Of a stretch of 64,000 bases of DNA, positions 1 to 64,000 are shown piece by piece. The stretch covers positions 1 through 64,000 of the IMG/VR virus record IMGVR_UViG_3300033978_000217. One strand, given 5' to 3'. The position numbers and the translations under genes were made by a program. Source of the DNA: a virus. The notes under the pieces are model-generated. The model was not told where the DNA came from. It worked only from the letters and a program-made list of their open reading frames with translations, and did not search any database. The stretch's first letter is position 1. The number at the start of each line of letters is the position of its first letter.

Positions 1-200
1 ACACGAACTCCACCATCCATTGATCGGGCAGTCAGTTCGTAGTTCTTCTTTTTCTTTTGGTAGAAAAGTTTAGCAAGGTATTTTGATGTTTCTCCAGGAA
101 CGAAGAAAGAGTCTCCAACTTCCATATCTGGTAAAACATATTCGGTTTTTCTACCTCTCCCACTTGTGCTTGGGATTGGTATATTTTTATCTACGTTCAT
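1..200 (-). CDS. Conserved small phage protein, N-terminal part only
   Basis: The gene runs off the left edge; only 66 N-terminal codons are visible, starting at the ATG at 200 (reverse strand). The peptide has a basic stretch (GRGRK) followed by VGDSFFVPG and later ending in a DGGVRV segment. This order, basic linker then VGDSFFVP then a G-G-V-R-V strand, recurs in a family of short phage proteins of unknown function (the DUF7303 type, from memory). It faces away from the SSB-like gene at 337, so the 200-337 gap holds divergent promoters; a TATATTTG lies 23 bases upstream of its start. Role unknown; the association with an SSB-like gene hints at DNA metabolism, as inference only. Confidence 0.7.
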   Translation of the reverse strand, partial: MNVDKNIPIPSTSGRGRKTEYVLPDMEVGDSFFVPGETSKYLAKLFYQKKKKNYELTARSMDGGVR

Positions 201-223
201 TTTTGTTATGTGTTAATTATCGG

Positions 224-231
224 CAAATATA
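224..231 (-). promoter_or_regulatory. Bacteroidetes-type -7 element
   Basis: TATATTTG read on the reverse strand, 23 bases upstream of the start of the leftward gene at 200. No well-spaced TTG -33 element was found. Confidence 0.5.
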
Positions 232-287
232 TAATGTTAAAACCAAATTTGGAAAAATATTTTATTAACAACAATGTTAAAAAGTTA

Positions 288-320
288 TTGAGGCGCATTT
301 AAAGTTAATTCATACATTTG
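288..320 (+). promoter_or_regulatory. Promoter of the SSB-like gene
   Basis: TTG at 288-290 and TACATTTG at 313-320, 22 bp apart, inside the usual 17-23 bp range of flavobacterial promoters. The start codon follows 16 bases later. Confidence 0.6.
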
Positions 321-336
321 TGAAAATTATATAACA

Positions 337-675
337 ATGAACGTAAAAGGAAAAATTAAGTCGGTAGGTAACACCGAAAACAAGAGTGCCAAATTTTCTG
401 TTAGAACATTTGTCCTAGAACTAGAGGGTAAGTACCCTGAATTAGTAGAGTTCCAATTGATAAACGACAACACACTCCTAATCGAACCATTCTCGACAGG
501 TGATGAAATCGAAGTTGATTTTAACTTGAAAGGAAGGGAGTACAACGGAAGAGTATACAACTCTCTTCAAGTTTGGAAAATCACAGGAGAAGCAAAACCA
601 AAAGATGAACCAAAACCAAAAGCAGAAGTTCCGCAGGGAGAGTCCAAGGAGTCCGAGGATGACCTCCCCTTCTAA
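337..675 (+). CDS. SSB-like OB-fold protein (DUF3127 type)
   Basis: 112 residues. The N-terminal three quarters match the pattern of the Bacteroidetes DUF3127 family (MNVKGKI, then FVLELEGKYPE, then FQL, then GDEIEVDFNLKGREYNGR and a final W), a predicted OB-fold. The last 25 residues are proline/lysine then acidic and end in DDLPF, the tip that single-stranded DNA-binding proteins use to recruit partner proteins. The likely role is binding single-stranded phage DNA during replication or recombination. It has its own promoter and a strong terminator directly after the stop, so it is a single-gene unit. Function is inferred from family pattern plus the tail. Confidence 0.8.
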   Translation: MNVKGKIKSVGNTENKSAKFSVRTFVLELEGKYPELVEFQLINDNTLLIEPFSTGDEIEVDFNLKGREYNGRVYNSLQVWKITGEAKPKDEPKPKAEVPQGESKESEDDLPF

Positions 676-688
676 TACAAAAAGAAAG

Positions 689-712
689 TCCCCCTTATTT
701 AGGGGGATTTTT
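689..712 (+). terminator. Rho-independent terminator after the SSB-like gene
   Basis: TCCCCC (689-694), seven-base loop, GGGGGA (702-707), then five T. It lies 14 bases after the stop at 675. Confidence 0.85.
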
Positions 713-736
713 GTATTTTTGGATAAAATTAACTGT

Positions 737-1090
737 ATGTTCTTTAAGTCCAAAAAGAAAAGAGAGGAAGAAGAGGATGAAAAAAAACCGCTTCCTGTTC
801 TTTGCAGTACCACTTGTGTGGTATGGAATAGCGAAGAAGAGATTGAAAGCAACCCCGGACAAGGACTCTACGCAGACTTTGTCCCTATCATTTTTGACAT
901 AACAAAAGTGGCTGCTATTCAAGCCGATGTAGAATTTCGTAACGATGGTTCAGCATCAATAGGTTCAAGAACTTTAGTATATATCACAGGATCAACAGAG
1001 CCTCTAATCATAGACGCTCCATATAAATCTTTTGTGGAATATTTTACACTATTAAAATCTAACGAATTCTATAATAATGCAAACTATTAA
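737..1090 (+). CDS. Unrecognised protein with charged N-terminus
   Basis: 117 residues from the ATG at 737, chosen because the open frame upstream runs through the SSB-like gene and its terminator. The first 20 residues are a run of K, R, E and D (KSKKKREEEEDEKK), followed by a compact globular part with VLCSTTCVVW near residue 25 and several beta-strand-like stretches. No family recognised. Its 3' end overlaps the start of the metallophosphoesterase gene by 14 bases, so the two are probably co-translated. Confidence 0.6.
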   Translation: MFFKSKKKREEEEDEKKPLPVLCSTTCVVWNSEEEIESNPGQGLYADFVPIIFDITKVAAIQADVEFRNDGSASIGSRTLVYITGSTEPLIIDAPYKSFVEYFTLLKSNEFYNNANY

Positions 1091-1955
1091 GTACGGCAAA
1101 AACATTCTAGTCACAGAGTGTTCAACAACAGACAAGTTTCTGATGATTTCCGATATCCATTGGGACAATCCTAAGTGTAAGAGAGATGTGTTAAAAAACC
1201 ATCTTGATGACGCTGTTAAGAACGGAATAAAAATCGTTATTAATGGGGACTTCCTATGTCTTATGCAAGGGAAGTGGGACCCTCGTAGAAACAAGAAAGA
1301 CATTCGTCCAGAACATAATCATCATAACTATCTTGATGTTGTAATTGAGGATGCTGTAGATTGGTGGTCACCTTACGCAGAACATATTTTGTGGATTGGA
1401 TACGGAAACCATGAGACTGCAATTATTAAAAACACAGAGACAGATCCTCTCCAAAGATTTGTTGACTTGTTAAACTACAAGAATAAAACAAGTGTTCATG
1501 TTGGTGGTTACGGAGGTTGGTGGAAGCTGCACGTTCAGCATAAGAAACACGCAACATTTTCGTTCAACGTGAAATACTACCATGGGACAGGGGGGGGAGG
1601 ACCTGTTACAAAGGGAACTATACAAAACAACAGAATGGGTGTTATGATTGCTGGGGCAGACTGCATTTGGATGGGACACGTTCACGAGTTGTACCACGTC
1701 ATTGATGGGCAAGAGTCTTTGGAGCATCACTCAAAGAGAGGTTACTTTATTAAGCACAAGTATGTTCACCACATCAGAACAGCGGCATACAAAGAGGAAT
1801 ACGGAGCAGGAGACTTTGGATATCACGTTGAAAAGGGAAGACCTCCAAAACCAATCGGTGGTTACATTCTGTCATTTGATACTGCCTATGAGACAGAAAA
1901 TGGTAGAGAGGCAATATTGTTGCTCCCTACGTTTACACAAGTACGAGATCACTAA
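1077..1955 (+). CDS. Calcineurin-like metallophosphoesterase
   Basis: 292 residues with the ordered metal-binding motifs of the calcineurin-like superfamily: DIH at 26-28, NGD at 56-58, GNHE at 110-113, a histidine in YYHG at 169 and GHVH at 200-203. These residues bind a two-metal centre that hydrolyses phosphoesters; the substrate could be nucleic acid, a nucleotide or a phosphoprotein and cannot be told from sequence. A glycine run (GTGGGG) follows the third metal region. It sits in a small operon just upstream of the packaging genes; such enzymes are common beside terminase genes in phages of this type. Fold assignment is firm, substrate unknown. Confidence 0.88.
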   Translation: MQTIKYGKNILVTECSTTDKFLMISDIHWDNPKCKRDVLKNHLDDAVKNGIKIVINGDFLCLMQGKWDPRRNKKDIRPEHNHHNYLDVVIEDAVDWWSPYAEHILWIGYGNHETAIIKNTETDPLQRFVDLLNYKNKTSVHVGGYGGWWKLHVQHKKHATFSFNVKYYHGTGGGGPVTKGTIQNNRMGVMIAGADCIWMGHVHELYHVIDGQESLEHHSKRGYFIKHKYVHHIRTAAYKEEYGAGDFGYHVEKGRPPKPIGGYILSFDTAYETENGREAILLLPTFTQVRDH

Positions 1956-1958
1956 CAA

Positions 1959-1984
1959 AAAATGGGAACCGTTGCTCCCATTTT
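1959..1984 (+). terminator. Terminator after the phosphoesterase gene
   Basis: AAAATGGGA (1959-1967) pairs with TCCCATTTT (1976-1984); the stop codon is at 1953-1955. The T tract is the 3' half of the stem. Confidence 0.7.
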
Positions 1985-2087
1985 CTGCACACAAATAAAG
2001 AACACAATAACAAAAATCAAGCATCAGAACGATGCTGTACAAAAGTACATCAATTCACGCACAAAAAACACACTTAATATTTTCAAA

Positions 2088-2714
2088 ATGAAGTATTTGA
2101 ATTATTTGCCTGTAGTTATGAAATCCAAGGAGCATCTAGCCGATGGTGTTGATGTTGGAGACACAAGAATTCACATGGTAATTAGAACCGCTTCAGAAGA
2201 GGCTGACTATTGGACAAACACCGATTGTATTGTTTTTGAGGACTACGGCAAGTGGAAAAAAGGAGACGAGGTGTTCGTTAAGTACGTTGAGATTAGAGAG
2301 GTTGTTGGAGCATATAGCGAAGGTAAAAACAAACGTATTATTGATGTTGGAGATCAGGAAGTTTTATTAGTTAGACCTGATCTTATATATTTAACAATTA
2401 GAGACGGAAAACTTATTCCTCAAGACGGATGGTGTTTAATTAAACAAGTTCCCGAAAAACCTAAAAGTTCTCTATTGATAATTCCAGAAGCTTTTGAAGA
2501 AAAATACAAGGAGTTTGAGTGGGAAGTTGTTGCGGTTGGAGGTTCTTCACCATCACATGAAATACTGTATGGAAAAGATGCCGTTCCTGAAGTAGGTTCA
2601 ATTATTTTAGGGAAAAAGAATTGTGGTATTCCTTTGGAAGCAGGTTTGAATAAGAAGTTAAAAGAAGAATACTATTTAATCAGACACAATGAAATTCTAG
2701 CGTATGAAGTTTGA
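2088..2714 (+). CDS. GroES-like (chaperonin-10 fold) protein
   Basis: 208 residues from the ATG at 2088; the frame is open further upstream but that would place the start inside the terminator. The C-terminal half reads DGWCLIKQVPE, then EWEVVAVG, then VGSIILGK and EYYLIRHNEILAYE, which is the order of strands and the closing 'E-Y-x-L-x-x-x-x-E-I-L-A' of the GroES fold. The N-terminal half (residues 8-110) has a similar rhythm, including GDEVFVK and VRPDLIYL, so the protein may be a tandem duplication. It probably helps fold a virion protein with a host or phage GroEL. A second, shorter GroES-like protein is encoded at 40628-40894. Confidence 0.7.
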   Translation: MKYLNYLPVVMKSKEHLADGVDVGDTRIHMVIRTASEEADYWTNTDCIVFEDYGKWKKGDEVFVKYVEIREVVGAYSEGKNKRIIDVGDQEVLLVRPDLIYLTIRDGKLIPQDGWCLIKQVPEKPKSSLLIIPEAFEEKYKEFEWEVVAVGGSSPSHEILYGKDAVPEVGSIILGKKNCGIPLEAGLNKKLKEEYYLIRHNEILAYEV

Positions 2715-3369
2715 ACATAATGAGTTTAACAAACTAAAATACCCAATACATAAGATACCATTAGGCACACCTGTGCTTTTTGAGTTCTCAGACTTATCTA
2801 AGTTCTCTATAATATTTGCAGCAAACGATTTACCTAAGAAGTTAGACCCAGATATCGTTATGCGATACCTGATCTATATGTACGACTTGGGATCTCCGGG
2901 TCAGGGTATTCCCGACTTGAAGAGAAGGAAAGTGTGGGCGTTACAATGCTTAAACCTTGAGCCTCCATATGACGATGTAATTAAGGATATGCTTAATTGG
3001 AAAATCAAGGGAGTAAACAGAAGGGCAATCTATTTCCTTATGTTGATGGGTGGTGAGCAGTATATGGTTTGGAAGTCTGCGGAAGAGGCCCTGTTGCGTT
3101 ATACCGAATTAGAGATTAAATTAGAGGCTGAAGATGAAGTTGCTCAAGCCAAGATAGTTCAAGCGGAAAAGACTCGAAGAGAAATTATTAACATGACGAT
3201 GTCACAAATTGCATCTTCAAAAACTGATTTCTTACAAGGGGAAAAAAGCAAAGAATTAGAGGATGAGTTAACTGAGTTTACTTTGTTAGACTCTTTGGGT
3301 ATTAGGCCCGAAGAGTATATTCGTGAGTTTGAACAAAATGGAGATGTATTCCCAGATATAGATGCGTGA
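2704..3369 (+). CDS. Unknown protein before the terminase; small-terminase candidate
   Basis: 221 residues, overlapping the GroES-like gene by 11 bases and the terminase gene by 8, so it is translationally coupled to both. The N-terminal half is globular with a YLIYMYDLGSPGQG segment and a helical region; residues 135-170 form a charged helix (LEIKLEAEDEVAQAKIVQAEKTRRE) that may be a coiled coil, and the C-terminus is acidic. Position immediately 5' of the large terminase fits a small terminase subunit or another packaging factor, but no helix-turn-helix was recognised with confidence. Confidence 0.6.
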   Translation: MKFEHNEFNKLKYPIHKIPLGTPVLFEFSDLSKFSIIFAANDLPKKLDPDIVMRYLIYMYDLGSPGQGIPDLKRRKVWALQCLNLEPPYDDVIKDMLNWKIKGVNRRAIYFLMLMGGEQYMVWKSAEEALLRYTELEIKLEAEDEVAQAKIVQAEKTRREIINMTMSQIASSKTDFLQGEKSKELEDELTEFTLLDSLGIRPEEYIREFEQNGDVFPDIDA

Positions 3370-5770
3370 AGTAAAATATAAATACAAACCACAAGAGGAG
3401 TTCATTATTGTAAACGATGGTGACGAAGACTTGTACCCAATAAAAATTAAAGTTCCTTCAGTTGAAGAGTATTATAATTTACCTTACGAAGAGGCTATAA
3501 AAAAAGTTGAGGGTTACGGACTTCCTCCCGAAAAACAGAAGTTTACTTATCAAGAGATGCCTTCGAAGTTATCTGAAATCGAATCTGTTATTCGCAGAAA
3601 GAAACAGATGAAGCCAAAGGATGTAGTGAAGTTAGAGGATATTGACGAAGAGTTATTCAACGATGTTTCTTATTACTCAAAAGAAATACAGTGGATTAAG
3701 AGACAGATCAAGAGACACTACAAGGGTTACTTCTTCTTCAATAACGGCACTCCAACATATATGCCTGGGTGTCAATACACATACTTAAACTATTGGCCAA
3801 TTGGTAACGGAAGAAATACAAAAGGTTTAGCAGAGTACCGAGACAGAGATAGAAGGTGGTTCTTAACCGTTATGTATGCCTACACAACTAGAGATGCTTA
3901 CTACAAATTCAAGGTAGTTTATCTCGAGAAGAAAAAGAGTTATGTTCGTTACTTCAATATGCAGAAGAGCGTTGATGAGTTTAAAGAAAAACATCCCGAC
4001 TGCTATGTTGAAAAAGGCGATTATACGATAGACACAGGCGAGAGAACAACTTACGGAGTTATCTACCCGAAACACCGAAGAGAGGGAGCAACCTCTCGTG
4101 CAGGTTTTATGAATTGGTATGTGACCGCAACGATGGGCATTCAGCGTTTTGGCGGCATCCAAAGTATGTCGGATTACCACTCCACTCAGGTTTTTGTGGA
4201 TCACATTGCAAAGCGTCTCCGCAGAATGCCTTTCTTCTTCAAGTTGATGACTGAGGGATCTTCTGTTCCAAAAGAAGCCATACAATTTACTGCTCCAGCA
4301 AATAGAACAGCAGGTGGTGTGGGGACAACTTCTCTCCCTCCACACGAGGGTTGGATAAACCACCGACCATCTGGAGAGAGAGCGTATGACATGGAAAAGT
4401 TACACTTCATTCACCACGATGAGGTTGGAAAGATAGATCCGAAAGCAGGTATCAACATCAATGTTGTTGACAGATGGAGGGTCGTTATGAAGTGTCTCGC
4501 ACAGGGACCGTACATTCATGGCATTGGTCTCCTCACTTCAACACTAGGTGAGATGGAAAAGGGTGGTGGTGAGCAGATGAAGAAACTTATCCTTGGCTCT
4601 CGTTTCAATGAAAGGAACGACAACGGACAGACAATGACAGGGTTGTTAACTCTATTCTTTCCTGCACACGATGGCTTGGATGGTTTCATTGACGAGTTTG
4701 GAAACTCTATCGTTGAAGATCCGGAGAAGCCAACAAAGAATGTGGATGGTAAGTTTGTTTCGATGGGAGCGAAGACATATCTTGAAAACAAGAGAAGAGC
4801 ATTCGAAATGAACGGAGATCAAACAGGACTCATTGAGGAGATGCAAAACTTCCCAATGAATCTGAAAGAATGCTTTATGTCGGCATCAAAAGACTCCTCT
4901 TTCCCTGTCCTCAAGATAAGAAAAAGAATTACAGAACTTACTTTTGAAAAACATAAAACTCGTAGGTACAACTTTGAGTGGGAAAACGGAAGATGCTCTC
5001 GTGTAAAATTAGTTGAGGATGACGAGGGTAAGTTTAACATATCCTTCCTTCCTCCAGCAGGAGCGAGAAACATAAAAGAGTGGGACTCGGAGTTGGAATC
5101 TTGGAAGCCTGGTTGGACCGTTATGAACAAGTTTGTAATGGGAGCTGACCCTGCCAAGTACGAATCTCACGAGGTGAGTGGTAAGAAGAAGTCTTACAAC
5201 GCAGGTGCAATGTACTACAAAAAGGATGAGCATCTTGATGGAGACACAGGACTACTCATTAAGCCAAGAGGTATGTGGGCGTCAGATAAGTTTGTCCTCA
5301 CTTATAAACAAAGAGATGTTGGAAGAGAAGAGTATTGCGATGACATGGCAAAGGCTTGTATGTTCTTTGGAGCGATGCTATACCCCGAGATGAATATTAC
5401 CATCCTCTACGAGAAGTTTTTAGAGTGGGGATTACGAGGGTATCTCTTGTACGACATGGATGAGAATGGATTCAGAAAGCCGTTGCCGGGTAGGATTACT
5501 ACGGACGGTTCAAGCAATTCTGCAAAGCAAGACATCTTTGATAGTTGGGAACATTACCTAAAAAATGGTGTGGAAGGAGAAAACCACATTGAGATTTTAG
5601 AGGAGTGTGCTAACATCGATGGTAAACAAGAAATGACAAAATACGATTTATTTGCGGCAGGAGGCTACGCACTTTTGGGAAGTAAGTCAGTTTACCCTAA
5701 ATTTGTAGAATTAAATGAGCAATCTATGAATATAGATTCAAAACTTTTTGATACATTTGATTATTATTAA
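3362..5770 (+). CDS. terL: Terminase large subunit
   Basis: 802 residues. It packages DNA into the procapsid as an ATPase motor and cuts it with a nuclease domain. Motifs seen: a Walker A-like PKHRREGATSR at 236-246, in the variant R-x-x-G-x-[ST] form common in phage terminases; Walker B LHFIHHDE ending in D353-E354; an RNase H-like nuclease aspartate in GADPAK (D596), a middle acidic segment around ITILYEKFL, and a last aspartate in TKYDLFAAGG (D762). At about 800 residues it is longer than typical TerL, mainly through an N-terminal extension of about 120 residues before the ATPase. Portal gene follows after three bases. Confidence 0.92.
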   Translation: MREVKYKYKPQEEFIIVNDGDEDLYPIKIKVPSVEEYYNLPYEEAIKKVEGYGLPPEKQKFTYQEMPSKLSEIESVIRRKKQMKPKDVVKLEDIDEELFNDVSYYSKEIQWIKRQIKRHYKGYFFFNNGTPTYMPGCQYTYLNYWPIGNGRNTKGLAEYRDRDRRWFLTVMYAYTTRDAYYKFKVVYLEKKKSYVRYFNMQKSVDEFKEKHPDCYVEKGDYTIDTGERTTYGVIYPKHRREGATSRAGFMNWYVTATMGIQRFGGIQSMSDYHSTQVFVDHIAKRLRRMPFFFKLMTEGSSVPKEAIQFTAPANRTAGGVGTTSLPPHEGWINHRPSGERAYDMEKLHFIHHDEVGKIDPKAGININVVDRWRVVMKCLAQGPYIHGIGLLTSTLGEMEKGGGEQMKKLILGSRFNERNDNGQTMTGLLTLFFPAHDGLDGFIDEFGNSIVEDPEKPTKNVDGKFVSMGAKTYLENKRRAFEMNGDQTGLIEEMQNFPMNLKECFMSASKDSSFPVLKIRKRITELTFEKHKTRRYNFEWENGRCSRVKLVEDDEGKFNISFLPPAGARNIKEWDSELESWKPGWTVMNKFVMGADPAKYESHEVSGKKKSYNAGAMYYKKDEHLDGDTGLLIKPRGMWASDKFVLTYKQRDVGREEYCDDMAKACMFFGAMLYPEMNITILYEKFLEWGLRGYLLYDMDENGFRKPLPGRITTDGSSNSAKQDIFDSWEHYLKNGVEGENHIEILEECANIDGKQEMTKYDLFAAGGYALLGSKSVYPKFVELNEQSMNIDSKLFDTFDYY

Positions 5771-5773
5771 AGT

Positions 5774-8107
5774 ATGAGCGAATATACTATCTTGTGGCCG
5801 AAGGATGATATTGATCCTAAAAAGAAAGACAACAACTGGTTGTCACAAATTGGTCGTGCTATTTTTTATCGTTACGAAAATAACAAAACTTATTTCGGTA
5901 GACAAGATATCGCTCGTTTGTTTGAGATCAGGAACTATTCTGAAGGGAGACAAAACCAACAGAAGTACATCGATATGTGGATTCAACGTGGGGAAGAGAA
6001 ATCAAGTACGTCAAGTCCCAATCCACAAGCACAACGTATTCGTAGAAAGGGGTATGCCAACATGAACTTTGAGATTTTCTCAATTGCCCCCGAACTAAAA
6101 AGAGTTATTCACTCTGTAGTAGGTACTGATAATCAACGAGTTCAAGTTGATTGTATTAACCCAGAGATTAAAAATAAGAAAGCACTAGACAAGGCAACAC
6201 TTTACGTTAAGTCAAAGATGGAACCGTTGATGAAAGAGATTGGAATGCCTCAAGCTGGTGAAGGAGAATTTCTTCCTCAAGACTCTGGTGAGTTAGATGT
6301 ATTTGAAAGTCTTGGTGGATTTAAGCAAAACTTAGAAATTACTTTAGAGAAATTGATTGAGTTAGGCTTTACAAATAGTGATTGGAGTAAGATTGAACGT
6401 CAGTTAAAAGACGATGCAATCAACTTTAGCTTTATGGTTTGCAAGGATTATACTGACCCTCACACAGGAATGGCAAAGGTGAAGTACATTGATGCGGCTA
6501 AATTTATTTGTGCGTGGACAGATGAATCTCAAGGAGACAACACTCCATTTGCAGGTCACTTTGAAAAATATAGCATTCCTCAAGTTAGAGATTTGCTCAT
6601 CCAAAACGGTTGGAGTGAAGAAGATACTGAAAAGCAAGTTAATAGAATTGCCAAATGGGCATTTGATATAACTTACTCAAATGACAGATATGGTTGGTCT
6701 TGGTACTCACAACGTGACACTCTAACAGACCGTATGCGTTACGATGACTTTTTTGTAGACGTTCTTGAGTTTGAATACATTTCAAAAGATACTCAGTTCT
6801 ATAAAAAGAAAGATCGTGATGGTATTCACACATTCTACTCAGACAAGTTTGGGGAATATGTAAATACTGACAAGAAGAAAACAGTTATTGTTGATGCCCA
6901 TGTTATTTATGAAGGTTACTTCATGCCAGGGGCAAACATCACAGTGGGTGGTAAGCAAAAGAATATGAAGAGAGTGAGCAAACAAAAGCCTCAAATCTCT
7001 TATCGTTTTGAAAAAATTCCTGGTAAATCAATTACCGAAACCGCTATCCCAATTTACGACTCTCTACAAATCAATCACCTTAAATTACAAGCGGCTAAAC
7101 TAGCGGCTGCTCCTAAGGGTATTGCGATTGATATTGGAGCGTTGAACATTAATAGTATCGCAGGTTCAATGTACACTCCATTTGACCTCGTTCAAGTATA
7201 TTCTCACACAGGTAACTTCTTCTACAAATCATCTCTTCTAGGCGGTAAGGTAAATACTAACAAAACCTTTGATGAATTAGAAGGTGGTATTGGTAAGCAA
7301 CTATCTGAATGGATTCTTGCCTACCAACATGATGTAGAAAAGCTGTTGCAGATTACAGGTATTACACCAACAATGGCTGGTTCTCCTCCAAAAGGGGATA
7401 AGTTAGTCGGAGTTGCTGAGATGGAAGTCGAGGCTACTAACAATGCTTTGTGGCCACTACAACAAGCGTTAGAGCGTTTGAAAGTTAAGATGGGACAGAA
7501 CATTGCTCTTCGTGCCATGACAACCATGCGTTTTGATAGCGAGGTAAAATCTTATTACGAGGAAATATTTGGAAAAACAGCAATTGAGTATATGATGCCT
7601 GCTGCTGACTTTACATTAGATGAGTTAGGAATTTCTCTTAGCAATAAAATTTCTTCCACACAGAAGTTTAAAATTGCTGAGGCGGCTGAGACTGCATTAA
7701 AAGTAGGTCGTAACGGAATGCCTGAGATAGAACTTTCTGACTACACTATGATTTTAGAGATGTTGGAGAAAGGTCGTTTAAAAGAAGCGACTTGGTACTT
7801 AACATATAAGAGCAGTAAGAAGCGTAAGTATAATGATGAAATGGCTGCTCAAAACCAACAGGCTCAAGCACAATCTCTACAAGAGTTAGAGTTGATGAAA
7901 CAGAAGGGTGAGATGGAACTACTTCAAATGGCAGCGAAGATTGAAGTTGAAAAAGAAGCGGCTCTTTCTAATATTAGAATTAAAGAAAAACAAATGATTA
8001 TCGCTGCCGAGACTCAAGGTTCAATCGAGGAGATTAAGGCAGAAGCATATCTACAGGAACAGACTGGTACTGAAATTACAGGTAAGTTCCGCAAACCAAG
8101 CGCATAA
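5774..8107 (+). CDS. Portal protein
   Basis: 777 residues, placed directly after the terminase and before scaffold and capsid genes, the normal portal position. The central region has the aromatic and basic composition of podovirus-type portals, followed by a GIAIDIGALNINS and EGGIGKQLSEW segment with ITGITPTMAGSPP, the pattern at the portal crown/stem transition of many Bacteroidetes phages. The last 100 residues are a long glutamine- and glutamate-rich helix (QNQQAQAQSLQELELMKQKG) typical of the portal barrel. The protein forms the dodecameric ring through which DNA enters and leaves. Call rests on position, size and C-terminal helix. Confidence 0.88.
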   Translation: MSEYTILWPKDDIDPKKKDNNWLSQIGRAIFYRYENNKTYFGRQDIARLFEIRNYSEGRQNQQKYIDMWIQRGEEKSSTSSPNPQAQRIRRKGYANMNFEIFSIAPELKRVIHSVVGTDNQRVQVDCINPEIKNKKALDKATLYVKSKMEPLMKEIGMPQAGEGEFLPQDSGELDVFESLGGFKQNLEITLEKLIELGFTNSDWSKIERQLKDDAINFSFMVCKDYTDPHTGMAKVKYIDAAKFICAWTDESQGDNTPFAGHFEKYSIPQVRDLLIQNGWSEEDTEKQVNRIAKWAFDITYSNDRYGWSWYSQRDTLTDRMRYDDFFVDVLEFEYISKDTQFYKKKDRDGIHTFYSDKFGEYVNTDKKKTVIVDAHVIYEGYFMPGANITVGGKQKNMKRVSKQKPQISYRFEKIPGKSITETAIPIYDSLQINHLKLQAAKLAAAPKGIAIDIGALNINSIAGSMYTPFDLVQVYSHTGNFFYKSSLLGGKVNTNKTFDELEGGIGKQLSEWILAYQHDVEKLLQITGITPTMAGSPPKGDKLVGVAEMEVEATNNALWPLQQALERLKVKMGQNIALRAMTTMRFDSEVKSYYEEIFGKTAIEYMMPAADFTLDELGISLSNKISSTQKFKIAEAAETALKVGRNGMPEIELSDYTMILEMLEKGRLKEATWYLTYKSSKKRKYNDEMAAQNQQAQAQSLQELELMKQKGEMELLQMAAKIEVEKEAALSNIRIKEKQMIIAAETQGSIEEIKAEAYLQEQTGTEITGKFRKPSA

Positions 8108-8124
8108 ACACAAATAACACATAT

Positions 8125-9225
8125 ATGGAAAATCAAGAACAAGGAACACCTACAAACATTTTTAGTTTCTTAGGTGTGGATAACCCGGCTCCTACACCAA
8201 CGCCTTCTGGAGAAGAAGCACCTGCATTTACATCAACACCAAATGATGATGGTGGCGAACCTGCTCCTTTGGCAGAACCAATTATTAACGAGGATACAAC
8301 CTTTAAAGCATCAGACTTAAAGGCAATTTTCGGAGACTTTGAGTCTATGGACTCTATCAAACAAAAGTATTCTGCCTTTGAGGAAAGAGCAAAGAAGTAC
8401 GATGAGTACGAGCCTCTTATCTCTCAACAAGAAACTTTAATTAAAGAGTTAGAGTCTCCCTTTGCAAATGAAAAACTTGCTAGTCTTAACTCTTTTATCA
8501 GAAACACAGGGATTAACGATTTAGACATCGCTAATAAATTTGTTGGAAAAACATCTGATGAAATTAAACAGAATCCAATTCAAGTCATGGCACTTTCTCA
8601 AGTAATTCAAGAGCCTGATCTTTTGAATAACATGACATTCGAAGACTTATGTGAGGCAATCGCAGACGAGAACAACACCTATGCTGACGTTACATTTGAA
8701 GACGCTCCAAAGGTGATGAAGATGAAGATTGGAAAAAATATTGCTGTAGTCGAAGAAAAATTACAAAATATTGGACAGAATAAAGATTTTGTTGCATCTT
8801 TGCGTAACCAATACAACGAGTCTAAAGAGACTGTTGCAAAGGCTGTCCAGGAATGGAAGCCGACAATTGAAAAACTGACTGATTTGAAAGAGGTGGAGTA
8901 TGACCTTGAGGGGTACAAAGTGAAGGCGCAGGTGTCTGCGGAAACCCGAACTCAGCTCCAAAAAGAGATTACAAATATCATCGCTTCAAATCCATCTTTA
9001 CCAGACGATCAAAGTATTGAGCTTATAAACACATATGTTCGGAGTCGAATAGAAAATTTAGAAGCATCCAATATCTATAAATCTCTTATCACAGCCGCTA
9101 AAGGGGAGGCCCTAGAAAAATCGGTTAAAGAGTTTCATAACGGATCGCCTGTTGCTAGACCGGAAAAGCAGGGTGGAAGTAACGAAAAGAGTCAATTGTT
9201 GCAATACTTCGAGAGACAAATTTAA
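8125..9225 (+). CDS. Probable capsid scaffolding protein
   Basis: 366 residues between portal and major capsid genes. The first 60 residues are low-complexity proline, threonine, alanine and acidic (NPAPTPTPSGEEAPAF), then charged helical segments with no aromatic core (EERAKKYDEYEPLISQQETL; EWKPTIEKLTDLKEV), and a basic C-terminus (PVARPEKQGGSNEKS). Disordered N-terminus, helical middle and basic C-terminus that can touch the inner capsid face are the usual build of phage scaffolding proteins. No protease is apparent nearby. Confidence 0.78.
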   Translation: MENQEQGTPTNIFSFLGVDNPAPTPTPSGEEAPAFTSTPNDDGGEPAPLAEPIINEDTTFKASDLKAIFGDFESMDSIKQKYSAFEERAKKYDEYEPLISQQETLIKELESPFANEKLASLNSFIRNTGINDLDIANKFVGKTSDEIKQNPIQVMALSQVIQEPDLLNNMTFEDLCEAIADENNTYADVTFEDAPKVMKMKIGKNIAVVEEKLQNIGQNKDFVASLRNQYNESKETVAKAVQEWKPTIEKLTDLKEVEYDLEGYKVKAQVSAETRTQLQKEITNIIASNPSLPDDQSIELINTYVRSRIENLEASNIYKSLITAAKGEALEKSVKEFHNGSPVARPEKQGGSNEKSQLLQYFERQI

Positions 9226-9268
9226 AGGTTAAAATAAAAAATAAGTATTAATTTAATAATTTACCAAA

Positions 9269-10735
9269 ATGGCTTTTGGAACTTCTTCAAATACCCCAAT
9301 AGGTACATCCAGTGGTCTTAACGGACAGTTACTTTCATTGTTTGATGCATCTTACCAAACAGGTTTGCTTGTACCTCATTACTTGCGTACCCTTAAAAAT
9401 AAATTCGGTGACAACGGTCTTTCTGACTTCCAACTTTTGATGGGATTAGGAATGAAGCGTGGCGTTCAAAACATTACAGGATGGCACTGGGAAAAGGGTC
9501 TTTATGACGCTCCTGTTGTTGTTCAAACTACAGTTGCTGCTCCAGGCGCAGGTTTGCCTTTGACTTTTGTTTCTGACACAGACGCAAGTGCTACTAGTTC
9601 TCCTGCTGTAGCTAACTTGTCTTTTCCGTTTGTTGATCAACCTGCTAATACTACCTACGCTAAGGAAGGTCAAATATTAATGAACACTAGCGTTGCTACG
9701 TTGCCATTATATAGAGTTACAGGTGTTACAAACGCTTCTGTTACTATTCGACCTATTCTTTCTACTACTAACTCAGCTGCAACATTAGGTGATATCTTCG
9801 TTGTTGTTGGTTCTGCATGGGACGAAGGAACTGATCAACCAATCTCTTCTCAATCTTTCTGGACTAAGTACAACTGGAAGACTCAAATCTTTAAAGAGAC
9901 TTATACTCTTTCTGGTACTCAAAAAACTAACGCCCCACAGTGGATGGAAGTTGAGTACGGAGATGGTAAGACTAAGAAGATGAACGGTTTCTTCTACGAA
10001 GGTCAAGACGAAGCTGAATATCGTTTGATTAAGCAAATTGCTTTATCAATGATTTTCGGTCAATCACAAACTAACTCAAGTATTCCTCAGACCTTCTCTG
10101 GTCTTGATGCTGAGATTACTTCTCGCGGATATACTCACAGCGTTGGTGGTTCTGGCAACTTTGATGTTTCTGACTTCCGTACCATTGCTAACGTAATGAG
10201 CCGCCGTTACTCAAGTAACTTGTTCTTGGCTTGGTTAACTACTGAATTGTATTCTGAATTGATGCAAGATTTGAACAGTGCTTCTGGCTCTTACATTCAA
10301 AACGCTAACTTAGTTAACGCTACTACTCAAAACATTGCTGACGTATTCTTCGGTGGTAACATGGAGCAAACTGAGACTTTGTTCTCTACTTTCTCTTGGC
10401 AGGCAATCAACGTAGATGGTTACAACTTCGCGTTAAAGAACGCTCGTTTCATGCAAGACCCAGCAACTACTGCTGCTAATACAACTTCACAGTTACGCCG
10501 CAGAGGATGGATTATTCCATTGAACAAAGTTCAAGACGCTGAAGGAGTTCTTCGCAATCGTATCGAGTTGGTTTACAAGGAGATGGACGGATATAGCCGC
10601 TTCATGGAAATCACAGACGATGGTCGTGCTTCTGCTCGTAAGATTGGGCCAACTGACGTTGCTCGTCTTTACTTGTCATCTGACCTTGGATTTGACTTCT
10701 TCACATTGGAGCAATTCACTCGTATCACAGACTAA
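9269..10735 (+). CDS. Major capsid protein
   Basis: 488 residues, the right size for an HK97-fold capsid protein and in the canonical position after portal and scaffold. Seen: a small-residue N-terminus (MAFGTSSNTPIGTSSGLNG), a helical N-arm, long beta-rich middle with many S/T/A, RGYTHSVGGSGNFDVSDF, RRYSSNLFLAW and a C-terminal RRRGWIIPLNKV segment ending FFTLEQFTRITD. Codon choice in this gene is more uniform than in neighbours (frequent AAC, GGT, CGT), as expected of a highly expressed gene. A GC-rich hairpin follows the stop, which could set the mRNA level relative to genes downstream. Confidence 0.88.
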   Translation: MAFGTSSNTPIGTSSGLNGQLLSLFDASYQTGLLVPHYLRTLKNKFGDNGLSDFQLLMGLGMKRGVQNITGWHWEKGLYDAPVVVQTTVAAPGAGLPLTFVSDTDASATSSPAVANLSFPFVDQPANTTYAKEGQILMNTSVATLPLYRVTGVTNASVTIRPILSTTNSAATLGDIFVVVGSAWDEGTDQPISSQSFWTKYNWKTQIFKETYTLSGTQKTNAPQWMEVEYGDGKTKKMNGFFYEGQDEAEYRLIKQIALSMIFGQSQTNSSIPQTFSGLDAEITSRGYTHSVGGSGNFDVSDFRTIANVMSRRYSSNLFLAWLTTELYSELMQDLNSASGSYIQNANLVNATTQNIADVFFGGNMEQTETLFSTFSWQAINVDGYNFALKNARFMQDPATTAANTTSQLRRRGWIIPLNKVQDAEGVLRNRIELVYKEMDGYSRFMEITDDGRASARKIGPTDVARLYLSSDLGFDFFTLEQFTRITD

Positions 10736-10759
10736 TCTTAGTCTAAAAATATGTAAAAA

Positions 10760-10783
10760 GGGGAGGGAGGGAACTCTCTCCCC
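10760..10783 (+). terminator. Hairpin after the capsid gene
   Basis: GGGGAGGGAG (10760-10769) pairs with CTCTCTCCCC (10774-10783) around a GGAA tetraloop. Only AATTT follows, so it is a weak terminator or an mRNA 3'-end stabiliser. Confidence 0.55.
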
Positions 10784-10792
10784 AATTTACTA

Positions 10793-10808
10793 AACACACA
10801 CACACACA
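10793..10808. repeat. AC dinucleotide tract
   Basis: About eight AC units in the leader of the gene at 10835, between the capsid hairpin and an A/T-rich ribosome-binding region. Confidence 0.8.
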
Positions 10809-10834
10809 AAATAATAACATAATAAATTACAACT

Positions 10835-11701
10835 ATGCTATTTCAAGATGGCCAAAAATTTATCCTTGATGAAGAGGATTTGAATCAGTTAAAAGAAGTT
10901 TTTCCTGATTACATGAATAAAAATAAAGGTCTTAGAATTACATATAATAGTGGCGTTATACAAAAGATTGAAACAAACAATCCTTCAGCTCCATTTGTAT
11001 TTTCTAAACCTACCCATAACATTTTACTTGTAAATAAATGGGTTGATAACGAGACAGGAGAGCAAAGAGAAATCCGTTTCTCTAACCAACCTGCAAGATA
11101 TCGTGGTGACGGATCTTCTTACTTTGCTGAAAAAAGCACTGTAATCGACACTTCATTTGTCTTTAAACCAAAGGAAGACATTGAGTTGTTGTGGTTTTGT
11201 TACAACTTTAGCAAGTTGTTTTCTAATGGCTTAAAAGGAAATGATATATCTCCATTTCGTTTCTTAGTTCATCAAGCTGATGCATCTTCTAGAACTAACG
11301 ATGTTCTTGCTGAGGCTAATGCTAAAGTTGCATTATCTAACTTGTCTACAGAAAAATTAAAATCATTTGCTTCTGCATATGTTGCTGTAGAAGAGGATGA
11401 TAGTAAGGAGATTATTCTTTCTAAATTGTTCTCTACAATGGACGGAAGTAAGAATTTCAAGAATTTAGTTATTAAGAATTTCACGCAAAATGATGCTGAA
11501 TCAGATGCTAAAGATTTAGTTGACAAGGCTATTGCAAACGGAATTCTTAAATCTAACGAGGACGGAGATCAGGTAGTTATGGTCATAAATGGCAAAGAAA
11601 CTATCGTTGCTGATATCCCACTTGAGGAAAAGAATCTGTTGATTATATACGTTTCTAAGGAAAAGAAGTTATACAATCAGTTGAAGAAGGCTTTGTCTTA
11701 A
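10835..11701 (+). CDS. Unknown virion-block protein
   Basis: 288 residues, between the capsid gene and a Cys-rich structural gene, expressed rightward with them. N-terminal 120 residues are strand-rich (GLRITYNSGVIQKIETNN; HNILLVNKWVDNETGEQREI), with a FVFKPKEDIELLWFCYNFS segment; the C-terminal part is helical and charged and ends KKLYNQLKKALS. No family recognised. A head accessory or decoration role would fit its place, as inference. A clear terminator follows the stop. Confidence 0.6.
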   Translation: MLFQDGQKFILDEEDLNQLKEVFPDYMNKNKGLRITYNSGVIQKIETNNPSAPFVFSKPTHNILLVNKWVDNETGEQREIRFSNQPARYRGDGSSYFAEKSTVIDTSFVFKPKEDIELLWFCYNFSKLFSNGLKGNDISPFRFLVHQADASSRTNDVLAEANAKVALSNLSTEKLKSFASAYVAVEEDDSKEIILSKLFSTMDGSKNFKNLVIKNFTQNDAESDAKDLVDKAIANGILKSNEDGDQVVMVINGKETIVADIPLEEKNLLIIYVSKEKKLYNQLKKALS

Positions 11702-11726
11702 ACAAAAGATATAAATAATCTGAAAT

Positions 11727-11754
11727 GGGGTACAGTTTGTACCCTATTTTTTTT
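11727..11754 (+). terminator. Rho-independent terminator overlapping a promoter
   Basis: GGGTAC (11728-11733), loop AGTTT, GTACCC (11739-11744), then eight T by 11754. The last T starts the TATCTTTG promoter element. Confidence 0.85.
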
Positions 11755-11761
11755 ATCTTTG
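11754..11761 (+). promoter_or_regulatory. -7 element of the Cys-rich structural gene
   Basis: TATCTTTG, 20 bases upstream of the ATG at 11782 and sharing a T with the preceding terminator. TTTG at 11736-11739 is only 14 bp upstream, too close for a normal -33 box. Confidence 0.5.
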
Positions 11762-11781
11762 TGTATAATTCGTAAGTAAAA

Positions 11782-13014
11782 ATGGCTACAAATCTTATCT
11801 TTAACCTTTCTACAAAAAAGTATCAAGGTGCAACATCTCCCTCTGCAACTATTTACGCAAGAGTATACGACCCAGCAGGTAATCTAATTTTAGATAAAAG
11901 TGCTTTAAGCAACGCATTTATTACAGCGTCAACTACCTCTGCGTTTTACAACTTGCCTTTGGACACATCTTCTAATGTTTTGCAAGGTGCTTACACGTTT
12001 GAGTACAGCACAGTAGCAGGCATGGGTTCTGGAGTAACTACAGATGTATACAACTTTTTAGGAGTTGATATTGCCTGCCTAGAGTTTAATGTAACTAACG
12101 ATTGCAACTTTTATCCTAACGGACAAATCACAGCCACAGACACTACGAATTATGGAGATTGGACTGTTACGAACAAGAGTATAAAACTTTATTTTCCTAA
12201 TGGATTAAGTCCTGCTCCAATTGCTCCTTACATTGAAACAACAACAGCATCTACTCTTGTAGTTAACACTCTTGCTACAGGGATGTGGACAGCAATATTG
12301 ACAACGGACTTGTCAATCACTCAAAACGACAATCTTGAAGTAATTACAGAGTTAAATAAGACTTTAAACCATAACGTAGCTTGTAACGCTCAGTTATGTA
12401 GTGTAAATAATGCACTTGACCAAATTACTGCGGCATATGCAGCTGACGTGGCTTGTGGATCAACAACTCCTCGTTACGCTCAAGAATTAACTTTAGCCAA
12501 TGCTTACTACACTCAATACCAAATTGAAAGAGCGTGTGGGGACACTCTTGCGGCCGCTGCCTACGCTGAGAAGATTACTAACCTGGTTGGTCAGTCGAGT
12601 TCTTCTTGCAACGGTTCTTGTGGTTGTAGTAGCAATAACTGTAGTTGCGATACCACTTGCGGTTGCAGCGGAACTGATTCTACTCCTCAATGGGTTAATA
12701 ATACGACTAGCGAATCAGGATACAAATCATATGTAGCGTTGATGTCTCAGACAGGAACTGCTGCTCCTACTGCTGTTGAACTAGAAAATAGTTTAGGAAA
12801 TATTGTTTGGACTAGAAATTCAATAGGTGTATACTACGGAACTCTTACTGGAGCGTTTCAATCAGCAAAAACATTTGCTAGAGTTAATTCCTCAGTTAAT
12901 TTTGGAGCAACTGTAAGTTGCTATAGATTAAATGATAATGTCATCGTGTTAACATCTGTGGCTAGTGATTCTCAATTGGCAAACAATCCTATAGAAATTA
13001 GAGTTTATAACTAA
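11782..13014 (+). CDS. Virion structural protein with a CxC cysteine cluster
   Basis: 410 residues with its own promoter. Residues 1-190 are beta-rich and S/T-rich, like many head fibre or tail proteins (SATIYARVYDPAGNLILDKS). Residues 200-265 are helical. Residues 276-295 hold seven cysteines spaced C-x3-C-x-C-x4-C-x-C-x3-C-x-C within a Ser/Asn/Gly linker (SCGCSSNNCSCDTTCGC), and earlier cysteines occur at 201 and 206. The last 110 residues form another beta domain (NIVWTRNSIGVYYGTLTGAF). The cluster looks like a metal site or a disulfide knot joining two domains. Family not recognised; a capsid-associated fibre or decoration protein is the likeliest role. Confidence 0.65.
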   Translation: MATNLIFNLSTKKYQGATSPSATIYARVYDPAGNLILDKSALSNAFITASTTSAFYNLPLDTSSNVLQGAYTFEYSTVAGMGSGVTTDVYNFLGVDIACLEFNVTNDCNFYPNGQITATDTTNYGDWTVTNKSIKLYFPNGLSPAPIAPYIETTTASTLVVNTLATGMWTAILTTDLSITQNDNLEVITELNKTLNHNVACNAQLCSVNNALDQITAAYAADVACGSTTPRYAQELTLANAYYTQYQIERACGDTLAAAAYAEKITNLVGQSSSSCNGSCGCSSNNCSCDTTCGCSGTDSTPQWVNNTTSESGYKSYVALMSQTGTAAPTAVELENSLGNIVWTRNSIGVYYGTLTGAFQSAKTFARVNSSVNFGATVSCYRLNDNVIVLTSVASDSQLANNPIEIRVYN

Positions 13015-13023
13015 TAGAAGATT

Positions 13024-13773
13024 ATGAATCTTAACGACATACTAAACCAAGTTTACAACAAGATAGGTAAGGATGCTTATGGCAACCTTATTACCCCCGA
13101 TATTTATAACGAGGCTATTGAGTATGTCAACATAGATAAGATCAATGACTTTCTAGAGGTGTACGAAGAGAACCAAGAGATTACTGATAACCTACGTCCC
13201 TTCATAGTTACACTTGGGGATAATGGAATCACTCCACTTCCCCTCGACTCTTATGGATACGGAATTCTTCCTTCTGATTATTTAAGATACGGAAGAGCGA
13301 GTCGTTATGATTACGAGAACACTCCAACCGGATCTAATCAGATTTATCGTCATGTTGAGATGTTGTCTAACAAGGATTTTGCATACAGACTTTCGACATC
13401 TTTATTCTCACCAAGTTTAGCGAGACCTGTAGCGACAATCCAAAACCAAAAGATTTTAGTTAGACCACAAGGCATACCTACAATTAACTTGACATATGTT
13501 AGATACCCAAATACTCCTGTGTTTGATTACGATATCATAACAGCGACAGGAATGCCATATTATTTACCTCCCGGGACTACTCACAGTAACTCTGCTACAT
13601 TAACTTGTAACCCAAACTTCTCTCCTGGTGACCCTAGTGAGAGTGTAGAATTTGAATATACTGAAGATGTCTTGAACGACATTATCAACGAGTTGACTAA
13701 ATACTTTATGATTAATCTTAAAGACCTTAATTCACTCGGTGTTTTAGAACTTGAAAAAGGATTAATGCCATGA
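13024..13773 (+). CDS. Head-tail connector/ring protein candidate
   Basis: 249 residues; first of three coupled genes of similar size between capsid and the giant tail protein. Helical N-terminus (NLNDILNQVYNKIGKDAYGN), then strand-rich middle with LPSDYLRYGRA and a C-terminal helix (VLNDIINELTKYFMINLKDL). The sequence style (short helices, YLRYGR, ending in a helix that contacts the portal) is that of connector proteins in Bacteroidetes podoviruses and crAss-like phages. Stop and next start overlap in ATGA. Confidence 0.6.
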   Translation: MNLNDILNQVYNKIGKDAYGNLITPDIYNEAIEYVNIDKINDFLEVYEENQEITDNLRPFIVTLGDNGITPLPLDSYGYGILPSDYLRYGRASRYDYENTPTGSNQIYRHVEMLSNKDFAYRLSTSLFSPSLARPVATIQNQKILVRPQGIPTINLTYVRYPNTPVFDYDIITATGMPYYLPPGTTHSNSATLTCNPNFSPGDPSESVEFEYTEDVLNDIINELTKYFMINLKDLNSLGVLELEKGLMP

Positions 13774-14363
13774 CGAAAAGACAACTGATAGAATTGATAC
13801 AGGAGCGTCTTGCTTCAGGCGATGTTCCAAACGATATCTTAGGGAGGTATAAGTACAATACTGTCGCTGCTCTTTTGGATATTATTTTCCAAGAAGCTTC
13901 AACAGCGGATAATGAGTTGACTCAAAATATGGCAACTCCTTATGTAGTTAGTGTGGCTTGTGCCAATGGTAAGTACACTAGCACATTGCCTGTGTCTCCT
14001 ATAGCAGGAAACAAGAGCGTGAAGTATGCGACTGACGATTGTTGCAACAACTACTTTGCTCGTCAGACCGAGGATCAAAACATCTTCTTGAAGACAATCA
14101 AGAACATGGCAAAGCCTGAGTTTTATGTTAGAGGAAGACAAGTTAACTGGACAGGCAAACCTCTCTCAGACAATATTACATTCTACATCATCCCATCTTT
14201 TTTAGATTCAGCAGAAGACGATGAGGTTGTTATGCCAACGGCAATAGGCCCTATCTTTTCTCGTGTTATTGAATTAATCAGAGCGACAGATGTAAGACCT
14301 GAAGAAGTTATTAATAATACGGTTGAGGACAACACTCCTAGACCTGCTAACTACTCTGTATAA
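13770..14363 (+). CDS. Head-tail connector/ring protein candidate
   Basis: 197 residues, overlapping the previous gene by four bases and the next by one. N-terminal helices (TKRQLIELIQERLASGDV; KYNTVAALLDIIFQEAS), a beta-rich middle and a short acidic tail. No family signature was recognised alone; the position in a three-gene connector set and similar length support a ring or collar role. Confidence 0.58.
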   Translation: MTKRQLIELIQERLASGDVPNDILGRYKYNTVAALLDIIFQEASTADNELTQNMATPYVVSVACANGKYTSTLPVSPIAGNKSVKYATDDCCNNYFARQTEDQNIFLKTIKNMAKPEFYVRGRQVNWTGKPLSDNITFYIIPSFLDSAEDDEVVMPTAIGPIFSRVIELIRATDVRPEEVINNTVEDNTPRPANYSV

Positions 14364-15109
14364 TGGAAGGTACTCCAATTAAAAATATCGAATATGTTGT
14401 TCAATCTTCTTTGAACAGGGTTAAGGGACAGACGGCTGAAATTCCTCGTGTGGAACAGATTGCTATCGAGTGGATGACAGAAGTTGTGAGAGGAACTACA
14501 GCATTTCCTTGTATGAAGGTTGCTCACTTGCGAGTGAATAGTTTAATGCAGGCAGCTCTTCCTGGAGACTATATGAGATATTCAAAGATTGCTTTGAACT
14601 ACGGAGGTCGATTAATTACTTTAGGATTGGATGTTAACATGAACATTCCAACTACAATGCAGGCTGCGAATTTTGAGCAAGTAAATAATAATGCGGAATC
14701 TACTAATCAAGGTGTGTTTTTTATTAACCACACATGGAGAGGAACTTATTACCCTGCGCTTTTCGCATTGGGGGGTGGTTTTAATGAGGCTTATTACAGA
14801 ATTGATCCTACTAATACTTTTATTCAATTGAGTAATGGTGTTGATGGAGGAGAAGTTGTGTTGGAATATTTAAGCACAGGAGTGGACGTGAACTCTCAAA
14901 CTCTTGTCCCCCCCTATTACATCGAGCCAATGAGAAATTACATCATTTGGCAATTAGCGGAATTTGAACCTCAAAAATATCCTGTTAACGCAAAGGACAG
15001 AGAGCGTATTTATACAGAGTCTATGGCAGAAGCAGCGATGGCTCAAGGAAATACAATTGATGAGATTTTGGATGCATACTACTCTGCTCCTGGACTAAAA
15101 CTACGATAA
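14363..15109 (+). CDS. Head-tail connector/ring protein candidate
   Basis: 248 residues, start overlapping the previous stop in TAATG. It contains AALPGDYMRYSKIALNYGGR and a C-terminal LVPPYYIEPMRNYIIWQLAE, a segment shape (V-P-x-x-Y-x-E-x-x-x-x-Y-I-x-W) that recurs in stacked ring proteins of crAss-like and other Bacteroidetes podoviruses. It probably forms a dodecameric collar below the portal. It is followed after three bases by the giant nozzle candidate. Confidence 0.65.
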   Translation: MEGTPIKNIEYVVQSSLNRVKGQTAEIPRVEQIAIEWMTEVVRGTTAFPCMKVAHLRVNSLMQAALPGDYMRYSKIALNYGGRLITLGLDVNMNIPTTMQAANFEQVNNNAESTNQGVFFINHTWRGTYYPALFALGGGFNEAYYRIDPTNTFIQLSNGVDGGEVVLEYLSTGVDVNSQTLVPPYYIEPMRNYIIWQLAEFEPQKYPVNAKDRERIYTESMAEAAMAQGNTIDEILDAYYSAPGLKLR

Positions 15110-15112
15110 GAT

Positions 15113-18100
15113 ATGTATCAACAAGGTGTCTTTTTTTACGGAGGTATGAATACAGACGATGAGGATCGTCTTATACCTAATGGAGATTATAGATACGCAG
15201 CTTATTCTCGTAACTATGGGGTAAATACTCCTTTGGAAGGCGCGATACAGTCTATGACTGGAAATTCTATCAGAGAAAATACAAATCTTCCCACAGGTGT
15301 TAATATTGTTATCGGGTCTTGTGAAGACATAGAGCATAAGGCGATTATCTTATTTGTATGGAATGATTTAGATAATCACTCTATTTGGAGATATGAAGTA
15401 GAAAATTTTACTTACACATTAATATTGCAAGACGCTATATTAAACTTCAAAAAGAGTAATCAAATATATCACGCGGCTGTTGTGAACAACTTGCTGTATT
15501 GGACTGATAATTATTTTGGCCAATATGTAGATAATGATTTTAACCCTCCTCGTAAGATTAATATTGAAAAGGCAATATTATATACTTTCTCAGGAGGAAC
15601 AGATCCTAATGGATACTCTGAAATTACATTCAACAACTTAGATTGGATTAAACACCCACCTCTATTCTCTCCGACATTTGTATACGGCACAGATATAACC
15701 GAAAATTCTAACAACCTAAAAAATAAGTTGTTTCAATTCCGTTATCAGTATGTGTATGATGATAATGAAGAGTCGGCATGGTCTCCAATATCTGAATTAG
15801 TTCTACCTAACTACTCTGAGTATATTAATCAGACAGTAAATATCGACCCTTATTTAGACAACACAATAAAGGTTGATATTGAGACGGGTTCATCAATTGT
15901 TCGTTTAATTCGTGTGGCATACCGTATTGGAAATACAGGAGAATTCTTTTTATATAAAGAATACGATAAAAATCAATTAGTATGGTCTGACTATTCAACA
16001 GAAACAATTGACTTTAAAAACGAAACTTCTGGACCTGCAATAAGCAACTCTGAAAGGAATTACGACCTAATACCTCAGATTGCAAAAACAATTGAGTATT
16101 TGCCCTCTAATGAGTTTGCTATAGGTAATTATATCGAAGGTTATGATAAGCAAGAGATAACCGACAGCGATGTTGCTTTTTCTGTTTCAAATTATCCCAT
16201 AGAAAACACAGCTTTCACTAACCCATTAGCAAGTTTTGCTTGTTATGCAAGTGGAGTTACTAATATGCTTTTCATTTCGTTTAATCGTATAGGTTCAATT
16301 GTGAAGTATAGGTATGAGCCTGGTGATGTTATAATTCTTTCTTTAAAGGATTTTTTTGGACCTGCTTTGGCATCCACAGTAAATCCAGACAGAACTATAT
16401 ACTTTACAGTCCCCTATATAAATCCAACGACATACCCAACAGATTTATTAAAAATAAATCAACTGAATGTTGAACTGCAAAACTATTTGTATTCAATAGG
16501 TATTTCATCTACTGTTGTAGCCGCTGGTTATTTTGATCCTACTGTAACATGGACAACCTTACGAATTTTAAATAAAACTTGGTTCGATAGAACTGAATCT
16601 CAATTAAGTACTGATACAAAAGGATCTGTTTACGTTCTTAGAAACAATAATTGTAAAAGAACATTTAAATCAGGAGCAAAACACGAGTTTGCTTTTCAGT
16701 ATTACGATAGAGCAAATCGTGATGGAACTGTATTGACTGTTCCTGCTGGAGAGATTTACGTTCCTTTTAATACGGATTATACAGACAATCAATTAAATCA
16801 ACCTATTGGTTTAAATCGAAAACCTTATTATAGTAACATAAATTTATTAATTTCCTCCACATATCAACCGCCAATTTGGGCAGATACTTATCAAATACTT
16901 TACAAGCCATCTACTAACATTTTAAATTTTCAGCAAAGGTCTGTAAAACAAATTATTTTTAATCCTGATACAACGGCAAAACTTGTTTTAGAGAATTACT
17001 ACAAAAATAATATTTTAGGAGCTTCTATAAATCAAACCCCATCCAAGGGAGATTTTGTTAGGTTTGTTAGAAAAAGAGCCTTATTCAATAGAGATTTAGT
17101 GACGTTAAATTTATTTAACGCTAATTTTTCATCTGTTTCTGTGCCTTATGCAGGTCCTTATTCATTAAATCTAAACACCTACATAAACGAAACATACGAT
17201 CCAAATGGAACAATGTCTTTAGGTGTATTTACTGCTCCTTCAACTGCAAATTATAGAGTTAGTGGTAATGCGAACATTTCTGTCACTTATGTAGGTACTG
17301 CAACTATAGCTACTGTAAGTATTATTGCTAAAGTCAATGGTGCTACTGAGTATTTTGTTTGTGGGTCAACTACTATCTCTCCACCTAATACATTTACATT
17401 TGCAGATTTAAATAATACTAGTTCAGATATACCTTTAACTGCATCAGATACTGTACAATTTATTTGTCGTGTAACACTTACTGGAGCTTCTCCAGCAACA
17501 ATAACAGTTACAAGCAGTAATACATCTTATAACATTTCACGAATAGGAGTTGATTATGATGAGTCGCAATACTACCCGGAATATTTAACTCAAGAATCTA
17601 ATTTAGATCAAGAGTTAAATGTTATGAGCTATGATCCGGCAGGTGGTCCTAATGGTGAAGAGGTAATTGTTTTAAATAATTTTGATCCAAACTTATTAGG
17701 TGAATATCTAGTATTTAGTGGAACAAATCCAAACCGAGCTATTTGCACAGGTGGATTTCAAATTGAGATTTACACTCCTAAGGCTGAAAGTGAAAACGAC
17801 CCTTGGTATGAAGTGGGTGTTGAGTTTCCTATATTAAACCCTCACACAAACACAAGACGCCATGGTGGAGATGTAAATCAAGTATACGGAATTACCGAAG
17901 GGGAAGTTTATTTAAATTGCGGAGATGTTTATATCCGTCAAAGAATCATGGCTACAGGATACGATTATGAAGGAGGATTTGAAAATGTTGGAGATGCTAA
18001 CGACACTACTGCTGCCTGGTTTTGTGAAGATCCCCACTACTCTGACTTTTATGTTTCAAACTGGAACAACAAAGGTCGTGTTGGATTATTTTCTCCTTTT

Positions 18101-19480
18101 GCTAAACAACAACACCTAAAGGCATCAATTTATCACACAAACGCTCTTATCGATAACACTCAAATAAATGGTTTGAGCAGAGTTGAGTTTTTCAACAATG
18201 TAGCATTAAAAGATGAGCATGGGGGTATTAATAGGTTAATGCAAATTGGAGACACTCTCAAGGCATTCCAAGATAAAAAGATTAGTTCTGTTTACATCCA
18301 AAAGACATTTGCTCTTAACGGAGACGGAACTAATAACGTAATCCTTTCCGACAAGACTTTTGCAGGTGTTCGTCCTCATGACGATGACTACGGATGTATA
18401 CACCCAGGATCTATTTCAAAAGTTGAGAACAACATATTCTTCTACGACTTTTACAACGCCGCTGTAGTTCAAGCAACTCAAGGTGGGTTAATTAATATAT
18501 GTGATGGTGAGCGTAAGTTTTCTGTTGGTATTAGAAATTATACTAATAGTATTAGAATGTACGAATCAGATAATTCAGAGCCTATTAACATAACTTCTCA
18601 CATCAATAGGTCAAATGGCGAATATATTTTATACGCAGGAACTAATTTAAGCCAAATTCCTAATAGTTCAGAGATTACAGAATTTATAATCGCTGTAAAA
18701 AACAAAGTGATTTTAAGTGGTGATTACACCTCTATATTTACTCCAGGAAGTATTTTTACAATAAGTGGTGCTAACAACCCTGGTAATGACGGAACTTACA
18801 CTGTAGACACTTCGTCTTATGACGCAGGTGATGATGAGACAACTGTTTTTGTAGACCCTACTTTTGCAGGTGGAGAAAATCCAAGCGGAGGAACTATTAC
18901 AATAATGCCTGCCGCAGATATTTCCACAGAGGCAATCATTTACTCGTTTAACAGACAGAGATGGTCTTCTTATATGAATCACCCTGTTTTGTGGGCAACT
19001 CAATTTGGTAACAGAGCGTATGCCGTTGGAGGTGTTGCTACAGCCAACATGGGTAAATTGTATGAGGAAGATGGGGGGGACGAATTAACTTTCTTTAGTT
19101 CGGTTTATAACCAACAAGTTAGATTTCTATTTAATGCTAACCCAACAATAGTTAAACGATTCTTGACGTTTATGACTCAGTCCAATATGCCTTTTCAAGT
19201 TCAGGCTATTATACCTCCAACTAATCAATACCCAGGTGGTATGTTCACTAATATGGTAATTGATAACTTTAGGAATCAAGAGTCTTACTATGTCTCTAAA
19301 TATTTTAGAGATATGTCAGATCCTAATCCATTTTTACCAAACGCATTGAAACGATTAAACGGAAGAGAGTTAAGGGGATATGTTTTAGACCATAGTTTGA
19401 CAAATACATCGACAACAAATAAGATGATTTTGTTCTCGGTAAATGTCAACTTCGTGCCTTCAGAACCTATCCTACAATAA
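15113..19480 (+). CDS. Giant tail nozzle/hub candidate
   Basis: 1455 residues. The N-terminus (FFYGGMNTDDEDRLIPNGDY, then RYAAYSRN) is the characteristic opening of tail tube/nozzle proteins in Bacteroidetes podoviruses, analogous to T7 gp12 or the crAss 'muzzle'. It is followed by a beta-propeller-like part with NNLLYWTDNYFG. Residues about 680-830 are an S/T-rich beta insertion (TATIATVSIIAKVNGATEYF), perhaps an exposed Ig-like domain. The C-terminal 500 residues return to a platform-like pattern (IYSFNRQRWSSYMNHPVLWA). The protein probably forms the hexameric tail tip that opens for DNA ejection. Call is by position, size and N-terminal signature. Confidence 0.72.
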   Translation: MYQQGVFFYGGMNTDDEDRLIPNGDYRYAAYSRNYGVNTPLEGAIQSMTGNSIRENTNLPTGVNIVIGSCEDIEHKAIILFVWNDLDNHSIWRYEVENFTYTLILQDAILNFKKSNQIYHAAVVNNLLYWTDNYFGQYVDNDFNPPRKINIEKAILYTFSGGTDPNGYSEITFNNLDWIKHPPLFSPTFVYGTDITENSNNLKNKLFQFRYQYVYDDNEESAWSPISELVLPNYSEYINQTVNIDPYLDNTIKVDIETGSSIVRLIRVAYRIGNTGEFFLYKEYDKNQLVWSDYSTETIDFKNETSGPAISNSERNYDLIPQIAKTIEYLPSNEFAIGNYIEGYDKQEITDSDVAFSVSNYPIENTAFTNPLASFACYASGVTNMLFISFNRIGSIVKYRYEPGDVIILSLKDFFGPALASTVNPDRTIYFTVPYINPTTYPTDLLKINQLNVELQNYLYSIGISSTVVAAGYFDPTVTWTTLRILNKTWFDRTESQLSTDTKGSVYVLRNNNCKRTFKSGAKHEFAFQYYDRANRDGTVLTVPAGEIYVPFNTDYTDNQLNQPIGLNRKPYYSNINLLISSTYQPPIWADTYQILYKPSTNILNFQQRSVKQIIFNPDTTAKLVLENYYKNNILGASINQTPSKGDFVRFVRKRALFNRDLVTLNLFNANFSSVSVPYAGPYSLNLNTYINETYDPNGTMSLGVFTAPSTANYRVSGNANISVTYVGTATIATVSIIAKVNGATEYFVCGSTTISPPNTFTFADLNNTSSDIPLTASDTVQFICRVTLTGASPATITVTSSNTSYNISRIGVDYDESQYYPEYLTQESNLDQELNVMSYDPAGGPNGEEVIVLNNFDPNLLGEYLVFSGTNPNRAICTGGFQIEIYTPKAESENDPWYEVGVEFPILNPHTNTRRHGGDVNQVYGITEGEVYLNCGDVYIRQRIMATGYDYEGGFENVGDANDTTAAWFCEDPHYSDFYVSNWNNKGRVGLFSPFAKQQHLKASIYHTNALIDNTQINGLSRVEFFNNVALKDEHGGINRLMQIGDTLKAFQDKKISSVYIQKTFALNGDGTNNVILSDKTFAGVRPHDDDYGCIHPGSISKVENNIFFYDFYNAAVVQATQGGLINICDGERKFSVGIRNYTNSIRMYESDNSEPINITSHINRSNGEYILYAGTNLSQIPNSSEITEFIIAVKNKVILSGDYTSIFTPGSIFTISGANNPGNDGTYTVDTSSYDAGDDETTVFVDPTFAGGENPSGGTITIMPAADISTEAIIYSFNRQRWSSYMNHPVLWATQFGNRAYAVGGVATANMGKLYEEDGGDELTFFSSVYNQQVRFLFNANPTIVKRFLTFMTQSNMPFQVQAIIPPTNQYPGGMFTNMVIDNFRNQESYYVSKYFRDMSDPNPFLPNALKRLNGRELRGYVLDHSLTNTSTTNKMILFSVNVNFVPSEPILQ

Positions 19481-19487
19481 AAATTTG

Positions 19488-19495
19488 TATATTTG
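19488..19495 (+). promoter_or_regulatory. -7 element before the cargo genes
   Basis: TATATTTG, 15 bases upstream of the ATG at 19511; no clear TTG at the usual distance. Confidence 0.5.
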
Positions 19496-19510
19496 ATAAA
19501 AATTTAAGTC

Positions 19511-20140
19511 ATGGCAGTAGGAGGAGTATTAACAGCAATACAAATTGCAGAAGCGTTAGGCACAGCAGGTTTAGGTGCTTCCCAACTTATTAAAGCAAAG
19601 AAGCTTCAAAATAAACTTGGAGATAGACCTGTCTATGACTATACACAAGCAAAGGCAGCTAACCAAGGTCAACTTGCTTTGGCTCAAGGTGAAGCTCCTG
19701 GACTTGCTCAACAAATGCAAGGAGTAAACCAAACACTTGCGAATACAACGCAAAGTATTGCTAATATGGCACCGTCAGGAGCAGCAGGCTTAGGTGCTTT
19801 GGTTCAAGCAGGTGCAGGTACTCAACAAACCGTTGCTGATCTTCTTGCAAATGCTGCTCAACAAAAGTTAGGTCTTCAACAGAATTATCTTCAAGGAAAA
19901 GCAGGTCTCCAACAATATGCTGACACAGCGTTCCAAGTTAACCAAATGGACCCTTACACACAGAAGGTAAACGAAATTGCTGCTATGAAACAAGCTGGTC
20001 TTCAAAATATTGGAGGTGCTGTAAGTGCTGGTGCTGACATGGCATCAGCCGCACAAGCTGCTGAATCTTTAAAACAAGGCAACATAAAAGACAGCGAGGC
20101 TATAAAGAAGTTATTAGAAGAGTTATTAGGTAAAAAATAA
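19511..20140 (+). CDS. Internal virion (ejected cargo) protein candidate
   Basis: 209 residues, very rich in Ala, Gln and Gly. A hydrophobic N-terminal helix (VLTAIQIAEALGTAGLGASQ) is followed by a long amphipathic Q/A region and a lysine-rich C-terminus. The composition and the place just after the tail nozzle and before larger internal proteins match the small ejected proteins of podoviruses (T7 gp14 type). Such proteins enter the host envelope with the DNA and help form a conduit. Confidence 0.68.
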   Translation: MAVGGVLTAIQIAEALGTAGLGASQLIKAKKLQNKLGDRPVYDYTQAKAANQGQLALAQGEAPGLAQQMQGVNQTLANTTQSIANMAPSGAAGLGALVQAGAGTQQTVADLLANAAQQKLGLQQNYLQGKAGLQQYADTAFQVNQMDPYTQKVNEIAAMKQAGLQNIGGAVSAGADMASAAQAAESLKQGNIKDSEAIKKLLEELLGKK

Positions 20141-20149
20141 ACATAAGAG

Positions 20150-21622
20150 ATGGCATTAACACCGGGATTATATGTACCTCAAGGTCAAGTAGGAACAGGC
20201 TCAGCTTATGTGCATGAGATTAAAGATAGGTCAGATTATTTAGACACTATAGCTAAGGCTGCTGAAAAACAAAGAGTTAATCAAGAGAAGCAGATGGCCA
20301 AGCTTAAAGGTTTTGACTACGGAAAAGTAGTAGACCAAACAATGAAGGAGCATATATCTAAAAAATATAAAGAGGGTCTTGAAACTTTTGCGGCAATCAC
20401 AGCGGCAGGTGGAGATATCTCAAATATATCTACCCCAGAAGGTCAAGCATTTAGTGTGTGGGAAAATCAAATAAAAGATGAGGCCGATACAGCTGCTCTT
20501 GCCGAAACAAAAAAACAAGAGTTTAGAAATAAAGTTGATAACCCTCAATATGGCGTTGATCCAATGATGGTATATACGGTAATGGAGGATTACGATAATG
20601 CCCAAACACCTGATGAGAAGTTAGCCGCCACTCAAAGTTTTGATCCTACACTTTTAAGAGACTTTCCGTATAACGATTGGATTAGTGAAGAGATTGATAA
20701 AGCTGAAAAGGATAAAGAAATAGTTAAACTAGATAAAGACTCAGCTGATTACCAAAACGTTTTCAATGGTAAATTAAAAGAAATCCCACTTTTATTAGCC
20801 TCTAAAGAAGGTTATAAGATAGCTAAAAAACAATGGGAAATAAGACATAGCAAAAACGAAGAAGGTTTTGGTCAAAATTCTTTTGATGAATTTTTAGGCG
20901 AGAGAATTGAGAACGAGAGAAAGATGAGAGAAAATAAGCAACAGGCTGCTAGAACCTCTATAAGTGTGACTCAAAATGTAGGTGGAGACAGCACCCCTGA
21001 CAATTCAAAAATAACTCCTGTTCAAAATACTCAAGGAATAGCAATCAATATTCCCGACCTCAAGGATGCGTTTGAAGGAAAGAGTCCAAGCCACCAAGCG
21101 TTTTGGGTTTATGGCCCTTCAGGTGTGCCTAGGTTAGTTTTGAAAGGTAAGGGTGATGACCCAGCTGCATATGGACTTGACGGAACTGTGGCACAAGCTG
21201 ACGAGAGCGATACAAATGGTATTAAAATAAGGGGTGAGATGTTGTGGAAGTTTAGAATACCTACACAAGGTCAAGTATTTATGCCTCAAGATAAAGCTGA
21301 TTTATCTACTAATTTTAAAAACGCTAACTATTTTGATGAAAACGGCAAGGTTACAGGAGGAGAGCCTGCTGATATGTACCAAGATCAGTTGGGTAACTTG
21401 TGGTTAGACTTAGTTGACGAAAAAGGAGGTCTTAAACACATTATAGTTGACGTTGGGGGTTATACTCAAACCTACACCGATCAGTACGGAAACGTAGTAG
21501 AAAACCCTTTGAAGACAATAGCTAAAAAGAACCAAGCGGCTATTGAAAAGTCATTGGGAATATCAAGTTTCTCTGAATTTGCCAACAAGTATTTTTACAA
21601 CAACATGAACATAACAAAGTAG
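20150..21622 (+). CDS. Internal virion protein candidate, medium
   Basis: 490 residues. Charged helical N-terminal half (KAAEKQRVNQEKQMAKLKGF; ERKMRENKQQAART), then a beta-rich domain with TPVQNTQGIAINIP and ALKTIAKKN-like helix at the end. It lies between the small cargo protein and the giant polyvalent protein, as the middle internal protein does in T7-like phages. No enzymatic motif was found. It is likely packed inside the head and ejected. Confidence 0.62.
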   Translation: MALTPGLYVPQGQVGTGSAYVHEIKDRSDYLDTIAKAAEKQRVNQEKQMAKLKGFDYGKVVDQTMKEHISKKYKEGLETFAAITAAGGDISNISTPEGQAFSVWENQIKDEADTAALAETKKQEFRNKVDNPQYGVDPMMVYTVMEDYDNAQTPDEKLAATQSFDPTLLRDFPYNDWISEEIDKAEKDKEIVKLDKDSADYQNVFNGKLKEIPLLLASKEGYKIAKKQWEIRHSKNEEGFGQNSFDEFLGERIENERKMRENKQQAARTSISVTQNVGGDSTPDNSKITPVQNTQGIAINIPDLKDAFEGKSPSHQAFWVYGPSGVPRLVLKGKGDDPAAYGLDGTVAQADESDTNGIKIRGEMLWKFRIPTQGQVFMPQDKADLSTNFKNANYFDENGKVTGGEPADMYQDQLGNLWLDLVDEKGGLKHIIVDVGGYTQTYTDQYGNVVENPLKTIAKKNQAAIEKSLGISSFSEFANKYFYNNMNITK

Positions 21623-21631
21623 AAATAAGGC

Positions 21632-21660
21632 TTGTCTATTAAATGAAATTTGTATATTTG
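21632..21660 (+). promoter_or_regulatory. Promoter of the giant polyvalent gene
   Basis: TTG at 21632-21634 and TATATTTG at 21653-21660, 18 bp apart. The transcript should start near 21667, which excludes a GTG at 21660 as the translation start and supports the ATG at 21678. Confidence 0.75.
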
Positions 21661-21677
21661 TGCATACAATTTTTCAT

Positions 21678-24600
21678 ATGGCAAATTTACAAGACCTCTT
21701 TAACGAAATACAAGCTGACTCTAGAATTTCAAATCCTCCTACATTTGAAGAGTTTCAATCAAAAATGGAAGACCCTGCTTTTGCAGAAAGAGTTAATGAA
21801 ATATTAGGTAGAAACGGTTACGATGTAAACGCTTACGAAGGCTTAAAAAAAAAAGAGGAGTCTATGGTCGAATCTGCTCCGCTATCTCAGTCGGAATCAG
21901 AGCAGCCAAGCGAGACTACAGAGCCAACCCAGATGGGTGGTATTGAGCCTGTAGGGGAAGTTGTAAGTGAAGATCCACAAGCAGAAACAGAAGAAGATTT
22001 AGATCCGTTAAACGCGGACCTTTCTGCATATAACTTAGAAATTAAAACCCCTCTTTCTTTAAATCAAAACGCTCCAATACAAGCTGCTCCTCAACAACAA
22101 AATGTGACGGAAGGTTCAGTTATGAACGAGTCTTTAGATACTCCTAAGCCTGTAAATAAATACAAGAACAACGACATTATTAGTTTAGCCAAGAACGCTA
22201 AAAATAAGTTTATAAGCAAACATATAGACCCTATTTTTTCTCAAGCTAAACAAGCTACGGCTCAATTTGATCAAGAGATTAAGCCTGAAGAAGAAGCTAT
22301 TTCTCAAGTTGAAGAAGGAGGCCCAGGAGACCCAAAAAGAAAAGATGTTAAAGATGCGGCAACCTCTCTATACAACGAGATGGATGACCTTAACTACAAA
22401 ACAGCTTCTAGAGTGTTAGGTGACACTCGTGTTCTTGGTGTTAAAATGGATGGAGATAACTACGAGGTTGTTTTCGCCAACAACAAGATGGGTGGTGGTG
22501 ACCAAGGAAGGTCATATAAAGGCAAGGTGGGAGATGTTACATGGGAAGGTTATATTAGCAATGCCATTAACTCATCAGACCTTTATAAAGACGATGAGTC
22601 TTGGGAAGACTTGAAGAGTGCTGTTATTACTCAAGACACATATTCTCCAGAACTAGAAGGTAAAAAATTATCGCCAAGTTTTAATAACAATTTAGCCTCA
22701 CATAAATCAAAATATTTCCCTCAAGGAAGTTTTGGTCAAATTACAGGCACCGTAACTATTCCCAAGGAAAAAAATAAGGAAGAAGAGGCTTCTTTTGGTA
22801 CTGATCTAAAGCGTTTTTTTGAAAAGGTTAAGGTTAAAGTTAAGACCCAAAACATCATAAGTAAAGAGGACGAGGAAAGGAAGGAATATAACATCGCTGA
22901 GGAGACTATTCCTAAGACGGAGTATGTGATGGACACCGAGCAAACTTTCTACAACAGCCTTAACAATACTCCCGAGACAAACGCTATAATGCAGGAGAAC
23001 GCCCTTAGCTTTAGCGACATTTTACTCCCATCAAGTAAAAACAAAGAGACTGTGATGGAGGGCATCAAATTGTTTCTTGCTAAGGCTGGTTATGATGAAA
23101 ATGAAATCAATCAAAAGTTAGGTGTTATATACAAGCAAATGTTGCGTGACGCTAGATATCATGCAGCGGAGCAATACATTAGACATGAGATTGAGAACGG
23201 AAATAAGACATATAAGTTCCAAGACATTGACCGCTTAAACCAAGCAAAAGAAAAGGGTATAGACGAGTTAATGGGTGACGAATCTTTGGTGACCCAGTCT
23301 GACAAAAACTTTGTGTCCAATGTTTGGGACATTAGTTTGTCTGACTATATTAACCACTACGATGCTAAGGCAACGGTACGAGGTCGTAACATGGACATTA
23401 AAAACATCCCGGGTAAAGTGTCTGCCTACACCGCCCGAATGAATGAACTAGAGGCTCAAATAGAGGCTGAGAAAGTTAAACTGCAAATCCCTTCAAAGGA
23501 GCAGTTGTCAGAGACGGTGAAGGGTCTTAAATCAACTAAGGATAAAATTGATGCTTATGACGCTCAGTTGTCTAAAATGGAAGAGGATATGAACTCTCTT
23601 CTTGTAGATCAGGACGGTCAAAAGTATTATAAAGACGAGGCTTCAAAAACAATATACGAAGAACTTGTCGCTCAATCAGAAAAAATTTTAAACGAAAGAA
23701 ATGCCTTAGTAGAACAAAACAAGGCCGGGTCTCAAGACATTGAAAAGGTAAACCAATTCCAAAACAATATTTCTCGCCAATTAAAAGAGTATGAGGCTCT
23801 AAGAAAAAAACTTAATTACTACGATGATGACCCAGACTTGTTAGCAATGAGAGGGTTGTCAAACACGTTGACTTCTATTCAAAACTACGAGAGCGATAAA
23901 TCAGCAGGAATAAAGAATGACTTGTATGACTTCCAAGACTACAGAGAAAAGGTAAGACAAGATGACGAAATCGCTAGAAAAGAAGCCGAGGATGATAATA
24001 TGCTAGAGGCTGGTGGTAAAGGACTAGTGGGAGGTTTTGCTAACGCTCTTATTGGCATCTCAAAGACAGGTATGTACTTAGGTCAGGTGTTAACTGACGA
24101 GGACTCGGATCAGAAGGAATGGACTGGTGGTGATGAGTTACTAGCAGCTACAAGTCAATTGCAAGAAAACGTAGGGCAATGGGCATCTAATCCTTACTAT
24201 GAAAAATGGGGGGTAAATTGGTTTGTAAATGGTGTGGGAGGGGTAGTACCTGACTTAGCAGCTGTTTATTTCACAGGCGGTGGTGCTGGATTTGCAGAAC
24301 TAGCCACTACAAGGGGAGCAATAGGAGCTGTAGGTAAAATAGCTACTAGTCCAACAACCGTTTACTTTACAGTAAGATCTACAGGTGACTATGCTGAAAG
24401 ACTGCAAAAGGCAGGGTATTCTGCAGGAGAGGCTTTTTTAGGCGGTGGGTTAATTGCAGGTACGGAAGCAATGTTAGAAAGTTTGTTGCCTTCATTTTTT
24501 AATACAACGGAAAGCATAAGCATTAAGTCTTTTTGGAAAAAAACAATAGAAGAGGGTATTGCTAAAAAACTAGCACCTGAAGTAATTGCTCGTCAACTTA

Positions 24601-27600
24601 AAGAGGGTACTATCGGTATAGCTAGAAATTCTGGGAAGTTAATAACTACAAACACATTTAACGAAAAAATTGAAGAGGGGACTCAAACTTTATTTACAGA
24701 GGTAGCTTTTGCCGGAGCAACAGATGAGACCATCCAAATATTTGACCCTAAGACAGGGGGCATGGGAAAGACACTTGAGGCTGTTACAGAGGCTTCTGCT
24801 ATAGGTGGGGCAATGGGACTTGTTGGGTCTAGTGCAAAGGGTATAAGAACCTTAATAAAAGAAAAGGCTAACAATACGACATTAAAGTTAACCCAGTTAC
24901 AGATTGGAAGGAAGTACACCGAAATCATTAATGAAGCGGATAGACTTTCAAAAGATTTTAAAGGGTCAGAGGTAGAAAAGGAATACGAGAAGATTAATAA
25001 GGAGTATAAAAAACTAAGTGCTAATCCAAACTTTTTAGAATATGACGACTTAGCTCAGTCAGAAGTTTTGGACAAGTCACTTGCTTTAAACGATTTAAAA
25101 GAGGCTCAAAAAAACTACGAGAGCCAAAATATTGTAGACGTTAAACTTAACAATCAGATAGCAGAAAAAGAAAAAGAGTTAGTCTCTATCATTAACACCG
25201 CACAGGAAAATACTGACGTTCGTAATGATATGAACAAACAGTTGGAGGAAATTGGCGTTAAGTCTTTTACATTAAATGCTAACGGAGAAGTCAACGGAAT
25301 TACGTTTGATGAATGGACAACCTCAGAAGAAGAAAAGGAAAGTACAGAAAAGGCTATCGAAATAATAGAAAAAGTATATAAACCAAAAGCACAAGAAAAT
25401 GCCGTACAAAAGTCAAGCGCAACAGAAGTTCTTCCACGCCAACAAGGCGAAACTACAGAGACAGGGGGTAAACGTGAAGGAGTGGGATCAAGCGTCCAAG
25501 GGCAAGGTACTACCCAAGAAGTTGGGAAAGAAGAAATAGTAGCGACTCCCAAGGAGGCGAAAGAACCGGAGGCGATGCAAACTGACATCGACCAAGTTCA
25601 GCAGTCGACAGGCACTGTTATTAATTTAAACGAGGACGGAACTCTTACTATCAACGCCCCTCAAAGAGGTGGTCAGTCTAAAAAAGCTGCGGCCATTGAG
25701 AACGCTAAACAAGAGTTGGCAAACCTCGGGTATAACGTAGAGAGTCGAGTTGCACAACCTACGCAACAAGAAGTTGCACAAGAGGAAGGACAAAGAGAAT
25801 TTACAGACGAAGAGTTTGGAAATACTATAAAGGAGACTGAGGGTATGGGCGTAGTAGCAGGAACTCAGTCAATGAATGACTTGCAGAAAAGAACTGCTCA
25901 AGATCCTAAGAAGGGTAAGATTGTTGCCCAAGCTTCTCGCGCAGTTAATGCACTCAAGTCCCTCTTCCCGAACATGAACATTGTTGTACACGAAAGTGAT
26001 GAGTCGTACAACAAGGCTATGAACACTTTGGGAGGTACTGTAAATACTCGTGGTCAGTTTGTTTACAAACCTTCAGCGGACGGAAACATCCAAGGTGCTG
26101 TTCACATTAACTTAAACAGAGCGAACTCAAGAACAATTGCTCACGAGGTTGCTCACGCTGCTCTCCTAAAAATGTTTAAGGGAGACGGAAAGGTGTTCGG
26201 AAACTTTAAAGACAAGTTAAAAGACATCGCCAAGGACCAAAAGATGACCATCACAGACAAGGATGGCAACGAGGTAGAAACTACATGGGGAGATGAGGCA
26301 GAGAAGTTATCTAGCAGATATCAGACAGAGGATCAGGCTGAAGAATACTTGGCTGAACTTGCAGGTCTTGTTGCAGAGTTAGATTTAGATAAACCAGTTA
26401 ACAAAAGCATACTTCAGAAGATTGCTGACTTCATCAACAACTTTATCTTGAGTAACCCTCAACTAAAGGCACTAGGAGTAAAGCCAATCAGCGACACATC
26501 TTCTGCGGAAGAGGTGTTAGAGTTCTTTGACACTCTTGGTAAGAAGATATCGAGAGGAGAGGAAATTAAAGAATTTGAAGATGTAAACTCTCTTGGTCTT
26601 AGTGGTGTAGTTAATGTGTCAGAGGGTGTTAAGTCTAAAAGTTCAATAGACTCTGGTGAGATAAAAAGGTTTCCTGTCAACCCAAACACAAGGGTTGAAG
26701 AGGATGTGCCTTTAGAAAGATTCAATGGGAAAAGAGTTAACCTAATGGAGTCGGATCGAATGACAGGCGGTTACATAAGCGACTCTGAAGGCAACCCCTT
26801 GTTCAAATTTTATGGAGGCGTATTCTACCCTATAATTACAGGAAAGTGGTGGGCCTCAAGAAACAAAATAAAGGCAAAAGGCATCGCTGAAAACGCGAAT
26901 AAAAATAGAGACAAGGACGGATATATTTACTCCGCGCCTATGATCGGGTCTGACAAACAGCATATGAGCAACACAGATATGTTGACTGTAACTGTTGAGC
27001 TAATGAAGTTTGACGCCAACTCAAAAACATCTAAGGTTAAAAAGGCTGACGTTATAAGTTACATAGACAAGGCTTTTAGCAACAAGAGTGTCCAGGGTAA
27101 AAAGGCTGTTGTGAAAACCGTTTTGAAAAAGTCAAACAATATAAACGAACTATTTAACGAGTTAGAGTTTGTGTTATTCCAAGAGGGGGATAAGATATTA
27201 GACAAGAAAGGAAGTCCGATATTAGACGAAAATAAAAAGCCGATATCAAACTTTACGTTTGAGGAAAGACTAGCTATAGTTAATTCTATTTTAGGAGACC
27301 CGAAAGTAAAAGAGGCGAGATTTCCTTCAGCAGGGTCTATATCAGAGGCAGCTAAAAGGTTTGAAGAGCCTATTACGGCAAAGGCTAATAAGATAGGTGA
27401 CTTGGTTACCATAATGAGAACTAAAGGCACTTTACAATATAAAACATCCGAGGTTAATGATGACTTTTATCACAAGTCTTACCCGGAAGAAATTTATGCC
27501 GTTAATGAGGACGGGTCTCCTGCCGAGATTGAGGTCTATGTTTTAGAAGGTGCTTACAGCATGAACGATGTTTTACCCTCTTTAACTCAATCTAGTGGAA

Positions 27601-30600
27601 AAGAATTTACTTGGGACGAGTATTTAGAGAAACACAAGTCTGAAAATTTAGCAATAGCTCAATACAACAGGACAGCCAAGTTAAGTAGTGCGTCTGGTGA
27701 AATCAAGACAGGCGTTAAGACAAAGTCTCAAATGGATGACGTTCAGCGTACAGCGCAGATGTACAACATGAACGATCAGGGATTCTTCCCAAAGAACGCT
27801 GACGAGTATAAGATCAACAGAGACTTTGAAAGATTTGGCTTAAAGGCAAAGAGAGCAAACGCTTCTAGTTGGGGACCGGGTTCTCTCTACCTAGTTAACC
27901 AAGCAGGAAGAAAGGTTAATCCATTTAACCGACCTAAAGGTAAATCTCAGTTGTCGGATGATGAAGTTGATCAAGTTTTGAAAACATATCCTGATCTAAA
28001 AACAACTCAAATTGTAGACGAGAATGGTAATCCTTTAATAGTTCGTCACCAAAGTCAGACAGATATTGATATTAATAATATGTCTGATAAAAACAAGGGA
28101 GGTATAAGAGACATCCTAGGTAGAGAGTCTAAAGATAAATACGGAATATATTTTACTACAGAAAGTGCAGAGTCGTTGAAAGATATGTTTGACAAGACTG
28201 GTAAGGGTAAAACATATGAAGTGTTTTTAGATGTCAAAAATTTATTAGACTTAGGAGACACTCATTACTTTAATTTTGAAACAAACAAGCCTGAGCAACT
28301 ATCAGATGCTGTTGTAAAAAATTCTGATCAATATTTAGATGTAAGAGATATGTCTAAAAATGATGTAGATAGAGTTAAAGCTTTGGGATATGATGGTATC
28401 TGGGGTAATAGAAACGAAGGTAATTATAAAGGAATAGACGAGATTGTTGTATTTGACAAATCTCAAATCAAGCCTGTTCCAACAGGAATAGTTGCCAAGT
28501 CTCAACTTTCAGATGAAGAGTCAGAGCCAAATCAAATCAGCAGTAGTGAACGTAAAATTATTGCAGATAGAGTTAAGGCTGAAATTAAAGCTGCTCTTCA
28601 AGGCCGTAAGGAAGGAAAAAAAGAGGGGATAGAACAAGCTAAAGAACAAGCTCAAAAAACTATCGACTCTTTAAACAAGAAATTAGAAGAGGGCAAGATA
28701 ACTAAACAAGAGTTACAAGACAAAATTAAAGAGCTTGGATACAATGTGAGATGGCAGGCGGCTGAAGCAAGACTCGCTGGGGAAATAGAAGGTAAAAAAG
28801 CAGGTCGTGCAGAGGGTCGTAAAGAAGGTATCAAAGAGGGGGTAGAAAAGGGTAAAGAACAAGCGCAAAAGACTATCGATGCGTTGAATAAAAAACTTGA
28901 AGAAGGTAAAATAACTAAACAAGAGTTGCAAGACCGAATCAAGGAGCTTGGTTACAACATTCGATTTGAGGCAGGTGTTGCTAGACTTGCAGGAGAGAGG
29001 ACTGGAAAGTCTATGGGTAAGAAGTTCGGAGAGTTTGTTGGTTACTTTAAAGGACTGAAGGCAGGAAGAACAGAACAAAGAGGTTTAGGTGCTTTGGTAT
29101 CTGAATATATCAAAGATGTAGTAGACAACGAGTTTGGTAAGAAGGGTTCTATCTCCCCTGCCACATTGAAGTCTATCTCTCGCAGAGCAGCTACCATCTC
29201 TAACCAAAAACAATTGGATGCCTTTGTTTCTTACTTAGATAAGATCATTGCCAACAGAAGATTGGCAGAAGGAATCAATGAAATCCAAAAACAACAAAAG
29301 AAGTTGTTGAACAAGATTGGTTATCAGTATACAACACAAATGAAGCAGTTTGCGAAGTTTGATTTGTATACAGCAGATGGTGACTTGGCTTTTGACATGA
29401 ACACTTTGGAAGAATACTTAGACGCTCTTCGTGATTTAACTAGCGATAGAGTTCCTAAGATTGGCAAGATGATGGAATTGTTTGATGAAATGTATGACAT
29501 CAATCTACAGAACCAACCTGCACCTAAGACTGCAATTGACTCACTTAATGAATGGCAAGTAGCAGTAAATAAGTTGTTTAACACCGCTAAGGATATCATC
29601 GTTGAAAACAACGGAGTAGTTGACCTAGCCGAATCGTTTCAAAACTATAGAGCGTTTAAATCTAATGTAAAGAAATACACAAACGCACTTGATGAGTTAT
29701 TAGTCACAGGCATGATTAGCGAATCTGACTATGAAAGGATGTTTAATGATGTTATTGAAAAATCTGCTGTTACAGATACTTACGCTACTGAATTCCAAGA
29801 CCAGATAGATGGGTTGAAGAAGATGCTGATAGACGGTATCACAGACAAAGGTGACTATGGGTTAATGGATTCAATCAAAGACTGGTTGAGCAACTCTCCT
29901 AACACATTTACGGAAAATCAAAAGAAATTGATTGACCAGTTAATGAGAGCAAAACCTGATAATTTGATGACGTTAAGTCTTGAAGACCTTGACTTGTTAA
30001 ATCAAGTTACTGCTCAAATTGCAGAGGCTGGATTTGTTGACGAGAAGAATTTAAGAACCTTGTTGGATCGTGCAGAAATCAGAGGCAACGAGATCGGAAA
30101 GAGTTTGGCTGAACAGGCTAAACAAACAAAAGGCTTGTTTAGAAAAGATAGATACTCTAACGCTAAGAACGGATTCATCAACATGATGAATGACACCTTA
30201 GGAAAGAGTGTTGTATTCTGGGAGTCTCGTCTAGGAATGAAAGAGAACGGTCCGTTTAGAAAGCATTTAGTAGACCCAATCGTAAGGGCAATTAATGGAT
30301 GGGAGAAAGACTCTCAACGAATTCTAAAGGACTACCAAAAGAATGTTGAGAAACTTAGAAGCCGAAACATTTTAAAGAATGTTCCGGGTATTGGTAAGTT
30401 TATCAACAAAACTAAAATTGAAAAGTTCAAACTAACCTCTGACGGAAATTTAGTGCCTGACGGAACAATTAAAGTTTCAAAAGACGCTTATGACAGAGTA
30501 ATGATTGGAGTTGTTGGCCACATCCTTGACAACGCTTGGAACGCCAAACAGAAAAAGAAAACTGTAAGCGACTGGTTAGGTAAGCAGATGCTTAGTGCTA

Positions 30601-33194
30601 AGGTGAGAAACAACATGGCTAACGAAGACGTTAACGAGTTGGATATTGTTAACAACATCTACAACGACCTTAAAGATTCATTCCCTGACGGAAATGGAGG
30701 CCTTGACCACATGGCAGTTTTAGAAGCGTTTGAATCTGATCCAACTTCTGTCCTTACAGGTAGTCAGTTGGAGTATTATAACATTGCAAGAAGCACTTTA
30801 CAGGAGGCTGGTGAGTACATCAATAGTGCTAACGCAATTAGAAACAAGCAGCACGAGTTGAATCCTTACTATATGCCTAGGCAGTCTGTAGGAGTAAGAG
30901 AAGGCACTCTAACATCTACGGATATTGCGTACAATAAAAATGTGGGTGAGGCAATAAGATCAGGGGCGTCTTACCAACGTGTGTTGCAAGTTCCTACAGA
31001 GGCAATTCGTTATAACGTAGACAGGCTTGTGATGACCAATGTTCATGAAGGTTTGAGAGACTACTATTTGACTGAGGCTAAAAGATATGTGAGAGATGTA
31101 TTCTCTAACGCTAAAGAAAACGCTAGTCAAAACGATGCGGTTATGTTAGACAACTTAAAGCAGTTGAGTGACACTATTGCTCCGTTTGCTTTAGCAAAGT
31201 CTGAAAACACATTTGGATTGTCAAAAATGATGGGTAAGTTCTTTGTTGACGCTTTGATAGGTGTTGTAAGAACTCCAATAGAATTTACTACTAACCTTAT
31301 CAGTTATGCGGTAGGTAATAGAAGTTTAAAGTCTTTGACATTGCCTTTCACTCCAAAAGAAAAACAAGAGACAGATAAATTATTGTCTGAGTTTGATTCT
31401 TCAGTTCAGTTTACAGGATTGGAAAGAAAAGTTAAACTTAGTGGCAAGAAAGGTATTGACGGATACTTGGACAGAGAAAGTAACTTCGGTTTGCTCAACA
31501 AGTTCCTCAACAACGTAACTGGGTTTATGAGAAAAGGGGAATGGAAGTCTCAGTTCGAAAGAGAGTTTGAAAGAAATACTGGAGAGAAGTTTAGTTACGA
31601 GAAACATTTCGTAAAAGAAAAAGGAAAGTATTACGATGAAATGAGCAAAGCTGCTTCGGATGCTGACTTCAGAATGAGAAGAATTATGAAGGGTGGTAAC
31701 AAAGCAGAGCAAAGACAATTCATTGAATGGTTTCCTTTTGTAAAGTCCGCAAGAATTTCTGCCGACTCTAAAATGGCACCGTTTGTAGGTATGTTCTCTG
31801 GATTTATTAACCACGATGCTGACAATCTTAACATCGGTTTAAGAAAGACTGTTACTCAAAAAGAAATAAAGGATGGTTTAACTCAAGCGTTAGGTGCTTA
31901 CGGAAGGTTGTCTTTATACCCTGTGTTGATGGTTATAGGAAAGGCTATTGCTAATTTAAACTTGGGTGACGATGATGAGAAGAAAGAGGCTCAAGAAACA
32001 TTAGACTCATTGAAGACACCTCAAGGTTGGTCAGACATGGCTTTGTTTGCCGCTAAACAAGTTGGGGCAACATTTTTTGGAGGTAAGTATGCGGCAGGTG
32101 GTAAGATTATAGGAAACCTACTATTAGACGCTGCCTATACTTTAAGTGATGACAGAAGACAGAGAAGACTAATAGAAGACACAATGAGAGATTTATACTT
32201 TGTAGATCCGATTGACTTTTATGACTTACCTTCTGAAAAGGATGACATGGCTTTGCAAATAGCTGCTAATCTTCAACCTATCGTGGGGATGGTCATTGAC
32301 GGTGTTTCTGACTTTGTTAACGATGTCAAGAACAAAGGCAGAGAGCAAGTTACTCTTTATGACATCTACGAGTGGACTCAACAAACTGAGGAGGGTAAGC
32401 AATGGATGTACATGGCAAATTCTTTAGCTACATTAGGTCAAACTCTAACAGTCATATTTACACCCGGAGCAGTACCTTTTATTGATGACTATGTTCGTTG
32501 GGCAGAAGATGAGTTGTCTCAAAAAGAGCCAAATGAAAACACTCTATACAAAACTCCTGGTGGTGAAGTAGTAGACATAAGAGAACTATTTTTAGATGAC
32601 AGCCAAAGACTGCCTATTAATACTCCTGGGATAAGCTCAAGAGAGAGAGATAAGTATTCTATATTGGCAACTGAAAAGTTTAACAAGGCAATTGAAAAGG
32701 AAGGAAAACAAATAAAAGGCTTATTCCCTGACGAAAAGTATTTGTACATAGACTATCTCGCAGACAAGGCTAAATACGAGGCTGGTTCTGAACTAGGATT
32801 TCCGACTGAAAGATGGAGTGAGGCTGAAGGGGAAATGGTTTCAGGAGAACCTATTCCACCAAGTGAGAGAGATAACACGCCAGAAAGTGAGGTGACGTTA
32901 GAAAAACTTCATCAGGAAATTATGAAAGGAAAACAACTTAGCTTTGTTCAAAACATCAAAGAGAAGAGAAAAGCCGAAGACTATATGTTCAAGGAGTTTG
33001 ATAAAAATCCGAACATGGAGAACGACTATAAAAACGCTACTATTGGTGGAAAGTTAGGTGTGAGAGAGTACTTCAAGGCAAAATACTTATACGACAAATA
33101 CAAATTAACCGAACCTCCTGTTTCATCTAACTACTTTATAAAAGAAAAAGGTCAAATAAAACAGGTTGAAAGTACGCCAACAGAAGAAAATTAA
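21678..33194 (+). CDS. Giant polyvalent internal protein (metallopeptidase, ART-like, repeats)
   Basis: 3838 residues from the ATG at 21678. Visible parts: residues 1-200 acidic and disordered; coiled-coil charged regions at 560-730; a Gly/Ala-rich hydrophobic stretch at about 775-945 (GGVVPDLAAVYFTGGGAGFA) likely to insert in membranes; a zincin site HEVAH at 1489-1493 with a probable third ligand near E1560; a strand-rich domain near 1660-1780; an ADP-ribosyltransferase-like domain at about 2100-2270 (IVRHQSQTDID, YGIYFTTESAES, YDGIWGN and DEIVVFDKSQIKP); a 71-residue tandem repeat at 2309-2450; then over 1300 helical residues. This mix of peptidase and ART on a huge internal protein is the 'polyvalent protein' design known from phages and mobile elements. 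It is probably ejected with the DNA to modify host proteins. No RNA polymerase DxDGD motif was seen. Confidence 0.8.
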   Translation: MANLQDLFNEIQADSRISNPPTFEEFQSKMEDPAFAERVNEILGRNGYDVNAYEGLKKKEESMVESAPLSQSESEQPSETTEPTQMGGIEPVGEVVSEDPQAETEEDLDPLNADLSAYNLEIKTPLSLNQNAPIQAAPQQQNVTEGSVMNESLDTPKPVNKYKNNDIISLAKNAKNKFISKHIDPIFSQAKQATAQFDQEIKPEEEAISQVEEGGPGDPKRKDVKDAATSLYNEMDDLNYKTASRVLGDTRVLGVKMDGDNYEVVFANNKMGGGDQGRSYKGKVGDVTWEGYISNAINSSDLYKDDESWEDLKSAVITQDTYSPELEGKKLSPSFNNNLASHKSKYFPQGSFGQITGTVTIPKEKNKEEEASFGTDLKRFFEKVKVKVKTQNIISKEDEERKEYNIAEETIPKTEYVMDTEQTFYNSLNNTPETNAIMQENALSFSDILLPSSKNKETVMEGIKLFLAKAGYDENEINQKLGVIYKQMLRDARYHAAEQYIRHEIENGNKTYKFQDIDRLNQAKEKGIDELMGDESLVTQSDKNFVSNVWDISLSDYINHYDAKATVRGRNMDIKNIPGKVSAYTARMNELEAQIEAEKVKLQIPSKEQLSETVKGLKSTKDKIDAYDAQLSKMEEDMNSLLVDQDGQKYYKDEASKTIYEELVAQSEKILNERNALVEQNKAGSQDIEKVNQFQNNISRQLKEYEALRKKLNYYDDDPDLLAMRGLSNTLTSIQNYESDKSAGIKNDLYDFQDYREKVRQDDEIARKEAEDDNMLEAGGKGLVGGFANALIGISKTGMYLGQVLTDEDSDQKEWTGGDELLAATSQLQENVGQWASNPYYEKWGVNWFVNGVGGVVPDLAAVYFTGGGAGFAELATTRGAIGAVGKIATSPTTVYFTVRSTGDYAERLQKAGYSAGEAFLGGGLIAGTEAMLESLLPSFFNTTESISIKSFWKKTIEEGIAKKLAPEVIARQLKEGTIGIARNSGKLITTNTFNEKIEEGTQTLFTEVAFAGATDETIQIFDPKTGGMGKTLEAVTEASAIGGAMGLVGSSAKGIRTLIKEKANNTTLKLTQLQIGRKYTEIINEADRLSKDFKGSEVEKEYEKINKEYKKLSANPNFLEYDDLAQSEVLDKSLALNDLKEAQKNYESQNIVDVKLNNQIAEKEKELVSIINTAQENTDVRNDMNKQLEEIGVKSFTLNANGEVNGITFDEWTTSEEEKESTEKAIEIIEKVYKPKAQENAVQKSSATEVLPRQQGETTETGGKREGVGSSVQGQGTTQEVGKEEIVATPKEAKEPEAMQTDIDQVQQSTGTVINLNEDGTLTINAPQRGGQSKKAAAIENAKQELANLGYNVESRVAQPTQQEVAQEEGQREFTDEEFGNTIKETEGMGVVAGTQSMNDLQKRTAQDPKKGKIVAQASRAVNALKSLFPNMNIVVHESDESYNKAMNTLGGTVNTRGQFVYKPSADGNIQGAVHINLNRANSRTIAHEVAHAALLKMFKGDGKVFGNFKDKLKDIAKDQKMTITDKDGNEVETTWGDEAEKLSSRYQTEDQAEEYLAELAGLVAELDLDKPVNKSILQKIADFINNFILSNPQLKALGVKPISDTSSAEEVLEFFDTLGKKISRGEEIKEFEDVNSLGLSGVVNVSEGVKSKSSIDSGEIKRFPVNPNTRVEEDVPLERFNGKRVNLMESDRMTGGYISDSEGNPLFKFYGGVFYPIITGKWWASRNKIKAKGIAENANKNRDKDGYIYSAPMIGSDKQHMSNTDMLTVTVELMKFDANSKTSKVKKADVISYIDKAFSNKSVQGKKAVVKTVLKKSNNINELFNELEFVLFQEGDKILDKKGSPILDENKKPISNFTFEERLAIVNSILGDPKVKEARFPSAGSISEAAKRFEEPITAKANKIGDLVTIMRTKGTLQYKTSEVNDDFYHKSYPEEIYAVNEDGSPAEIEVYVLEGAYSMNDVLPSLTQSSGKEFTWDEYLEKHKSENLAIAQYNRTAKLSSASGEIKTGVKTKSQMDDVQRTAQMYNMNDQGFFPKNADEYKINRDFERFGLKAKRANASSWGPGSLYLVNQAGRKVNPFNRPKGKSQLSDDEVDQVLKTYPDLKTTQIVDENGNPLIVRHQSQTDIDINNMSDKNKGGIRDILGRESKDKYGIYFTTESAESLKDMFDKTGKGKTYEVFLDVKNLLDLGDTHYFNFETNKPEQLSDAVVKNSDQYLDVRDMSKNDVDRVKALGYDGIWGNRNEGNYKGIDEIVVFDKSQIKPVPTGIVAKSQLSDEESEPNQISSSERKIIADRVKAEIKAALQGRKEGKKEGIEQAKEQAQKTIDSLNKKLEEGKITKQELQDKIKELGYNVRWQAAEARLAGEIEGKKAGRAEGRKEGIKEGVEKGKEQAQKTIDALNKKLEEGKITKQELQDRIKELGYNIRFEAGVARLAGERTGKSMGKKFGEFVGYFKGLKAGRTEQRGLGALVSEYIKDVVDNEFGKKGSISPATLKSISRRAATISNQKQLDAFVSYLDKIIANRRLAEGINEIQKQQKKLLNKIGYQYTTQMKQFAKFDLYTADGDLAFDMNTLEEYLDALRDLTSDRVPKIGKMMELFDEMYDINLQNQPAPKTAIDSLNEWQVAVNKLFNTAKDIIVENNGVVDLAESFQNYRAFKSNVKKYTNALDELLVTGMISESDYERMFNDVIEKSAVTDTYATEFQDQIDGLKKMLIDGITDKGDYGLMDSIKDWLSNSPNTFTENQKKLIDQLMRAKPDNLMTLSLEDLDLLNQVTAQIAEAGFVDEKNLRTLLDRAEIRGNEIGKSLAEQAKQTKGLFRKDRYSNAKNGFINMMNDTLGKSVVFWESRLGMKENGPFRKHLVDPIVRAINGWEKDSQRILKDYQKNVEKLRSRNILKNVPGIGKFINKTKIEKFKLTSDGNLVPDGTIKVSKDAYDRVMIGVVGHILDNAWNAKQKKKTVSDWLGKQMLSAKVRNNMANEDVNELDIVNNIYNDLKDSFPDGNGGLDHMAVLEAFESDPTSVLTGSQLEYYNIARSTLQEAGEYINSANAIRNKQHELNPYYMPRQSVGVREGTLTSTDIAYNKNVGEAIRSGASYQRVLQVPTEAIRYNVDRLVMTNVHEGLRDYYLTEAKRYVRDVFSNAKENASQNDAVMLDNLKQLSDTIAPFALAKSENTFGLSKMMGKFFVDALIGVVRTPIEFTTNLISYAVGNRSLKSLTLPFTPKEKQETDKLLSEFDSSVQFTGLERKVKLSGKKGIDGYLDRESNFGLLNKFLNNVTGFMRKGEWKSQFEREFERNTGEKFSYEKHFVKEKGKYYDEMSKAASDADFRMRRIMKGGNKAEQRQFIEWFPFVKSARISADSKMAPFVGMFSGFINHDADNLNIGLRKTVTQKEIKDGLTQALGAYGRLSLYPVLMVIGKAIANLNLGDDDEKKEAQETLDSLKTPQGWSDMALFAAKQVGATFFGGKYAAGGKIIGNLLLDAAYTLSDDRRQRRLIEDTMRDLYFVDPIDFYDLPSEKDDMALQIAANLQPIVGMVIDGVSDFVNDVKNKGREQVTLYDIYEWTQQTEEGKQWMYMANSLATLGQTLTVIFTPGAVPFIDDYVRWAEDELSQKEPNENTLYKTPGGEVVDIRELFLDDSQRLPINTPGISSRERDKYSILATEKFNKAIEKEGKQIKGLFPDEKYLYIDYLADKAKYEAGSELGFPTERWSEAEGEMVSGEPIPPSERDNTPESEVTLEKLHQEIMKGKQLSFVQNIKEKRKAEDYMFKEFDKNPNMENDYKNATIGGKLGVREYFKAKYLYDKYKLTEPPVSSNYFIKEKGQIKQVESTPTEEN
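28602..29020 (+). repeat. Tandem 213-base (71-residue) repeat inside the polyvalent gene
   Basis: Unit 1 starts at 28602 and unit 2 at 28815; both encode GRKEG, then EQAQKTID, then LNKKLEEGKITKQELQD and IKELGYN. Synonymous codon differences show that it is not a very recent duplication. Confidence 0.85.
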
Positions 33195-33196
33195 AC

Positions 33197-33204
33197 TAAA
33201 TTTG
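33197..33204 (+). promoter_or_regulatory. -7 element before the ferritin gene
   Basis: TAAATTTG, 23 bases upstream of the ATG at 33228; no TTG at normal spacing (nearest 28 bp upstream). Confidence 0.4.
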
Positions 33205-33227
33205 TAACACTCATACTATCATAAAAA

Positions 33228-33728
33228 ATGAAAAAACCAGAGAAATTATCTCAACCAGTTATAAACTTACTCCTGCCTCGTTTGCAGGATGAGTTTAATG
33301 CGGCATATTTTTATCGCTCTGCATCTAACTGGTGTAAAAATGTAGGTTACTTTATAGCCGCTGAGTTCTTTGCAAAGGAGTCAGAAGATGAGTTTGGTCA
33401 CGCCAAGAAGATTGAGAACTACTTAGTCGATTGGAATGTGACTCCTGCTCTTCCAACGATTCCAAAGCCAACACTTGATTTCTCTAATTTAGAGCAGGTA
33501 ATTATCATGGCTTATGAAATGGAGTACGCTCTTTACGAAGAGTATGAAGACACGAGCATGAAGATCTTTAAGACAGGAGACCTTTGCGTGTTTGACTTCC
33601 TCCAACAATATCGTGTTGGTCAAAAGGAGTCAGTTGCCGAGTATAGCGACAAGTTGAATATGCTTGAGGGTACAAACACAGGAAGTAAATTTGAGATGTT
33701 AATGTTAGAAGAAAAATTATTCGGATGA
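33228..33728 (+). CDS. Ferritin-like diiron protein
   Basis: 166 residues, the length of bacterial non-haem ferritin. By alignment from memory with E. coli FtnA the diiron ligands fall at E22 (DEFNAAYFYR), E55 and H58 (EFGH), E99 (YEMEYAL) and Q132 (GQKES); the position of FtnA E130 is a serine. The helix-loop pattern, the W-x-x-x-x-G-Y at 35-41 and FDFLQQY near 122 also match. It should store iron or remove peroxide/Fe(II) in the cell during infection, or protect packaged DNA. It overlaps the endolysin gene by four bases, so it is part of the late lysis operon. Confidence 0.88.
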   Translation: MKKPEKLSQPVINLLLPRLQDEFNAAYFYRSASNWCKNVGYFIAAEFFAKESEDEFGHAKKIENYLVDWNVTPALPTIPKPTLDFSNLEQVIIMAYEMEYALYEEYEDTSMKIFKTGDLCVFDFLQQYRVGQKESVAEYSDKLNMLEGTNTGSKFEMLMLEEKLFG

Positions 33729-34279
33729 AACAGCCAAATTACAAAGAATTAAAAAACGCTGCTTTTAATAAAGGATACCAATGGTTGCCTTTCCAACTTG
33801 TAAACATTCGCTCCGCTGCGGATAAGCCAAATGAGTTCGATGATTTGTTGGGAATCGTGGATGGTACAAATGTTATATGGCACACTGGGACAACTAATCC
33901 CGGTGTTCATTGGTTGAAGAATCTTCTTAACCCAAAGGGTGCTGCTGTTCTTGCAGAAGGTCAGCACTTAAACGCTTGGGTAATTGGAAAGCATAAAGGT
34001 CAGTACGAGGCTTTGGTTCAGTACGCTCCTCTTCCTGTTTACAGAGACGGAAATAAGAACGACAAGAGTGAGCAGGTAGGCAAACCTATCTATGGTCAAT
34101 ACGGAATTAATATCCATCGCGCAAATCCAAACGCAATTAGCAAGATAATTGACAAGTGGAGTGCAGGGTGTCAGGTAAGAAACAACCCAAAGGAACACGA
34201 TGAGTTTATGAACCTTTGTAAGAATAGTGGGGTTAAGTATTTTTCATGCATATTGTTTAACGAAAAAGATTTTTTATAA
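33725..34279 (+). CDS. Endolysin candidate with L,D-transpeptidase-like core
   Basis: 184 residues without signal peptide. The C-terminal half carries GINIHRA (H131) and WSAGCQV (S146-C149), the H...S-x-G-C arrangement of the L,D-transpeptidase (YkuD) fold, whose cysteine attacks tetrapeptide stems. The N-terminal half has WHTGTTNPG and LAEGQHLNAWVIGKH. The gene sits between ferritin and two small membrane proteins with overlapping starts, the usual endolysin-holin order, so cutting of peptidoglycan is the likely use. Activity (hydrolase rather than transpeptidase) is inference. Confidence 0.72.
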   Translation: MKQPNYKELKNAAFNKGYQWLPFQLVNIRSAADKPNEFDDLLGIVDGTNVIWHTGTTNPGVHWLKNLLNPKGAAVLAEGQHLNAWVIGKHKGQYEALVQYAPLPVYRDGNKNDKSEQVGKPIYGQYGINIHRANPNAISKIIDKWSAGCQVRNNPKEHDEFMNLCKNSGVKYFSCILFNEKDFL

Positions 34280-34452
34280 TGAGCAACCACCAACAGCAAA
34301 TAGCGGAAGGAGTAACAGGTACGATCAGCAGCATTCTATTATCTATTCCAGCGTGGCTGTTGAATGTAGAGTTTGCTCTTAAAATGTTTTGCCTTGTACT
34401 ATCGGGTATAGCGTCTATCTATACCATTATCAAAATGGCCAAGAAGAAGTGA
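34279..34452 (+). CDS. Small two-helix membrane protein, holin candidate
   Basis: 57 residues; start overlaps the endolysin stop in TAATG and its stop overlaps the next start in GTGA. Two hydrophobic helices at about 15-30 (ISSILLSIPAWLLNV) and 33-51 (ALKMFCLVLSGIASIYTII), then KMAKKK. Size, topology and position fit a class II holin that opens the inner membrane for the endolysin. Confidence 0.75.
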   Translation: MSNHQQQIAEGVTGTISSILLSIPAWLLNVEFALKMFCLVLSGIASIYTIIKMAKKK

Positions 34453-34691
34453 AATGGTTAAAGTCACTATTTAGCAATGAAGGAGATGCAAGTTCAAAGA
34501 GATTTAGTGCAATACTCTCTCTACTCGTTTGCATTTCGTTGGCGTACATTGCTACATTCACTCCCTATAGATGCCCTGACTATATGTTTGAGGGACTTCT
34601 CGTTATAGCAGGAGGAGGTTTGGGACTTACGGTTATTGAGAGTATCTTTACACGATATAAGAAGAAGGATGACACAACATCCGAACAATAA
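34449..34691 (+). CDS. Second small membrane protein, holin-like
   Basis: 80 residues from the GTG at 34449, which gives a four-base overlap with the preceding stop; an upstream in-frame ATG lies deep within the neighbouring gene. A polar N-terminus (KWLKSLFSNEGDASSKRF) is followed by two hydrophobic helices (AILSLLVCISLAYIATF; GLLVIAGGGLGLTVIESIF) and a charged tail. This build is frequent in lysis cassettes of Bacteroidetes phages; it may be the holin proper with its neighbour as antiholin, or the reverse. Confidence 0.72.
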   Translation: MKWLKSLFSNEGDASSKRFSAILSLLVCISLAYIATFTPYRCPDYMFEGLLVIAGGGLGLTVIESIFTRYKKKDDTTSEQ

Positions 34692-34706
34692 CAAAACAAA
34701 AAACAA

Positions 34707-35522
34707 ATGAAATGTTCTTTACCATTCTCTCTCTCCAAGGAGGAGAAAAGTCTCATTGAATTATATACAGCCATTAGCGACTCTGTGAACACAGGAGAGA
34801 TTAGGTGGCAACTCTTTAAGGAGGAATCGATTGCTCCAAAGAGCGTGAAGGTTACAGGTTACATGACCATAGCCGACAAGAAGAGCGACACCTTCTCTGT
34901 GGTGTGCGAGGATGATAAGCCGAGAGAGGCTCTCATTGCCATAGCCAACATGAAGTTGCTCGTTATGACCTGCACGTCTTTAGGCATCCCTATCGACTTT
35001 GAGTTTGAGAAGCCAAAGAAGGAGACAGAATTCAAGCCAGTCAAGAGTTGGAAGGTTGTTGCAGAAGAGCATGGAATAGATCCGGTGGAGGTCATCAAGT
35101 GCCAAGATTTGCGATCTCTTTCCCGGTATTGCAAAACATCCAAGTTCCCAATAGCACAAGCCTTGGAGGCAACCTCTCAGAAGTTTAACTCCGAAAGAGT
35201 AACTGTTAAGCAATTCTTTGAGTTCATTTGGGGTGAGGAAAATTATAACAAAGTTCGCTCCCTCTCCTCCAAAAAGAAGAAGGCTAGAACCATAAGTGTC
35301 CCTCAAATAGAAGAGGTTGAAGAGGAGATTGAAGCACACGCAGAGAACAGAGGTCACCAAGACACGAAGTATGTGATGGGTAAACTAATCTCGGCAGGAA
35401 TTAATAGTATAAATTTTGAAGAGAAGGCAGTAATAATGTCTGAAAGATATGGTAATTTTCAGTATTTTTGTATGAACGCATCCGATGACGAGATTGCGTC
35501 TGTACTAATGCTTGAAAAATGA
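34707..35522 (+). CDS. Unknown protein downstream of lysis genes
   Basis: 271 residues. N-terminal 90 residues look like a compact alpha/beta domain (IRWQLFKEESIAPKSVKVTG, DKPREALIAIANMKLLVM), followed by a linker rich in K/P, a helical region with WKVVAEEHGIDPVEVIKC, and a basic SLSSKKKKAR stretch preceding an acidic EEVEEEIEAHAEN. No family recognised. The basic/acidic patches suggest contact with nucleic acid or another protein. It overlaps the next gene by four bases. Confidence 0.55.
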   Translation: MKCSLPFSLSKEEKSLIELYTAISDSVNTGEIRWQLFKEESIAPKSVKVTGYMTIADKKSDTFSVVCEDDKPREALIAIANMKLLVMTCTSLGIPIDFEFEKPKKETEFKPVKSWKVVAEEHGIDPVEVIKCQDLRSLSRYCKTSKFPIAQALEATSQKFNSERVTVKQFFEFIWGEENYNKVRSLSSKKKKARTISVPQIEEVEEEIEAHAENRGHQDTKYVMGKLISAGINSINFEEKAVIMSERYGNFQYFCMNASDDEIASVLMLEK

Positions 35523-36100
35523 TTCACAACGTAACTAAAATACAAAGGATAGACAGCGGATTGGTTAAGATATACAACCAGTCTTATGTTATTGGAGCGT
35601 TTAGTGGACTGAAAACTCTGACCATTGGTTATGAAAATGGGAGACCTATAACAATCAACTTTGTTGACTCTCTTTTCAACGTGTTTTCTTTTTATGTGTA
35701 CAACCTTACCACAGTAAACGGTAAGGATAAAGATAGTACATGGATTCCAATTGATCCTAGCGACACATCGGGTGCTTACGAAACAAAGGTGTACGAGGTT
35801 TATGACTTCCTCTGCGACTTCATTTACACAGCACCAACAGAAATAAATATAACCGACTCTGCTGGAGATATTATCAACCCTGCTCAAGACGAGACAATCA
35901 TCTTACTTAGAAGGATTGCAAAACTTCTTGAGCCAATTGGTACACAAGATTCTCTGCAAAGACAGAGGATTACCATTGGTTCTTCTGAAACTACAGTTAG
36001 TACTAACCCTTCAACAATGGCTAGTGTTGATACAAGGTTTATGATTGCAGACTGGGCAAGAACAGCTTATAACACAGGAATCCGAGCAAAATTAACTTAA
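35519..36100 (+). CDS. Probable tail-associated structural protein
   Basis: 193 residues, coupled by an ATGA overlap to the gene before and one base from the large repeat-containing tail protein after it. Beta-rich N-terminal part (GLKTLTIGYENGRPITINFV) and TRFMIADWARTAYNTGIRAK at the end. Position and composition suggest a fibre-attachment or adaptor protein for the following gene. Family not recognised. Confidence 0.55.
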   Translation: MIHNVTKIQRIDSGLVKIYNQSYVIGAFSGLKTLTIGYENGRPITINFVDSLFNVFSFYVYNLTTVNGKDKDSTWIPIDPSDTSGAYETKVYEVYDFLCDFIYTAPTEINITDSAGDIINPAQDETIILLRRIAKLLEPIGTQDSLQRQRITIGSSETTVSTNPSTMASVDTRFMIADWARTAYNTGIRAKLT

Positions 36101-36101
36101 T

Positions 36102-38921
36102 ATGCCAATTACTAATAACCTTAAAAAGCAAATTGACCAGCCTGTATGGGAGTGGTCTAGGTTTGCTTTAACTACCTTTAACTCTCCAGCATCAGGTTTT
36201 GCTACAGCAATAGATGGCTCAAATAGATATATCTATTATCAATACCCTGGTACCTTGCAAAGATATGATACTTGGAGTGATACTTGGGCATCTTTAGCAG
36301 CCCCAGCATATTACACTACAGCTACAATAGCTTCAATGGTTTATTGTAAATCTCAAGGAAATAGAGGTAGAGTATTAGCAGCCCCAACAAGTTCTACATT
36401 AACAATCCCTTCTCTTATTTCTGGCGCTAAATTAGTTGGACAGAAAATCAGAATTGTATCAGGTGTAGGATCAGAACAAACTAGAACCATTACCGCATCT
36501 ACTGATCCTGTAACTGTAGAGTCTGGAGTTAACATAGGATCAAGTTCTGCTACTATTCTTCAAGACACTACAAAAAGATGGCAAGTAAATCAATGGGTTG
36601 GTTACACAGTTAGAATTTCTTATGGTACAAACTTTTCTTTTCAAAGAACAGTAATATTTAATACTGTAGATAGTTTGTATTTTTCAGACATAAACTTACA
36701 ACAATATGAGCCATGGGATAACCAAGGATTTATTTCCTCTCTTTCAGGTACGTTTTCAACTTATGAAATATCATCTCAAACTGTAACTGTAGACACTCCT
36801 TTTGTTACAACTCCTACTACAGATAGTAGATTTATGATAATGTCTGGAGTTATATGGTTGATGTCTTCACAAACAACTTCTGGATTTACATGGCAAATGT
36901 ATGATGTACTTACAGATGTGTGGTATCAAAAGTCAATGCCTTCTACTATATTTAGTGGTGCTGTGGGTACAGAGATAGCTCTTACCCCAATCGATGAAGT
37001 AGAAGCTGCGTATATTTCTAGTACTGCAACATCTGCTACAAATAGAAGACTTACAGACACGACTCAAATGATGGTTAACGATCAATACCGCAACTATCAA
37101 ATCAGATTAACAGGCGGCACAGGAGCAGGACAAAGAAGAAGAATTACATCTAATATAGACAGAACATTTGAAGTAGATTCTAAATGGACAGTAACTCCAG
37201 ACGCTACAACGACTTATGAAATATGGCCTAATACAGACTACATTTATTTTGTTGGTAATGCTAATGCTGCAACCTTTGCTTATGACATGGAATCAGATGT
37301 ATGGGTAACTGGTCCAAGTAGTGATGCTTCTGTTGCTACAAATGCTTCTATAACTAAAGTTGGAGATATACCATTAGGTATTGCTTCAGCAGCGGATAAT
37401 GGAACAGGGTCTGTACTAACCGTTGCTGTAAATGCAGTAGGGTCTGGATATGCGGTTAATGATATTATTGCAGTATCTGGAGGAGCCGCAAACTGCCGTC
37501 TTTATATTACATCAACTACTACAGCAGGTGGTGTTACAGGAGTGGCATTTAAAAATAATGGATCAGGGTATGCTACAGCAACTGGATCAGTAACTTCAAT
37601 AGTTTCAGGATCTGGGTCAGGATGCACAATTAACATAACTGCTATTGGAAGAACAGGTTTGGTTACAACTACTATAAATCATTTTCTTAAAAGAGGAGAT
37701 TCTGTAACTATAGCAGGATCTTCAGTAGCAGGATGGAATGGCACTTACACAATTTTAAGTGTTGATACTAATCTTACATTTACAATTGCTAGTACAGCTA
37801 CAGCAACTCTTAATGCTACATCAGCAAATAGTACAACTTTAGTAGTAGATTCTACAAAATCTTGGGATGTAAACGAACACCTAGGGAAGTTCTTAATGAT
37901 TATGCAAGGTGGTAGTATTACTCCTAACCAACAAATAAGAAGAATTACTTCTAATACAGCAACGACTATTACAATCCCAGCTTTTACATCTTTTACCCCT
38001 ACTAGTGGAACAACTCGTTATGTAATTATAGATCCTTCTAGTTTTGGGAGAGATAATAAATTCTGGGCAGATGATCAATTAGCCTACGGATATCCAACAA
38101 GTGGAACTACAACTTCTATTACAGACACAACTAAGAACTGGATTAGAGGAACATGGGTAGGTCACGTTGTAAGAATCATGGCAGGAACAGGACTTGGAAA
38201 TGAACTCGTAATTACGGCAAATAATAATAACACCATTACATTTGCTGCCGCTACATTTACTCCAGATACTACTACTCGTTATGCAATAATGGATAGTTTT
38301 GGGACAGCAACTTCAGGTTCTACAACTACTCTCGTAGACACTGGAAAGAACTGGGTTACTAACCAATGGGTAGGTAAACGTGTTAGGTTTGTTGGAGGAG
38401 CATCTGCTTCTAACGAAGTTACTATAACATCTAATACGGCTACAACACTAAACTTTGCTGCAACTACTGCAACCGATGCTACTACCAATTATGTTATTTA
38501 CGGTCCTCCTGCAAGAGGTGCTGGGGCTAACGTCAAATGGACGTGGGGTAATGGAAATCATAAATATTTATTTGCCCCAATTGGTGGGGGTAGTTTAGGG
38601 GTAAGTAAATTTGATATTACAACAGGTAGATGGGATAGCTATTATCAAAACTCTGGGCAAGGTGAAACTTTCACTACAGGATCTATGTGGGCATACGATG
38701 GTGCAGATAGAGTTTATGTTCAAAAAGATCAAACAGGACGTATTTTTTATTTTGATATTGTTAAAAGAGAAATGGTAAACTCTGGTACTGTGCCTTACGG
38801 TATGTCAACAGCATTTGTAGGAAATAGAATGGAGATAATTAAGACAGAAGATGGTCTCAAATATCTTTACGTTGCAAGACATAACGGAACTGAAATGTGG
38901 AGAACATTAATATTTTGGTAA
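36102..38921 (+). CDS. Probable tail fibre/receptor-binding protein with kelch and beta repeats
   Basis: 939 residues rich in T, S, N, G and A. Two repeat types are visible. Kelch-like strands (YDTWSDTWASLAAP, YDVLTDVWYQKSMP, YDMESDVWVTG, FDITTGRWDSYYQ) suggest a beta-propeller framing the whole protein. Inserted are five copies of a roughly 65-residue unit at about 147-205, 306-380, 570-645, 664-729 and 736-803, each with a D-[TS]-x-K-x-W start, a W-V-G-x-x-V-R core, a G-rich turn, I-T-x-N and a closing T-x-Y-x-I. It ends the rightward late block, a typical place for host-recognition genes. Confidence 0.68.
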   Translation: MPITNNLKKQIDQPVWEWSRFALTTFNSPASGFATAIDGSNRYIYYQYPGTLQRYDTWSDTWASLAAPAYYTTATIASMVYCKSQGNRGRVLAAPTSSTLTIPSLISGAKLVGQKIRIVSGVGSEQTRTITASTDPVTVESGVNIGSSSATILQDTTKRWQVNQWVGYTVRISYGTNFSFQRTVIFNTVDSLYFSDINLQQYEPWDNQGFISSLSGTFSTYEISSQTVTVDTPFVTTPTTDSRFMIMSGVIWLMSSQTTSGFTWQMYDVLTDVWYQKSMPSTIFSGAVGTEIALTPIDEVEAAYISSTATSATNRRLTDTTQMMVNDQYRNYQIRLTGGTGAGQRRRITSNIDRTFEVDSKWTVTPDATTTYEIWPNTDYIYFVGNANAATFAYDMESDVWVTGPSSDASVATNASITKVGDIPLGIASAADNGTGSVLTVAVNAVGSGYAVNDIIAVSGGAANCRLYITSTTTAGGVTGVAFKNNGSGYATATGSVTSIVSGSGSGCTINITAIGRTGLVTTTINHFLKRGDSVTIAGSSVAGWNGTYTILSVDTNLTFTIASTATATLNATSANSTTLVVDSTKSWDVNEHLGKFLMIMQGGSITPNQQIRRITSNTATTITIPAFTSFTPTSGTTRYVIIDPSSFGRDNKFWADDQLAYGYPTSGTTTSITDTTKNWIRGTWVGHVVRIMAGTGLGNELVITANNNNTITFAAATFTPDTTTRYAIMDSFGTATSGSTTTLVDTGKNWVTNQWVGKRVRFVGGASASNEVTITSNTATTLNFAATTATDATTNYVIYGPPARGAGANVKWTWGNGNHKYLFAPIGGGSLGVSKFDITTGRWDSYYQNSGQGETFTTGSMWAYDGADRVYVQKDQTGRIFYFDIVKREMVNSGTVPYGMSTAFVGNRMEIIKTEDGLKYLYVARHNGTEMWRTLIFW

Positions 38922-38929
38922 AGAAACAT

Positions 38930-38961
38930 TTGGAAATACAGAATTAAGTTTTGTATATTTG
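38930..38961 (+). promoter_or_regulatory. Strong Bacteroidetes-type promoter
   Basis: TTG at 38930-38932 and TATATTTG at 38954-38961, 21 bp apart. A terminator hairpin lies downstream at 39013-39043, before the first start codon. Confidence 0.7.
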
Positions 38962-39012
38962 TCATCATTGTTTTATCTTTCATAGATTTATTGATTATTG
39001 ATTTAAGGGCAG

Positions 39013-39043
39013 ATAAGGGGGAGCAATCCTCCTTATTTGTTTT
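39013..39043 (+). terminator. Terminator or attenuator hairpin in the leader of the HNH gene
   Basis: ATAAGGGGG (39013-39021) pairs over nine positions with CCTCCTTAT (39028-39036), loop AGCAAT, then TTGTTTT. It is downstream of the promoter at 38930-38961 and upstream of the ATG at 39057. Confidence 0.75.
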
Positions 39044-39056
39044 AAACGCAACGCCA

Positions 39057-39476
39057 ATGAAATGCCAAGCCGAAGAGTGTTTTTGTACGGATTTTAACCG
39101 TACATTCTGTAAAAACTACAGAGAGGATGCGAAGCCTAAATCACAAGGTCTCAAGAGAACTCAGTTCAAGAAAAAGTACAAGGCTACTGGCGAGATGGAT
39201 CTATTTAAACATCTATGGGAGACTCGCAAACATCGTTGTTACGTCACAGGAAGGGAGTTGGAGTTCTCTCCATCAATCTGCTTCCACATCCTTGGTAAGG
39301 GAGCGTTTCCTGCCTATCGTCTCAACCCTTCAAATATCATCTTTGTCAATGCGGAGTACCACACAGATTGGCACACAATGTCGAGAGAGAAATTGGTGCA
39401 GAAGGATCGTAGATGGGAGTACGTCTTCAAACTCTACGAGATGTTGAAGATTGCGTACTACAGCGAAGGTTTATAG
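39057..39476 (+). CDS. HNH-type endonuclease-like protein
   Basis: 139 residues from the ATG at 39057, which lies just after the leader hairpin; an open frame further upstream would pass through that hairpin. The N-terminus has a cysteine set (MKCQAEECFCTDF, FCKNY). Residues about 60-120 read HRCYVTGREL, then CFHILGKGAFPAYRLNP-SNIIFVNAEYH-TDWH: a beta-beta-alpha metal pattern with H, N and H in the order of HNH/NinG-like nucleases. It may act in recombination or DNA end processing. Tail-to-tail overlap of 50 bases with the leftward gene at 39427. Confidence 0.7.
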   Translation: MKCQAEECFCTDFNRTFCKNYREDAKPKSQGLKRTQFKKKYKATGEMDLFKHLWETRKHRCYVTGRELEFSPSICFHILGKGAFPAYRLNPSNIIFVNAEYHTDWHTMSREKLVQKDRRWEYVFKLYEMLKIAYYSEGL

Positions 39477-39654
39477 TGTGGTTCTTGCACAGCCTGATCT
39501 GATTAGAGTCGAAGTGTTTTATCTCTCCAGTCTCCTCCAAGGCTACCACCCACACAGTATTATTCTGCATTCCGTAGTCCATGAGGAATAGAGCAATTCC
39601 GTCACCTAACTCCGTCTCCACCCAAAGCACTTGTTGTATTTCATGTATATTCAT
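39427..39654 (-). CDS. Small unrecognised protein
   Basis: 75 residues, convergent with the HNH-like gene and overlapping its last 50 bases. The N-terminal 50 residues look genuine and folded (QVLWVETELGDGIALFLMDY, then VWVVALEETGEIKHFDSNQI), with a C-terminus inside the overlap that is less protein-like. A TAAATTTG element ends only six bases upstream of its ATG, implying a very short or absent leader. Function unknown. Confidence 0.6.
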   Translation of the reverse strand: MNIHEIQQVLWVETELGDGIALFLMDYGMQNNTVWVVALEETGEIKHFDSNQIRLCKNHTINLRCSTQSSTSRRV

Positions 39655-39659
39655 CGTAA

Positions 39660-39667
39660 CAAATTTA
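39660..39667 (-). promoter_or_regulatory. Leftward -7 element, divergent pair
   Basis: TAAATTTG on the reverse strand, four bases from the rightward TATATTTG at 39672-39679; gene start at 39654. Confidence 0.5.
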
Positions 39668-39671
39668 GGTG

Positions 39672-39679
39672 TATATTTG
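39672..39679 (+). promoter_or_regulatory. Rightward -7 element, divergent pair
   Basis: TATATTTG with only four bases before the ATG at 39684, so the mRNA would be leaderless or nearly so. Confidence 0.55.
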
Positions 39680-39683
39680 TTAC

Positions 39684-39974
39684 ATGAGAAATTCTTTAGC
39701 AGGAACTAAAAAAGGCAAATCAGAGAGTGCCAAATACTTTCAGTCTAATCCAAAGGCGAAGGCTAAGAAAGATGCGTATAACAAGGAGTATCATTCTACT
39801 CCCGAGAGACGGAAGTATCGTTCAGAACTGAACAAAGAGAACCGAAAGGCTGGAACTTACGGCAACAAGGATGGCAAAGACATGAGCCATACGAAATTAG
39901 GTAAAGTTGTCAAAGAAATATTTTCAAAAAATAGAGCTAGAAACGGAAAAGGCGGTACTCCACGTTTGAAGTAA
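39684..39974 (+). CDS. Small basic phage protein
   Basis: 96 residues, very rich in K, N, R and S. It begins MRNSLAGTKKGKSESAKYFQ and includes KDAYNKEYHSTPERRKYRSE and RKAGTYGNKDGKDMSH. The 'G-T-Y-G-N-x-D-G-K-D-x-S-H' segment recurs in small basic proteins of unrelated marine and gut phages and is of unknown role, perhaps DNA-associated in the virion. The ATG at 39684 was chosen over a GTG at 39669, which lies inside the promoter element. A two-way terminator follows. Confidence 0.75.
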   Translation: MRNSLAGTKKGKSESAKYFQSNPKAKAKKDAYNKEYHSTPERRKYRSELNKENRKAGTYGNKDGKDMSHTKLGKVVKEIFSKNRARNGKGGTPRLK

Positions 39975-39981
39975 CCGCCTT
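39949..39981. terminator. Bidirectional terminator
   Basis: AAGGCGGT (39949-39956) pairs with ACCGCCTT (39974-39981) between two converging genes; the leftward reading is followed by TTTTCC. Confidence 0.7.
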
Positions 39982-40004
39982 CGTTCAACAGCTAAAAAAT
40001 AAAC

Positions 40005-40337
40005 TTACTCAAGAGGGATGATAGTAACCTCCCAAAACTCTTTTCCTCGTGGGACAATTAGTTTGTAGAGATGGATCTCGTAAACATCCTTGTCATTAAA
40101 CTTATACTTCTTCTGCATGATGTCCAACACCAACTTGGTGGGATTGTCTACGTCTGAAGCCTTGTTAGAAAAGCCATACCGTATGTGAAGTGCGACCTTG
40201 CCTTGGGGAAACCGTAGCCGGGGCATCATCAATAGGCATGACTTTTCATATTCATTATAATCTTTTGTCTTAAATCTTCTGCCCTGGAAGGCTTTGTTTA
40301 TGGACAAAGGTTTTATGTTAACCTTTATTGTACTCAT
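40005..40337 (-). CDS. RusA-like Holliday junction resolvase
   Basis: 110 residues. Seen: SINKAFQGRRFKT near the N-terminus, ASDVDNPTKLVLDIMQKK at 60-77 and FNDKDVYEIHLYK at 80-92. The acidic residues D62, D64 and D82 correspond to the metal-binding aspartates of RusA family resolvases, which cut four-way junctions symmetrically. Length (RusA is about 120 residues) agrees. It overlaps the upstream gene by 20 bases and lies in the same leftward unit as RecT and the YqaJ-type exonuclease, fitting a role in resolving replication and recombination junctions before packaging. Confidence 0.85.
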   Translation of the reverse strand: MSTIKVNIKPLSINKAFQGRRFKTKDYNEYEKSCLLMMPRLRFPQGKVALHIRYGFSNKASDVDNPTKLVLDIMQKKYKFNDKDVYEIHLYKLIVPRGKEFWEVTIIPLE

Positions 40338-40644
40338 CTGTGTTCAAGAAAACATTTATAACTCTCTCTCTCATTTCCTGATCCTCTATAAACGATAAGG
40401 CTTGGAGTAGATGAGGAGTGGCGGTGTTTTCGTGTGTAAATTTAACAAAAGTTGGGTTAATTGCCTCAATATGCCCCTCATAATTTTCAATAAGAGCAAC
40501 AGTTTCTCCCGAGACAATTCCCCAAGCGTGGAAATATCCAGCCTTTGAGTTGTTGAATGTTATAACCTGGTACTCTCCGTTCCACATATAACACAATCCG
40601 TCCTCAATTTGGATATCGCTCCAATACCTAACCTTCCGTCTCAT
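40318..40644 (-). CDS. Unrecognised protein between RusA- and GroES-like genes
   Basis: 108 residues, overlapping both neighbours (20 and 17 bases). N-terminal beta-rich part (VRYWSDIQIEDGLCYMWNGE; YFHAWGIVSGETVALIENYE) and a helical C-terminal part (HLLQALSFIEDQEMRERVI). No family recognised; tight coupling suggests joint expression with the resolvase. Confidence 0.6.
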   Translation of the reverse strand: MRRKVRYWSDIQIEDGLCYMWNGEYQVITFNNSKAGYFHAWGIVSGETVALIENYEGHIEAINPTFVKFTHENTATPHLLQALSFIEDQEMRERVINVFLNTDEYNKG

Positions 40645-40894
40645 TGCCCATGATAAGTAGCACGTCAGACTCCATTATGAAGCCAACCTTTATGTCCTTC
40701 TCTTCAAGGTAAACAGGACTCTTGTGAGAGAAACGAATGATGTCACCAATCCGAACCTCCTCGATCTCTGGTCCTACTTCGATAACCTTCCCCTCGATAA
40801 CTTGTGTTCCAAGGTGAGATAGGTCAAGTGAAGATGACTTGACAAGGTCTTGTGTGATTGGCAAAAATTTAATTCTGTCAGATAGCGTTTTCAT
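40628..40894 (-). CDS. Short GroES-like protein
   Basis: 88 residues, close to the 95 of bacterial GroES. Order of elements: IKFLPI at the start, then VIEGKVIEVGPEIEEVRIGD, then IIRFSHKS and KVGFIMESDVLLIMG. The 'G-x-V-x-x-V-G-P' strand, the 'V-x-x-G-D-x-I-x-F' strand and the closing 'E-x-D-V-L-x-I' are hallmarks of the chaperonin-10 fold. The mobile loop seems short. It may act as a co-chaperonin for folding capsid proteins, or be an inactive relative. Confidence 0.75.
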   Translation of the reverse strand: MKTLSDRIKFLPITQDLVKSSSLDLSHLGTQVIEGKVIEVGPEIEEVRIGDIIRFSHKSPVYLEEKDIKVGFIMESDVLLIMGNETEG

Positions 40895-40899
40895 ATGTG

Positions 40900-41349
40900 T
40901 TAGTTTAAAAGTTTAACAGTTAACAATACTCCTCCAACAAAGGATACCGGGATGCCTACAATAGATATAGTCTTCCATGTTGTTTTCTTTGCGTCAAGAA
41001 TCCAATAAGAACTCTCTAACTCATCGTACTGATCCTGCTTTAGTTTATACTGCATATCTAAAGCCTCGTATTGTTTTGTCTTAGCCTCGTAAGAAACTTT
41101 GTAGTCATTGGCAATAACGTCCAAGATGGAAATCTGCTTCTCGAGATTAGCAATCTTACTCAAATGAGTATCGTACATGGAGTGGTAGAACCTCTCCGAT
41201 GCCGCTATCTTGTTAATGATTTTGATTTCAGTATCCTTCAGGCAGGTCAAAGTATCCTTGTTTATCAAGATCCTTGAACTTGGTGAGGTTAGTTGAGAGA
41301 AGACTTGATTGCTGACTAGGAGTAGCAAGATCAATATACCTTTTTTCAT
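40900..41349 (-). CDS. Spanin-type outer partner candidate
   Basis: 149 residues. A clear signal peptide (MKKGILILLLLVSNQVFS, cleavage after FS) lacks a lipobox cysteine. Residues 60-115 are a charged helix (YEAKTKQYEALDMQYKLKQD), and a hydrophobic helix lies at 128-148 (TISIVGIPVSFVGGVLLTVK). It overlaps the upstream spanin-like gene by 122 bases out of frame, the nested arrangement known from Rz/Rz1. The C-terminal membrane helix instead of a lipid anchor is unlike classic Rz1, so this may be a different envelope-bridging design. Confidence 0.62.
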   Translation of the reverse strand: MKKGILILLLLVSNQVFSQLTSPSSRILINKDTLTCLKDTEIKIINKIAASERFYHSMYDTHLSKIANLEKQISILDVIANDYKVSYEAKTKQYEALDMQYKLKQDQYDELESSYWILDAKKTTWKTISIVGIPVSFVGGVLLTVKLLN

Positions 41350-41608
41350 CTTTGTATTTGGTTTTAGTTTCCTTTGACTTGTTATCTATAACTACCACAT
41401 CGCCCTTCAGACCTATTAGTTTCTGCTGTAACTGGGTAATCTCCACTTGTTTGCTGTCGATAACCTTCTGCTGTTCCTCTATTTGATTACGGAGGATTGC
41501 CTCAGCCTTATTATTATCATCCATCTTCTTAACACCAAGTAAATGAATGGTTGCAATGAGTGTTAGAATACCTACGGCAAGTGCTATGAATTTGTGGTGG
41601 TCTTTCAT
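41228..41608 (-). CDS. Inner-membrane spanin-like (Rz-type) protein
   Basis: 126 residues. One N-terminal membrane helix (FIALAVGILTLIATIHLLG, residues 7-25) followed by a long coiled coil (QIEEQQKVIDSKQVEITQLQ) and a polar periplasmic tail. This is the build of i-spanins, which pull inner and outer membranes together in the last lysis step. Start overlaps the upstream 42-residue membrane gene in ATGA; the 3' third overlaps the next gene. Confidence 0.7.
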   Translation of the reverse strand: MKDHHKFIALAVGILTLIATIHLLGVKKMDDNNKAEAILRNQIEEQQKVIDSKQVEITQLQQKLIGLKGDVVVIDNKSKETKTKYKDEKRYIDLATPSQQSSLLSTNLTKFKDLDKQGYFDLPEGY

Positions 41609-41733
41609 GGGAATTGTGTGTAGATAAAGATAATGATTAATACTGCAAGTGAGATATAAATCTCACCCTTCTGCTGTTGATTCAGAGTCCATTCTTCTCT
41701 GAACTTTCTCTTTCTGTTCCAAAGCTTTTTCAT
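41605..41733 (-). CDS. 42-residue membrane protein, holin-like
   Basis: Starts at the ATG at 41733 with an AAGGATG context and ends in an ATGA overlap with the Rz-like gene. Its first 71 bases lie out of frame inside the 3' end of the gene at 41663. The N-terminus is strongly basic (MKKLWNRKRKFREEW), then NQQQKG and one hydrophobic helix (IYISLAVLIIIFIYTQF). A basic cytoplasmic tail with a single helix beside spanins suggests a pinholin-like or lysis-regulating peptide. Coding status is supported by the coupling and by the clear membrane segment. Confidence 0.62.
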   Translation of the reverse strand: MKKLWNRKRKFREEWTLNQQQKGEIYISLAVLIIIFIYTQFP

Positions 41734-42037
41734 CCTTATATTTTTTTATTAGTTGGACAATGTCGTAGTAAGCAAACCAGGGTAGTGTAGATATCTCTTC
41801 GATCAGGTCTTCAGCGTCATCCATTGCTCGAAGGTAGTAGTCACCACCCTCAATGTCGAAGAGGGCGGTGGCTAATACTTTGTATCTCTGCTCGGCAGCT
41901 TTAACGAACTGGTTACCCTTCATCTTCACCTCCTTCTCCCAAAAGGGTGGCCCAATTTGGTCGGAGATGTTTACAAATGCATTTGCGTGTAGCATGGATG
42001 CAATTATCTGATGCTTTTTATGTTCGTCTAGAATCAT
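41663..42037 (-). CDS. Unrecognised helical protein
   Basis: 124 residues, mostly helical and acidic (HKKHQIIASMLHANAFVNIS; FDIEGGDYYLRAMDDAEDLI) with a lysine/glutamate-rich tail. Overlaps the YqaJ-like gene by four bases (ATGA) upstream and contains the start of the 42-residue membrane gene at its 3' end. A perfect inverted repeat, GTGAGAT/ATCTCAC at 41649-41666, spans its stop codon. Function unknown. Confidence 0.6.
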   Translation of the reverse strand: MILDEHKKHQIIASMLHANAFVNISDQIGPPFWEKEVKMKGNQFVKAAEQRYKVLATALFDIEGGDYYLRAMDDAEDLIEEISTLPWFAYYDIVQLIKKYKDEKALEQKEKVQRRMDSESTAEG

Positions 42038-42717
42038 CGGTTGCCTAACTTTTCAATTAAAAATTGTTTGTACTTAACTGCCATCTCAATAGCATTGTCC
42101 AAAATTTCTTTCGAATCTGATTGTAAATGTACAGGAATTATTGCTAACTTGTTCTTCCCATCCATGCGAGGATCGTAAGAAATGAACATACCCTCTTCCT
42201 TCCCGGCAACAATCATATTCATTTGCAACTGCCACCAATAAGGTTTTCTCTGCTTGAATAGGTCATCCTCGTCTGCAATAAGAAGGTTCTGAACGTGGTT
42301 CTCGAAGTTGTACGGACACTTAATCTCAATCACACCGAAGCGTGAGCAGATACCATCGGGAGAGCCTCCTGCGTGGTCTCCGTAGGGGATAAACCCTACA
42401 GAGTCAACATGAGATTCCATCATCTCGGCATATATATTACAAGCCTCTGCCTCGTGTTCCACACCCCATTCCGTAGCCGCAGAGTTAGTGGTCTGCTCGA
42501 TGCCAGTCATTTCCTCGGCAACCTTCGACATGATGTAAGACTTGGTAGTCTCAGACAACTCTCCGTTCTCTCTCGCTGCCTTCGTCTGAGGTTGAGTCAT
42601 TAGTTTGTATATCTCTGATGCGGTAAACTTACCAACACGAGCGTTGAACCATGCTTGTGAGCGTTGGTTAGACGCTTGTGCTTGTTCCTTTAGGATTTCG
42701 TTTAATAGATTATTCAT
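42034..42717 (-). CDS. YqaJ-type (lambda Exo-like) exonuclease
   Basis: 227 residues from the ATG at 42717, chosen because AGGAGGGG lies seven bases upstream and the longer frame runs into RecT. Motifs of the YqaJ/lambda exonuclease fold: QAWFNARVGKFTASEI at 21-36, EWGVEHEAEACNIYAE near 83-98, GGSPDG with D121, then EIKCP (E131, K133) and WQLQMNM. These form the PD-(D/E)XK active site that degrades one strand of double-stranded ends. It overlaps recT by eight bases; the pair makes a two-gene single-strand annealing recombination system. Confidence 0.9.
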   Translation of the reverse strand: MNNLLNEILKEQAQASNQRSQAWFNARVGKFTASEIYKLMTQPQTKAARENGELSETTKSYIMSKVAEEMTGIEQTTNSAATEWGVEHEAEACNIYAEMMESHVDSVGFIPYGDHAGGSPDGICSRFGVIEIKCPYNFENHVQNLLIADEDDLFKQRKPYWWQLQMNMIVAGKEEGMFISYDPRMDGKNKLAIIPVHLQSDSKEILDNAIEMAVKYKQFLIEKLGNR

Positions 42718-43576
42718 TGTCCCCTCCTTTAACTTTCTTACGAGCCTTCTCAATGATCTCTTTCTTCTGCTCCGGATCAATCATTACCGACTCATCAGAC
42801 AAAGCAGTCTCAAGTTCTACCACGTTGGTAGTCTTCTCAAGTAAGCGGTCAATCTGTTCCTCGCTCATCTTCACATACTCAACGGTCTTGTACTCCTCGT
42901 TGTCGATAGAGATAGCGGTGTTAACCTTCTCAATCTTATCCAAGGCAAACGAAGACTTAGGGATAGACTTCCAACCTCTCTTCACAACGGTCTTACGAGC
43001 CATCTCTGCATAGTCAGTTGACCATGGGCCAACATCTTTGCGACCAGTCTCTGAGCGATTCTTGATAGCGTCAATTTGTGGCTTCCACATAACCTCGAAC
43101 AAGGTCTCGTCATTGTGCAGTACAAAGATTGCGTAAACGGCAATGATGTCATCAACCTTGAAGGTCTCTCCCTTCGGCTTGTGGTTGATGCGAGGTGATG
43201 TACCTTGAACGATGTCGAAGTCATCTCCTCTGTAAACTACTCCCGAAGAAACCGACTTGATAATCCCAGTGTCAGAGATTAACTTAATCATCCCCTGGTA
43301 TCCAGGCATGAGTTTAGCGTTGCCCTTGAAAGGAACGAGGTAAGCCAAGTTCATCACAGGGTTCAGAGACAACTTGGTCAATGCACAATTGTACACAGCC
43401 ATTGCAACTGATTGTGGGTTAGAATTCGCTAACACTTGGTTGTTGTTAGCAGCTTGGATGGCGAAAGACATCTCTCTCATGAGGACTTCTTCTCCTCCCA
43501 TCAGTTTAATCATTTCCTCTCTGCGAGGTTCGATGAACGGCATAACCGTCTTTGGTGAAATTGTTATGTTTGACAT
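42710..43576 (-). CDS. recT: RecT-family single-strand annealing protein
   Basis: 288 residues, usual length for the family. Signature stretches: NPQSVAMAVYNCALTKLSLN at 54-73, LAYLVPFKGNAKLMPGYQGM, then IKSVSSGVVYRGDDF and YAEMARKTVVKRGWK. RecT binds single-stranded DNA exposed by the partner exonuclease and anneals it to a complementary strand, for replication-fork repair, concatemer formation and recombination. The C-terminal 70 residues are acidic then lysine-rich and probably disordered. Its own leader contains only a degenerate promoter (TACATTCG at 43607-43614, reverse strand). Confidence 0.92.
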   Translation of the reverse strand: MSNITISPKTVMPFIEPRREEMIKLMGGEEVLMREMSFAIQAANNNQVLANSNPQSVAMAVYNCALTKLSLNPVMNLAYLVPFKGNAKLMPGYQGMIKLISDTGIIKSVSSGVVYRGDDFDIVQGTSPRINHKPKGETFKVDDIIAVYAIFVLHNDETLFEVMWKPQIDAIKNRSETGRKDVGPWSTDYAEMARKTVVKRGWKSIPKSSFALDKIEKVNTAISIDNEEYKTVEYVKMSEEQIDRLLEKTTNVVELETALSDESVMIDPEQKKEIIEKARKKVKGGDNE

Positions 43577-43619
43577 AATTTATAAGTTTTCTTTATTAAT
43601 GTTTTGCGAATGTAACACA

Positions 43620-43910
43620 TTATTCGAAACCCTCCAAAACTTTTTTTGTAAATTTTTCTAATGTTAATAAGTAAGGTTCGTGTTCGAGTTTTATATCTGT
43701 ACCCCATTTGCTGAAAATCTGTTTGAGAATCTTCCTCCTCTCCCCTTGTGGAAGGTGTAAAAGAGCAAGGTCAAAGTACACATATGACTTTGGATCTTGT
43801 GGTATGCCCAGAGAGATGCACATCTTGTTAACCCTCTTGTGCATAGTGTCGAGGACTAGGTATGTGTCTGCCCTCTTTAAATACTTTTGGCTACGAGAAG
43901 ATTTTGCCAT
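43620..43910 (-). CDS. Unrecognised small protein upstream of recT
   Basis: 96 residues. Basic N-terminus (KSSRSQKYLKRADTYLVLDT), a leucine-rich middle (YFDLALLHLPQGERRKILKQ) and KFTKKVLEGFE at the end; all helical. Overlaps the upstream gene by 20 bases. No family recognised; co-transcription with recT suggests a DNA-metabolism accessory. Confidence 0.58.
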   Translation of the reverse strand: MAKSSRSQKYLKRADTYLVLDTMHKRVNKMCISLGIPQDPKSYVYFDLALLHLPQGERRKILKQIFSKWGTDIKLEHEPYLLTLEKFTKKVLEGFE

Positions 43911-44130
43911 TGTTTCTTGTGTCGGTTCTCTCTATAGATGACTTTATGTTCTTCCAATCGACAAGGTCTTGCTCCTCGAAAATCATCTTTCCATGAAACA
44001 AAGACATCATCCTCTTAACCTTAGCCGGATCAAACTCTGGTCTGAATATCTTCAAAGCGTTTCTCGGATTTATGTCTTTCTCGGCAAAATAGGTGAGCCA
44101 ATTTGCTCTATACTTGTGTTTCGATTTCAT
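43891..44130 (-). CDS. Unrecognised small protein
   Basis: 79 residues, overlapping both neighbours by 20 and 23 bases. Contains HKYRANWLTYFAEKDINPRN and a predicted helix-turn pattern (FDPAKVKRMMSLFHGKMIF), perhaps a small DNA-binding unit. No family recognised. Confidence 0.55.
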   Translation of the reverse strand: MKSKHKYRANWLTYFAEKDINPRNALKIFRPEFDPAKVKRMMSLFHGKMIFEEQDLVDWKNIKSSIERTDTRNNGKIFS

Positions 44131-44401
44131 GCTTTAAGCGTTCAATTTTCTCTCTAAATTCCTCCACCTCATCGCAGTATTCGAGTATCGAATTGATGAC
44201 CTTCATGACCTTCTCCTGGTCTCTGATTGGCTTCTTTCTGCCCACAATGTCGCTCATCCAACGCTGTCCGTTACCACACTTATGGTTGATATAAGCCATG
44301 TTTAACACATCGGCATGAGACCTGCACGTCTTAATAAAGGACATCAGTAGGGAATCTCCAATAACCTTTTTCTGCGGCTTATTTTCTTGCGTATTGTTCA
44401 A
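44108..44401 (-). CDS. Unrecognised small helical protein, first gene of the recombination unit
   Basis: 97 residues. Polar N-terminus, a segment NMAYINHKCGNGQRWMSDIV with one cysteine-histidine pair, and a C-terminal coiled-coil-like helix (EFREKIERLKHEIETQV). It is the promoter-proximal gene of the leftward unit that runs through recT, the exonuclease, spanins and RusA-like gene. Function unknown. Confidence 0.58.
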   Translation of the reverse strand: MNNTQENKPQKKVIGDSLLMSFIKTCRSHADVLNMAYINHKCGNGQRWMSDIVGRKKPIRDQEKVMKVINSILEYCDEVEEFREKIERLKHEIETQV

Positions 44402-44445
44402 ACTATTGTTATGGTGTAAAATGTGTGCGAGAAGTTTTTACAAAC

Positions 44446-44475
44446 CAAATGTACTATAAATGCCAATAAAATCAA
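44446..44475 (-). promoter_or_regulatory. Promoter of the recombination unit
   Basis: Reverse-strand TACATTTG (44453-44446) with TTTTG ending 19 bp upstream (44473-44477). The start codon at 44401 follows 44 bases later. Confidence 0.65.
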
Positions 44476-44607
44476 AACGCCGCATCGTCTGACTTGTCAC
44501 AGAAAGTGATAGTAGTTTTTCTGAAAACGCCGGGGGATCAGGCGAAATTATGATCAGGAGGACCAGGATCAATTCAAATAAGCACTAACCCTCTGAAAAT
44601 TAGGCAC

Positions 44608-44642
44608 AAAAAAAAAGGATGCTGAATTAACAACATCCTTTT
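44608..44642 (-). terminator. Terminator of the acidic-protein operon
   Basis: Read leftward: AAAAGGATG (44642-44634), a 12-base loop, CATCCTTTT, and an uninterrupted T run to 44608. It is 18 bases after the stop of the gene at 44660. Confidence 0.85.
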
Positions 44643-44659
44643 AAGATTTTCCGTAGTGG

Positions 44660-44809
44660 TTATTGCAGGTTACCTATCGTGTATACAATCGGCAGTATGG
44701 TCATCGTGCCTAACATTAGTGGTATTGAATGTGTCATCCACGCTATGAAGAAGAGGATGATTCCGAGAATGCCTAGCACCGTCAAGATGATGTCAATTGT
44801 CCTTCTCAT
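44660..44809 (-). CDS. 49-residue two-helix membrane protein
   Basis: Starts at the ATG at 44809, overlapping the upstream stop in ATGA. After MRRT come two hydrophobic helices (IDIILTVLGILGIILFFIAW; LMLGTMTILPIVYTIG) separated by MTHSIP. Last gene of the leftward operon. Small hydrophobic phage proteins of this type can block superinfection or alter membrane state; no specific function is assigned. Confidence 0.7.
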   Translation of the reverse strand: MRRTIDIILTVLGILGIILFFIAWMTHSIPLMLGTMTILPIVYTIGNLQ

Positions 44810-45024
44810 ATTTCCACCAATGATATGTCTTCCCCAGCAATTCTGATTGCCGTCCAAATGTGGTGCATTGTTCCTTCGTTAGTCAAGGCAATGTTCAATA
44901 CATCTTGCGCTTCCTCATCAGAGCAGTCAAAAATATCTTGAACATCTTCTACGCTCCAAAGGTTATCTACGAAGTAACCATTCTTTCTAAGCGTCTCTTT
45001 CGCTTGTTTGATTTCGTTTGTCAT
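44806..45024 (-). CDS. Small acidic protein, operon member
   Basis: 72 residues. Helical with EIKQAKETLRKNGYF, then VEDVQDIFDCSDEEAQDVLN and a C-terminal TMHHIWTAIRIAGEDISL. The 'D-V-L-x-x-A-L-x-N-E' and following WxxI part resemble short phage proteins of unknown role found in many Bacteroidetes phages. Four-base overlap with the membrane-protein gene downstream. Confidence 0.6.
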   Translation of the reverse strand: MTNEIKQAKETLRKNGYFVDNLWSVEDVQDIFDCSDEEAQDVLNIALTNEGTMHHIWTAIRIAGEDISLVEI

Positions 45025-45032
45025 CTCTTTTA

Positions 45033-45476
45033 TTATTTAAGGTCATTAATCAATTCTATATCTTCGGGAGAGTACTCTTGTTCGTTATCCCAATCCCCAT
45101 CCCAGTGTTCGCATATGTATTGCGGAATTAAGGCACATCCGTCAAACAATTGCTCTACTGATATGTCTGCTCTGCCGAATGTCTCTATTTGCTCAACCAT
45201 TGCATTACCGAAATCTCTTATCTCGGATGCATCAGAGAAATACCAATCAAGGAATTTAGATGCCTTGATTACATTCAAGGTCTTCATTCGAATTGGTTTC
45301 TCTTCCGAGTAATCTGATATCGTCTCGGGAAGTTGACAAAGTTTAGTGATGCTCTTCAAGTCTTCGAAGACTTCTGAATCCTCGCTGAATAGTTTTTGTT
45401 CAGTCAAGTTGATCAGGACTTGCAATGCAAGTTGATTGATAATTTGCAAATGTTTTTGCGTGATTTCTTTCTCCAT
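45033..45476 (-). CDS. Acidic helical protein, operon member
   Basis: 147 residues, mainly helical (KHLQIINQLALQVLINLTEQ; DWYFSDASEIRDFGNAMVEQ) with an acidic tail HWDGDWDNEQEYSPEDIELI. Net charge is strongly negative. No family recognised. Eight bases separate it from the gene after it; the leader carries the AAACAATG form seen throughout this operon. Confidence 0.58.
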   Translation of the reverse strand: MEKEITQKHLQIINQLALQVLINLTEQKLFSEDSEVFEDLKSITKLCQLPETISDYSEEKPIRMKTLNVIKASKFLDWYFSDASEIRDFGNAMVEQIETFGRADISVEQLFDGCALIPQYICEHWDGDWDNEQEYSPEDIELINDLK

Positions 45477-45485
45477 TGTTTTAAA

Positions 45486-45971
45486 TTATTTATTGATTTC
45501 GATTAATGTTCCGTCCGCTTGTTCTTCGTAGTAGTAGTCACTATCTTCAATGTCCCATTCAGTATAGTAGTACTCGTCTTGGGCATAGGCTTCTTCTAGA
45601 AGAAATTCGTCAGATAGTTCGTTGTACTCGTCAACATTTCGGTCTCTTAACCACTTAATCAAGTCAGATGTGTTCACGAAGTATGCTTCTCCATCGTTGC
45701 AACAATATCCTCTATCCATCCCCTTCCCAGTTGCAGAATCTTTTCTCGCCCACTTGATTTTTACATCTTTGAGCATATTGTATTGCTCCAAGGTAAGTTC
45801 CATATAGTTCGCCCATCCTTGTGCTTCCTCTAGCAATGTGTTTGGATGTTCAGACGAATCGTAAACATATAAACCACCTTCTCCTAGGGATATCATTTGA
45901 ACAACGGTGTTATGGTCATTGTCCCACATATGACTAACTACTTCCTCTCCGAATAAATAATAGAATTTCAT
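45486..45971 (-). CDS. Highly acidic, tyrosine-rich protein, operon member
   Basis: 161 residues with an extreme C-terminus: from about 118 on, most residues are D, E or Y (LSDEFLLEEAYAQDEYYYTE, then WDIEDSDYYYEEQ). The N-terminal 110 residues are a mixed alpha/beta domain (KFYYLFGEEVVSHMWDNDHN) with RGYCCNDGEAYFVNTSDLI. The charge and aromatic pattern could mimic DNA, as in anti-restriction proteins; this is inference from composition only. Confidence 0.58.
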   Translation of the reverse strand: MKFYYLFGEEVVSHMWDNDHNTVVQMISLGEGGLYVYDSSEHPNTLLEEAQGWANYMELTLEQYNMLKDVKIKWARKDSATGKGMDRGYCCNDGEAYFVNTSDLIKWLRDRNVDEYNELSDEFLLEEAYAQDEYYYTEWDIEDSDYYYEEQADGTLIEINK

Positions 45972-45983
45972 TGTTTTATGTTT

Positions 45984-46394
45984 TTAGTTGTTTGGATTTA
46001 ATGCGTTACCTAGGATTGCGAAGAGAGATTCGTTCTGCTCTCCTTCAGTCAGTTTTAATTTGATTACTCTCTCTGCGTAGAAGATGTGATGACGATTGTA
46101 CAAGTCAATCAATCCTTTTCTCCAAAGAGAGATGTCTGGGATAGTTGCTCTAAAGTAAAAGCCGTTGACCATCTTGCAGAGAACATCCGTATAGATTGCT
46201 TCCTCCGTAATCTCAAAATCGTCTTGGTTATAGTCTGCTCCAATGTGGGCATTCAATGAGAGCAAAAGCTCGTCCATCGAATTGAATTCCTCGTGTCTCT
46301 CAATTGAATGAGATTCTACTTGTTGTTGTTCACCATGCTCGTAAGAGTCTAGTGTTGTGATGCACGAATGACGTGTGATTCTAAATTTTTCCAT
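45984..46394 (-). CDS. Acidic protein, operon member
   Basis: 136 residues with beta-rich N-terminus (KFRITRHSCITTLDSYEHGE), acidic middle (NQDDFEITEEAIYTDVLCKM) and a helix DLYNRHHIFYAERVIKLKL. Leader TTTTATACAATGG-like A/T-rich. No family recognised. Confidence 0.57.
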   Translation of the reverse strand: MEKFRITRHSCITTLDSYEHGEQQQVESHSIERHEEFNSMDELLLSLNAHIGADYNQDDFEITEEAIYTDVLCKMVNGFYFRATIPDISLWRKGLIDLYNRHHIFYAERVIKLKLTEGEQNESLFAILGNALNPNN

Positions 46395-46415
46395 TGTTTC
46401 TGATTGTTTTATATA

Positions 46416-46937
46416 TTATAATATTTTGTTTCTTACTTGTTCTATAAAATATTTATCTGAACAAAGTGATTGGATGTCGCTAAATTTTTGTTTACTTCCA
46501 AGATATTGGTATGACAATCCGCTAGGAATACTAGAGCAATTTCCGTATTCATCCTCAATTATTGTATCCGCACGTTTATATACATCAATAGTTATGTGAT
46601 TTTCGTGATGACCAATTAATTTACTTTCTGTTCTACCTATCAAAATACTATTGCATTCGTAGTGACGATTCTCTTTTCCCATCTTTTGAATTACTGCAAA
46701 AGGCAAGTCTTTTTCCAATAAGGAGATGATTCGATAAACTTCTGCTTCGGCAAGTTTATTCCAATTCTCTTTTGCAATTAGGACATTTGCTTCGAATTCT
46801 TTTTTCTTTCGATTCAACATCTGCAATTCGTCTGCATTGATTAGATTGAAAGATTTTGATGTGCTGAACTGCTCGTTTACTTTAGCGAATGAATCTGACA
46901 TATTCGCAATGATTTGTTGTTGTTGTTTTGTCAACAT
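46416..46937 (-). CDS. Unrecognised protein, operon member
   Basis: 173 residues. N-terminal helix with glutamines (LTKQQQQIIANMSDSFAKVN), a coiled-coil-like stretch (LQMLNRKKKEFEANVLIAKE), then a mixed domain with HYECNSILIGRTESKLIGHH. Less acidic than its neighbours. No family recognised; it may bind a host protein or be a nuclease inhibitor, but nothing in the sequence decides. Confidence 0.57.
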   Translation of the reverse strand: MLTKQQQQIIANMSDSFAKVNEQFSTSKSFNLINADELQMLNRKKKEFEANVLIAKENWNKLAEAEVYRIISLLEKDLPFAVIQKMGKENRHYECNSILIGRTESKLIGHHENHITIDVYKRADTIIEDEYGNCSSIPSGLSYQYLGSKQKFSDIQSLCSDKYFIEQVRNKIL

Positions 46938-46966
46938 AATTACTAGTTTTAAATTTATTGATTTGA

Positions 46967-47287
46967 TTAAATGAATGTACCGTTACCTAAATTATCGAAT
47001 GTCTCGCTCTCCGAGAATGATAGTAAAGAGGAATCTTGGATGTGTTCTTCTTCCTCTAGGAATACCAAGAATGTCTCGCATTCGAATTCAACATTCTCTC
47101 GCGTTTGTCCATACCGAAATGACTCGTCCTTCGAATAATATCCGTCAATCCAAATGATGACGAATGTCTTGTCATCCAAAACGAAGTCCCTATCCAATTC
47201 GATGTGACCAGTTCTTTGGTCATTTAGATAATCGCCTAGGATGACTTGCACCCTAGCGATTTCGTTTGTATTCAGTTCGATGTTCAT
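46967..47287 (-). CDS. Acidic protein, operon member
   Basis: 106 residues from the ATG at 47287, two bases after the upstream stop; an ATG at 47314 would overlap that gene by 26 bases. Beta-rich with DKTFVIIWIDGYYSKDESFR and an acidic stretch VFLEEEEHIQDSS. The N-terminal NEIARVQVILGDYLNDQRTG looks like a helix-capped fold. Function unknown. Confidence 0.57.
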   Translation of the reverse strand: MNIELNTNEIARVQVILGDYLNDQRTGHIELDRDFVLDDKTFVIIWIDGYYSKDESFRYGQTRENVEFECETFLVFLEEEEHIQDSSLLSFSESETFDNLGNGTFI

Positions 47288-47288
47288 A

Positions 47289-48347
47289 TTATTTATCAAA
47301 TTTGTATTCGTCATTTGTGATGTCGGTAATTACTTTAATGTTGTGTGAGTAGAAAAGTTCGTCAGCAAGGTAATCATCGTCACCATCTGCTGACTTGCGA
47401 AGAAGGTCAAACAAGAACTTTGCTTGTCCGTTAGCCAAGGCAAGTCTCTCAAGCAATTCCTCTTTGCTGATATCCTCCTCGTGAATGACTGACCAAATTG
47501 CATCGTCAACATTCATCTTCTTCGCTAATACCTTTTCAGTAAGCTCTAGGTTAGGCAAGAAGAATTCTTTTTTCAAATCGTAGTGAGGATTTAAATCGTC
47601 ACCTTGGAAGTAGTTGACTGCAACAACATCGTTATCGTTTTCATCTCTCCATTCAGATATCCATCTATCTGACTCTTGAACAAATCTCCATTCGTGATTA
47701 ACCTTAACAAAACGATTCTGATTCACATTGTATATATTATCATTCTCACAATCCCAAACACAAATCTCCTCGTCTCTATTGAACGCTTCCGTATAGGTGC
47801 AATCGTGTTGGAAGATTCTACCTTTCCAATCGAATGTCAAACCGTCCCCATCCACAATCATCAGATAGTCTCCGATGGTGAACTTCTCCCCTTTCGGCAT
47901 CATCTCTTTTAGATTGTCGAATATCTCAACCCAATTGATTCTATTGAAAGCAATCAGTCCAAATATGTTAGCCAATGTCCCTCTTTCGAATGTGTCGTAT
48001 CTGAAGAAGTTAGATAGTTCAAGCGGACTATTTTTCGTGCGGATATTACTGAAGGCAGTCTCCAAAACATCTCTATCGTTGTGGATATGAGAAATCATTG
48101 TGTATGTCTCAAGGTTAGTGTATCCGTTAACCGTTTTGTCTCCCCCAGTCGAATTGGATTCCTCAACTTTCATCGTGTTAATCAATTCTTCGATGTCTCG
48201 TTGTGCTAGACTGCATTCGTGTTGCATACTTCCCCCTTCTTCAATCTCATCAATTGCTAGTTGGACAAAGTCCCAAATTTCTTCTTTCAATGTTGGATTT
48301 TCGTTAGCCATTTTCAGCGCGTACTTTTTTAATTCAGATAAATTCAT
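47289..48347 (-). CDS. Large acidic protein with an NGYTNLETY motif
   Basis: 352 residues, the largest of the operon. Residues 70-90 read NGYTNLETYTMISHIHNDRD, a variant of the 'G-[WY]-x-N-x-E-T-[WY]' motif shared by many phage and plasmid proteins (the DUF7249 type). The middle is D/N/W-rich (DGDGLTFDWKGRIFQHDC; HEWRFVQESDRWISEWRDEN) and the C-terminal 100 residues are helical. Role unknown; such motif proteins are frequent in early, host-takeover regions. Confidence 0.62.
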   Translation of the reverse strand: MNLSELKKYALKMANENPTLKEEIWDFVQLAIDEIEEGGSMQHECSLAQRDIEELINTMKVEESNSTGGDKTVNGYTNLETYTMISHIHNDRDVLETAFSNIRTKNSPLELSNFFRYDTFERGTLANIFGLIAFNRINWVEIFDNLKEMMPKGEKFTIGDYLMIVDGDGLTFDWKGRIFQHDCTYTEAFNRDEEICVWDCENDNIYNVNQNRFVKVNHEWRFVQESDRWISEWRDENDNDVVAVNYFQGDDLNPHYDLKKEFFLPNLELTEKVLAKKMNVDDAIWSVIHEEDISKEELLERLALANGQAKFLFDLLRKSADGDDDYLADELFYSHNIKVITDITNDEYKFDK

Positions 48348-48384
48348 TTTCTTAAAGTTTTAAAATTATTGATTTTGATTTTGA

Positions 48385-48660
48385 TTAGTTTTCTTCCTCT
48401 TCATAAGATGCGAATCCGAGATCCACAAGAACATCTAGTATGCAAGTCTCGTTGACTTCTAGAATCTCTGCAATGTCTCTTACTTCCATATCGTAAAGCA
48501 TAAACATATTGCAGTCCCTCTGATAGTTCTGGAATTCGTTCTCTAGATAGTCTCTAACTGACTTCTCTTGCTGATAATCCATACGCATAATTCTGCGATT
48601 GATGTCTGAACAAATGTCATTAACGGCATTCGTTACATTGTCTTGATGTGTTGTCTTCAT
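48385..48660 (-). CDS. Small acidic helical protein, operon member
   Basis: 91 residues, helical; AVNDICSDINRRIMRMDYQQ, then VRDIAEILEVNETCILDVLV, which resembles a helix-turn-helix (I-A-x-x-L-x-V-x-x-x-x-I-x-x-x-L). It could be a small regulator, though the overall charge is negative. Function otherwise unknown. Confidence 0.58.
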   Translation of the reverse strand: MKTTHQDNVTNAVNDICSDINRRIMRMDYQQEKSVRDYLENEFQNYQRDCNMFMLYDMEVRDIAEILEVNETCILDVLVDLGFASYEEEEN

Positions 48661-48672
48661 TTTATTAAAGGA

Positions 48673-49281
48673 TTAAAGGATTGAATTAGAAAGTCTCAAT
48701 TTTGATTTTGCTCCAAGTCTATCTATAGAGCGAAGGTAGGATAGTAAAAAGTCAACGTCTTCGTGCGGAAGTGTTGTGAAAATACCGTCAAAACGTAAGT
48801 CAGCAACGTACTCATCGTCACATTCCCAAACAACGTCTCCGTTGCAGTCTTCAACGTAGCAGAAATACCTTCCGTTGACTTCTTCAATCTCGCTCACAAC
48901 AAGCACGAATGAATTGTAGTCTTTCTCCTCTCCGATATCAGATGCAGTCCAATAGGCATTCCATTCTTCAAGTTCGTCTTCATGGACTAGCCATAAGTCT
49001 CCGTTCTCCTCTTGCGTGAGATAGAATAGTTCGTTGGTAGATTCTCTACGAATCTCGTTGTAATGAGAAAGGATGTCGCTCCAATTCTCCCAATAGAATT
49101 CGTTGTCTTGTCCTTTAGCAAGTTCGTTCAACATCTGAACTAATACTAAACTAGTGGACGTGAAACGATATGAATGCAGATTCTCGTTCAACATATCCTC
49201 TGCGAATTCTTGTGGGATGTAAGTCCCTCTATGACCATCTAGAAGGAAGATGGATTTCTGAAGTGAAAGTGTACTTTTCAT
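48673..49281 (-). CDS. Acidic tryptophan-rich protein, operon member
   Basis: 202 residues. Rich in W, Y, D and E (NEFYWENWSDILSHYNEIRR; VHEDELEEWNAYWTASDIGE; YVEDCNGDVVWECDDEYVAD). Alternating acidic and aromatic residues along predicted strands would suit a DNA-mimic or a protein-inhibitor, as inference. Its leader contains one copy of a 38-base element repeated at 50183-50221. Confidence 0.58.
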   Translation of the reverse strand: MKSTLSLQKSIFLLDGHRGTYIPQEFAEDMLNENLHSYRFTSTSLVLVQMLNELAKGQDNEFYWENWSDILSHYNEIRRESTNELFYLTQEENGDLWLVHEDELEEWNAYWTASDIGEEKDYNSFVLVVSEIEEVNGRYFCYVEDCNGDVVWECDDEYVADLRFDGIFTTLPHEDVDFLLSYLRSIDRLGAKSKLRLSNSIL

Positions 49282-49305
49282 TGTCTTGATTTTATTGATT
49301 TATAT

Positions 49306-49343
49306 ATTCCCCAGTTAAAGTGTATTTTGAAAATTTTAATGTC
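49306..49343 (-). repeat. Leader element copy A
   Basis: Plus-strand ATTCCCCAG, AAAG, ATTTTGAAA and TTTT blocks in the same order and spacing as copy B. It lies 25 bases upstream of the gene at 48673-49281 and covers the 3' end of the gene at 49336. Confidence 0.75.
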
Positions 49344-49524
49344 CTCTCTCCAATGTATACGAATTGTAAGCGACATCGCAGAGAATCAGTTTCTCGTTAG
49401 TCTTGAAGTCAATTGCTCCTTGCGTCTCTCCGTACTCATATGAAACGGATGTTGGTTTAAGTTCTCTCTTTAGGCATTCAGCGTTAAAGATGTCTTGGTC
49501 TAAAAAATAAATGTGTGCGTACAT
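49336..49524 (-). CDS. Small protein, operon member
   Basis: 62 residues (MYAHIYFLDQDIFNAECLKR, then YGETQGAIDFKTNEKLILCD), a small beta-rich fold with two cysteines. Its last codons are part of the conserved leader element copy A. Function unknown. Confidence 0.57.
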   Translation of the reverse strand: MYAHIYFLDQDIFNAECLKRELKPTSVSYEYGETQGAIDFKTNEKLILCDVAYNSYTLERGH

Positions 49525-49542
49525 TGTCTGAAAATTATTAGT

Positions 49543-49707
49543 TTATGAATTGATTGATTTGGTTATCTCTTCGGAGATGATGTCTTGAACTTCGAATTCT
49601 GACTCATCTTCACTATCTATGCAATTAGGCACAAAACCTAGTTCAACAAGTCTATCAGTTATGCGGATTGCAATGTCTCTGATTTCGTCTTCAGTAAATT
49701 TCTTCAT
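49543..49707 (-). CDS. 54-residue acidic protein, operon member
   Basis: Starts at the ATG at 49707 with an ACAATG leader and ends at 49543. It begins MKKFTEDEIRDIAIRITDRL and continues with FVPNCIDSEDESEFEVQDII: two helices around an acidic link. Coding is supported by the matching leader, by filling an otherwise empty gap and by typical residue use. Function unknown. Confidence 0.58.
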   Translation of the reverse strand: MKKFTEDEIRDIAIRITDRLVELGFVPNCIDSEDESEFEVQDIISEEITKSINS

Positions 49708-49717
49708 TGTCTTATGA

Positions 49718-50149
49718 TTATTTGTTTAGTGAATGAAATTCGATTGTCTCAATTAGGTATTCTCTCTCGTCCTCTCTCACATATTCCCAATCTCCGTTAC
49801 CATTGTCGAAGGACTCGCATATTTCAGCAAGTTGACCAATTGAAGTCACTTCTCCCCAACACCATCCGCAATCGAATGCGTAATGTCTCTCTCCGTTAAC
49901 ATCGAAGTAAACACCACTACTGATAACTACCTTCTCCCCATCGTACATCTCATACAATACACCATCCTCGAACGATAGGATTGATTCCGAGTCTTCGTTT
50001 TGGAACATCCAATCTTGGTCGAATATCTTCTTAATCGTTGTCTCGCTGAAGTAAGGGACTGACCATCCGTTCCAATACATATTTGAACTATAACCTACGA
50101 AGGTGAAGTCGGTGTTTCCACCATCAATTGAAAATACTGCTTTTTTCAT
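49718..50149 (-). CDS. Acidic tryptophan-rich protein, operon member
   Basis: 143 residues (MKKAVFSIDGGNTDFTFVGY at the start; YAFDCGWCWGEVTSIGQLAE in the second half). The opening 'F-S-I-D-G-G-N-T' recalls the phosphate-1 loop of actin-like/ASKHA ATPases, but no second motif supports that, so it may be chance. Strongly acidic. Leader contains copy B of the repeated element. Confidence 0.57.
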   Translation of the reverse strand: MKKAVFSIDGGNTDFTFVGYSSNMYWNGWSVPYFSETTIKKIFDQDWMFQNEDSESILSFEDGVLYEMYDGEKVVISSGVYFDVNGERHYAFDCGWCWGEVTSIGQLAEICESFDNGNGDWEYVREDEREYLIETIEFHSLNK

Positions 50150-50182
50150 TGTCTTAAATTGTTAAATTATTAGTGTTTACGC

Positions 50183-50221
50183 ATTCCCCAGGAAAAGCGC
50201 ATTTTGAAATTTTTGATTGTC
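50183..50221 (-). repeat. Leader element copy B
   Basis: Same blocks as copy A (49306-49343): ATTCCCCAG, AAAAG, ATTTTGAAA, TTTT, TGTC, with few changes over 39 bases. It lies 34 bases upstream of the start at 50149. Confidence 0.75.
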
Positions 50222-50227
50222 TTTTCT

Positions 50228-50386
50228 TTACTTTTTCAGTCTTACGATTAAGATGATTGCTGATGCAAGGAACACAACGAATGCTCCAAAACACAAGTAA
50301 ACATTTTGTAGGCACATTGAGATTAAGATGACAAGTGTGCTATAAATCATTAAGAAGAATAGAACGATTTCGATTTTTTTAAGCAT
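50228..50386 (-). CDS. 52-residue two-helix membrane protein, first in the operon
   Basis: Starts at the ATG at 50386. MLKK is followed by IEIVLFFLMIYSTLVILISM and, after CLQNVY, by GAFVVFLASAIILIV, ending RLKK. Two membrane helices with positive ends inside. It opens the leftward operon that ends with another small membrane protein. Function unknown. Confidence 0.65.
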   Translation of the reverse strand: MLKKIEIVLFFLMIYSTLVILISMCLQNVYLCFGAFVVFLASAIILIVRLKK

Positions 50387-51123
50387 TTGATTTATGTATT
50401 AAGTTTAGCAGAATGTGTAGACTCGAACTACACGATGCATATTGTATATACACCTCTCCAAGCATTCTAGAATGTGTTAGTGTTACGTCAACAAAGGCAT
50501 ACTTTCCATATGTTATTCCCTTGGTTCTCGCTGATGCGATTCAATCTATGATGTCAAAGAACTACGGACTTTATACGCTTTTCCGTTATGTGCGTCCCAA
50601 CTTTACAACTTTCACTTCCTCTATTAAGTTTTTACTCCGTTCGTATATTCTACTCGTTGTACTCAAGGATGTTGGTTTCGCCTCTTACTATTAATATCAG
50701 TTTGAATATTGCTCTCTATAATTCACGCGATAGATATTCCCATATGTATGCGCTTATAACTATTCAGTTGCGGAGCAAAACCAATCTTTCAATTTTCGTA
50801 ATTCCCGTTGGAATCGGATACAAACATCGTTATAATTTTTAGATGAAATTCACATAATTGCAACAAATTTCATCATTCTTGGAATCCTAAAGGTAAAAGC
50901 CTGAAAATTAGCATTTTAACCCACAAAAAAAAGTGTGCATTTTGACTGTCGGAGTGCATTTTCAAAGGAAATTGACCATATGAAAGGCATAAAAAGGATT
51001 TAGGATGCACCATAAATTCTCCGCTTATTTGATGTGAAATTGTGCTGAATGAATTGTTGGTTGAATTGTGCCTATATGAAATGTTGCTGACCTTTCGACA
51101 AATGCCTTGTGTGAGTTACGAAC

Positions 51124-51206
51124 ATAGTTACTAACAACGGAAGCGGAGATGGTGCTAGTTAAATTGAGGGACATATGCAATAGGTTTGCTGAATAGTTAC
51201 TAACAA
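51124..51206 (+). repeat. Perfect 14-base direct repeat
   Basis: ATAGTTACTAACAA at 51124-51137 and 51193-51206. Confidence 0.85.
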
Positions 51207-51369
51207 AGTTATTCACATATAATATTACGGCACGACTGCTGACCTTACGCGATTCGTGACGGCAGTAGAGCAACGATATTGTGCTGACCATAGTAAACCA
51301 TCACTATTCGAATTGCGTTGAATTTTGCCTATTGTATGGAAGCGAGGGAAGGAATCGAATTGCTGAAAG

Positions 51370-51425
51370 CCTGATCGATTAGGTTTCGCCTGGCGGGTGG
51401 GGTCGCAAATCCTGATCTCCTGATC
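51370..51425. repeat. CCTGATC cluster
   Basis: CCTGATC at 51370-51376, 51411-51417 and 51419-51425; the reverse form GATCAGG is at 51674-51680 and twice at 44536-44558. A 16-base GGGTGG-x-GTCGCAAA word occurs at 51395-51410 and 51638-51653. Confidence 0.7.
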
Positions 51426-51769
51426 GGCCCGGTGGTGGGATCATGGTTGGTAAACCCCCTTCCGCTAACATCTCGCCCCCTTTTAGTTTTGGATTGGGTT
51501 ATCCCTTGATTCCCTTTTTACGGTTATATAAAGATACGAAATGTATTGTAAAGATTATAATAATATGGGCCGAAATGCGGTTTGTCCACCGTTGAGTATC
51601 CCTATTTTGCTGAGTTTGTAATTTTTGGAATGGGGGGGGGTGGTGTCGCAAAATGCGTTTCGTGCATAATGCTGATCAGGTTGTGGGGACCAGGTCTAAA
51701 AAAAATTTTTTTTCTGGAGTGTCGACTATGTGTCTACAGTTGGGTAGTGGTACTAACCAGTTGGTTTTA

Positions 51770-51777
51770 TATATTTG
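51770..51777 (+). promoter_or_regulatory. -7 element of the basic-protein gene at 51794
   Basis: TATATTTG, 16 bases before the GTG start; no TTG at the usual distance. Confidence 0.5.
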
Positions 51778-51793
51778 TAAAAAAAATATAGTC

Positions 51794-52150
51794 GTGAAAA
51801 CAAACAAGAACAAAAACGCTCGTATGGAGAAGAGGGCAGATCGTTTGACTGCTAAGGCTAACAAGATCACTGGCAAGGGGTCTACCACGCTTAACCTGGT
51901 TTCTGGTAACAAGAGTGCCACTATTAAAACTTCTGCTAACACTAAGAAGTCTGACCGTTTACTTAACCGCGCTAGTGTGTTGAGGGGGAAGGCTATCTCA
52001 GACCCTCTTGAGAAGGCGAGATATATTTCAAACTTACCAGAGGGTACTTTGAAGAAGAAGTTGACTAAGCAAGGTCCTATAGACAAGATTCATGCTAGAA
52101 GGGTTGTGAAGAAGTTTAACAACTCTCCCATTGGTCCTATAAAGCGTTAA
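51794..52150 (+). CDS. Basic small protein
   Basis: 118 residues from a GTG at 51794, placed 16 bases after the -7 element; an ATG at 51824 is the alternative. Very rich in K, N, R, S and T (KTNKNKNARMEKRADRLTAK), with SDPLEKARYISNLPEGTLKK in the C-terminal half. It lacks the RKNLLGR motif but shares the composition of the basic cluster at 53-59 kb. Probably binds nucleic acid or the virion DNA. No family recognised. Confidence 0.6.
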   Translation: MKTNKNKNARMEKRADRLTAKANKITGKGSTTLNLVSGNKSATIKTSANTKKSDRLLNRASVLRGKAISDPLEKARYISNLPEGTLKKKLTKQGPIDKIHARRVVKKFNNSPIGPIKR

Positions 52151-52483
52151 GTCGGCTACAGATTGTAACCACCTTGATGGTGTCAACAAAATGGTCTTAA
52201 TTCGGAAAACTTCCGAGTTTGGCCATGTTTTGTTACGGAGTTTGGCAAGGGGTTGGGGATTATTTTCCACGATAAGCCTTATTCTGGTGACAATTATCCA
52301 CATTAGTTTGTCTCAAAAGTTTACTATAATTGCGACAGATGTGGTTTATAACATCTAACTCATATTAAAGTGTGGGATCTCTGAACGTAAGGCTATATTT
52401 TGACTTTAATGACTGAGGAGTCATACTATAACGTGACTTATGTGTCACAATTTTTCGAGTTTTTGTGACTTGTAAGGGACTTT
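52151..52483. other. 333-base non-coding region between convergent genes, with a DnaA box
   Basis: Contains TTATCCACA (52294-52302), the consensus DnaA box, and the related TTTTCCACG at 52264-52272. Inverted repeats are TGACT/AGTCA (52410-52423) and GTGAC/GTCAC (52433-52448) followed by five T, a possible terminator for the gene ending at 52150. Confidence 0.6.
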
Positions 52484-52960
52484 TTATTTCTTTCTACTCG
52501 CCTTGACTCTTTTCTTGTCTGCCTTGAACTGTTCGGACTGGGTGTAGAGCTTACCAGCCTTCTTGTCCTCTCGGTACATTTTGTTAGCAGACTTCTTTGC
52601 GTCACCTTCCTTCCACTTCTTTCCGTAGGCGAACTTCTCTGCTCTCTTGGCTGACTTGAATCCGACTACCTCTCCTCTCTTCAATGCCTCATCGTATGCC
52701 TCTTGAGGTTTATCCTCAAGGTTAGTCCATGTCTTCCCACCATTGTTAGGGAAGATGGTTGGGTTTACTTCGTATGGTCTCTTTCTGTTTCCTGTTTCTC
52801 CAGAGGAGAGGAGGACAGTTGAGGAAGGTCCTTGTGCGTTCTTCATGGGAGTAACCCCTTTTCTCATGTCTCTGAGTGCCTTTACCTTGCGAGAGACGAT
52901 GAGTCCATCCTTGGTTTTCGGTTTCTTCGGTCCTGGGTTGAAGTAGTCTTGTGCTTTCAT
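52484..52960 (-). CDS. Basic phage protein, virion-associated candidate
   Basis: 158 residues. NPTIFPNNGGKTWTNL, then EAYDEALKRGEVVGFKSAKR and AEKFAYGKKWK follow an order seen in structural or transglycosylase-associated phage proteins ('N-P-T-x-F ... A-x-x-x-A ... G-x-x-x-x-F ... A-E-x-F-A-x-G-x-W-K'). The C-terminal 40 residues are lysine-rich (NKMYREDKKAGKLYTQSEQF). A near-promoter TATATTTA precedes its start immediately after the terminator at 52972. Function not established. Confidence 0.65.
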   Translation of the reverse strand: MKAQDYFNPGPKKPKTKDGLIVSRKVKALRDMRKGVTPMKNAQGPSSTVLLSSGETGNRKRPYEVNPTIFPNNGGKTWTNLEDKPQEAYDEALKRGEVVGFKSAKRAEKFAYGKKWKEGDAKKSANKMYREDKKAGKLYTQSEQFKADKKRVKASRKK

Positions 52961-52971
52961 GTTGTAAATAT

Positions 52972-52997
52972 AAAAAAAAAAGCCTCTTGCGAGGCTT
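52972..52997 (-). terminator. Terminator of the gene at 53017-53412
   Basis: Read leftward: AAGCCTC (52997-52991), short loop, GAGGCTT, then ten T to 52972. Confidence 0.88.
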
Positions 52998-53016
52998 ATT
53001 CATTGCGAAGTATTTT

Positions 53017-53412
53017 TTAGAAAGAGTTAGTTCCTTTTCTAGCTTCTCTTCTTACTGCACGAGCAAACTTCATCCCATTTCCAGTAGCCTTTGCACTTTG
53101 AACTTTTTCAGTGTCATATTTTTTAGGGTTTCTGTTATATTCTTTTAAAGCTTGACTTACCTTCTCATTTTTCTTCATGGCAATTTTAGAGTTCCCAAGT
53201 TTTCTATCTACCTTGTTCTCTAGCATTTTACCTGCAAGTGATCCGCGATCTTTAAATGATTTTTTTTCAGATATTACTCCACCGCTTTTAGAGTATACTG
53301 TACGAGTTTTAGATACCGCCTCATTTCCTGAAGCGTTTCTGTTTACTACTACTTTTCTACCTAAAACGTTTTTTCTTGATGTGGTAGTTTCTCTTTTAAC
53401 TTTGATGCCCAT
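53017..53412 (-). CDS. Basic protein of the RKN-LGR family
   Basis: 131 residues from the ATG at 53412; a longer frame would run through the promoter at 53444. Contains TSRKNVLGRKVVVNRNASGN, matching the RKNLLGRDVKI opening of the two proteins at 56974 and 57371. The C-terminal half is K/R-rich (RAVRREARKGTNSF at the end). It is a single-gene unit with its own promoter and terminator, on the opposite strand from its relatives, so the family has been dispersed. Probably binds DNA or virion components; function unknown. Confidence 0.68.
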   Translation of the reverse strand: MGIKVKRETTTSRKNVLGRKVVVNRNASGNEAVSKTRTVYSKSGGVISEKKSFKDRGSLAGKMLENKVDRKLGNSKIAMKKNEKVSQALKEYNRNPKKYDTEKVQSAKATGNGMKFARAVRREARKGTNSF

Positions 53413-53443
53413 GGTTGTTTTGTATTTTATTATTAATAATACA

Positions 53444-53475
53444 CAAATATACAAATCATCACTTGTCTCCCAAAA
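53444..53475 (-). promoter_or_regulatory. Promoter of the basic-protein gene at 53017-53412
   Basis: Reverse-strand TATATTTG (53451-53444) with TTTTG starting 19 bp upstream (53471-53475); it overlaps the 3' end of the next leftward gene. Confidence 0.72.
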
Positions 53476-53659
53476 TTTCTTTGAGTTGAGAGAAGATATC
53501 TGTCTGCGCCTGTCCCCAGAAGAAATCGCAAGTTCCGTCCTCCTTGATTGGAGGCTTTTCAAAGTAGGCTTGAGCGTACTCATTAATCGGTGCTGTAAAT
53601 CTATGGCACTTCTCTTTGTGGGGACAATTTGTCCCTTCGCACATTGTTATATCACTCAT
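53459..53659 (-). CDS. Small cysteine-motif phage protein
   Basis: 66 residues from the ATG at 53659, giving an eight-base overlap with the upstream stop. CEGTNCPHKEKCHRFTA with later CDFFW is the 'C-x5-C-x4-C-x-R-[FY] ... Q-x-[YF]-F ... C-x-x-F' pattern of a small family common in phages and prophages; the cysteines probably bind zinc or an iron-sulfur cluster. Function unknown. Longer starts lie inside the upstream gene. Confidence 0.72.
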   Translation of the reverse strand: MSDITMCEGTNCPHKEKCHRFTAPINEYAQAYFEKPPIKEDGTCDFFWGQAQTDIFSQLKEILGDK

Positions 53660-54050
53660 CTCCAAATTTTTGTTTAATTTCATAGTTGTCACCCTCATCA
53701 CATTTCTCACACATGGCAAGTTGATTATTGCCACACGAGTCGAATCCAAACTTACACTCCAACCCACTTTGTTTTGTTTCTGAGTGGAATACCCGGAGTC
53801 CCCACATTAGGTTATACATCGCTGCTGATCTTCTTGCGTACTCTTTGGAGAGTCCCTTCTCCTTTTGGAAGAGGTCTACCATCCAGTCCATCCATTGCTG
53901 TTCCTGTTCGGGAGTCATGTCCCAGTCGTAATACCATTGGTCCTTACGTCCGAGTACATCCTCGTAGGTTACGTTGTGTCCTGCTATCGAGAACATCTTG
54001 TCTACTATTTCCTTGATGATTTCCTGATCGGTCTTTCTCTTGCGTCTCAT
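53652..54050 (-). CDS. Conserved phage protein with C-terminal cysteines
   Basis: 132 residues. The middle reads QWYYDWDMTPEQEQQWMDWM and YARRSAAMYNLMWGLRV, a pattern recurrent in small Bacteroidetes phage proteins. The C-terminal 35 residues add CKFGFDSCGNNQLAMCEKCD, a four-cysteine zinc-ribbon-like part. Overlaps neighbours by one and eight bases. Function unknown. Confidence 0.65.
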   Translation of the reverse strand: MRRKRKTDQEIIKEIVDKMFSIAGHNVTYEDVLGRKDQWYYDWDMTPEQEQQWMDWMVDLFQKEKGLSKEYARRSAAMYNLMWGLRVFHSETKQSGLECKFGFDSCGNNQLAMCEKCDEGDNYEIKQKFGDE

Positions 54051-54268
54051 TATTCAAATGTATTTGTGTAGTATTCCTCAAATTGCTTCTCGAAGATCTT
54101 TTTTAGGCGAGGGACTTTAGTCACATGAGCGAGGTACAGGTCCTTCATCTCCTGCTTATGCATCTCCCTTACCTCCTTGAGTACTGCGTTCCACTCCCAC
54201 TTATCTCTTGGGCATTCCCATAGTATTTCGAAGAGGATATCTACCGAGGTTTGCTTCTTGTTACTCAT
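54050..54268 (-). CDS. Small helical phage protein
   Basis: 72 residues with SVDILFEILWECPRDKWEWN and REMHKQEMKDLYLAHVTKVP. The 'H-K-Q-E-[IM]-x-x-x-Y/L' helix recurs in short phage proteins encoded in accessory operons. Overlaps both neighbours (one and four bases). Function unknown. Confidence 0.6.
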   Translation of the reverse strand: MSNKKQTSVDILFEILWECPRDKWEWNAVLKEVREMHKQEMKDLYLAHVTKVPRLKKIFEKQFEEYYTNTFE

Positions 54269-54510
54269 CTGATTTTATCTCTCATCCATTTAGCACCTTC
54301 TATAAACCCAAATCTTTTTGAATCATTAAGAAATGTTTCCAAAGCAACATCATCTATCTCCTCATCCGTTGGTAGTTCTATTGGGGTTAGAGAAGCAATG
54401 AAGTCATCATAAAATATAGGTTTATAGTCTTCATTATCTAATGCTAAAGCATCTATATAAGCAGTAGTCCACGCTTTCATAATTTGCTCTTCTGTGTATA
54501 GCTTACTCAT
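54265..54510 (-). CDS. Small phage protein with GAKWMRD C-terminus
   Basis: 81 residues (MSKLYTEEQIMKAWTTAYID; ELPTDEEIDDVALETFLNDS; FGFIEGAKWMRDKI). The closing 'F-I-x-G-A-K-W-M-R-D-x-[IM]' is widely shared by short phage and prophage proteins of unknown role. Four-base ATGA overlap with the gene after it and eight-base overlap with the one before. Confidence 0.68.
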   Translation of the reverse strand: MSKLYTEEQIMKAWTTAYIDALALDNEDYKPIFYDDFIASLTPIELPTDEEIDDVALETFLNDSKRFGFIEGAKWMRDKIR

Positions 54511-54892
54511 TGCTGTTTATTTTAATTGTTCCTAAAGTTCCACTTGCTAATGCTGGAGAGGAATAGACATTGTTCCAGTCGTTGTCTATTGCTAGTCGGT
54601 GCATTATAGTCCTAGAAATTTGATAGCAGTTACCAATGAACTCGGTGCTGTTGTATCCATAGCTTTGATTGTCTACAAAGTCGGGGAGAAGAACTCTTTT
54701 AGCCTGTCTTAGCAATTCCTCAACTTCATCACGTCTTTTCATCTGCTCATCAAATGGCAAACCTCTCAGCATTTCTTCAATAGTATGTCTTAACTGCCAT
54801 TGACCAGAAGCAAATCGAGATACATCTTCCATGCAGTCTGCAATCAATCTCATTTGATCTTCAGATAGTTCAATCGTGTACTTTTTGCTCAT
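54503..54892 (-). CDS. Conserved phage protein (IADCMEDVSRF type)
   Basis: 129 residues. The start (KKYTIELSEDQMRLIADCME, then DVSRFASGQW) resembles a short family in phages whose members begin with a strand and the sequence 'L-x-x-x-Q-x-x-x-I-x-x-x-x-[DE]-x-x-x-R'. The remainder is helical with basic LRQAKRVLLPDF. Function unknown. Confidence 0.62.
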   Translation of the reverse strand: MSKKYTIELSEDQMRLIADCMEDVSRFASGQWQLRHTIEEMLRGLPFDEQMKRRDEVEELLRQAKRVLLPDFVDNQSYGYNSTEFIGNCYQISRTIMHRLAIDNDWNNVYSSPALASGTLGTIKINSNE

Positions 54893-55159
54893 TGTTTTTA
54901 GTTTTAAAGGTTACACCCGACTTTAGCTTGGTGTTGTGTTCAAGCACTACCTTAGCAATCTTAAACAGCTACTTGCAATGACTTGTACTTCGTCTGCAAG
55001 GGACTCTCAAGTGTGCGTTGAGTTCGTCTACACCAAGATAGTACAGCTGGTACGATTCAAGAGGCTTTGAGGTACAATTATTAAAAAATGCTGTTAGTTG
55101 TACTCAAGGGTAACATACACCACATCTATTATGAGGAGACGCTCTGTGTGGCTGCATTT
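54893..55159 (-). pseudogene. Possible decayed, frameshifted gene
   Basis: No intact reading frame. Reverse-strand fragments in changing frames look like one broken protein: SYQLYYLGVDELNAHL, then ESLADEVQVIASS, then LFKIAKVVLEHNTKLKSGV. Each switch needs a one-base change. Alternatively this is plain spacer and the fragments are chance. Confidence 0.3.
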
Positions 55160-55279
55160 TTATTTTTCCTTCTTATTCATTTGAGAGAGTACCCACGTCA
55201 AAACCTCTAACTTAATCTCATCAGAGATATCTTCGCTAAAGGTCTTGCGGAGCATTCGCTCATAAATCAGTTGCTTCAC
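55160..55279 (-). CDS. Possible 39-residue protein
   Basis: GTG start at 55279 inside the end of the upstream gene, stop at 55160. KQLIYERMLRKTFSEDISDE and VLTWVLSQMNKKEK read like a helical phage peptide. No other support. Confidence 0.4.
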   Translation of the reverse strand: MKQLIYERMLRKTFSEDISDEIKLEVLTWVLSQMNKKEK

Positions 55280-55532
55280 TATCTTCACTAGAAGGTGCTG
55301 TTTTTATTGCGTTAAGGAAAGCCACAGCCTCTTGTTGGAACTCCGGATCTTCTCTCATAGCGTTTAGAGCATCGTTTGCAACAGAGGTCAACTCTTGAGT
55401 TAGTCCTGTGAAAGATTCTAGAATTTCCTCGTTGGTTAACTCCATGTTGAGTGCCAACAACTCCGTTAACAACTTGTGACACGAGAGAGCAAATTCTTGC
55501 ATGGTCTCGTTCGTTACTCTTAATTTTTGCAT
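55260..55532 (-). CDS. Small acidic helical protein
   Basis: 90 residues from the ATG at 55532; the GTG at 55550 is the last base group of the promoter element and is excluded. Helical throughout (CHKLLTELLALNMELTNEEI; LTSVANDALNAMREDPEFQQ), with an acidic end (SSEDSEATDL). Function unknown. Own promoter 18 bases upstream. Confidence 0.65.
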   Translation of the reverse strand: MQKLRVTNETMQEFALSCHKLLTELLALNMELTNEEILESFTGLTQELTSVANDALNAMREDPEFQQEAVAFLNAIKTAPSSEDSEATDL

Positions 55533-55549
55533 TTTGTGTATTATTTTCA

Positions 55550-55578
55550 CAAATATACAAAAGACATTAAAATAACAA
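55550..55578 (-). promoter_or_regulatory. Promoter of the gene at 55260-55532
   Basis: Reverse-strand TATATTTG (55557-55550) and TTG (55578-55576), 18 bp apart. Confidence 0.75.
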
Positions 55579-55602
55579 TTAATAAGTTTTCAACAATACG
55601 GA

Positions 55603-55764
55603 TTATAGATTTGGAGGAAGTTTGTATTCCTCTCCGCTGTCCTTTGCCTTTTGATAGTCGTTGACAATGTCACAGAGTTTGACTTTCTTCCCAACCTCGG
55701 GACATCCAAGTTGGTGAGCGTTGTAGTACCCACAGATAGGGCATTTATACTTTGGCTTTTTCAT
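55603..55764 (-). CDS. 53-residue zinc-ribbon-like protein
   Basis: Start at the ATG at 55764, overlapping the upstream stop in ATGA. KYKCPICGYYNAHQLGCPEV holds C-x2-C and later C/H residues, a likely zinc site; the rest is charged and ends KLPPNL. Probably a small nucleic-acid- or protein-binding factor. Confidence 0.62.
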   Translation of the reverse strand: MKKPKYKCPICGYYNAHQLGCPEVGKKVKLCDIVNDYQKAKDSGEEYKLPPNL

Positions 55765-55910
55765 GATCCGCAATATAAGCACGTTTCGTCATCATCCTCA
55801 ATAGAATGTGCCTCATTATTGATACGGATTGCTTCCATTTCGATTTGAGCGTCTGTCCACTCTGGGTGGAAGGCTCTGATTTGTGACTTGAGGAATAGTA
55901 ACTCGTTCAT
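55761..55910 (-). CDS. 49-residue acidic protein with CxxC end
   Basis: MNELLFLKSQIRAFHPEWTD, then AIRINNEAHSIEDDDE and CLYCGS at the C-terminus. ATGA overlap with the zinc-ribbon-like gene; TATCTTTG lies 20 bases upstream. The single C-x2-C could complete a metal site in a dimer or with the partner protein. Confidence 0.58.
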   Translation of the reverse strand: MNELLFLKSQIRAFHPEWTDAQIEMEAIRINNEAHSIEDDDETCLYCGS

Positions 55911-55930
55911 AGACTTAAATTTTAGGTACA

Positions 55931-55938
55931 CAAAGATA
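55931..55938 (-). promoter_or_regulatory. Leftward -7 element
   Basis: Reverse-strand TATCTTTG, 20 bases upstream of the start at 55910; divergent partner at 55959. Confidence 0.45.
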
Positions 55939-55958
55939 CGGAGAGAAATATATTTCTA

Positions 55959-55966
55959 TATCTTTG
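55959..55966 (+). promoter_or_regulatory. Rightward -7 element
   Basis: TATCTTTG, 20 bases upstream of the ATG at 55987. Confidence 0.5.
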
Positions 55967-55986
55967 TTTAGATAAAAAATTACACT

Positions 55987-56124
55987 ATGGCAAAGGTTCA
56001 GTCTACAAGCAGTTTTAAGAAGAAGCCGAAGGTTAGAAGACCCGGTGTTATCGCAAAGACGAAGTGTTCTTGCTCAAAGAACTCTAAGAACTATATTAAA
56101 TCATATAGAGGTCAAGGGCGATGA
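55987..56124 (+). CDS. 45-residue basic protein
   Basis: Starts at the ATG at 55987; stop overlaps the next start (ATGA). STSSFKKKPKVRRPGVIAKT, then KCSCSKNSKNYIKSYRGQGR. The K-C-x-C-x-K-x-S-K-N pattern is basic and cysteine-containing; proteins of this kind sit beside small virion proteins in several phages. Function unknown. Confidence 0.65.
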   Translation: MAKVQSTSSFKKKPKVRRPGVIAKTKCSCSKNSKNYIKSYRGQGR

Positions 56125-56276
56125 AAAAACAGATGCTTAAAAGAAAAGATGGTAGTGTGTCCCCAAGAGGACTTTGGGACAACATTCGTGCTAACAAAGG
56201 ATCAGGCAAGAAGCCTACTGCCGCTATGTTAAAACAGGAGAGGGTTATTAAGTCTCAAACCAAAAAGAAAAAGTAA
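56121..56276 (+). CDS. 51-residue basic protein with GLWDNIRA motif
   Basis: LKRKDGSVSPRGLWDNIRAN, then GSGKKPTAAMLKQERVIKSQ and a lysine tail. 'G-L-W-D-N-I-x-A ... G-S-G-K-K-P-T' is a motif found in short proteins of cyanophages and other marine phages, usually next to a DUF6321-type gene as here. Overlaps neighbours by four and one bases. Confidence 0.72.
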   Translation: MKKQMLKRKDGSVSPRGLWDNIRANKGSGKKPTAAMLKQERVIKSQTKKKK

Positions 56277-56548
56277 TGGCTAAGACACCAGCGTGGACTC
56301 GAAAGGAAGGCAAAGACCCGAAGGGTGGCCTCAACAAAAAGGGGGTGGCCTCTTATAGAGCCGCTAATCCCGGATCTAAGTTACAGACCGCTGTGACTAC
56401 CAAACCATCTAAACTAAAACCAGGTAGTAAGGACGCTAATAGACGCAAGTCTTTTTGCGCTAGAATGTCGGGTATGCCAGGTCCAATGAAGGACGAAAAA
56501 GGTAGACCGACAAGAAAAGCACTTTCTCTAAAAAAGTGGAACTGTTAA
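56276..56548 (+). CDS. DUF6321-type small basic protein
   Basis: 90 residues. TPAWTRKEGKDPKGGLNKKG, then SFCARMSGMPGPM and KGRPTRKALSLKKWNC: the 'W-x-R-K-E-G-K ... G-G-L-N-x-K-G ... S-F-C-A-R-M-x-G-M' order is the signature of a widespread phage family (DUF6321, from memory) of unknown function, suspected to be virion-associated because of its genomic company. Start overlaps the previous stop in TAATG. Confidence 0.8.
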   Translation: MAKTPAWTRKEGKDPKGGLNKKGVASYRAANPGSKLQTAVTTKPSKLKPGSKDANRRKSFCARMSGMPGPMKDEKGRPTRKALSLKKWNC

Positions 56549-56559
56549 TAAAAAAATAG

Positions 56560-56567
56560 TATATTTG
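56560..56567 (+). promoter_or_regulatory. -7 element before the gene at 56585
   Basis: TATATTTG, 17 bases upstream of the ATG. Confidence 0.5.
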
Positions 56568-56584
56568 TGTAAATATTTAAAGAG

Positions 56585-56968
56585 ATGGTTACAAGTACTA
56601 CAGGTTTAGAAGGATCTACAAATGTCAGAAGAGTAATAGCTTCTGGAGCTACAGGTTTATACGACTTCTACAAAATAAAATATATTAAATCAGTCATTGT
56701 GCAAGGAATCACAAGCACAATACCAAACGTATCTCCAACACAGGGTTCGGTTGTTGCTGCTAACGATGGGTTGGACGCGGATGTTGAAAGTTATGTTGCA
56801 AATAACTTCCCATTTGACGTTGACTACATGAACACCACTAGTTATTTATGTTACGAGGTAGACAGAGATGTAATGAATGCTGCAGGCGCATCTGTGACCT
56901 ACTTACACGCTCAAGTAGACGTGTATGAAGTGGTTCAGTCAACTAATAATTTAATTGTTAAAATATAA
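56585..56968 (+). CDS. Beta-rich small protein, virion candidate
   Basis: 127 residues rich in V, T, S and N (TGLEGSTNVRRVIASGATGL; IKSVIVQGITSTIPNVSPTQ) with balanced charge, unlike the basic proteins after it. The pattern suggests a beta-sandwich decoration or fibre-tip protein. It starts a rightward unit with its own promoter. Family not recognised. Confidence 0.6.
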   Translation: MVTSTTGLEGSTNVRRVIASGATGLYDFYKIKYIKSVIVQGITSTIPNVSPTQGSVVAANDGLDADVESYVANNFPFDVDYMNTTSYLCYEVDRDVMNAAGASVTYLHAQVDVYEVVQSTNNLIVKI

Positions 56969-56973
56969 ATAAA

Positions 56974-57378
56974 ATGAAACAACCATCAGTAAAAACACGC
57001 AAGAACCTTTTAGGTCGTGACGTGAAGATTACTCGCGCAGGTAATGAGAAAACTCGTGAAGTAACTGGTAATCGTGTAGCCAAAACAACAGTAACTAAGG
57101 ACATTAAGACTGGAGGAAGAAAAATAACTACAAGTAAGATGGTTGTTTCTCCTAGAGAGCAAATGGTCGATGTTATTAACAAGACCAAGTACACTGGAGC
57201 AGCAGGCAGAAGTCGTATGCTTGATGTTAATCCTGAGACAAGTAGAAAGAAAAAGACTGCTAAGGCGTTTAATGTAAACCCTGAAAAAGCAAAGGTTACT
57301 AAAAACAAACTTTCAGTTAGAGAGAGTGCTAAGAAGGCGTACAAAGGATCTAACTTACCTCGTAGATACAATGGCTAA
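56974..57378 (+). CDS. Basic RKNLLGR-family protein
   Basis: 134 residues. TRKNLLGRDVKITRAGNEKT at the start, then REVTGNRVAKTT, NKTKYTGAAGRSR and AKKAYKGSNLPRRYNG at the end. The next gene's product repeats every one of these blocks in order, so the two are tandem paralogues. Lysine, arginine and threonine dominate; few hydrophobic residues, so probably extended and DNA- or capsid-bound. Overlaps the next gene by eight bases. Confidence 0.72.
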   Translation: MKQPSVKTRKNLLGRDVKITRAGNEKTREVTGNRVAKTTVTKDIKTGGRKITTSKMVVSPREQMVDVINKTKYTGAAGRSRMLDVNPETSRKKKTAKAFNVNPEKAKVTKNKLSVRESAKKAYKGSNLPRRYNG

Positions 57379-57817
57379 AATAATTACAAGAAAAAACTTG
57401 TTGGGTCGTGATGTTAAAATCACAAAAAGCCCAAATACTAAAACTCGTGAAGTTACAGGAGACTTCGTTGCTAAAAAAAAGGTTAAGACTAATTTAAAGG
57501 GAACAACTCAAATTAGAAACCCGTTTACAGGCACGAAGCGTTTTGAAAAGGTGGATATCGGTAAAAGAGTTTCTACTAGTAAAATAAAGGTGAATAGAAA
57601 AAACGATTCTATTGACGTTACTAATAAAACAAAGTATACTGGATCTGCTGGTAGGACTAAAAATTGGGATGATAACCCAAAAACTAATAGAAAGAAATCT
57701 ACTGTAAGAACTTACATGGAAGATCCTAACACTGTAAGTAGAGTTAAAAAAAATATACCTTTAGAGGAAAAGGCTGCAAAGGCATATAAAGGAAAAAACT
57801 TACCAAGAAGATATTAA
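57371..57817 (+). CDS. Basic RKNLLGR-family protein, tandem paralogue
   Basis: 148 residues from the ATG at 57371. TRKNLLGRDVKITKSPNTKT, REVTGDFVAKKK, NKTKYTGSAGRTK and AAKAYKGKNLPRRY match the preceding protein block by block; an extra 15-20 residues (IRNPFTGTKRFEKVDIG) are inserted near residue 50. Function unknown, likely as for its neighbour. Confidence 0.72.
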   Translation: MAKIITRKNLLGRDVKITKSPNTKTREVTGDFVAKKKVKTNLKGTTQIRNPFTGTKRFEKVDIGKRVSTSKIKVNRKNDSIDVTNKTKYTGSAGRTKNWDDNPKTNRKKSTVRTYMEDPNTVSRVKKNIPLEEKAAKAYKGKNLPRRY

Positions 57818-57820
57818 ACT

Positions 57821-58453
57821 ATGGCTACAAGTATCGACAAGAAGAAAAAGGCTGAAAATCCAAATAAGGACTATAGAGGTAGAAGAAATATCTTTGGTCA
57901 AGTTAAGGATAAGCAGACAAACATCACAACTGAAAGAGATAATAAAAGAGGTACAACTACTACTCGAAAAGAAGTGGTTAAAACTCGTTCTATCTCTCCA
58001 AAAAGAACTGTGGTTGTTAGAAGTGGAAATACAACCAACCCTGAACTTGGGTACAAGGGTATATGGAAATCAAAGGGAGATGTAAAAGCCGTTAAAACAA
58101 AAAATGTAGATAAATTCTTGAAAAGAAAAGATGGAAAATATATGCCTTCATCTAATCCTAATCAAAGAGTTTTGGTAACCAAAAAAGATATAGAGGTTAC
58201 GAAAAAAAGAGACGCTTTTGCTACAAATAAAAAAGCACAAGAGAATGCTCGTAAGAATAACAGCACTATTTTAGATAGTGATAAAGTTAACACCATGAGT
58301 GGTAAAAAAGTTGAAAGAAGTGCTTTGAATAAAACAAGGACATATAAAGCAAAACAACTTCCTAAAAGAGTTGCTGTAGGTATTCAAAATGCTGTTGTGG
58401 CTTATGGAATGGGATCAGGATTCAAACCTTTATACGGAAAAAATAAAAAATAA
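57821..58453 (+). CDS. Basic protein, distant RKN-family member
   Basis: 210 residues. YRGRRNIFGQVKDKQTNITT resembles the family opening, and NKTRTYKAKQLPKRVAVGIQ resembles the 'AYKGxNLPRR' end followed by an extra hydrophobic tail (NAVVAYGMGSGFKPLY). The middle is K/N/T-rich. The C-terminal extension may be a small membrane- or capsid-contacting segment. Confidence 0.66.
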   Translation: MATSIDKKKKAENPNKDYRGRRNIFGQVKDKQTNITTERDNKRGTTTTRKEVVKTRSISPKRTVVVRSGNTTNPELGYKGIWKSKGDVKAVKTKNVDKFLKRKDGKYMPSSNPNQRVLVTKKDIEVTKKRDAFATNKKAQENARKNNSTILDSDKVNTMSGKKVERSALNKTRTYKAKQLPKRVAVGIQNAVVAYGMGSGFKPLYGKNKK

Positions 58454-58454
58454 C

Positions 58455-58652
58455 ATGGCTATTAAAAAAATATCAAAAATGAGTGCAACTCCTAAAAGCA
58501 ACTCTCCTAAAAGCACACCTACTCCAGGAAAAAGAGTTGTAGAGAAGAAAGTAAATCCATACACCACAAAACCAGTAGTAGGGAATAAAACTTACGTCAG
58601 AGGAGGCGTTAAGTTTATACAAAACTCAGACGGAACTTATAGAAAAGGTTAA
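58455..58652 (+). CDS. 65-residue basic protein
   Basis: From the ATG at 58455, one base after the upstream stop. ISKMSATPKSNSPKSTPTPG is low-complexity, then VNPYTTKPVVGNKTYVRGGV and KFIQNSDGTYRKG form a short folded end. Same composition as neighbours but no RKN motif. Function unknown. Confidence 0.6.
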   Translation: MAIKKISKMSATPKSNSPKSTPTPGKRVVEKKVNPYTTKPVVGNKTYVRGGVKFIQNSDGTYRKG

Positions 58653-58665
58653 AAAACATTAAACA

Positions 58666-59004
58666 ATGGCAACAATGAAAACAACTGCGAAGACTAACCC
58701 TATTACAGGAGATCCAACATATCCAGGAAGCACCGGGTCAAAACGTGAGCAAAGAAAAAATGCTGCTGGTGAATTAACTAGAAGACAAAATAAAGCGGTA
58801 AACCAAGGTATTGAAAAGCAAAAAGGTAAAATTGAATACAAAGGTGTACCTGAAACTAAAAAACCAAAAGATTGGAGAGATAAAGTTAAGCCAGATAAAG
58901 GTGGTAAAAAGAATATGACTACAACCAATCCTAACAAGAAAGGAAAAGGTGGTTTCAGTATTGTTCCAAAGTCTTGTCGCGGTCCAAAAGAATGGACTAG
59001 ATAG
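58666..59004 (+). CDS. Basic protein ending in a CRGPKEWTR motif
   Basis: 112 residues, K/G/T/N-rich (NPITGDPTYPGSTGSKREQR; GVPETKKPKDWRDKVKPDKG) and ending SIVPKSCRGPKEWTR. Last of the rightward basic-protein unit; its final eight bases overlap the convergent gene at 58997. Function unknown. Confidence 0.62.
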   Translation: MATMKTTAKTNPITGDPTYPGSTGSKREQRKNAAGELTRRQNKAVNQGIEKQKGKIEYKGVPETKKPKDWRDKVKPDKGGKKNMTTTNPNKKGKGGFSIVPKSCRGPKEWTR

Positions 59005-59251
59005 AGTCTCGGTTCATAAAGATAGACTTTATTGAGTCATAAGAAGTTTTGAATAGGCGTGGGTTTCCCATGCCTATTTCTATTATAACGTAATCCGTAA
59101 TCAACTCGTCAATCTGCCGTATAGACATCACGTCCCGAATGTCGAACATAGTCCTAACTAACTGCTCTGTTGGAGTTAGGTCGAAGAAGGTTATATCACC
59201 AGTATTGGTTAAAACCTCCTCCGCTTCGATATAGTAGCCTTTAATCAACAT
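58997..59251 (-). CDS. Small acidic protein
   Basis: 84 residues (IKGYYIEAEEVLTNTGDITF; VRTMFDIRDVMSIRQIDELI). Helical with an acidic start. Overlaps the upstream gene by 11 bases and converges on the basic-protein unit. No family recognised. Confidence 0.58.
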   Translation of the reverse strand: MLIKGYYIEAEEVLTNTGDITFFDLTPTEQLVRTMFDIRDVMSIRQIDELITDYVIIEIGMGNPRLFKTSYDSIKSIFMNRDSI

Positions 59252-59444
59252 TTGGTCTTAGTATATATCTGATTAATCTTCGTAGGTTCTTTGCGTCTCT
59301 ATAGGAGAGAGGGATCAATTGTCTGCCCTTGTCGTTGGTTATGGCAATATCAACCCCTGCGCCATTGGCCCATTCTGACACTTCTAAAAACTTTCCCTCC
59401 TCCTGATCGTGGAAGAAAGTCTTCTTAATTTTTTTTGTGTGCAT
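59241..59444 (-). CDS. Small unrecognised protein
   Basis: 67 residues: FHDQEEGKFLEVSEWANGAG, then VDIAITNDKGRQLIPLSYRD and a C-terminal basic helix (NLRRLIRYIL). Strand-strand-helix build with a 'E-V-S-E-W-x-N-G-x-G-x-D-I' segment that recurs in small phage proteins of unknown function. Overlaps both neighbours. Confidence 0.6.
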   Translation of the reverse strand: MHTKKIKKTFFHDQEEGKFLEVSEWANGAGVDIAITNDKGRQLIPLSYRDAKNLRRLIRYILRPNVD

Positions 59445-59913
59445 TTTCTTTAAATTTTAATAGTTGATGTTGGTCGAGAACATACGAGTCACCTGTCCCG
59501 AGGTTTCGGATGTTCTCTTCTTTTTTCACATCCTCTGAACGAGAGTATCCAGCAAAACGGATCGTGTAATCATTTTCAACTATGGCGAGTACATACATAT
59601 CCATCGGCTGAGAGTTTAACTTGACAATCATACGACCTTGAGGAAGGCGAGTGCTTTTGACATCAATAGTCAAATTCTTATACACGCAGTCTGGTTGACC
59701 TGCTGTATCGTCTCCAAAAGATAGGCTGAAGTGAATGTTATGCCACTTGCAGAATGCGTACTCAGATAGGCATCCATCGAAGTCTATTTCGTACCCCGAC
59801 TTATCTGAGGCGAACTTCTGATCCACCACATTCTTCTTTCTGCTTACAAATGCTCTTGTAGAAGCAAGAGTTCTCAAGAAGTGAACCTCTGATTCGTTTA
59901 GTGTAATTGTCAT
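59425..59913 (-). CDS. PD-(D/E)XK-like protein, nuclease candidate
   Basis: 162 residues. Ordered acidic motif: E51 in GCLSEYAFCKW, D75 in QPDC, and D84-V-K86 in LTIDVKSTRLP, followed by a strand with IVKLN. This is the E ... D ... D-x-K geometry of restriction-endonuclease-fold enzymes. The partner DNA and whether it is active are unknown; it may process phage DNA or degrade host DNA. It has an ATGA overlap with a small membrane-protein gene upstream. Confidence 0.68.
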   Translation of the reverse strand: MTITLNESEVHFLRTLASTRAFVSRKKNVVDQKFASDKSGYEIDFDGCLSEYAFCKWHNIHFSLSFGDDTAGQPDCVYKNLTIDVKSTRLPQGRMIVKLNSQPMDMYVLAIVENDYTIRFAGYSRSEDVKKEENIRNLGTGDSYVLDQHQLLKFKENAHKKN

Positions 59914-60008
59914 GACTGTAATCCTTTTTCATTATCATCACCCCCAAAGTAGGAGAGGAATACTATTATCGCTGTTATAATTACAGCCGCCATTAGAAAT
60001 TTGTTCAT
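59910..60008 (-). CDS. 32-residue membrane peptide
   Basis: ATG at 60008, stop overlapping the next start in ATGA. MNKF then one hydrophobic helix (LMAAVIITAIIVFLSYF) and a polar GGDDNEKGLQS tail. It lies just downstream of a lipoprotein gene. Coding is supported by coupling on one side and the clean membrane helix. Confidence 0.58.
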   Translation of the reverse strand: MNKFLMAAVIITAIIVFLSYFGGDDNEKGLQS

Positions 60009-60013
60009 AGTGT

Positions 60014-60211
60014 TTAATATTCAGGGTCAGTTGTTGTGCCTACAGTTGCTGGATCTACATACACAGTATCCCTGGGTATGTAAGTGGCCTTAAACATTTG
60101 GTGGTCTTCTTTTTGTATTGGGTGGTAGTTACTTATGTCGCAACTTAACGCTAGGCAAGTTATGATAACCGACAATAAGAATATAAATAATTTTCTACTT
60201 TTTGTTGACAT
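60014..60211 (-). CDS. Phage lipoprotein
   Basis: 65 residues from the ATG at 60211. Basic start (MSTKSRK), hydrophobic core (LFIFLLSVIITCLALS) and a lipobox LALSC, so it should be lipidated and exported. The mature part is about 43 residues, polar, with PRDTVYVDP and an acidic end. Candidates: outer-membrane spanin partner or superinfection-exclusion lipoprotein. It overlaps the methyltransferase 3' end by 17 bases. Confidence 0.7.
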   Translation of the reverse strand: MSTKSRKLFIFLLSVIITCLALSCDISNYHPIQKEDHQMFKATYIPRDTVYVDPATVGTTTDPEY

Positions 60212-61715
60212 CGTTCTGTTGATTAATTGTTTCACTTACTTCTTGAATTCTCTTTCCAATCCACGCCATTACAGGAACAGCCATTGAGTTGCCCATCGCC
60301 TTGTACCTTGGTCCATCTGGAGACTCTGGTTTTTTTCGGTATGGGATGTTTGTGAAGTTATCAGGGAATCCTTGTAACCTCTCGCATTCTACAGGAGTTA
60401 GCCTACGAACTCTTGCGTTCGTAATTGTACCACCAGTGTGGTTGATATCCGAAGCGGAGGACGATAAGGTTTGAGAAGTCTTCTCGTTGATGCTCATATT
60501 GTACATATCAACGGCAACAGGAAATACAGCGTGTGGACCTTTAGCAACTAATGTTGGAGAAGTTTCAGACTCTTCAATTTTAGGTTCGTATTGAGCGTTC
60601 TGACCTTGGTTGAAAGAAGCTCTATCCAACACAATTGTTTTATTTTCGGAAACGACTAATCCCCTACCATCAGCAAGATCTTCATTTCCAATGCCTTTGT
60701 AATCTCTTGCTAAAAGAGTACCTATTGTTTCAGACTCATTTGGTGGTAACCACTTTGTTTCAGAAACTATTGGTGTGTTACCACCGCCTGTACCCCAACG
60801 AGATGTTACTGTACTACTTGTCTCTCCCATTTCTTTAACTCTGCTATCGTTAGGATGATTTTCGTAAACATCTTTTTGAATTACCGCAGAGAAGTGTCCT
60901 TTGTCGGGCATATACTGATCGTGACAACGAGTAGTTAAACTTGCGGCTGTTTGACCTCCGTCCCACCATGAGTCTGGTTCTACAACAGACACAGTTGATC
61001 TAACATCACCAACGTCAAAACAATTAAGAGTGTTTGACACATCGTCTTCAACCCATGTCTCTAATCCGTCTTTGGTTGTTGCTCGGCTTGATTTACGGTA
61101 TGTAGTAGAGCTTCCTTCAATCGCTCGGGTAACTTTTTCCCTCTTACCTCTGCTCTCCGTAATATTCCTGCACAGGCTTTCTGACTCAAATAGAACCGCT
61201 GCGGCAGGTCTCCAGTCTCCAAGATATCCGATAAGAAAGACTCTTCTACGTCTTTGTGGGACTCCAAAGTGTTGAGCGTCAAAAACTCTGTAGGCGAACC
61301 CATACCCGAGTTCCCCCAACGCCCCGAGGAGGGAAGCAAAATCTTTTCCTCCGTTACTTGACAAGACACCGGGGACATTTTCCCAAACGATCCACTGGGG
61401 TTTTGCTTTGTTAGCAATGCGACAGAATTCAAGGGCCAGGTTGCCACGAGGGTCTTCCATTCCTTTTCGGAGACCTGCAACTGAGAATGATTGGCAGGGA
61501 GTTCCTCCAACGAGAACATCGATAGTTGTTTCATTAAATATAGGGTTTGAGTGAATTAAAGTCATGTCCCCTAAGTTGGGAACTTCTGGATAATGGTGCT
61601 GTAGGACAGCTGATGGGAAGGGTTCTATTTCTGAAAACCATTGCGCCTTCCAACCTAGTGGATGCCAAGCCATCGTAGCGGCTTCTACTCCCGAACATAC
61701 TGATCCGTATCTCAT
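60195..61715 (-). CDS. C5-cytosine DNA methyltransferase
   Basis: 506 residues. Motif I YGSVCSGVEAATMAW at 3-17 (AdoMet binding), motif IV GGTPCQSFS with catalytic C74, motif VI WENVPGV at 111-117, motif VIII FGVPQRRRRVFLIG at 150-163, and C-terminal RRLTPVECERLQGFPDNF and YKAMGNSMAVPV (motifs IX-X). Between VIII and IX lie about 250 residues, a long variable target-recognition region. It probably methylates phage DNA to escape host restriction. A 157-residue frame is nested inside it. Start overlaps the upstream stop in ATGA. Confidence 0.93.
   Translation of the reverse strand: MRYGSVCSGVEAATMAWHPLGWKAQWFSEIEPFPSAVLQHHYPEVPNLGDMTLIHSNPIFNETTIDVLVGGTPCQSFSVAGLRKGMEDPRGNLALEFCRIANKAKPQWIVWENVPGVLSSNGGKDFASLLGALGELGYGFAYRVFDAQHFGVPQRRRRVFLIGYLGDWRPAAAVLFESESLCRNITESRGKREKVTRAIEGSSTTYRKSSRATTKDGLETWVEDDVSNTLNCFDVGDVRSTVSVVEPDSWWDGGQTAASLTTRCHDQYMPDKGHFSAVIQKDVYENHPNDSRVKEMGETSSTVTSRWGTGGGNTPIVSETKWLPPNESETIGTLLARDYKGIGNEDLADGRGLVVSENKTIVLDRASFNQGQNAQYEPKIEESETSPTLVAKGPHAVFPVAVDMYNMSINEKTSQTLSSSASDINHTGGTITNARVRRLTPVECERLQGFPDNFTNIPYRKKPESPDGPRYKAMGNSMAVPVMAWIGKRIQEVSETINQQNDVNKK
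61061..61534 (-). CDS. Nested out-of-frame ORF inside the methyltransferase
   Basis: 157 codons in another frame of the same strand, wholly inside the methyltransferase gene. The peptide has features of a real family seen inside such genes elsewhere: SGRWGNSGMGSPTEFLTLNT, then DILETGDLPQRFYLSQ and KACAGILRRAEVRGKKLPER. It begins MKQLSMFSLEEL. Whether it is translated is unknown; the conserved look could partly follow from conservation of the methyltransferase frame. Confidence 0.4.
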   Translation of the reverse strand: MKQLSMFSLEELPANHSQLQVSEKEWKTLVATWPLNSVALLTKQNPSGSFGKMSPVSCQVTEEKILLPSSGRWGNSGMGSPTEFLTLNTLESHKDVEESFLSDILETGDLPQRFYLSQKACAGILRRAEVRGKKLPERLKEALLHTVNQAEQQPKTD

Positions 61716-61948
61716 TTGTTTTTTATTTTTTCGATTGCACTTTTTAAATAAACAGCCATGTCAAGGCATTCCTCATAGGCTTCTTGTAACCACATGAGGT
61801 GGTCGTAATCAGTTCGGTCCACTGTTGTTCCGTATTGGAGATACCCTTTCTTCTCTCTTTTTTTAAGGTCCTCAATTAACTTGGTGAGTATCTTGGAGTC
61901 CTTAATCTCGTAGTGAGGATCTATGTTGTGAGTACTATTCTGCTCCAT
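61712..61948 (-). CDS. Small conserved phage protein (YGTTVDR type)
   Basis: 78 residues from the ATG at 61948, overlapping the upstream gene by 14 bases. KKGYLQYGTTVDRTDYDHLM, then WLQEAYEECLDMAVYLKSAI is the 'Y-G-x-x-x-x-R-x-D ... W-L-x-x-A-x-E-E-x-L-D-x-A-x-Y-L' pattern of a widespread short phage family resembling nucleotide-pyrophosphohydrolase-like helices. Function unproven. Confidence 0.7.
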   Translation of the reverse strand: MEQNSTHNIDPHYEIKDSKILTKLIEDLKKREKKGYLQYGTTVDRTDYDHLMWLQEAYEECLDMAVYLKSAIEKIKNK

Positions 61949-62171
61949 ATGTCTCGTAGTGTTTACGGATAATATCTTGAACAAACTTTTGTTTTGTTTC
62001 GCTCCAATCACTTTTATCTGTCTCATCTATTGATAGATGAGCAGACACTCCGTAAATTGTTCCTTCCGCAGTTACAGATTTAACCAGCGTGTATTCATAC
62101 TTCACGTCTAAAGTAATTTCTCCTTTAAAGAAATATTCTGTCTTGTGTGGCTTTTGAATTGTGATTTCCAT
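61935..62171 (-). CDS. Small unrecognised protein
   Basis: 78 residues: strand-rich N-terminus (EYFFKGEITLDVKYEYTLVK), GVSAHLSIDETDKSDWSETK, and a C-terminal helix. Three bases after the DnaA-like gene's stop. Function unknown. Confidence 0.58.
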   Translation of the reverse strand: MEITIQKPHKTEYFFKGEITLDVKYEYTLVKSVTAEGTIYGVSAHLSIDETDKSDWSETKQKFVQDIIRKHYETYGAE

Positions 62172-62174
62172 AGT

Positions 62175-62681
62175 TTATTTTTGAATTTTAAGTTTAAAGT
62201 ATAGGTCTGAAAGTGCTTCTTTAGGTTGAGGATATCCGTTCTCTTCCATCTTCTCAACAAAATATTGTATCAACATCCTATCCTTCCAAGATGTCTCAAC
62301 AGTGTTTTCAAATGTTCTAATACCATGCAATACTGTAGCGTGGTTTTTATTTTCAAACTCACTACCAATGCCTGCCAATGTAACCGGCAATGTTTTGTGC
62401 ATCATCCAATAAACTAGTTGTCTGTAAAGAATATTCTCTCTCTTTCTAGTTGAATCACCTGGCGAGTTATAAACTTTCTTAGCGATATCTTTCATTAGGT
62501 CAATATAGGTTCTCATATTAGTCCCTATTGACACGTTGTAAATCACATGGCTAATTTTATCAGCTTCCTCCTTTAAATGAGGAACGAAGATTACCAAGTC
62601 ATGAATAAACATTTCTTTTTTATCGTTCGGCACATACTCTAAGATATCACCAAACCGAACTTTTCTTTCTTTTACTTCCAT
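62175..62681 (-). CDS. DnaA domain IV-like DNA-binding protein
   Basis: 168 residues. Residues about 77-128 (STRKRENILYRQLVYWMMHK, then LPVTLAGIGSEFENKNHATV, LHGIRTFEN) reproduce the DnaA C-terminal domain: R-x-x-x-x-x-R-x-x-x-x-[YM] helix, S/T-L-x-x-I-G helix and the signature [RK]-[DN]-H-[AS]-T-V that reads the DnaA box. No ATPase domain. The N-terminal 75 residues are helical and unrecognised. It probably binds DnaA-box-like sites at the phage origin or competes with host DnaA. It precedes the primase-helicase gene in the same operon. Confidence 0.85.
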   Translation of the reverse strand: MEVKERKVRFGDILEYVPNDKKEMFIHDLVIFVPHLKEEADKISHVIYNVSIGTNMRTYIDLMKDIAKKVYNSPGDSTRKRENILYRQLVYWMMHKTLPVTLAGIGSEFENKNHATVLHGIRTFENTVETSWKDRMLIQYFVEKMEENGYPQPKEALSDLYFKLKIQK

Positions 62682-62689
62682 TCTTATTG

Positions 62690-63106
62690 TTATAGGTTAT
62701 TAAAAATTTCTTTAACTTGTTCTAGTGTGTGTCTTTGGATGAAGTCCCAGTATACGAACTTGTACAGATTTTGAAAATATTTGCGTTTGTAACTTTGAGT
62801 GTTGATCGGCTTGTCGATACCAAGTTCTTTACAAGTCCTTTTATTCGCTTTAGTCTTAATTTCATCCTTTACTTCTTTATCGATTATGTTATTGTTTCGC
62901 AAATATCTAACATTCTTTTCACAAAATCCAAATAAAACTTCAACTATTTCAACATATTTTTTATCAACACAGATATAAACAGCCTCAATGTTTTCGTAGA
63001 AGTCTTGTTTTGAGCCAATTAACTCTCCGTCCTTCAGTTTAGTGATTGCGACTTGTCGAAGGCCATACTGAAATGCTGGATCAGAATGGTATGTCTTCGT
63101 CTTCAT
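62690..63106 (-). CDS. Unrecognised protein beside the helicase
   Basis: 138 residues from the ATG at 63106, overlapping the helicase 3' end by 26 bases; an ATG at 63133 is the alternative. Mixed basic/acidic, helical (VDKKYVEIVEVLFGFCEKNV; DEIKTKANKRTCKELGIDKP), with a C-terminal YFQNLYKFVYWDFIQRHTLE. No family recognised; it may be a helicase loader or other replication accessory. Confidence 0.58.
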   Translation of the reverse strand: MKTKTYHSDPAFQYGLRQVAITKLKDGELIGSKQDFYENIEAVYICVDKKYVEIVEVLFGFCEKNVRYLRNNNIIDKEVKDEIKTKANKRTCKELGIDKPINTQSYKRKYFQNLYKFVYWDFIQRHTLEQVKEIFNNL

Positions 63107-64000
63107 ATTCTTGTTGTCTTGTTTCGTATTCATCTAGTAGGATTCCTCTACTATCATCACCAACCTCTGCAAATCTTTTTGTCTTCACATCGTAAATGAA
63201 AGGAACTTCTCCAACCCGGCCAATGAAGGACCAACGTATCTTTTGGATGTTGATGAGAGTTTGCCCAGACACATAGTCTCGATATGCAACAAACCCATTG
63301 TCACACTTGTTGAAGAAGTGAGCAGATCCGGCTATATCATAAAGCGTAGGCATAACATACACTCCGTTTTCCTTCCTGATCTTTGTAGGGTGTGCAATAA
63401 CAAAGACATGGACTCCGTAACGATCCTTGAATCGTTTAACCTTTGTGAGTGCTTCTGAGATATACTGTGTCTCACTCATTCCCTTTGGGACTTGGTGTTC
63501 AACATAGTTCCAAGGATCTATCACAAGGCAATTGATTCCGTTCCTCTTCACAAGTTCAGCTGCTTTGTCTAGTATACCATCAATGGTAACATCCATCTCA
63601 TCTATCTTCATGAAGAAGAAAAACTCTTCTACAAAGTCACGAGCCTTATCCACCTCCTCTTGAGACATCTTTGCGGTAGGTACAAATGAGAAGAAAGGCT
63701 TACCGATAAATATTTCAGCAAGTTCAGAAAAAAGTATCTCTGTAGGTTGCTTTTCTGGGGAAAACATTGCTATCTTCCACGAATGTTTCGCAGACAATCT
63801 GACAAGTAAATTGTTCAGAAAAGTTGACTTTCCTGCGTTGGGTGTTCCTGTGATGATGGTGAACTCTGACCCTCGAAACGAGATATGCTCATCAAATTGA
63901 TTAAACCCTGCTTTCAACCCATGAGGAAACCCATTAAGATATATGTCAGATATTTTCTCCTTCACGTCATTTACTTTCTCAATGCCCTCTATTGGTATTT
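63081..64000 (-). CDS. Primase-helicase (DnaB/Twinkle-like), C-terminal part
   Basis: The frame is open to the right edge (306 codons visible), so a GTG at 63965 is internal and the N-terminal primase or linker part lies outside. The edge sequence IPIEGIEKVNDV is the linker before the helicase core. Motifs: Walker A TGTPNAGKST, MFSPEKQPTE (motif 1a), NCLVIDPWN (Walker B), FVIAHPTK (motif 3) and a C-terminal acidic tail DEDIPF like that of T7 gp4 and SSBs. It is a RecA-fold hexameric 5'-3' helicase that unwinds DNA at the phage fork. Confidence 0.9.
   Translation of the reverse strand, partial: IPIEGIEKVNDVKEKISDIYLNGFPHGLKAGFNQFDEHISFRGSEFTIITGTPNAGKSTFLNNLLVRLSAKHSWKIAMFSPEKQPTEILFSELAEIFIGKPFFSFVPTAKMSQEEVDKARDFVEEFFFFMKIDEMDVTIDGILDKAAELVKRNGINCLVIDPWNYVEHQVPKGMSETQYISEALTKVKRFKDRYGVHVFVIAHPTKIRKENGVYVMPTLYDIAGSAHFFNKCDNGFVAYRDYVSGQTLINIQKIRWSFIGRVGEVPFIYDVKTKRFAEVGDDSRGILLDEYETRQQEYEDEDIPF

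Follow-up and report, generated by a model that had tools for sequence, protein, structure and literature searches.

A repeat-bearing intergenic region as a candidate replication-control site of an uncultured tailed phage

Results

Layout and conservation of the probable control region

The longest intergenic region of the genome, delimited from the list of gaps between genes and from alignments of relatives, occupies positions 50150 to 52483 of the window, that is, of the whole 64,000-nucleotide stretch analysed here (positions 1 to 64,000 of IMG/VR record IMGVR_UViG_3300033978_000217). This control region of 2.3 kb is flanked by minus-strand genes (49718-50149 and 52484-52960), and its non-coding part consists of 1,644 and 333 bp on either side of one accessory plus-strand gene (51794-52150). 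The latter, present in the nearest relatives only, encodes a 118-aa basic protein, lies between the conserved blocks that we denote M2 and N, and is immediately preceded on the same strand by TATATTTG (51770-51777), a Bacteroidetes-type -7 element (TAnnTTTG). The segment with the TGCTGA hexamers described below forms the middle of the region.

In nucleotide alignments, the region is 99% identical to that of the closest relative (L002), 85-88% to L075, about 81% to L074, about 74% to L072 and about 72% to L067; more distant relatives, such as L084 and L068, align in its core only. The region is conserved where the flanking genes have turned over, and its gene content varies. In L069 and L070, M1 and M2 are separated by a PAPS-reductase-like gene (phrog_424) and a 62-aa Xre-type regulator, an operon of a PAPS-reductase-like and an Xre-type HTH gene occupies the same place in G003, G005 and G007, and a protein combining GIY-YIG and HTH_3 domains, the GIY-YIG match being weak, is encoded to the right of block N in L068 and L070. 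Because different genes are found between the same blocks in relatives, the non-coding blocks are the backbone and the genes are the inserts; the region thus takes up small accessory genes, some of which bring promoters of their own, between conserved blocks. The GIY-YIG and HTH_3 protein adjoins the hairpin array in several phages and is possibly a homing element. A conserved short peptide at 51566-51620 was considered and rejected on reading the alignments: the frame is open in several relatives, the start codon is missing in some, and other relatives carry a different gene there.

The phage and its replication genes

The complete record comprises 65,817 bp and repeats its first 127 bases at its end, which makes the genome a closed circle of 65,690 bp. 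Genes for a terminase, a portal protein and a primase-helicase identify a tailed phage. The nearest isolated relatives of the terminase, all remote, are mostly phages of Flavobacterium, Cellulophaga, Maribacter and Tenacibaculum, and the Bacteroidetes promoter form TTG-N-TAnnTTTG precedes a number of the phage genes; the host is probably a marine member of the Bacteroidetes. The phage family is known from metagenomes alone. Besides the primase-helicase and a DnaD/O-like initiator, the genome encodes, on the minus strand (62175-62681), a 168-aa protein with the C-terminal, box-binding domain of DnaA (PF08299, 39 bits, above the cut-off). This protein is 67-95% identical in ten relatives and is a core gene of the phage family; it and the DnaD/O-like protein are candidate initiators that might bind the repeats described below.

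TGCTGA hexamers

A reading of the sequence alone had reported eight plus-strand TGCTGA hexamers here and taken them for iterons or protein-binding sites of an origin or master control region. All eight are present (51043, 51085, 51187, 51237, 51282, 51361, 51608 and 51670, together spanning 51043-51675), three of them extended to TGCTGACC (51085, 51237 and 51282), and so are the accompanying features: the 14-bp direct repeat ATAGTTACTAACAA at 51124 and 51193, the 16-base word GGGTGGKGTCGCAAAW at 51395 and 51638, the CCTGATC words, the G9 run and the A8T8 tract (51698-51713). In 3,000 dinucleotide shuffles of positions 50901-51713, TGCTGA occurred 0.32 times on average and at most 4 times, against the 8 observed; as any hexamer of more than two different letters reached 8 copies in only 1 of the 3,000 shuffles, the cluster holds up when the choice of hexamer is corrected for. 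After correction for scanning 65 kb it is marginal (about 0.03, by our own estimate). The best 713-bp interval elsewhere in the genome holds 6 copies of some hexamer, and TGCTGA itself reaches 5 copies in a coding stretch of 640 bp at 19.8 kb.

The expected conservation failed for half of the sites: four of the eight occur in some relatives, and the remaining four are seen outside the window in no more than a single, near-identical contig. The hexamer at 51670 is preserved in most relatives, those at 51237 and 51282 in L002, L075 and L074 (and also in L094, judged by their spacing to the 12-mers described below), and that at 51187 in L002, L074 and L072; those at 51043, 51085 and 51361 are shared solely with the near-identical L002, and that at 51608 with no relative. 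Retention of a hexamer tracks retention of the surrounding sequence. The spacing is irregular (42, 102, 50, 45, 79, 247 and 62 bp), no extended consensus surrounds the sites, and none of the eight matches a weight matrix built from the 12-mers, which rules out degenerate 12-mer iterons. Because the hexamers are kept only with their surroundings and share no motif with the conserved repeats, outside which they lie, they do not form a maintained repeat family and are in this sense no iterons; the cluster is largely a feature of its own lineage and not an initiator-binding repeat.

12-bp repeats and blocks M1 and M2

The repeats that do have the arrangement of iterons, with several almost identical copies all pointing the same way, are the 12-mers AGTTACKAACAW, which form two tandem pairs about 80 bp apart. 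The first pair, AGTTACGAACAT AGTTACTAACAA, lies at 51114-51137 and the second, AGTTACTAACAA AGTTATTCACAT, at 51195-51218, both on the plus strand; the 14-base repeat noted earlier is part of these pairs, which have no other mismatch-free occurrence in the genome. Judged by its letters, the 12-bp repeat resembles DnaA boxes, and the second unit of the second pair contains the DnaA consensus TTATTCACA (51209-51217). Both pairs are conserved in clade-1 relatives, and the 12-mers occur in full or in part in L002, L074, L072, L075, L067, L093, L094, L097 and L111; they are absent from clade-2 relatives. Alignments revealed no conserved RNA fold on either strand over 51,019-51,316, which covers the 12-mers and most hexamers, so that this part looks like a DNA element.

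To its right, M1 and M2 form two conserved GC-rich or hairpin blocks (51,395-51,722) with the word GGGTGGNNTCGCAAA in common. M1 (51395-51530) consists, in the alignments, of a GGGTGGGGTCGCAAA word and AAACCCCC, followed by GGATTGGG..CCC..ATTCCCTTTTT. M2 (51531-51722) contains an AT-rich imperfect inverted repeat (arms at 51544-51560 and 51616-51632), a second GGGTGG.GTCGCAAA word (51638-51652), AATGCG..GCATAATGC and the A8T8 tract.

Block N and the twin box

Block N (52,150-52,368) contains a TCGGAA..TTCCGA hairpin (52202-52216), followed by what we call the twin box: two plus-strand copies, GATTATTTTCCAC at 52258-52270 and GACAATTATCCAC at 52289-52301, whose DnaA-type cores are exactly 31 bp, or three helical turns, apart from start to start. 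Copy 2 with the next base makes up a canonical DnaA box, TTATCCACA (52294-52302), and copy 1 deviates from the TTWTNCACA consensus by one or two mismatches. Of the four perfect TTATNCACA sequences in the genome, two lie in the control region (52294 and 51209). Further inverted repeats follow at 52309-52356, namely TGTCNCAA..TTGNGACA, imperfect in the window, and AGATGT-GGTTTATA-ACATCT. The stem letters of block N covary between phages (TGTCGCA/TGCGACA, TGTCACA/TGTGACA and TGTCCCA/TGGGACA).

Two exact copies of the twin box at the 31-bp distance were found in 36 contigs, with one match in each, and in all 12 other records that were searched in full the pair occurs once per genome, always 31 bp apart. 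It is present both in the 66-kb relatives and in contigs of 97,988-122,614 bp whose terminase is unrelated or only remotely related. No DnaA-like gene was found in the latter phages, and M1, M2 and the tRNA-like element described below are missing from the examined stretches of these contigs. No isolated phage gave a credible match to block N. That the genomes of unrelated phages each carry this direct repeat a single time, with a fixed three-turn spacing, suggests a host factor common to them, and the DnaA-like core of the twin box makes host DnaA the first candidate ligand; because DnaA-like proteins were not found in the 98-123-kb phages, the phage DnaA-domain protein cannot be the common ligand. 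Four of the large contigs (L141, L142, L145 and L146) also share with the 66-kb family a non-coding array of short hairpins, and the AGATGT..ACATCT hairpin has its loop in either orientation, as GGTTTATA or as TATAAACC.

A tRNA-like RNA

Near the left end of the control region, the minus strand encodes a putative tRNA-like RNA of 67 nt (50403-50469), indicated by covariation and by matches to a covariance model. Its 7-bp acceptor stem starts with a U-G pair and is followed by an unpaired D-loop-like stretch, one variable hairpin that replaces the anticodon arm, and a 5-bp T-arm with a TTCGANT loop; there is no anticodon. Compensatory changes affect 9 of the 17 pairs, and 95.7% of the alignment cells are paired. 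The covariation score is 0.53, compared with 0.25 in shuffles, none of the 500 of which reached it, and no more than 0.19 after sliding. The covariance model detects the element once per source, at the same intergenic position, also in L068, L069, L070, L071, L072, L074, L075, L084, L094, L102, L149, L178, L179 and L180.

No Rfam family was matched by the window copy, ARAGORN identified no tRNA gene in the element, and positions 50403-50469 failed a tRNA cloverleaf test, with three helices, no D-arm and no conserved anticodon. The closest likeness is to the tRNA-like domain of tmRNA and to mascRNA, with which the element has in common the acceptor stem, the D-loop-like stretch, the TTCGANT T-arm and the lack of an anticodon; the copy of one relative gave weak Rfam matches to mascRNA-menRNA and the tmRNA T-arm, all below the gathering scores. 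Unlike these RNAs, the phage element has a short hairpin in place of the mRNA domain, a U-G first pair, and a CTAAC-like tail instead of CCA. The covariation support for it is good, and among phage RNAs it would be unusual. An attachment site (attP) derived from a host tRNA was considered and rejected: one variant of the element is absent from bacterial genome contigs, and no bacterial genome searched yielded a relative of the terminase.

Discussion

Our leading, though tentative, interpretation of these sequence features is that the hexamer segment is the middle of the single cis-acting control region of the phage, which would most likely contain the replication origin. The origin or master control function proposed in the sequence-only reading is partly supported: it fits the region, which is the largest intergenic one and carries conserved repeats and DnaA-box-like sites, but not the hexamers. 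In favour of an origin are the DnaA-domain core gene and the DnaD/O-like and primase-helicase genes of the genome, along with the 31-bp phasing of the twin-box cores between flanking inverted repeats. In such an origin, host DnaA, the phage DnaA-domain protein, or both would bind the 12-mers and the twin box, host DnaA being proposed because the twin box also occurs in phages without a detected DnaA-like gene; the neighbouring AT-rich stretch might then open, and the DnaD/O-like protein and the primase-helicase could be loaded at the opened site.

The expectation that the segment would coincide with the minimum of cumulative GC skew failed: in G000, G001, G002 and G004 the minimum is found near 65.69/0.16 kb, some 14 kb away, where divergent genes meet at a mostly coding junction, and the third-position skew beside the control region points, if at all, to a terminus, gene strand being a confounder. 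No convincing iterons were found at this minimum or in or near the DnaD/O-like initiator gene. The stability of the least stable 60 bp of the region (at 51506) is low but outside the 15 lowest values of the genome, whose least stable DNA lies elsewhere, and we count the lack of 12-mers in clade-2 relatives against an origin as well.

Among known systems, iteron plasmid origins likewise combine same-strand direct repeats, nearby DnaA-type boxes, an AT-rich stretch and replication genes on the replicon; the phage region differs in having two 12-mer pairs only, no adjacent initiator gene and large hairpin blocks between the elements, and its origin function is a candidate one. With bacterial oriC it shares perfect TTATNCACA boxes (52294 and 51209), the 31-bp phasing and variation between relatives at the W position of TTWTNCACA, whereas block N has two conserved boxes only, with no neighbouring dnaA and no skew switch.

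The main rival, which we regard as possible but more doubtful, is that the region is not an origin but a place of transcription control and an insertion hot spot, in which phage or host regulators act on operators next to promoters and terminators, the twin box and the inverted repeats being operators. It accounts for the accessory cassettes between the blocks (the 118-aa gene, the PAPS-reductase-like and Xre operon, and the GIY-YIG and HTH_3 gene) and for the TAnnTTTG promoters ahead of cassettes, and palindromes with covarying arms suit dimeric regulators. However, the twin box is a direct repeat of fixed spacing, present once per genome and common to unrelated phages whatever the neighbouring genes, and sigma-70-like and terminator-like matches in the region are no more frequent than in shuffles. 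A long structured non-coding RNA, such as GOLLD or ROOL, running through the region, with the hexamers within its fold, and ending at the tRNA-like element, seems improbable. Next to the tRNA-like element, itself a supported RNA, it draws on M1, whose plus strand folds better than alignments with shuffled columns (51,390-51,544, z about -3), and on a consensus of -40.5 kcal/mol for M1/M2. Yet only 4 of the 76 M1/M2 pairs show changes on both sides, none of them in the main inverted repeat, the M1/M2 fold and the tRNA-like element lie on opposite strands, and neither a GOLLD- nor a ROOL-like RNA emerged, given these few compensatory pairs and the lack of an Rfam match; over the hexamers, we rejected such an RNA for the absent conserved fold at 51,019-51,316 and the little covariation.

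That the TGCTGA hexamers are binding sites of a phage protein, iterons recently gained in this lineage, we hold to be very unlikely. Their excess over shuffles, their common strand and the recurrence of several sites near the 12-mers in L002 and, in part, in L074, L075 and L094 would agree with it, set against their irregular spacing without an extended consensus, the missing conservation of half of them and the lack of any match to the 12-mer matrix. Least probable is a DNA packaging or recombination site: the map is circular, the contigs of relatives end at different places on it, and short inverted arms enclose loops in either orientation, a pattern that recombination or template switching would produce, but the region lies about 17 kb from the terminase gene and no phage end was found within it.

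Starting from the favoured reading of a control region with an origin, a bolder one, which we consider rather unlikely, is that unrelated marine phages, of 66 and about 120 kb, exchange a mosaic origin cassette that relies on a host factor and is joined in the 66-kb family by a new class of small tRNA-like RNA. Such a cassette would comprise the twin DnaA-type box at 31 bp and an array of covarying hairpins, and the anticodon-less RNA might act as a decoy or a processing signal. Literature searches listed no title or abstract on a phage element of this kind. To our knowledge, replication origins have hardly ever been established for uncultured marine phages, and the region supplies defined, testable candidate origin sites for a phage family seen only in metagenomes. 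It is notable less for its hexamers than for the tRNA-like RNA and the twin box, a fixed 44-bp element common to phages of different kinds that points to a common host factor.

Other features of the genome

The structural half of the genome encodes a 3,844-aa protein (21660-33194, plus strand) without a PHROG match. A C-5 cytosine DNA methyltransferase (Pfam PF00145) is encoded on the minus strand at 60195-61715, and 357 bp at approximately 61,167-61,523 are 76% identical to the methyltransferase gene of a Roseobacter phage, which suggests transfer between phages. Finally, positions 55070-56000 are 99.6% identical to L004, in neighbouring sequence that is mostly 75-97% identical, reflecting either recent exchange or strong constraint.
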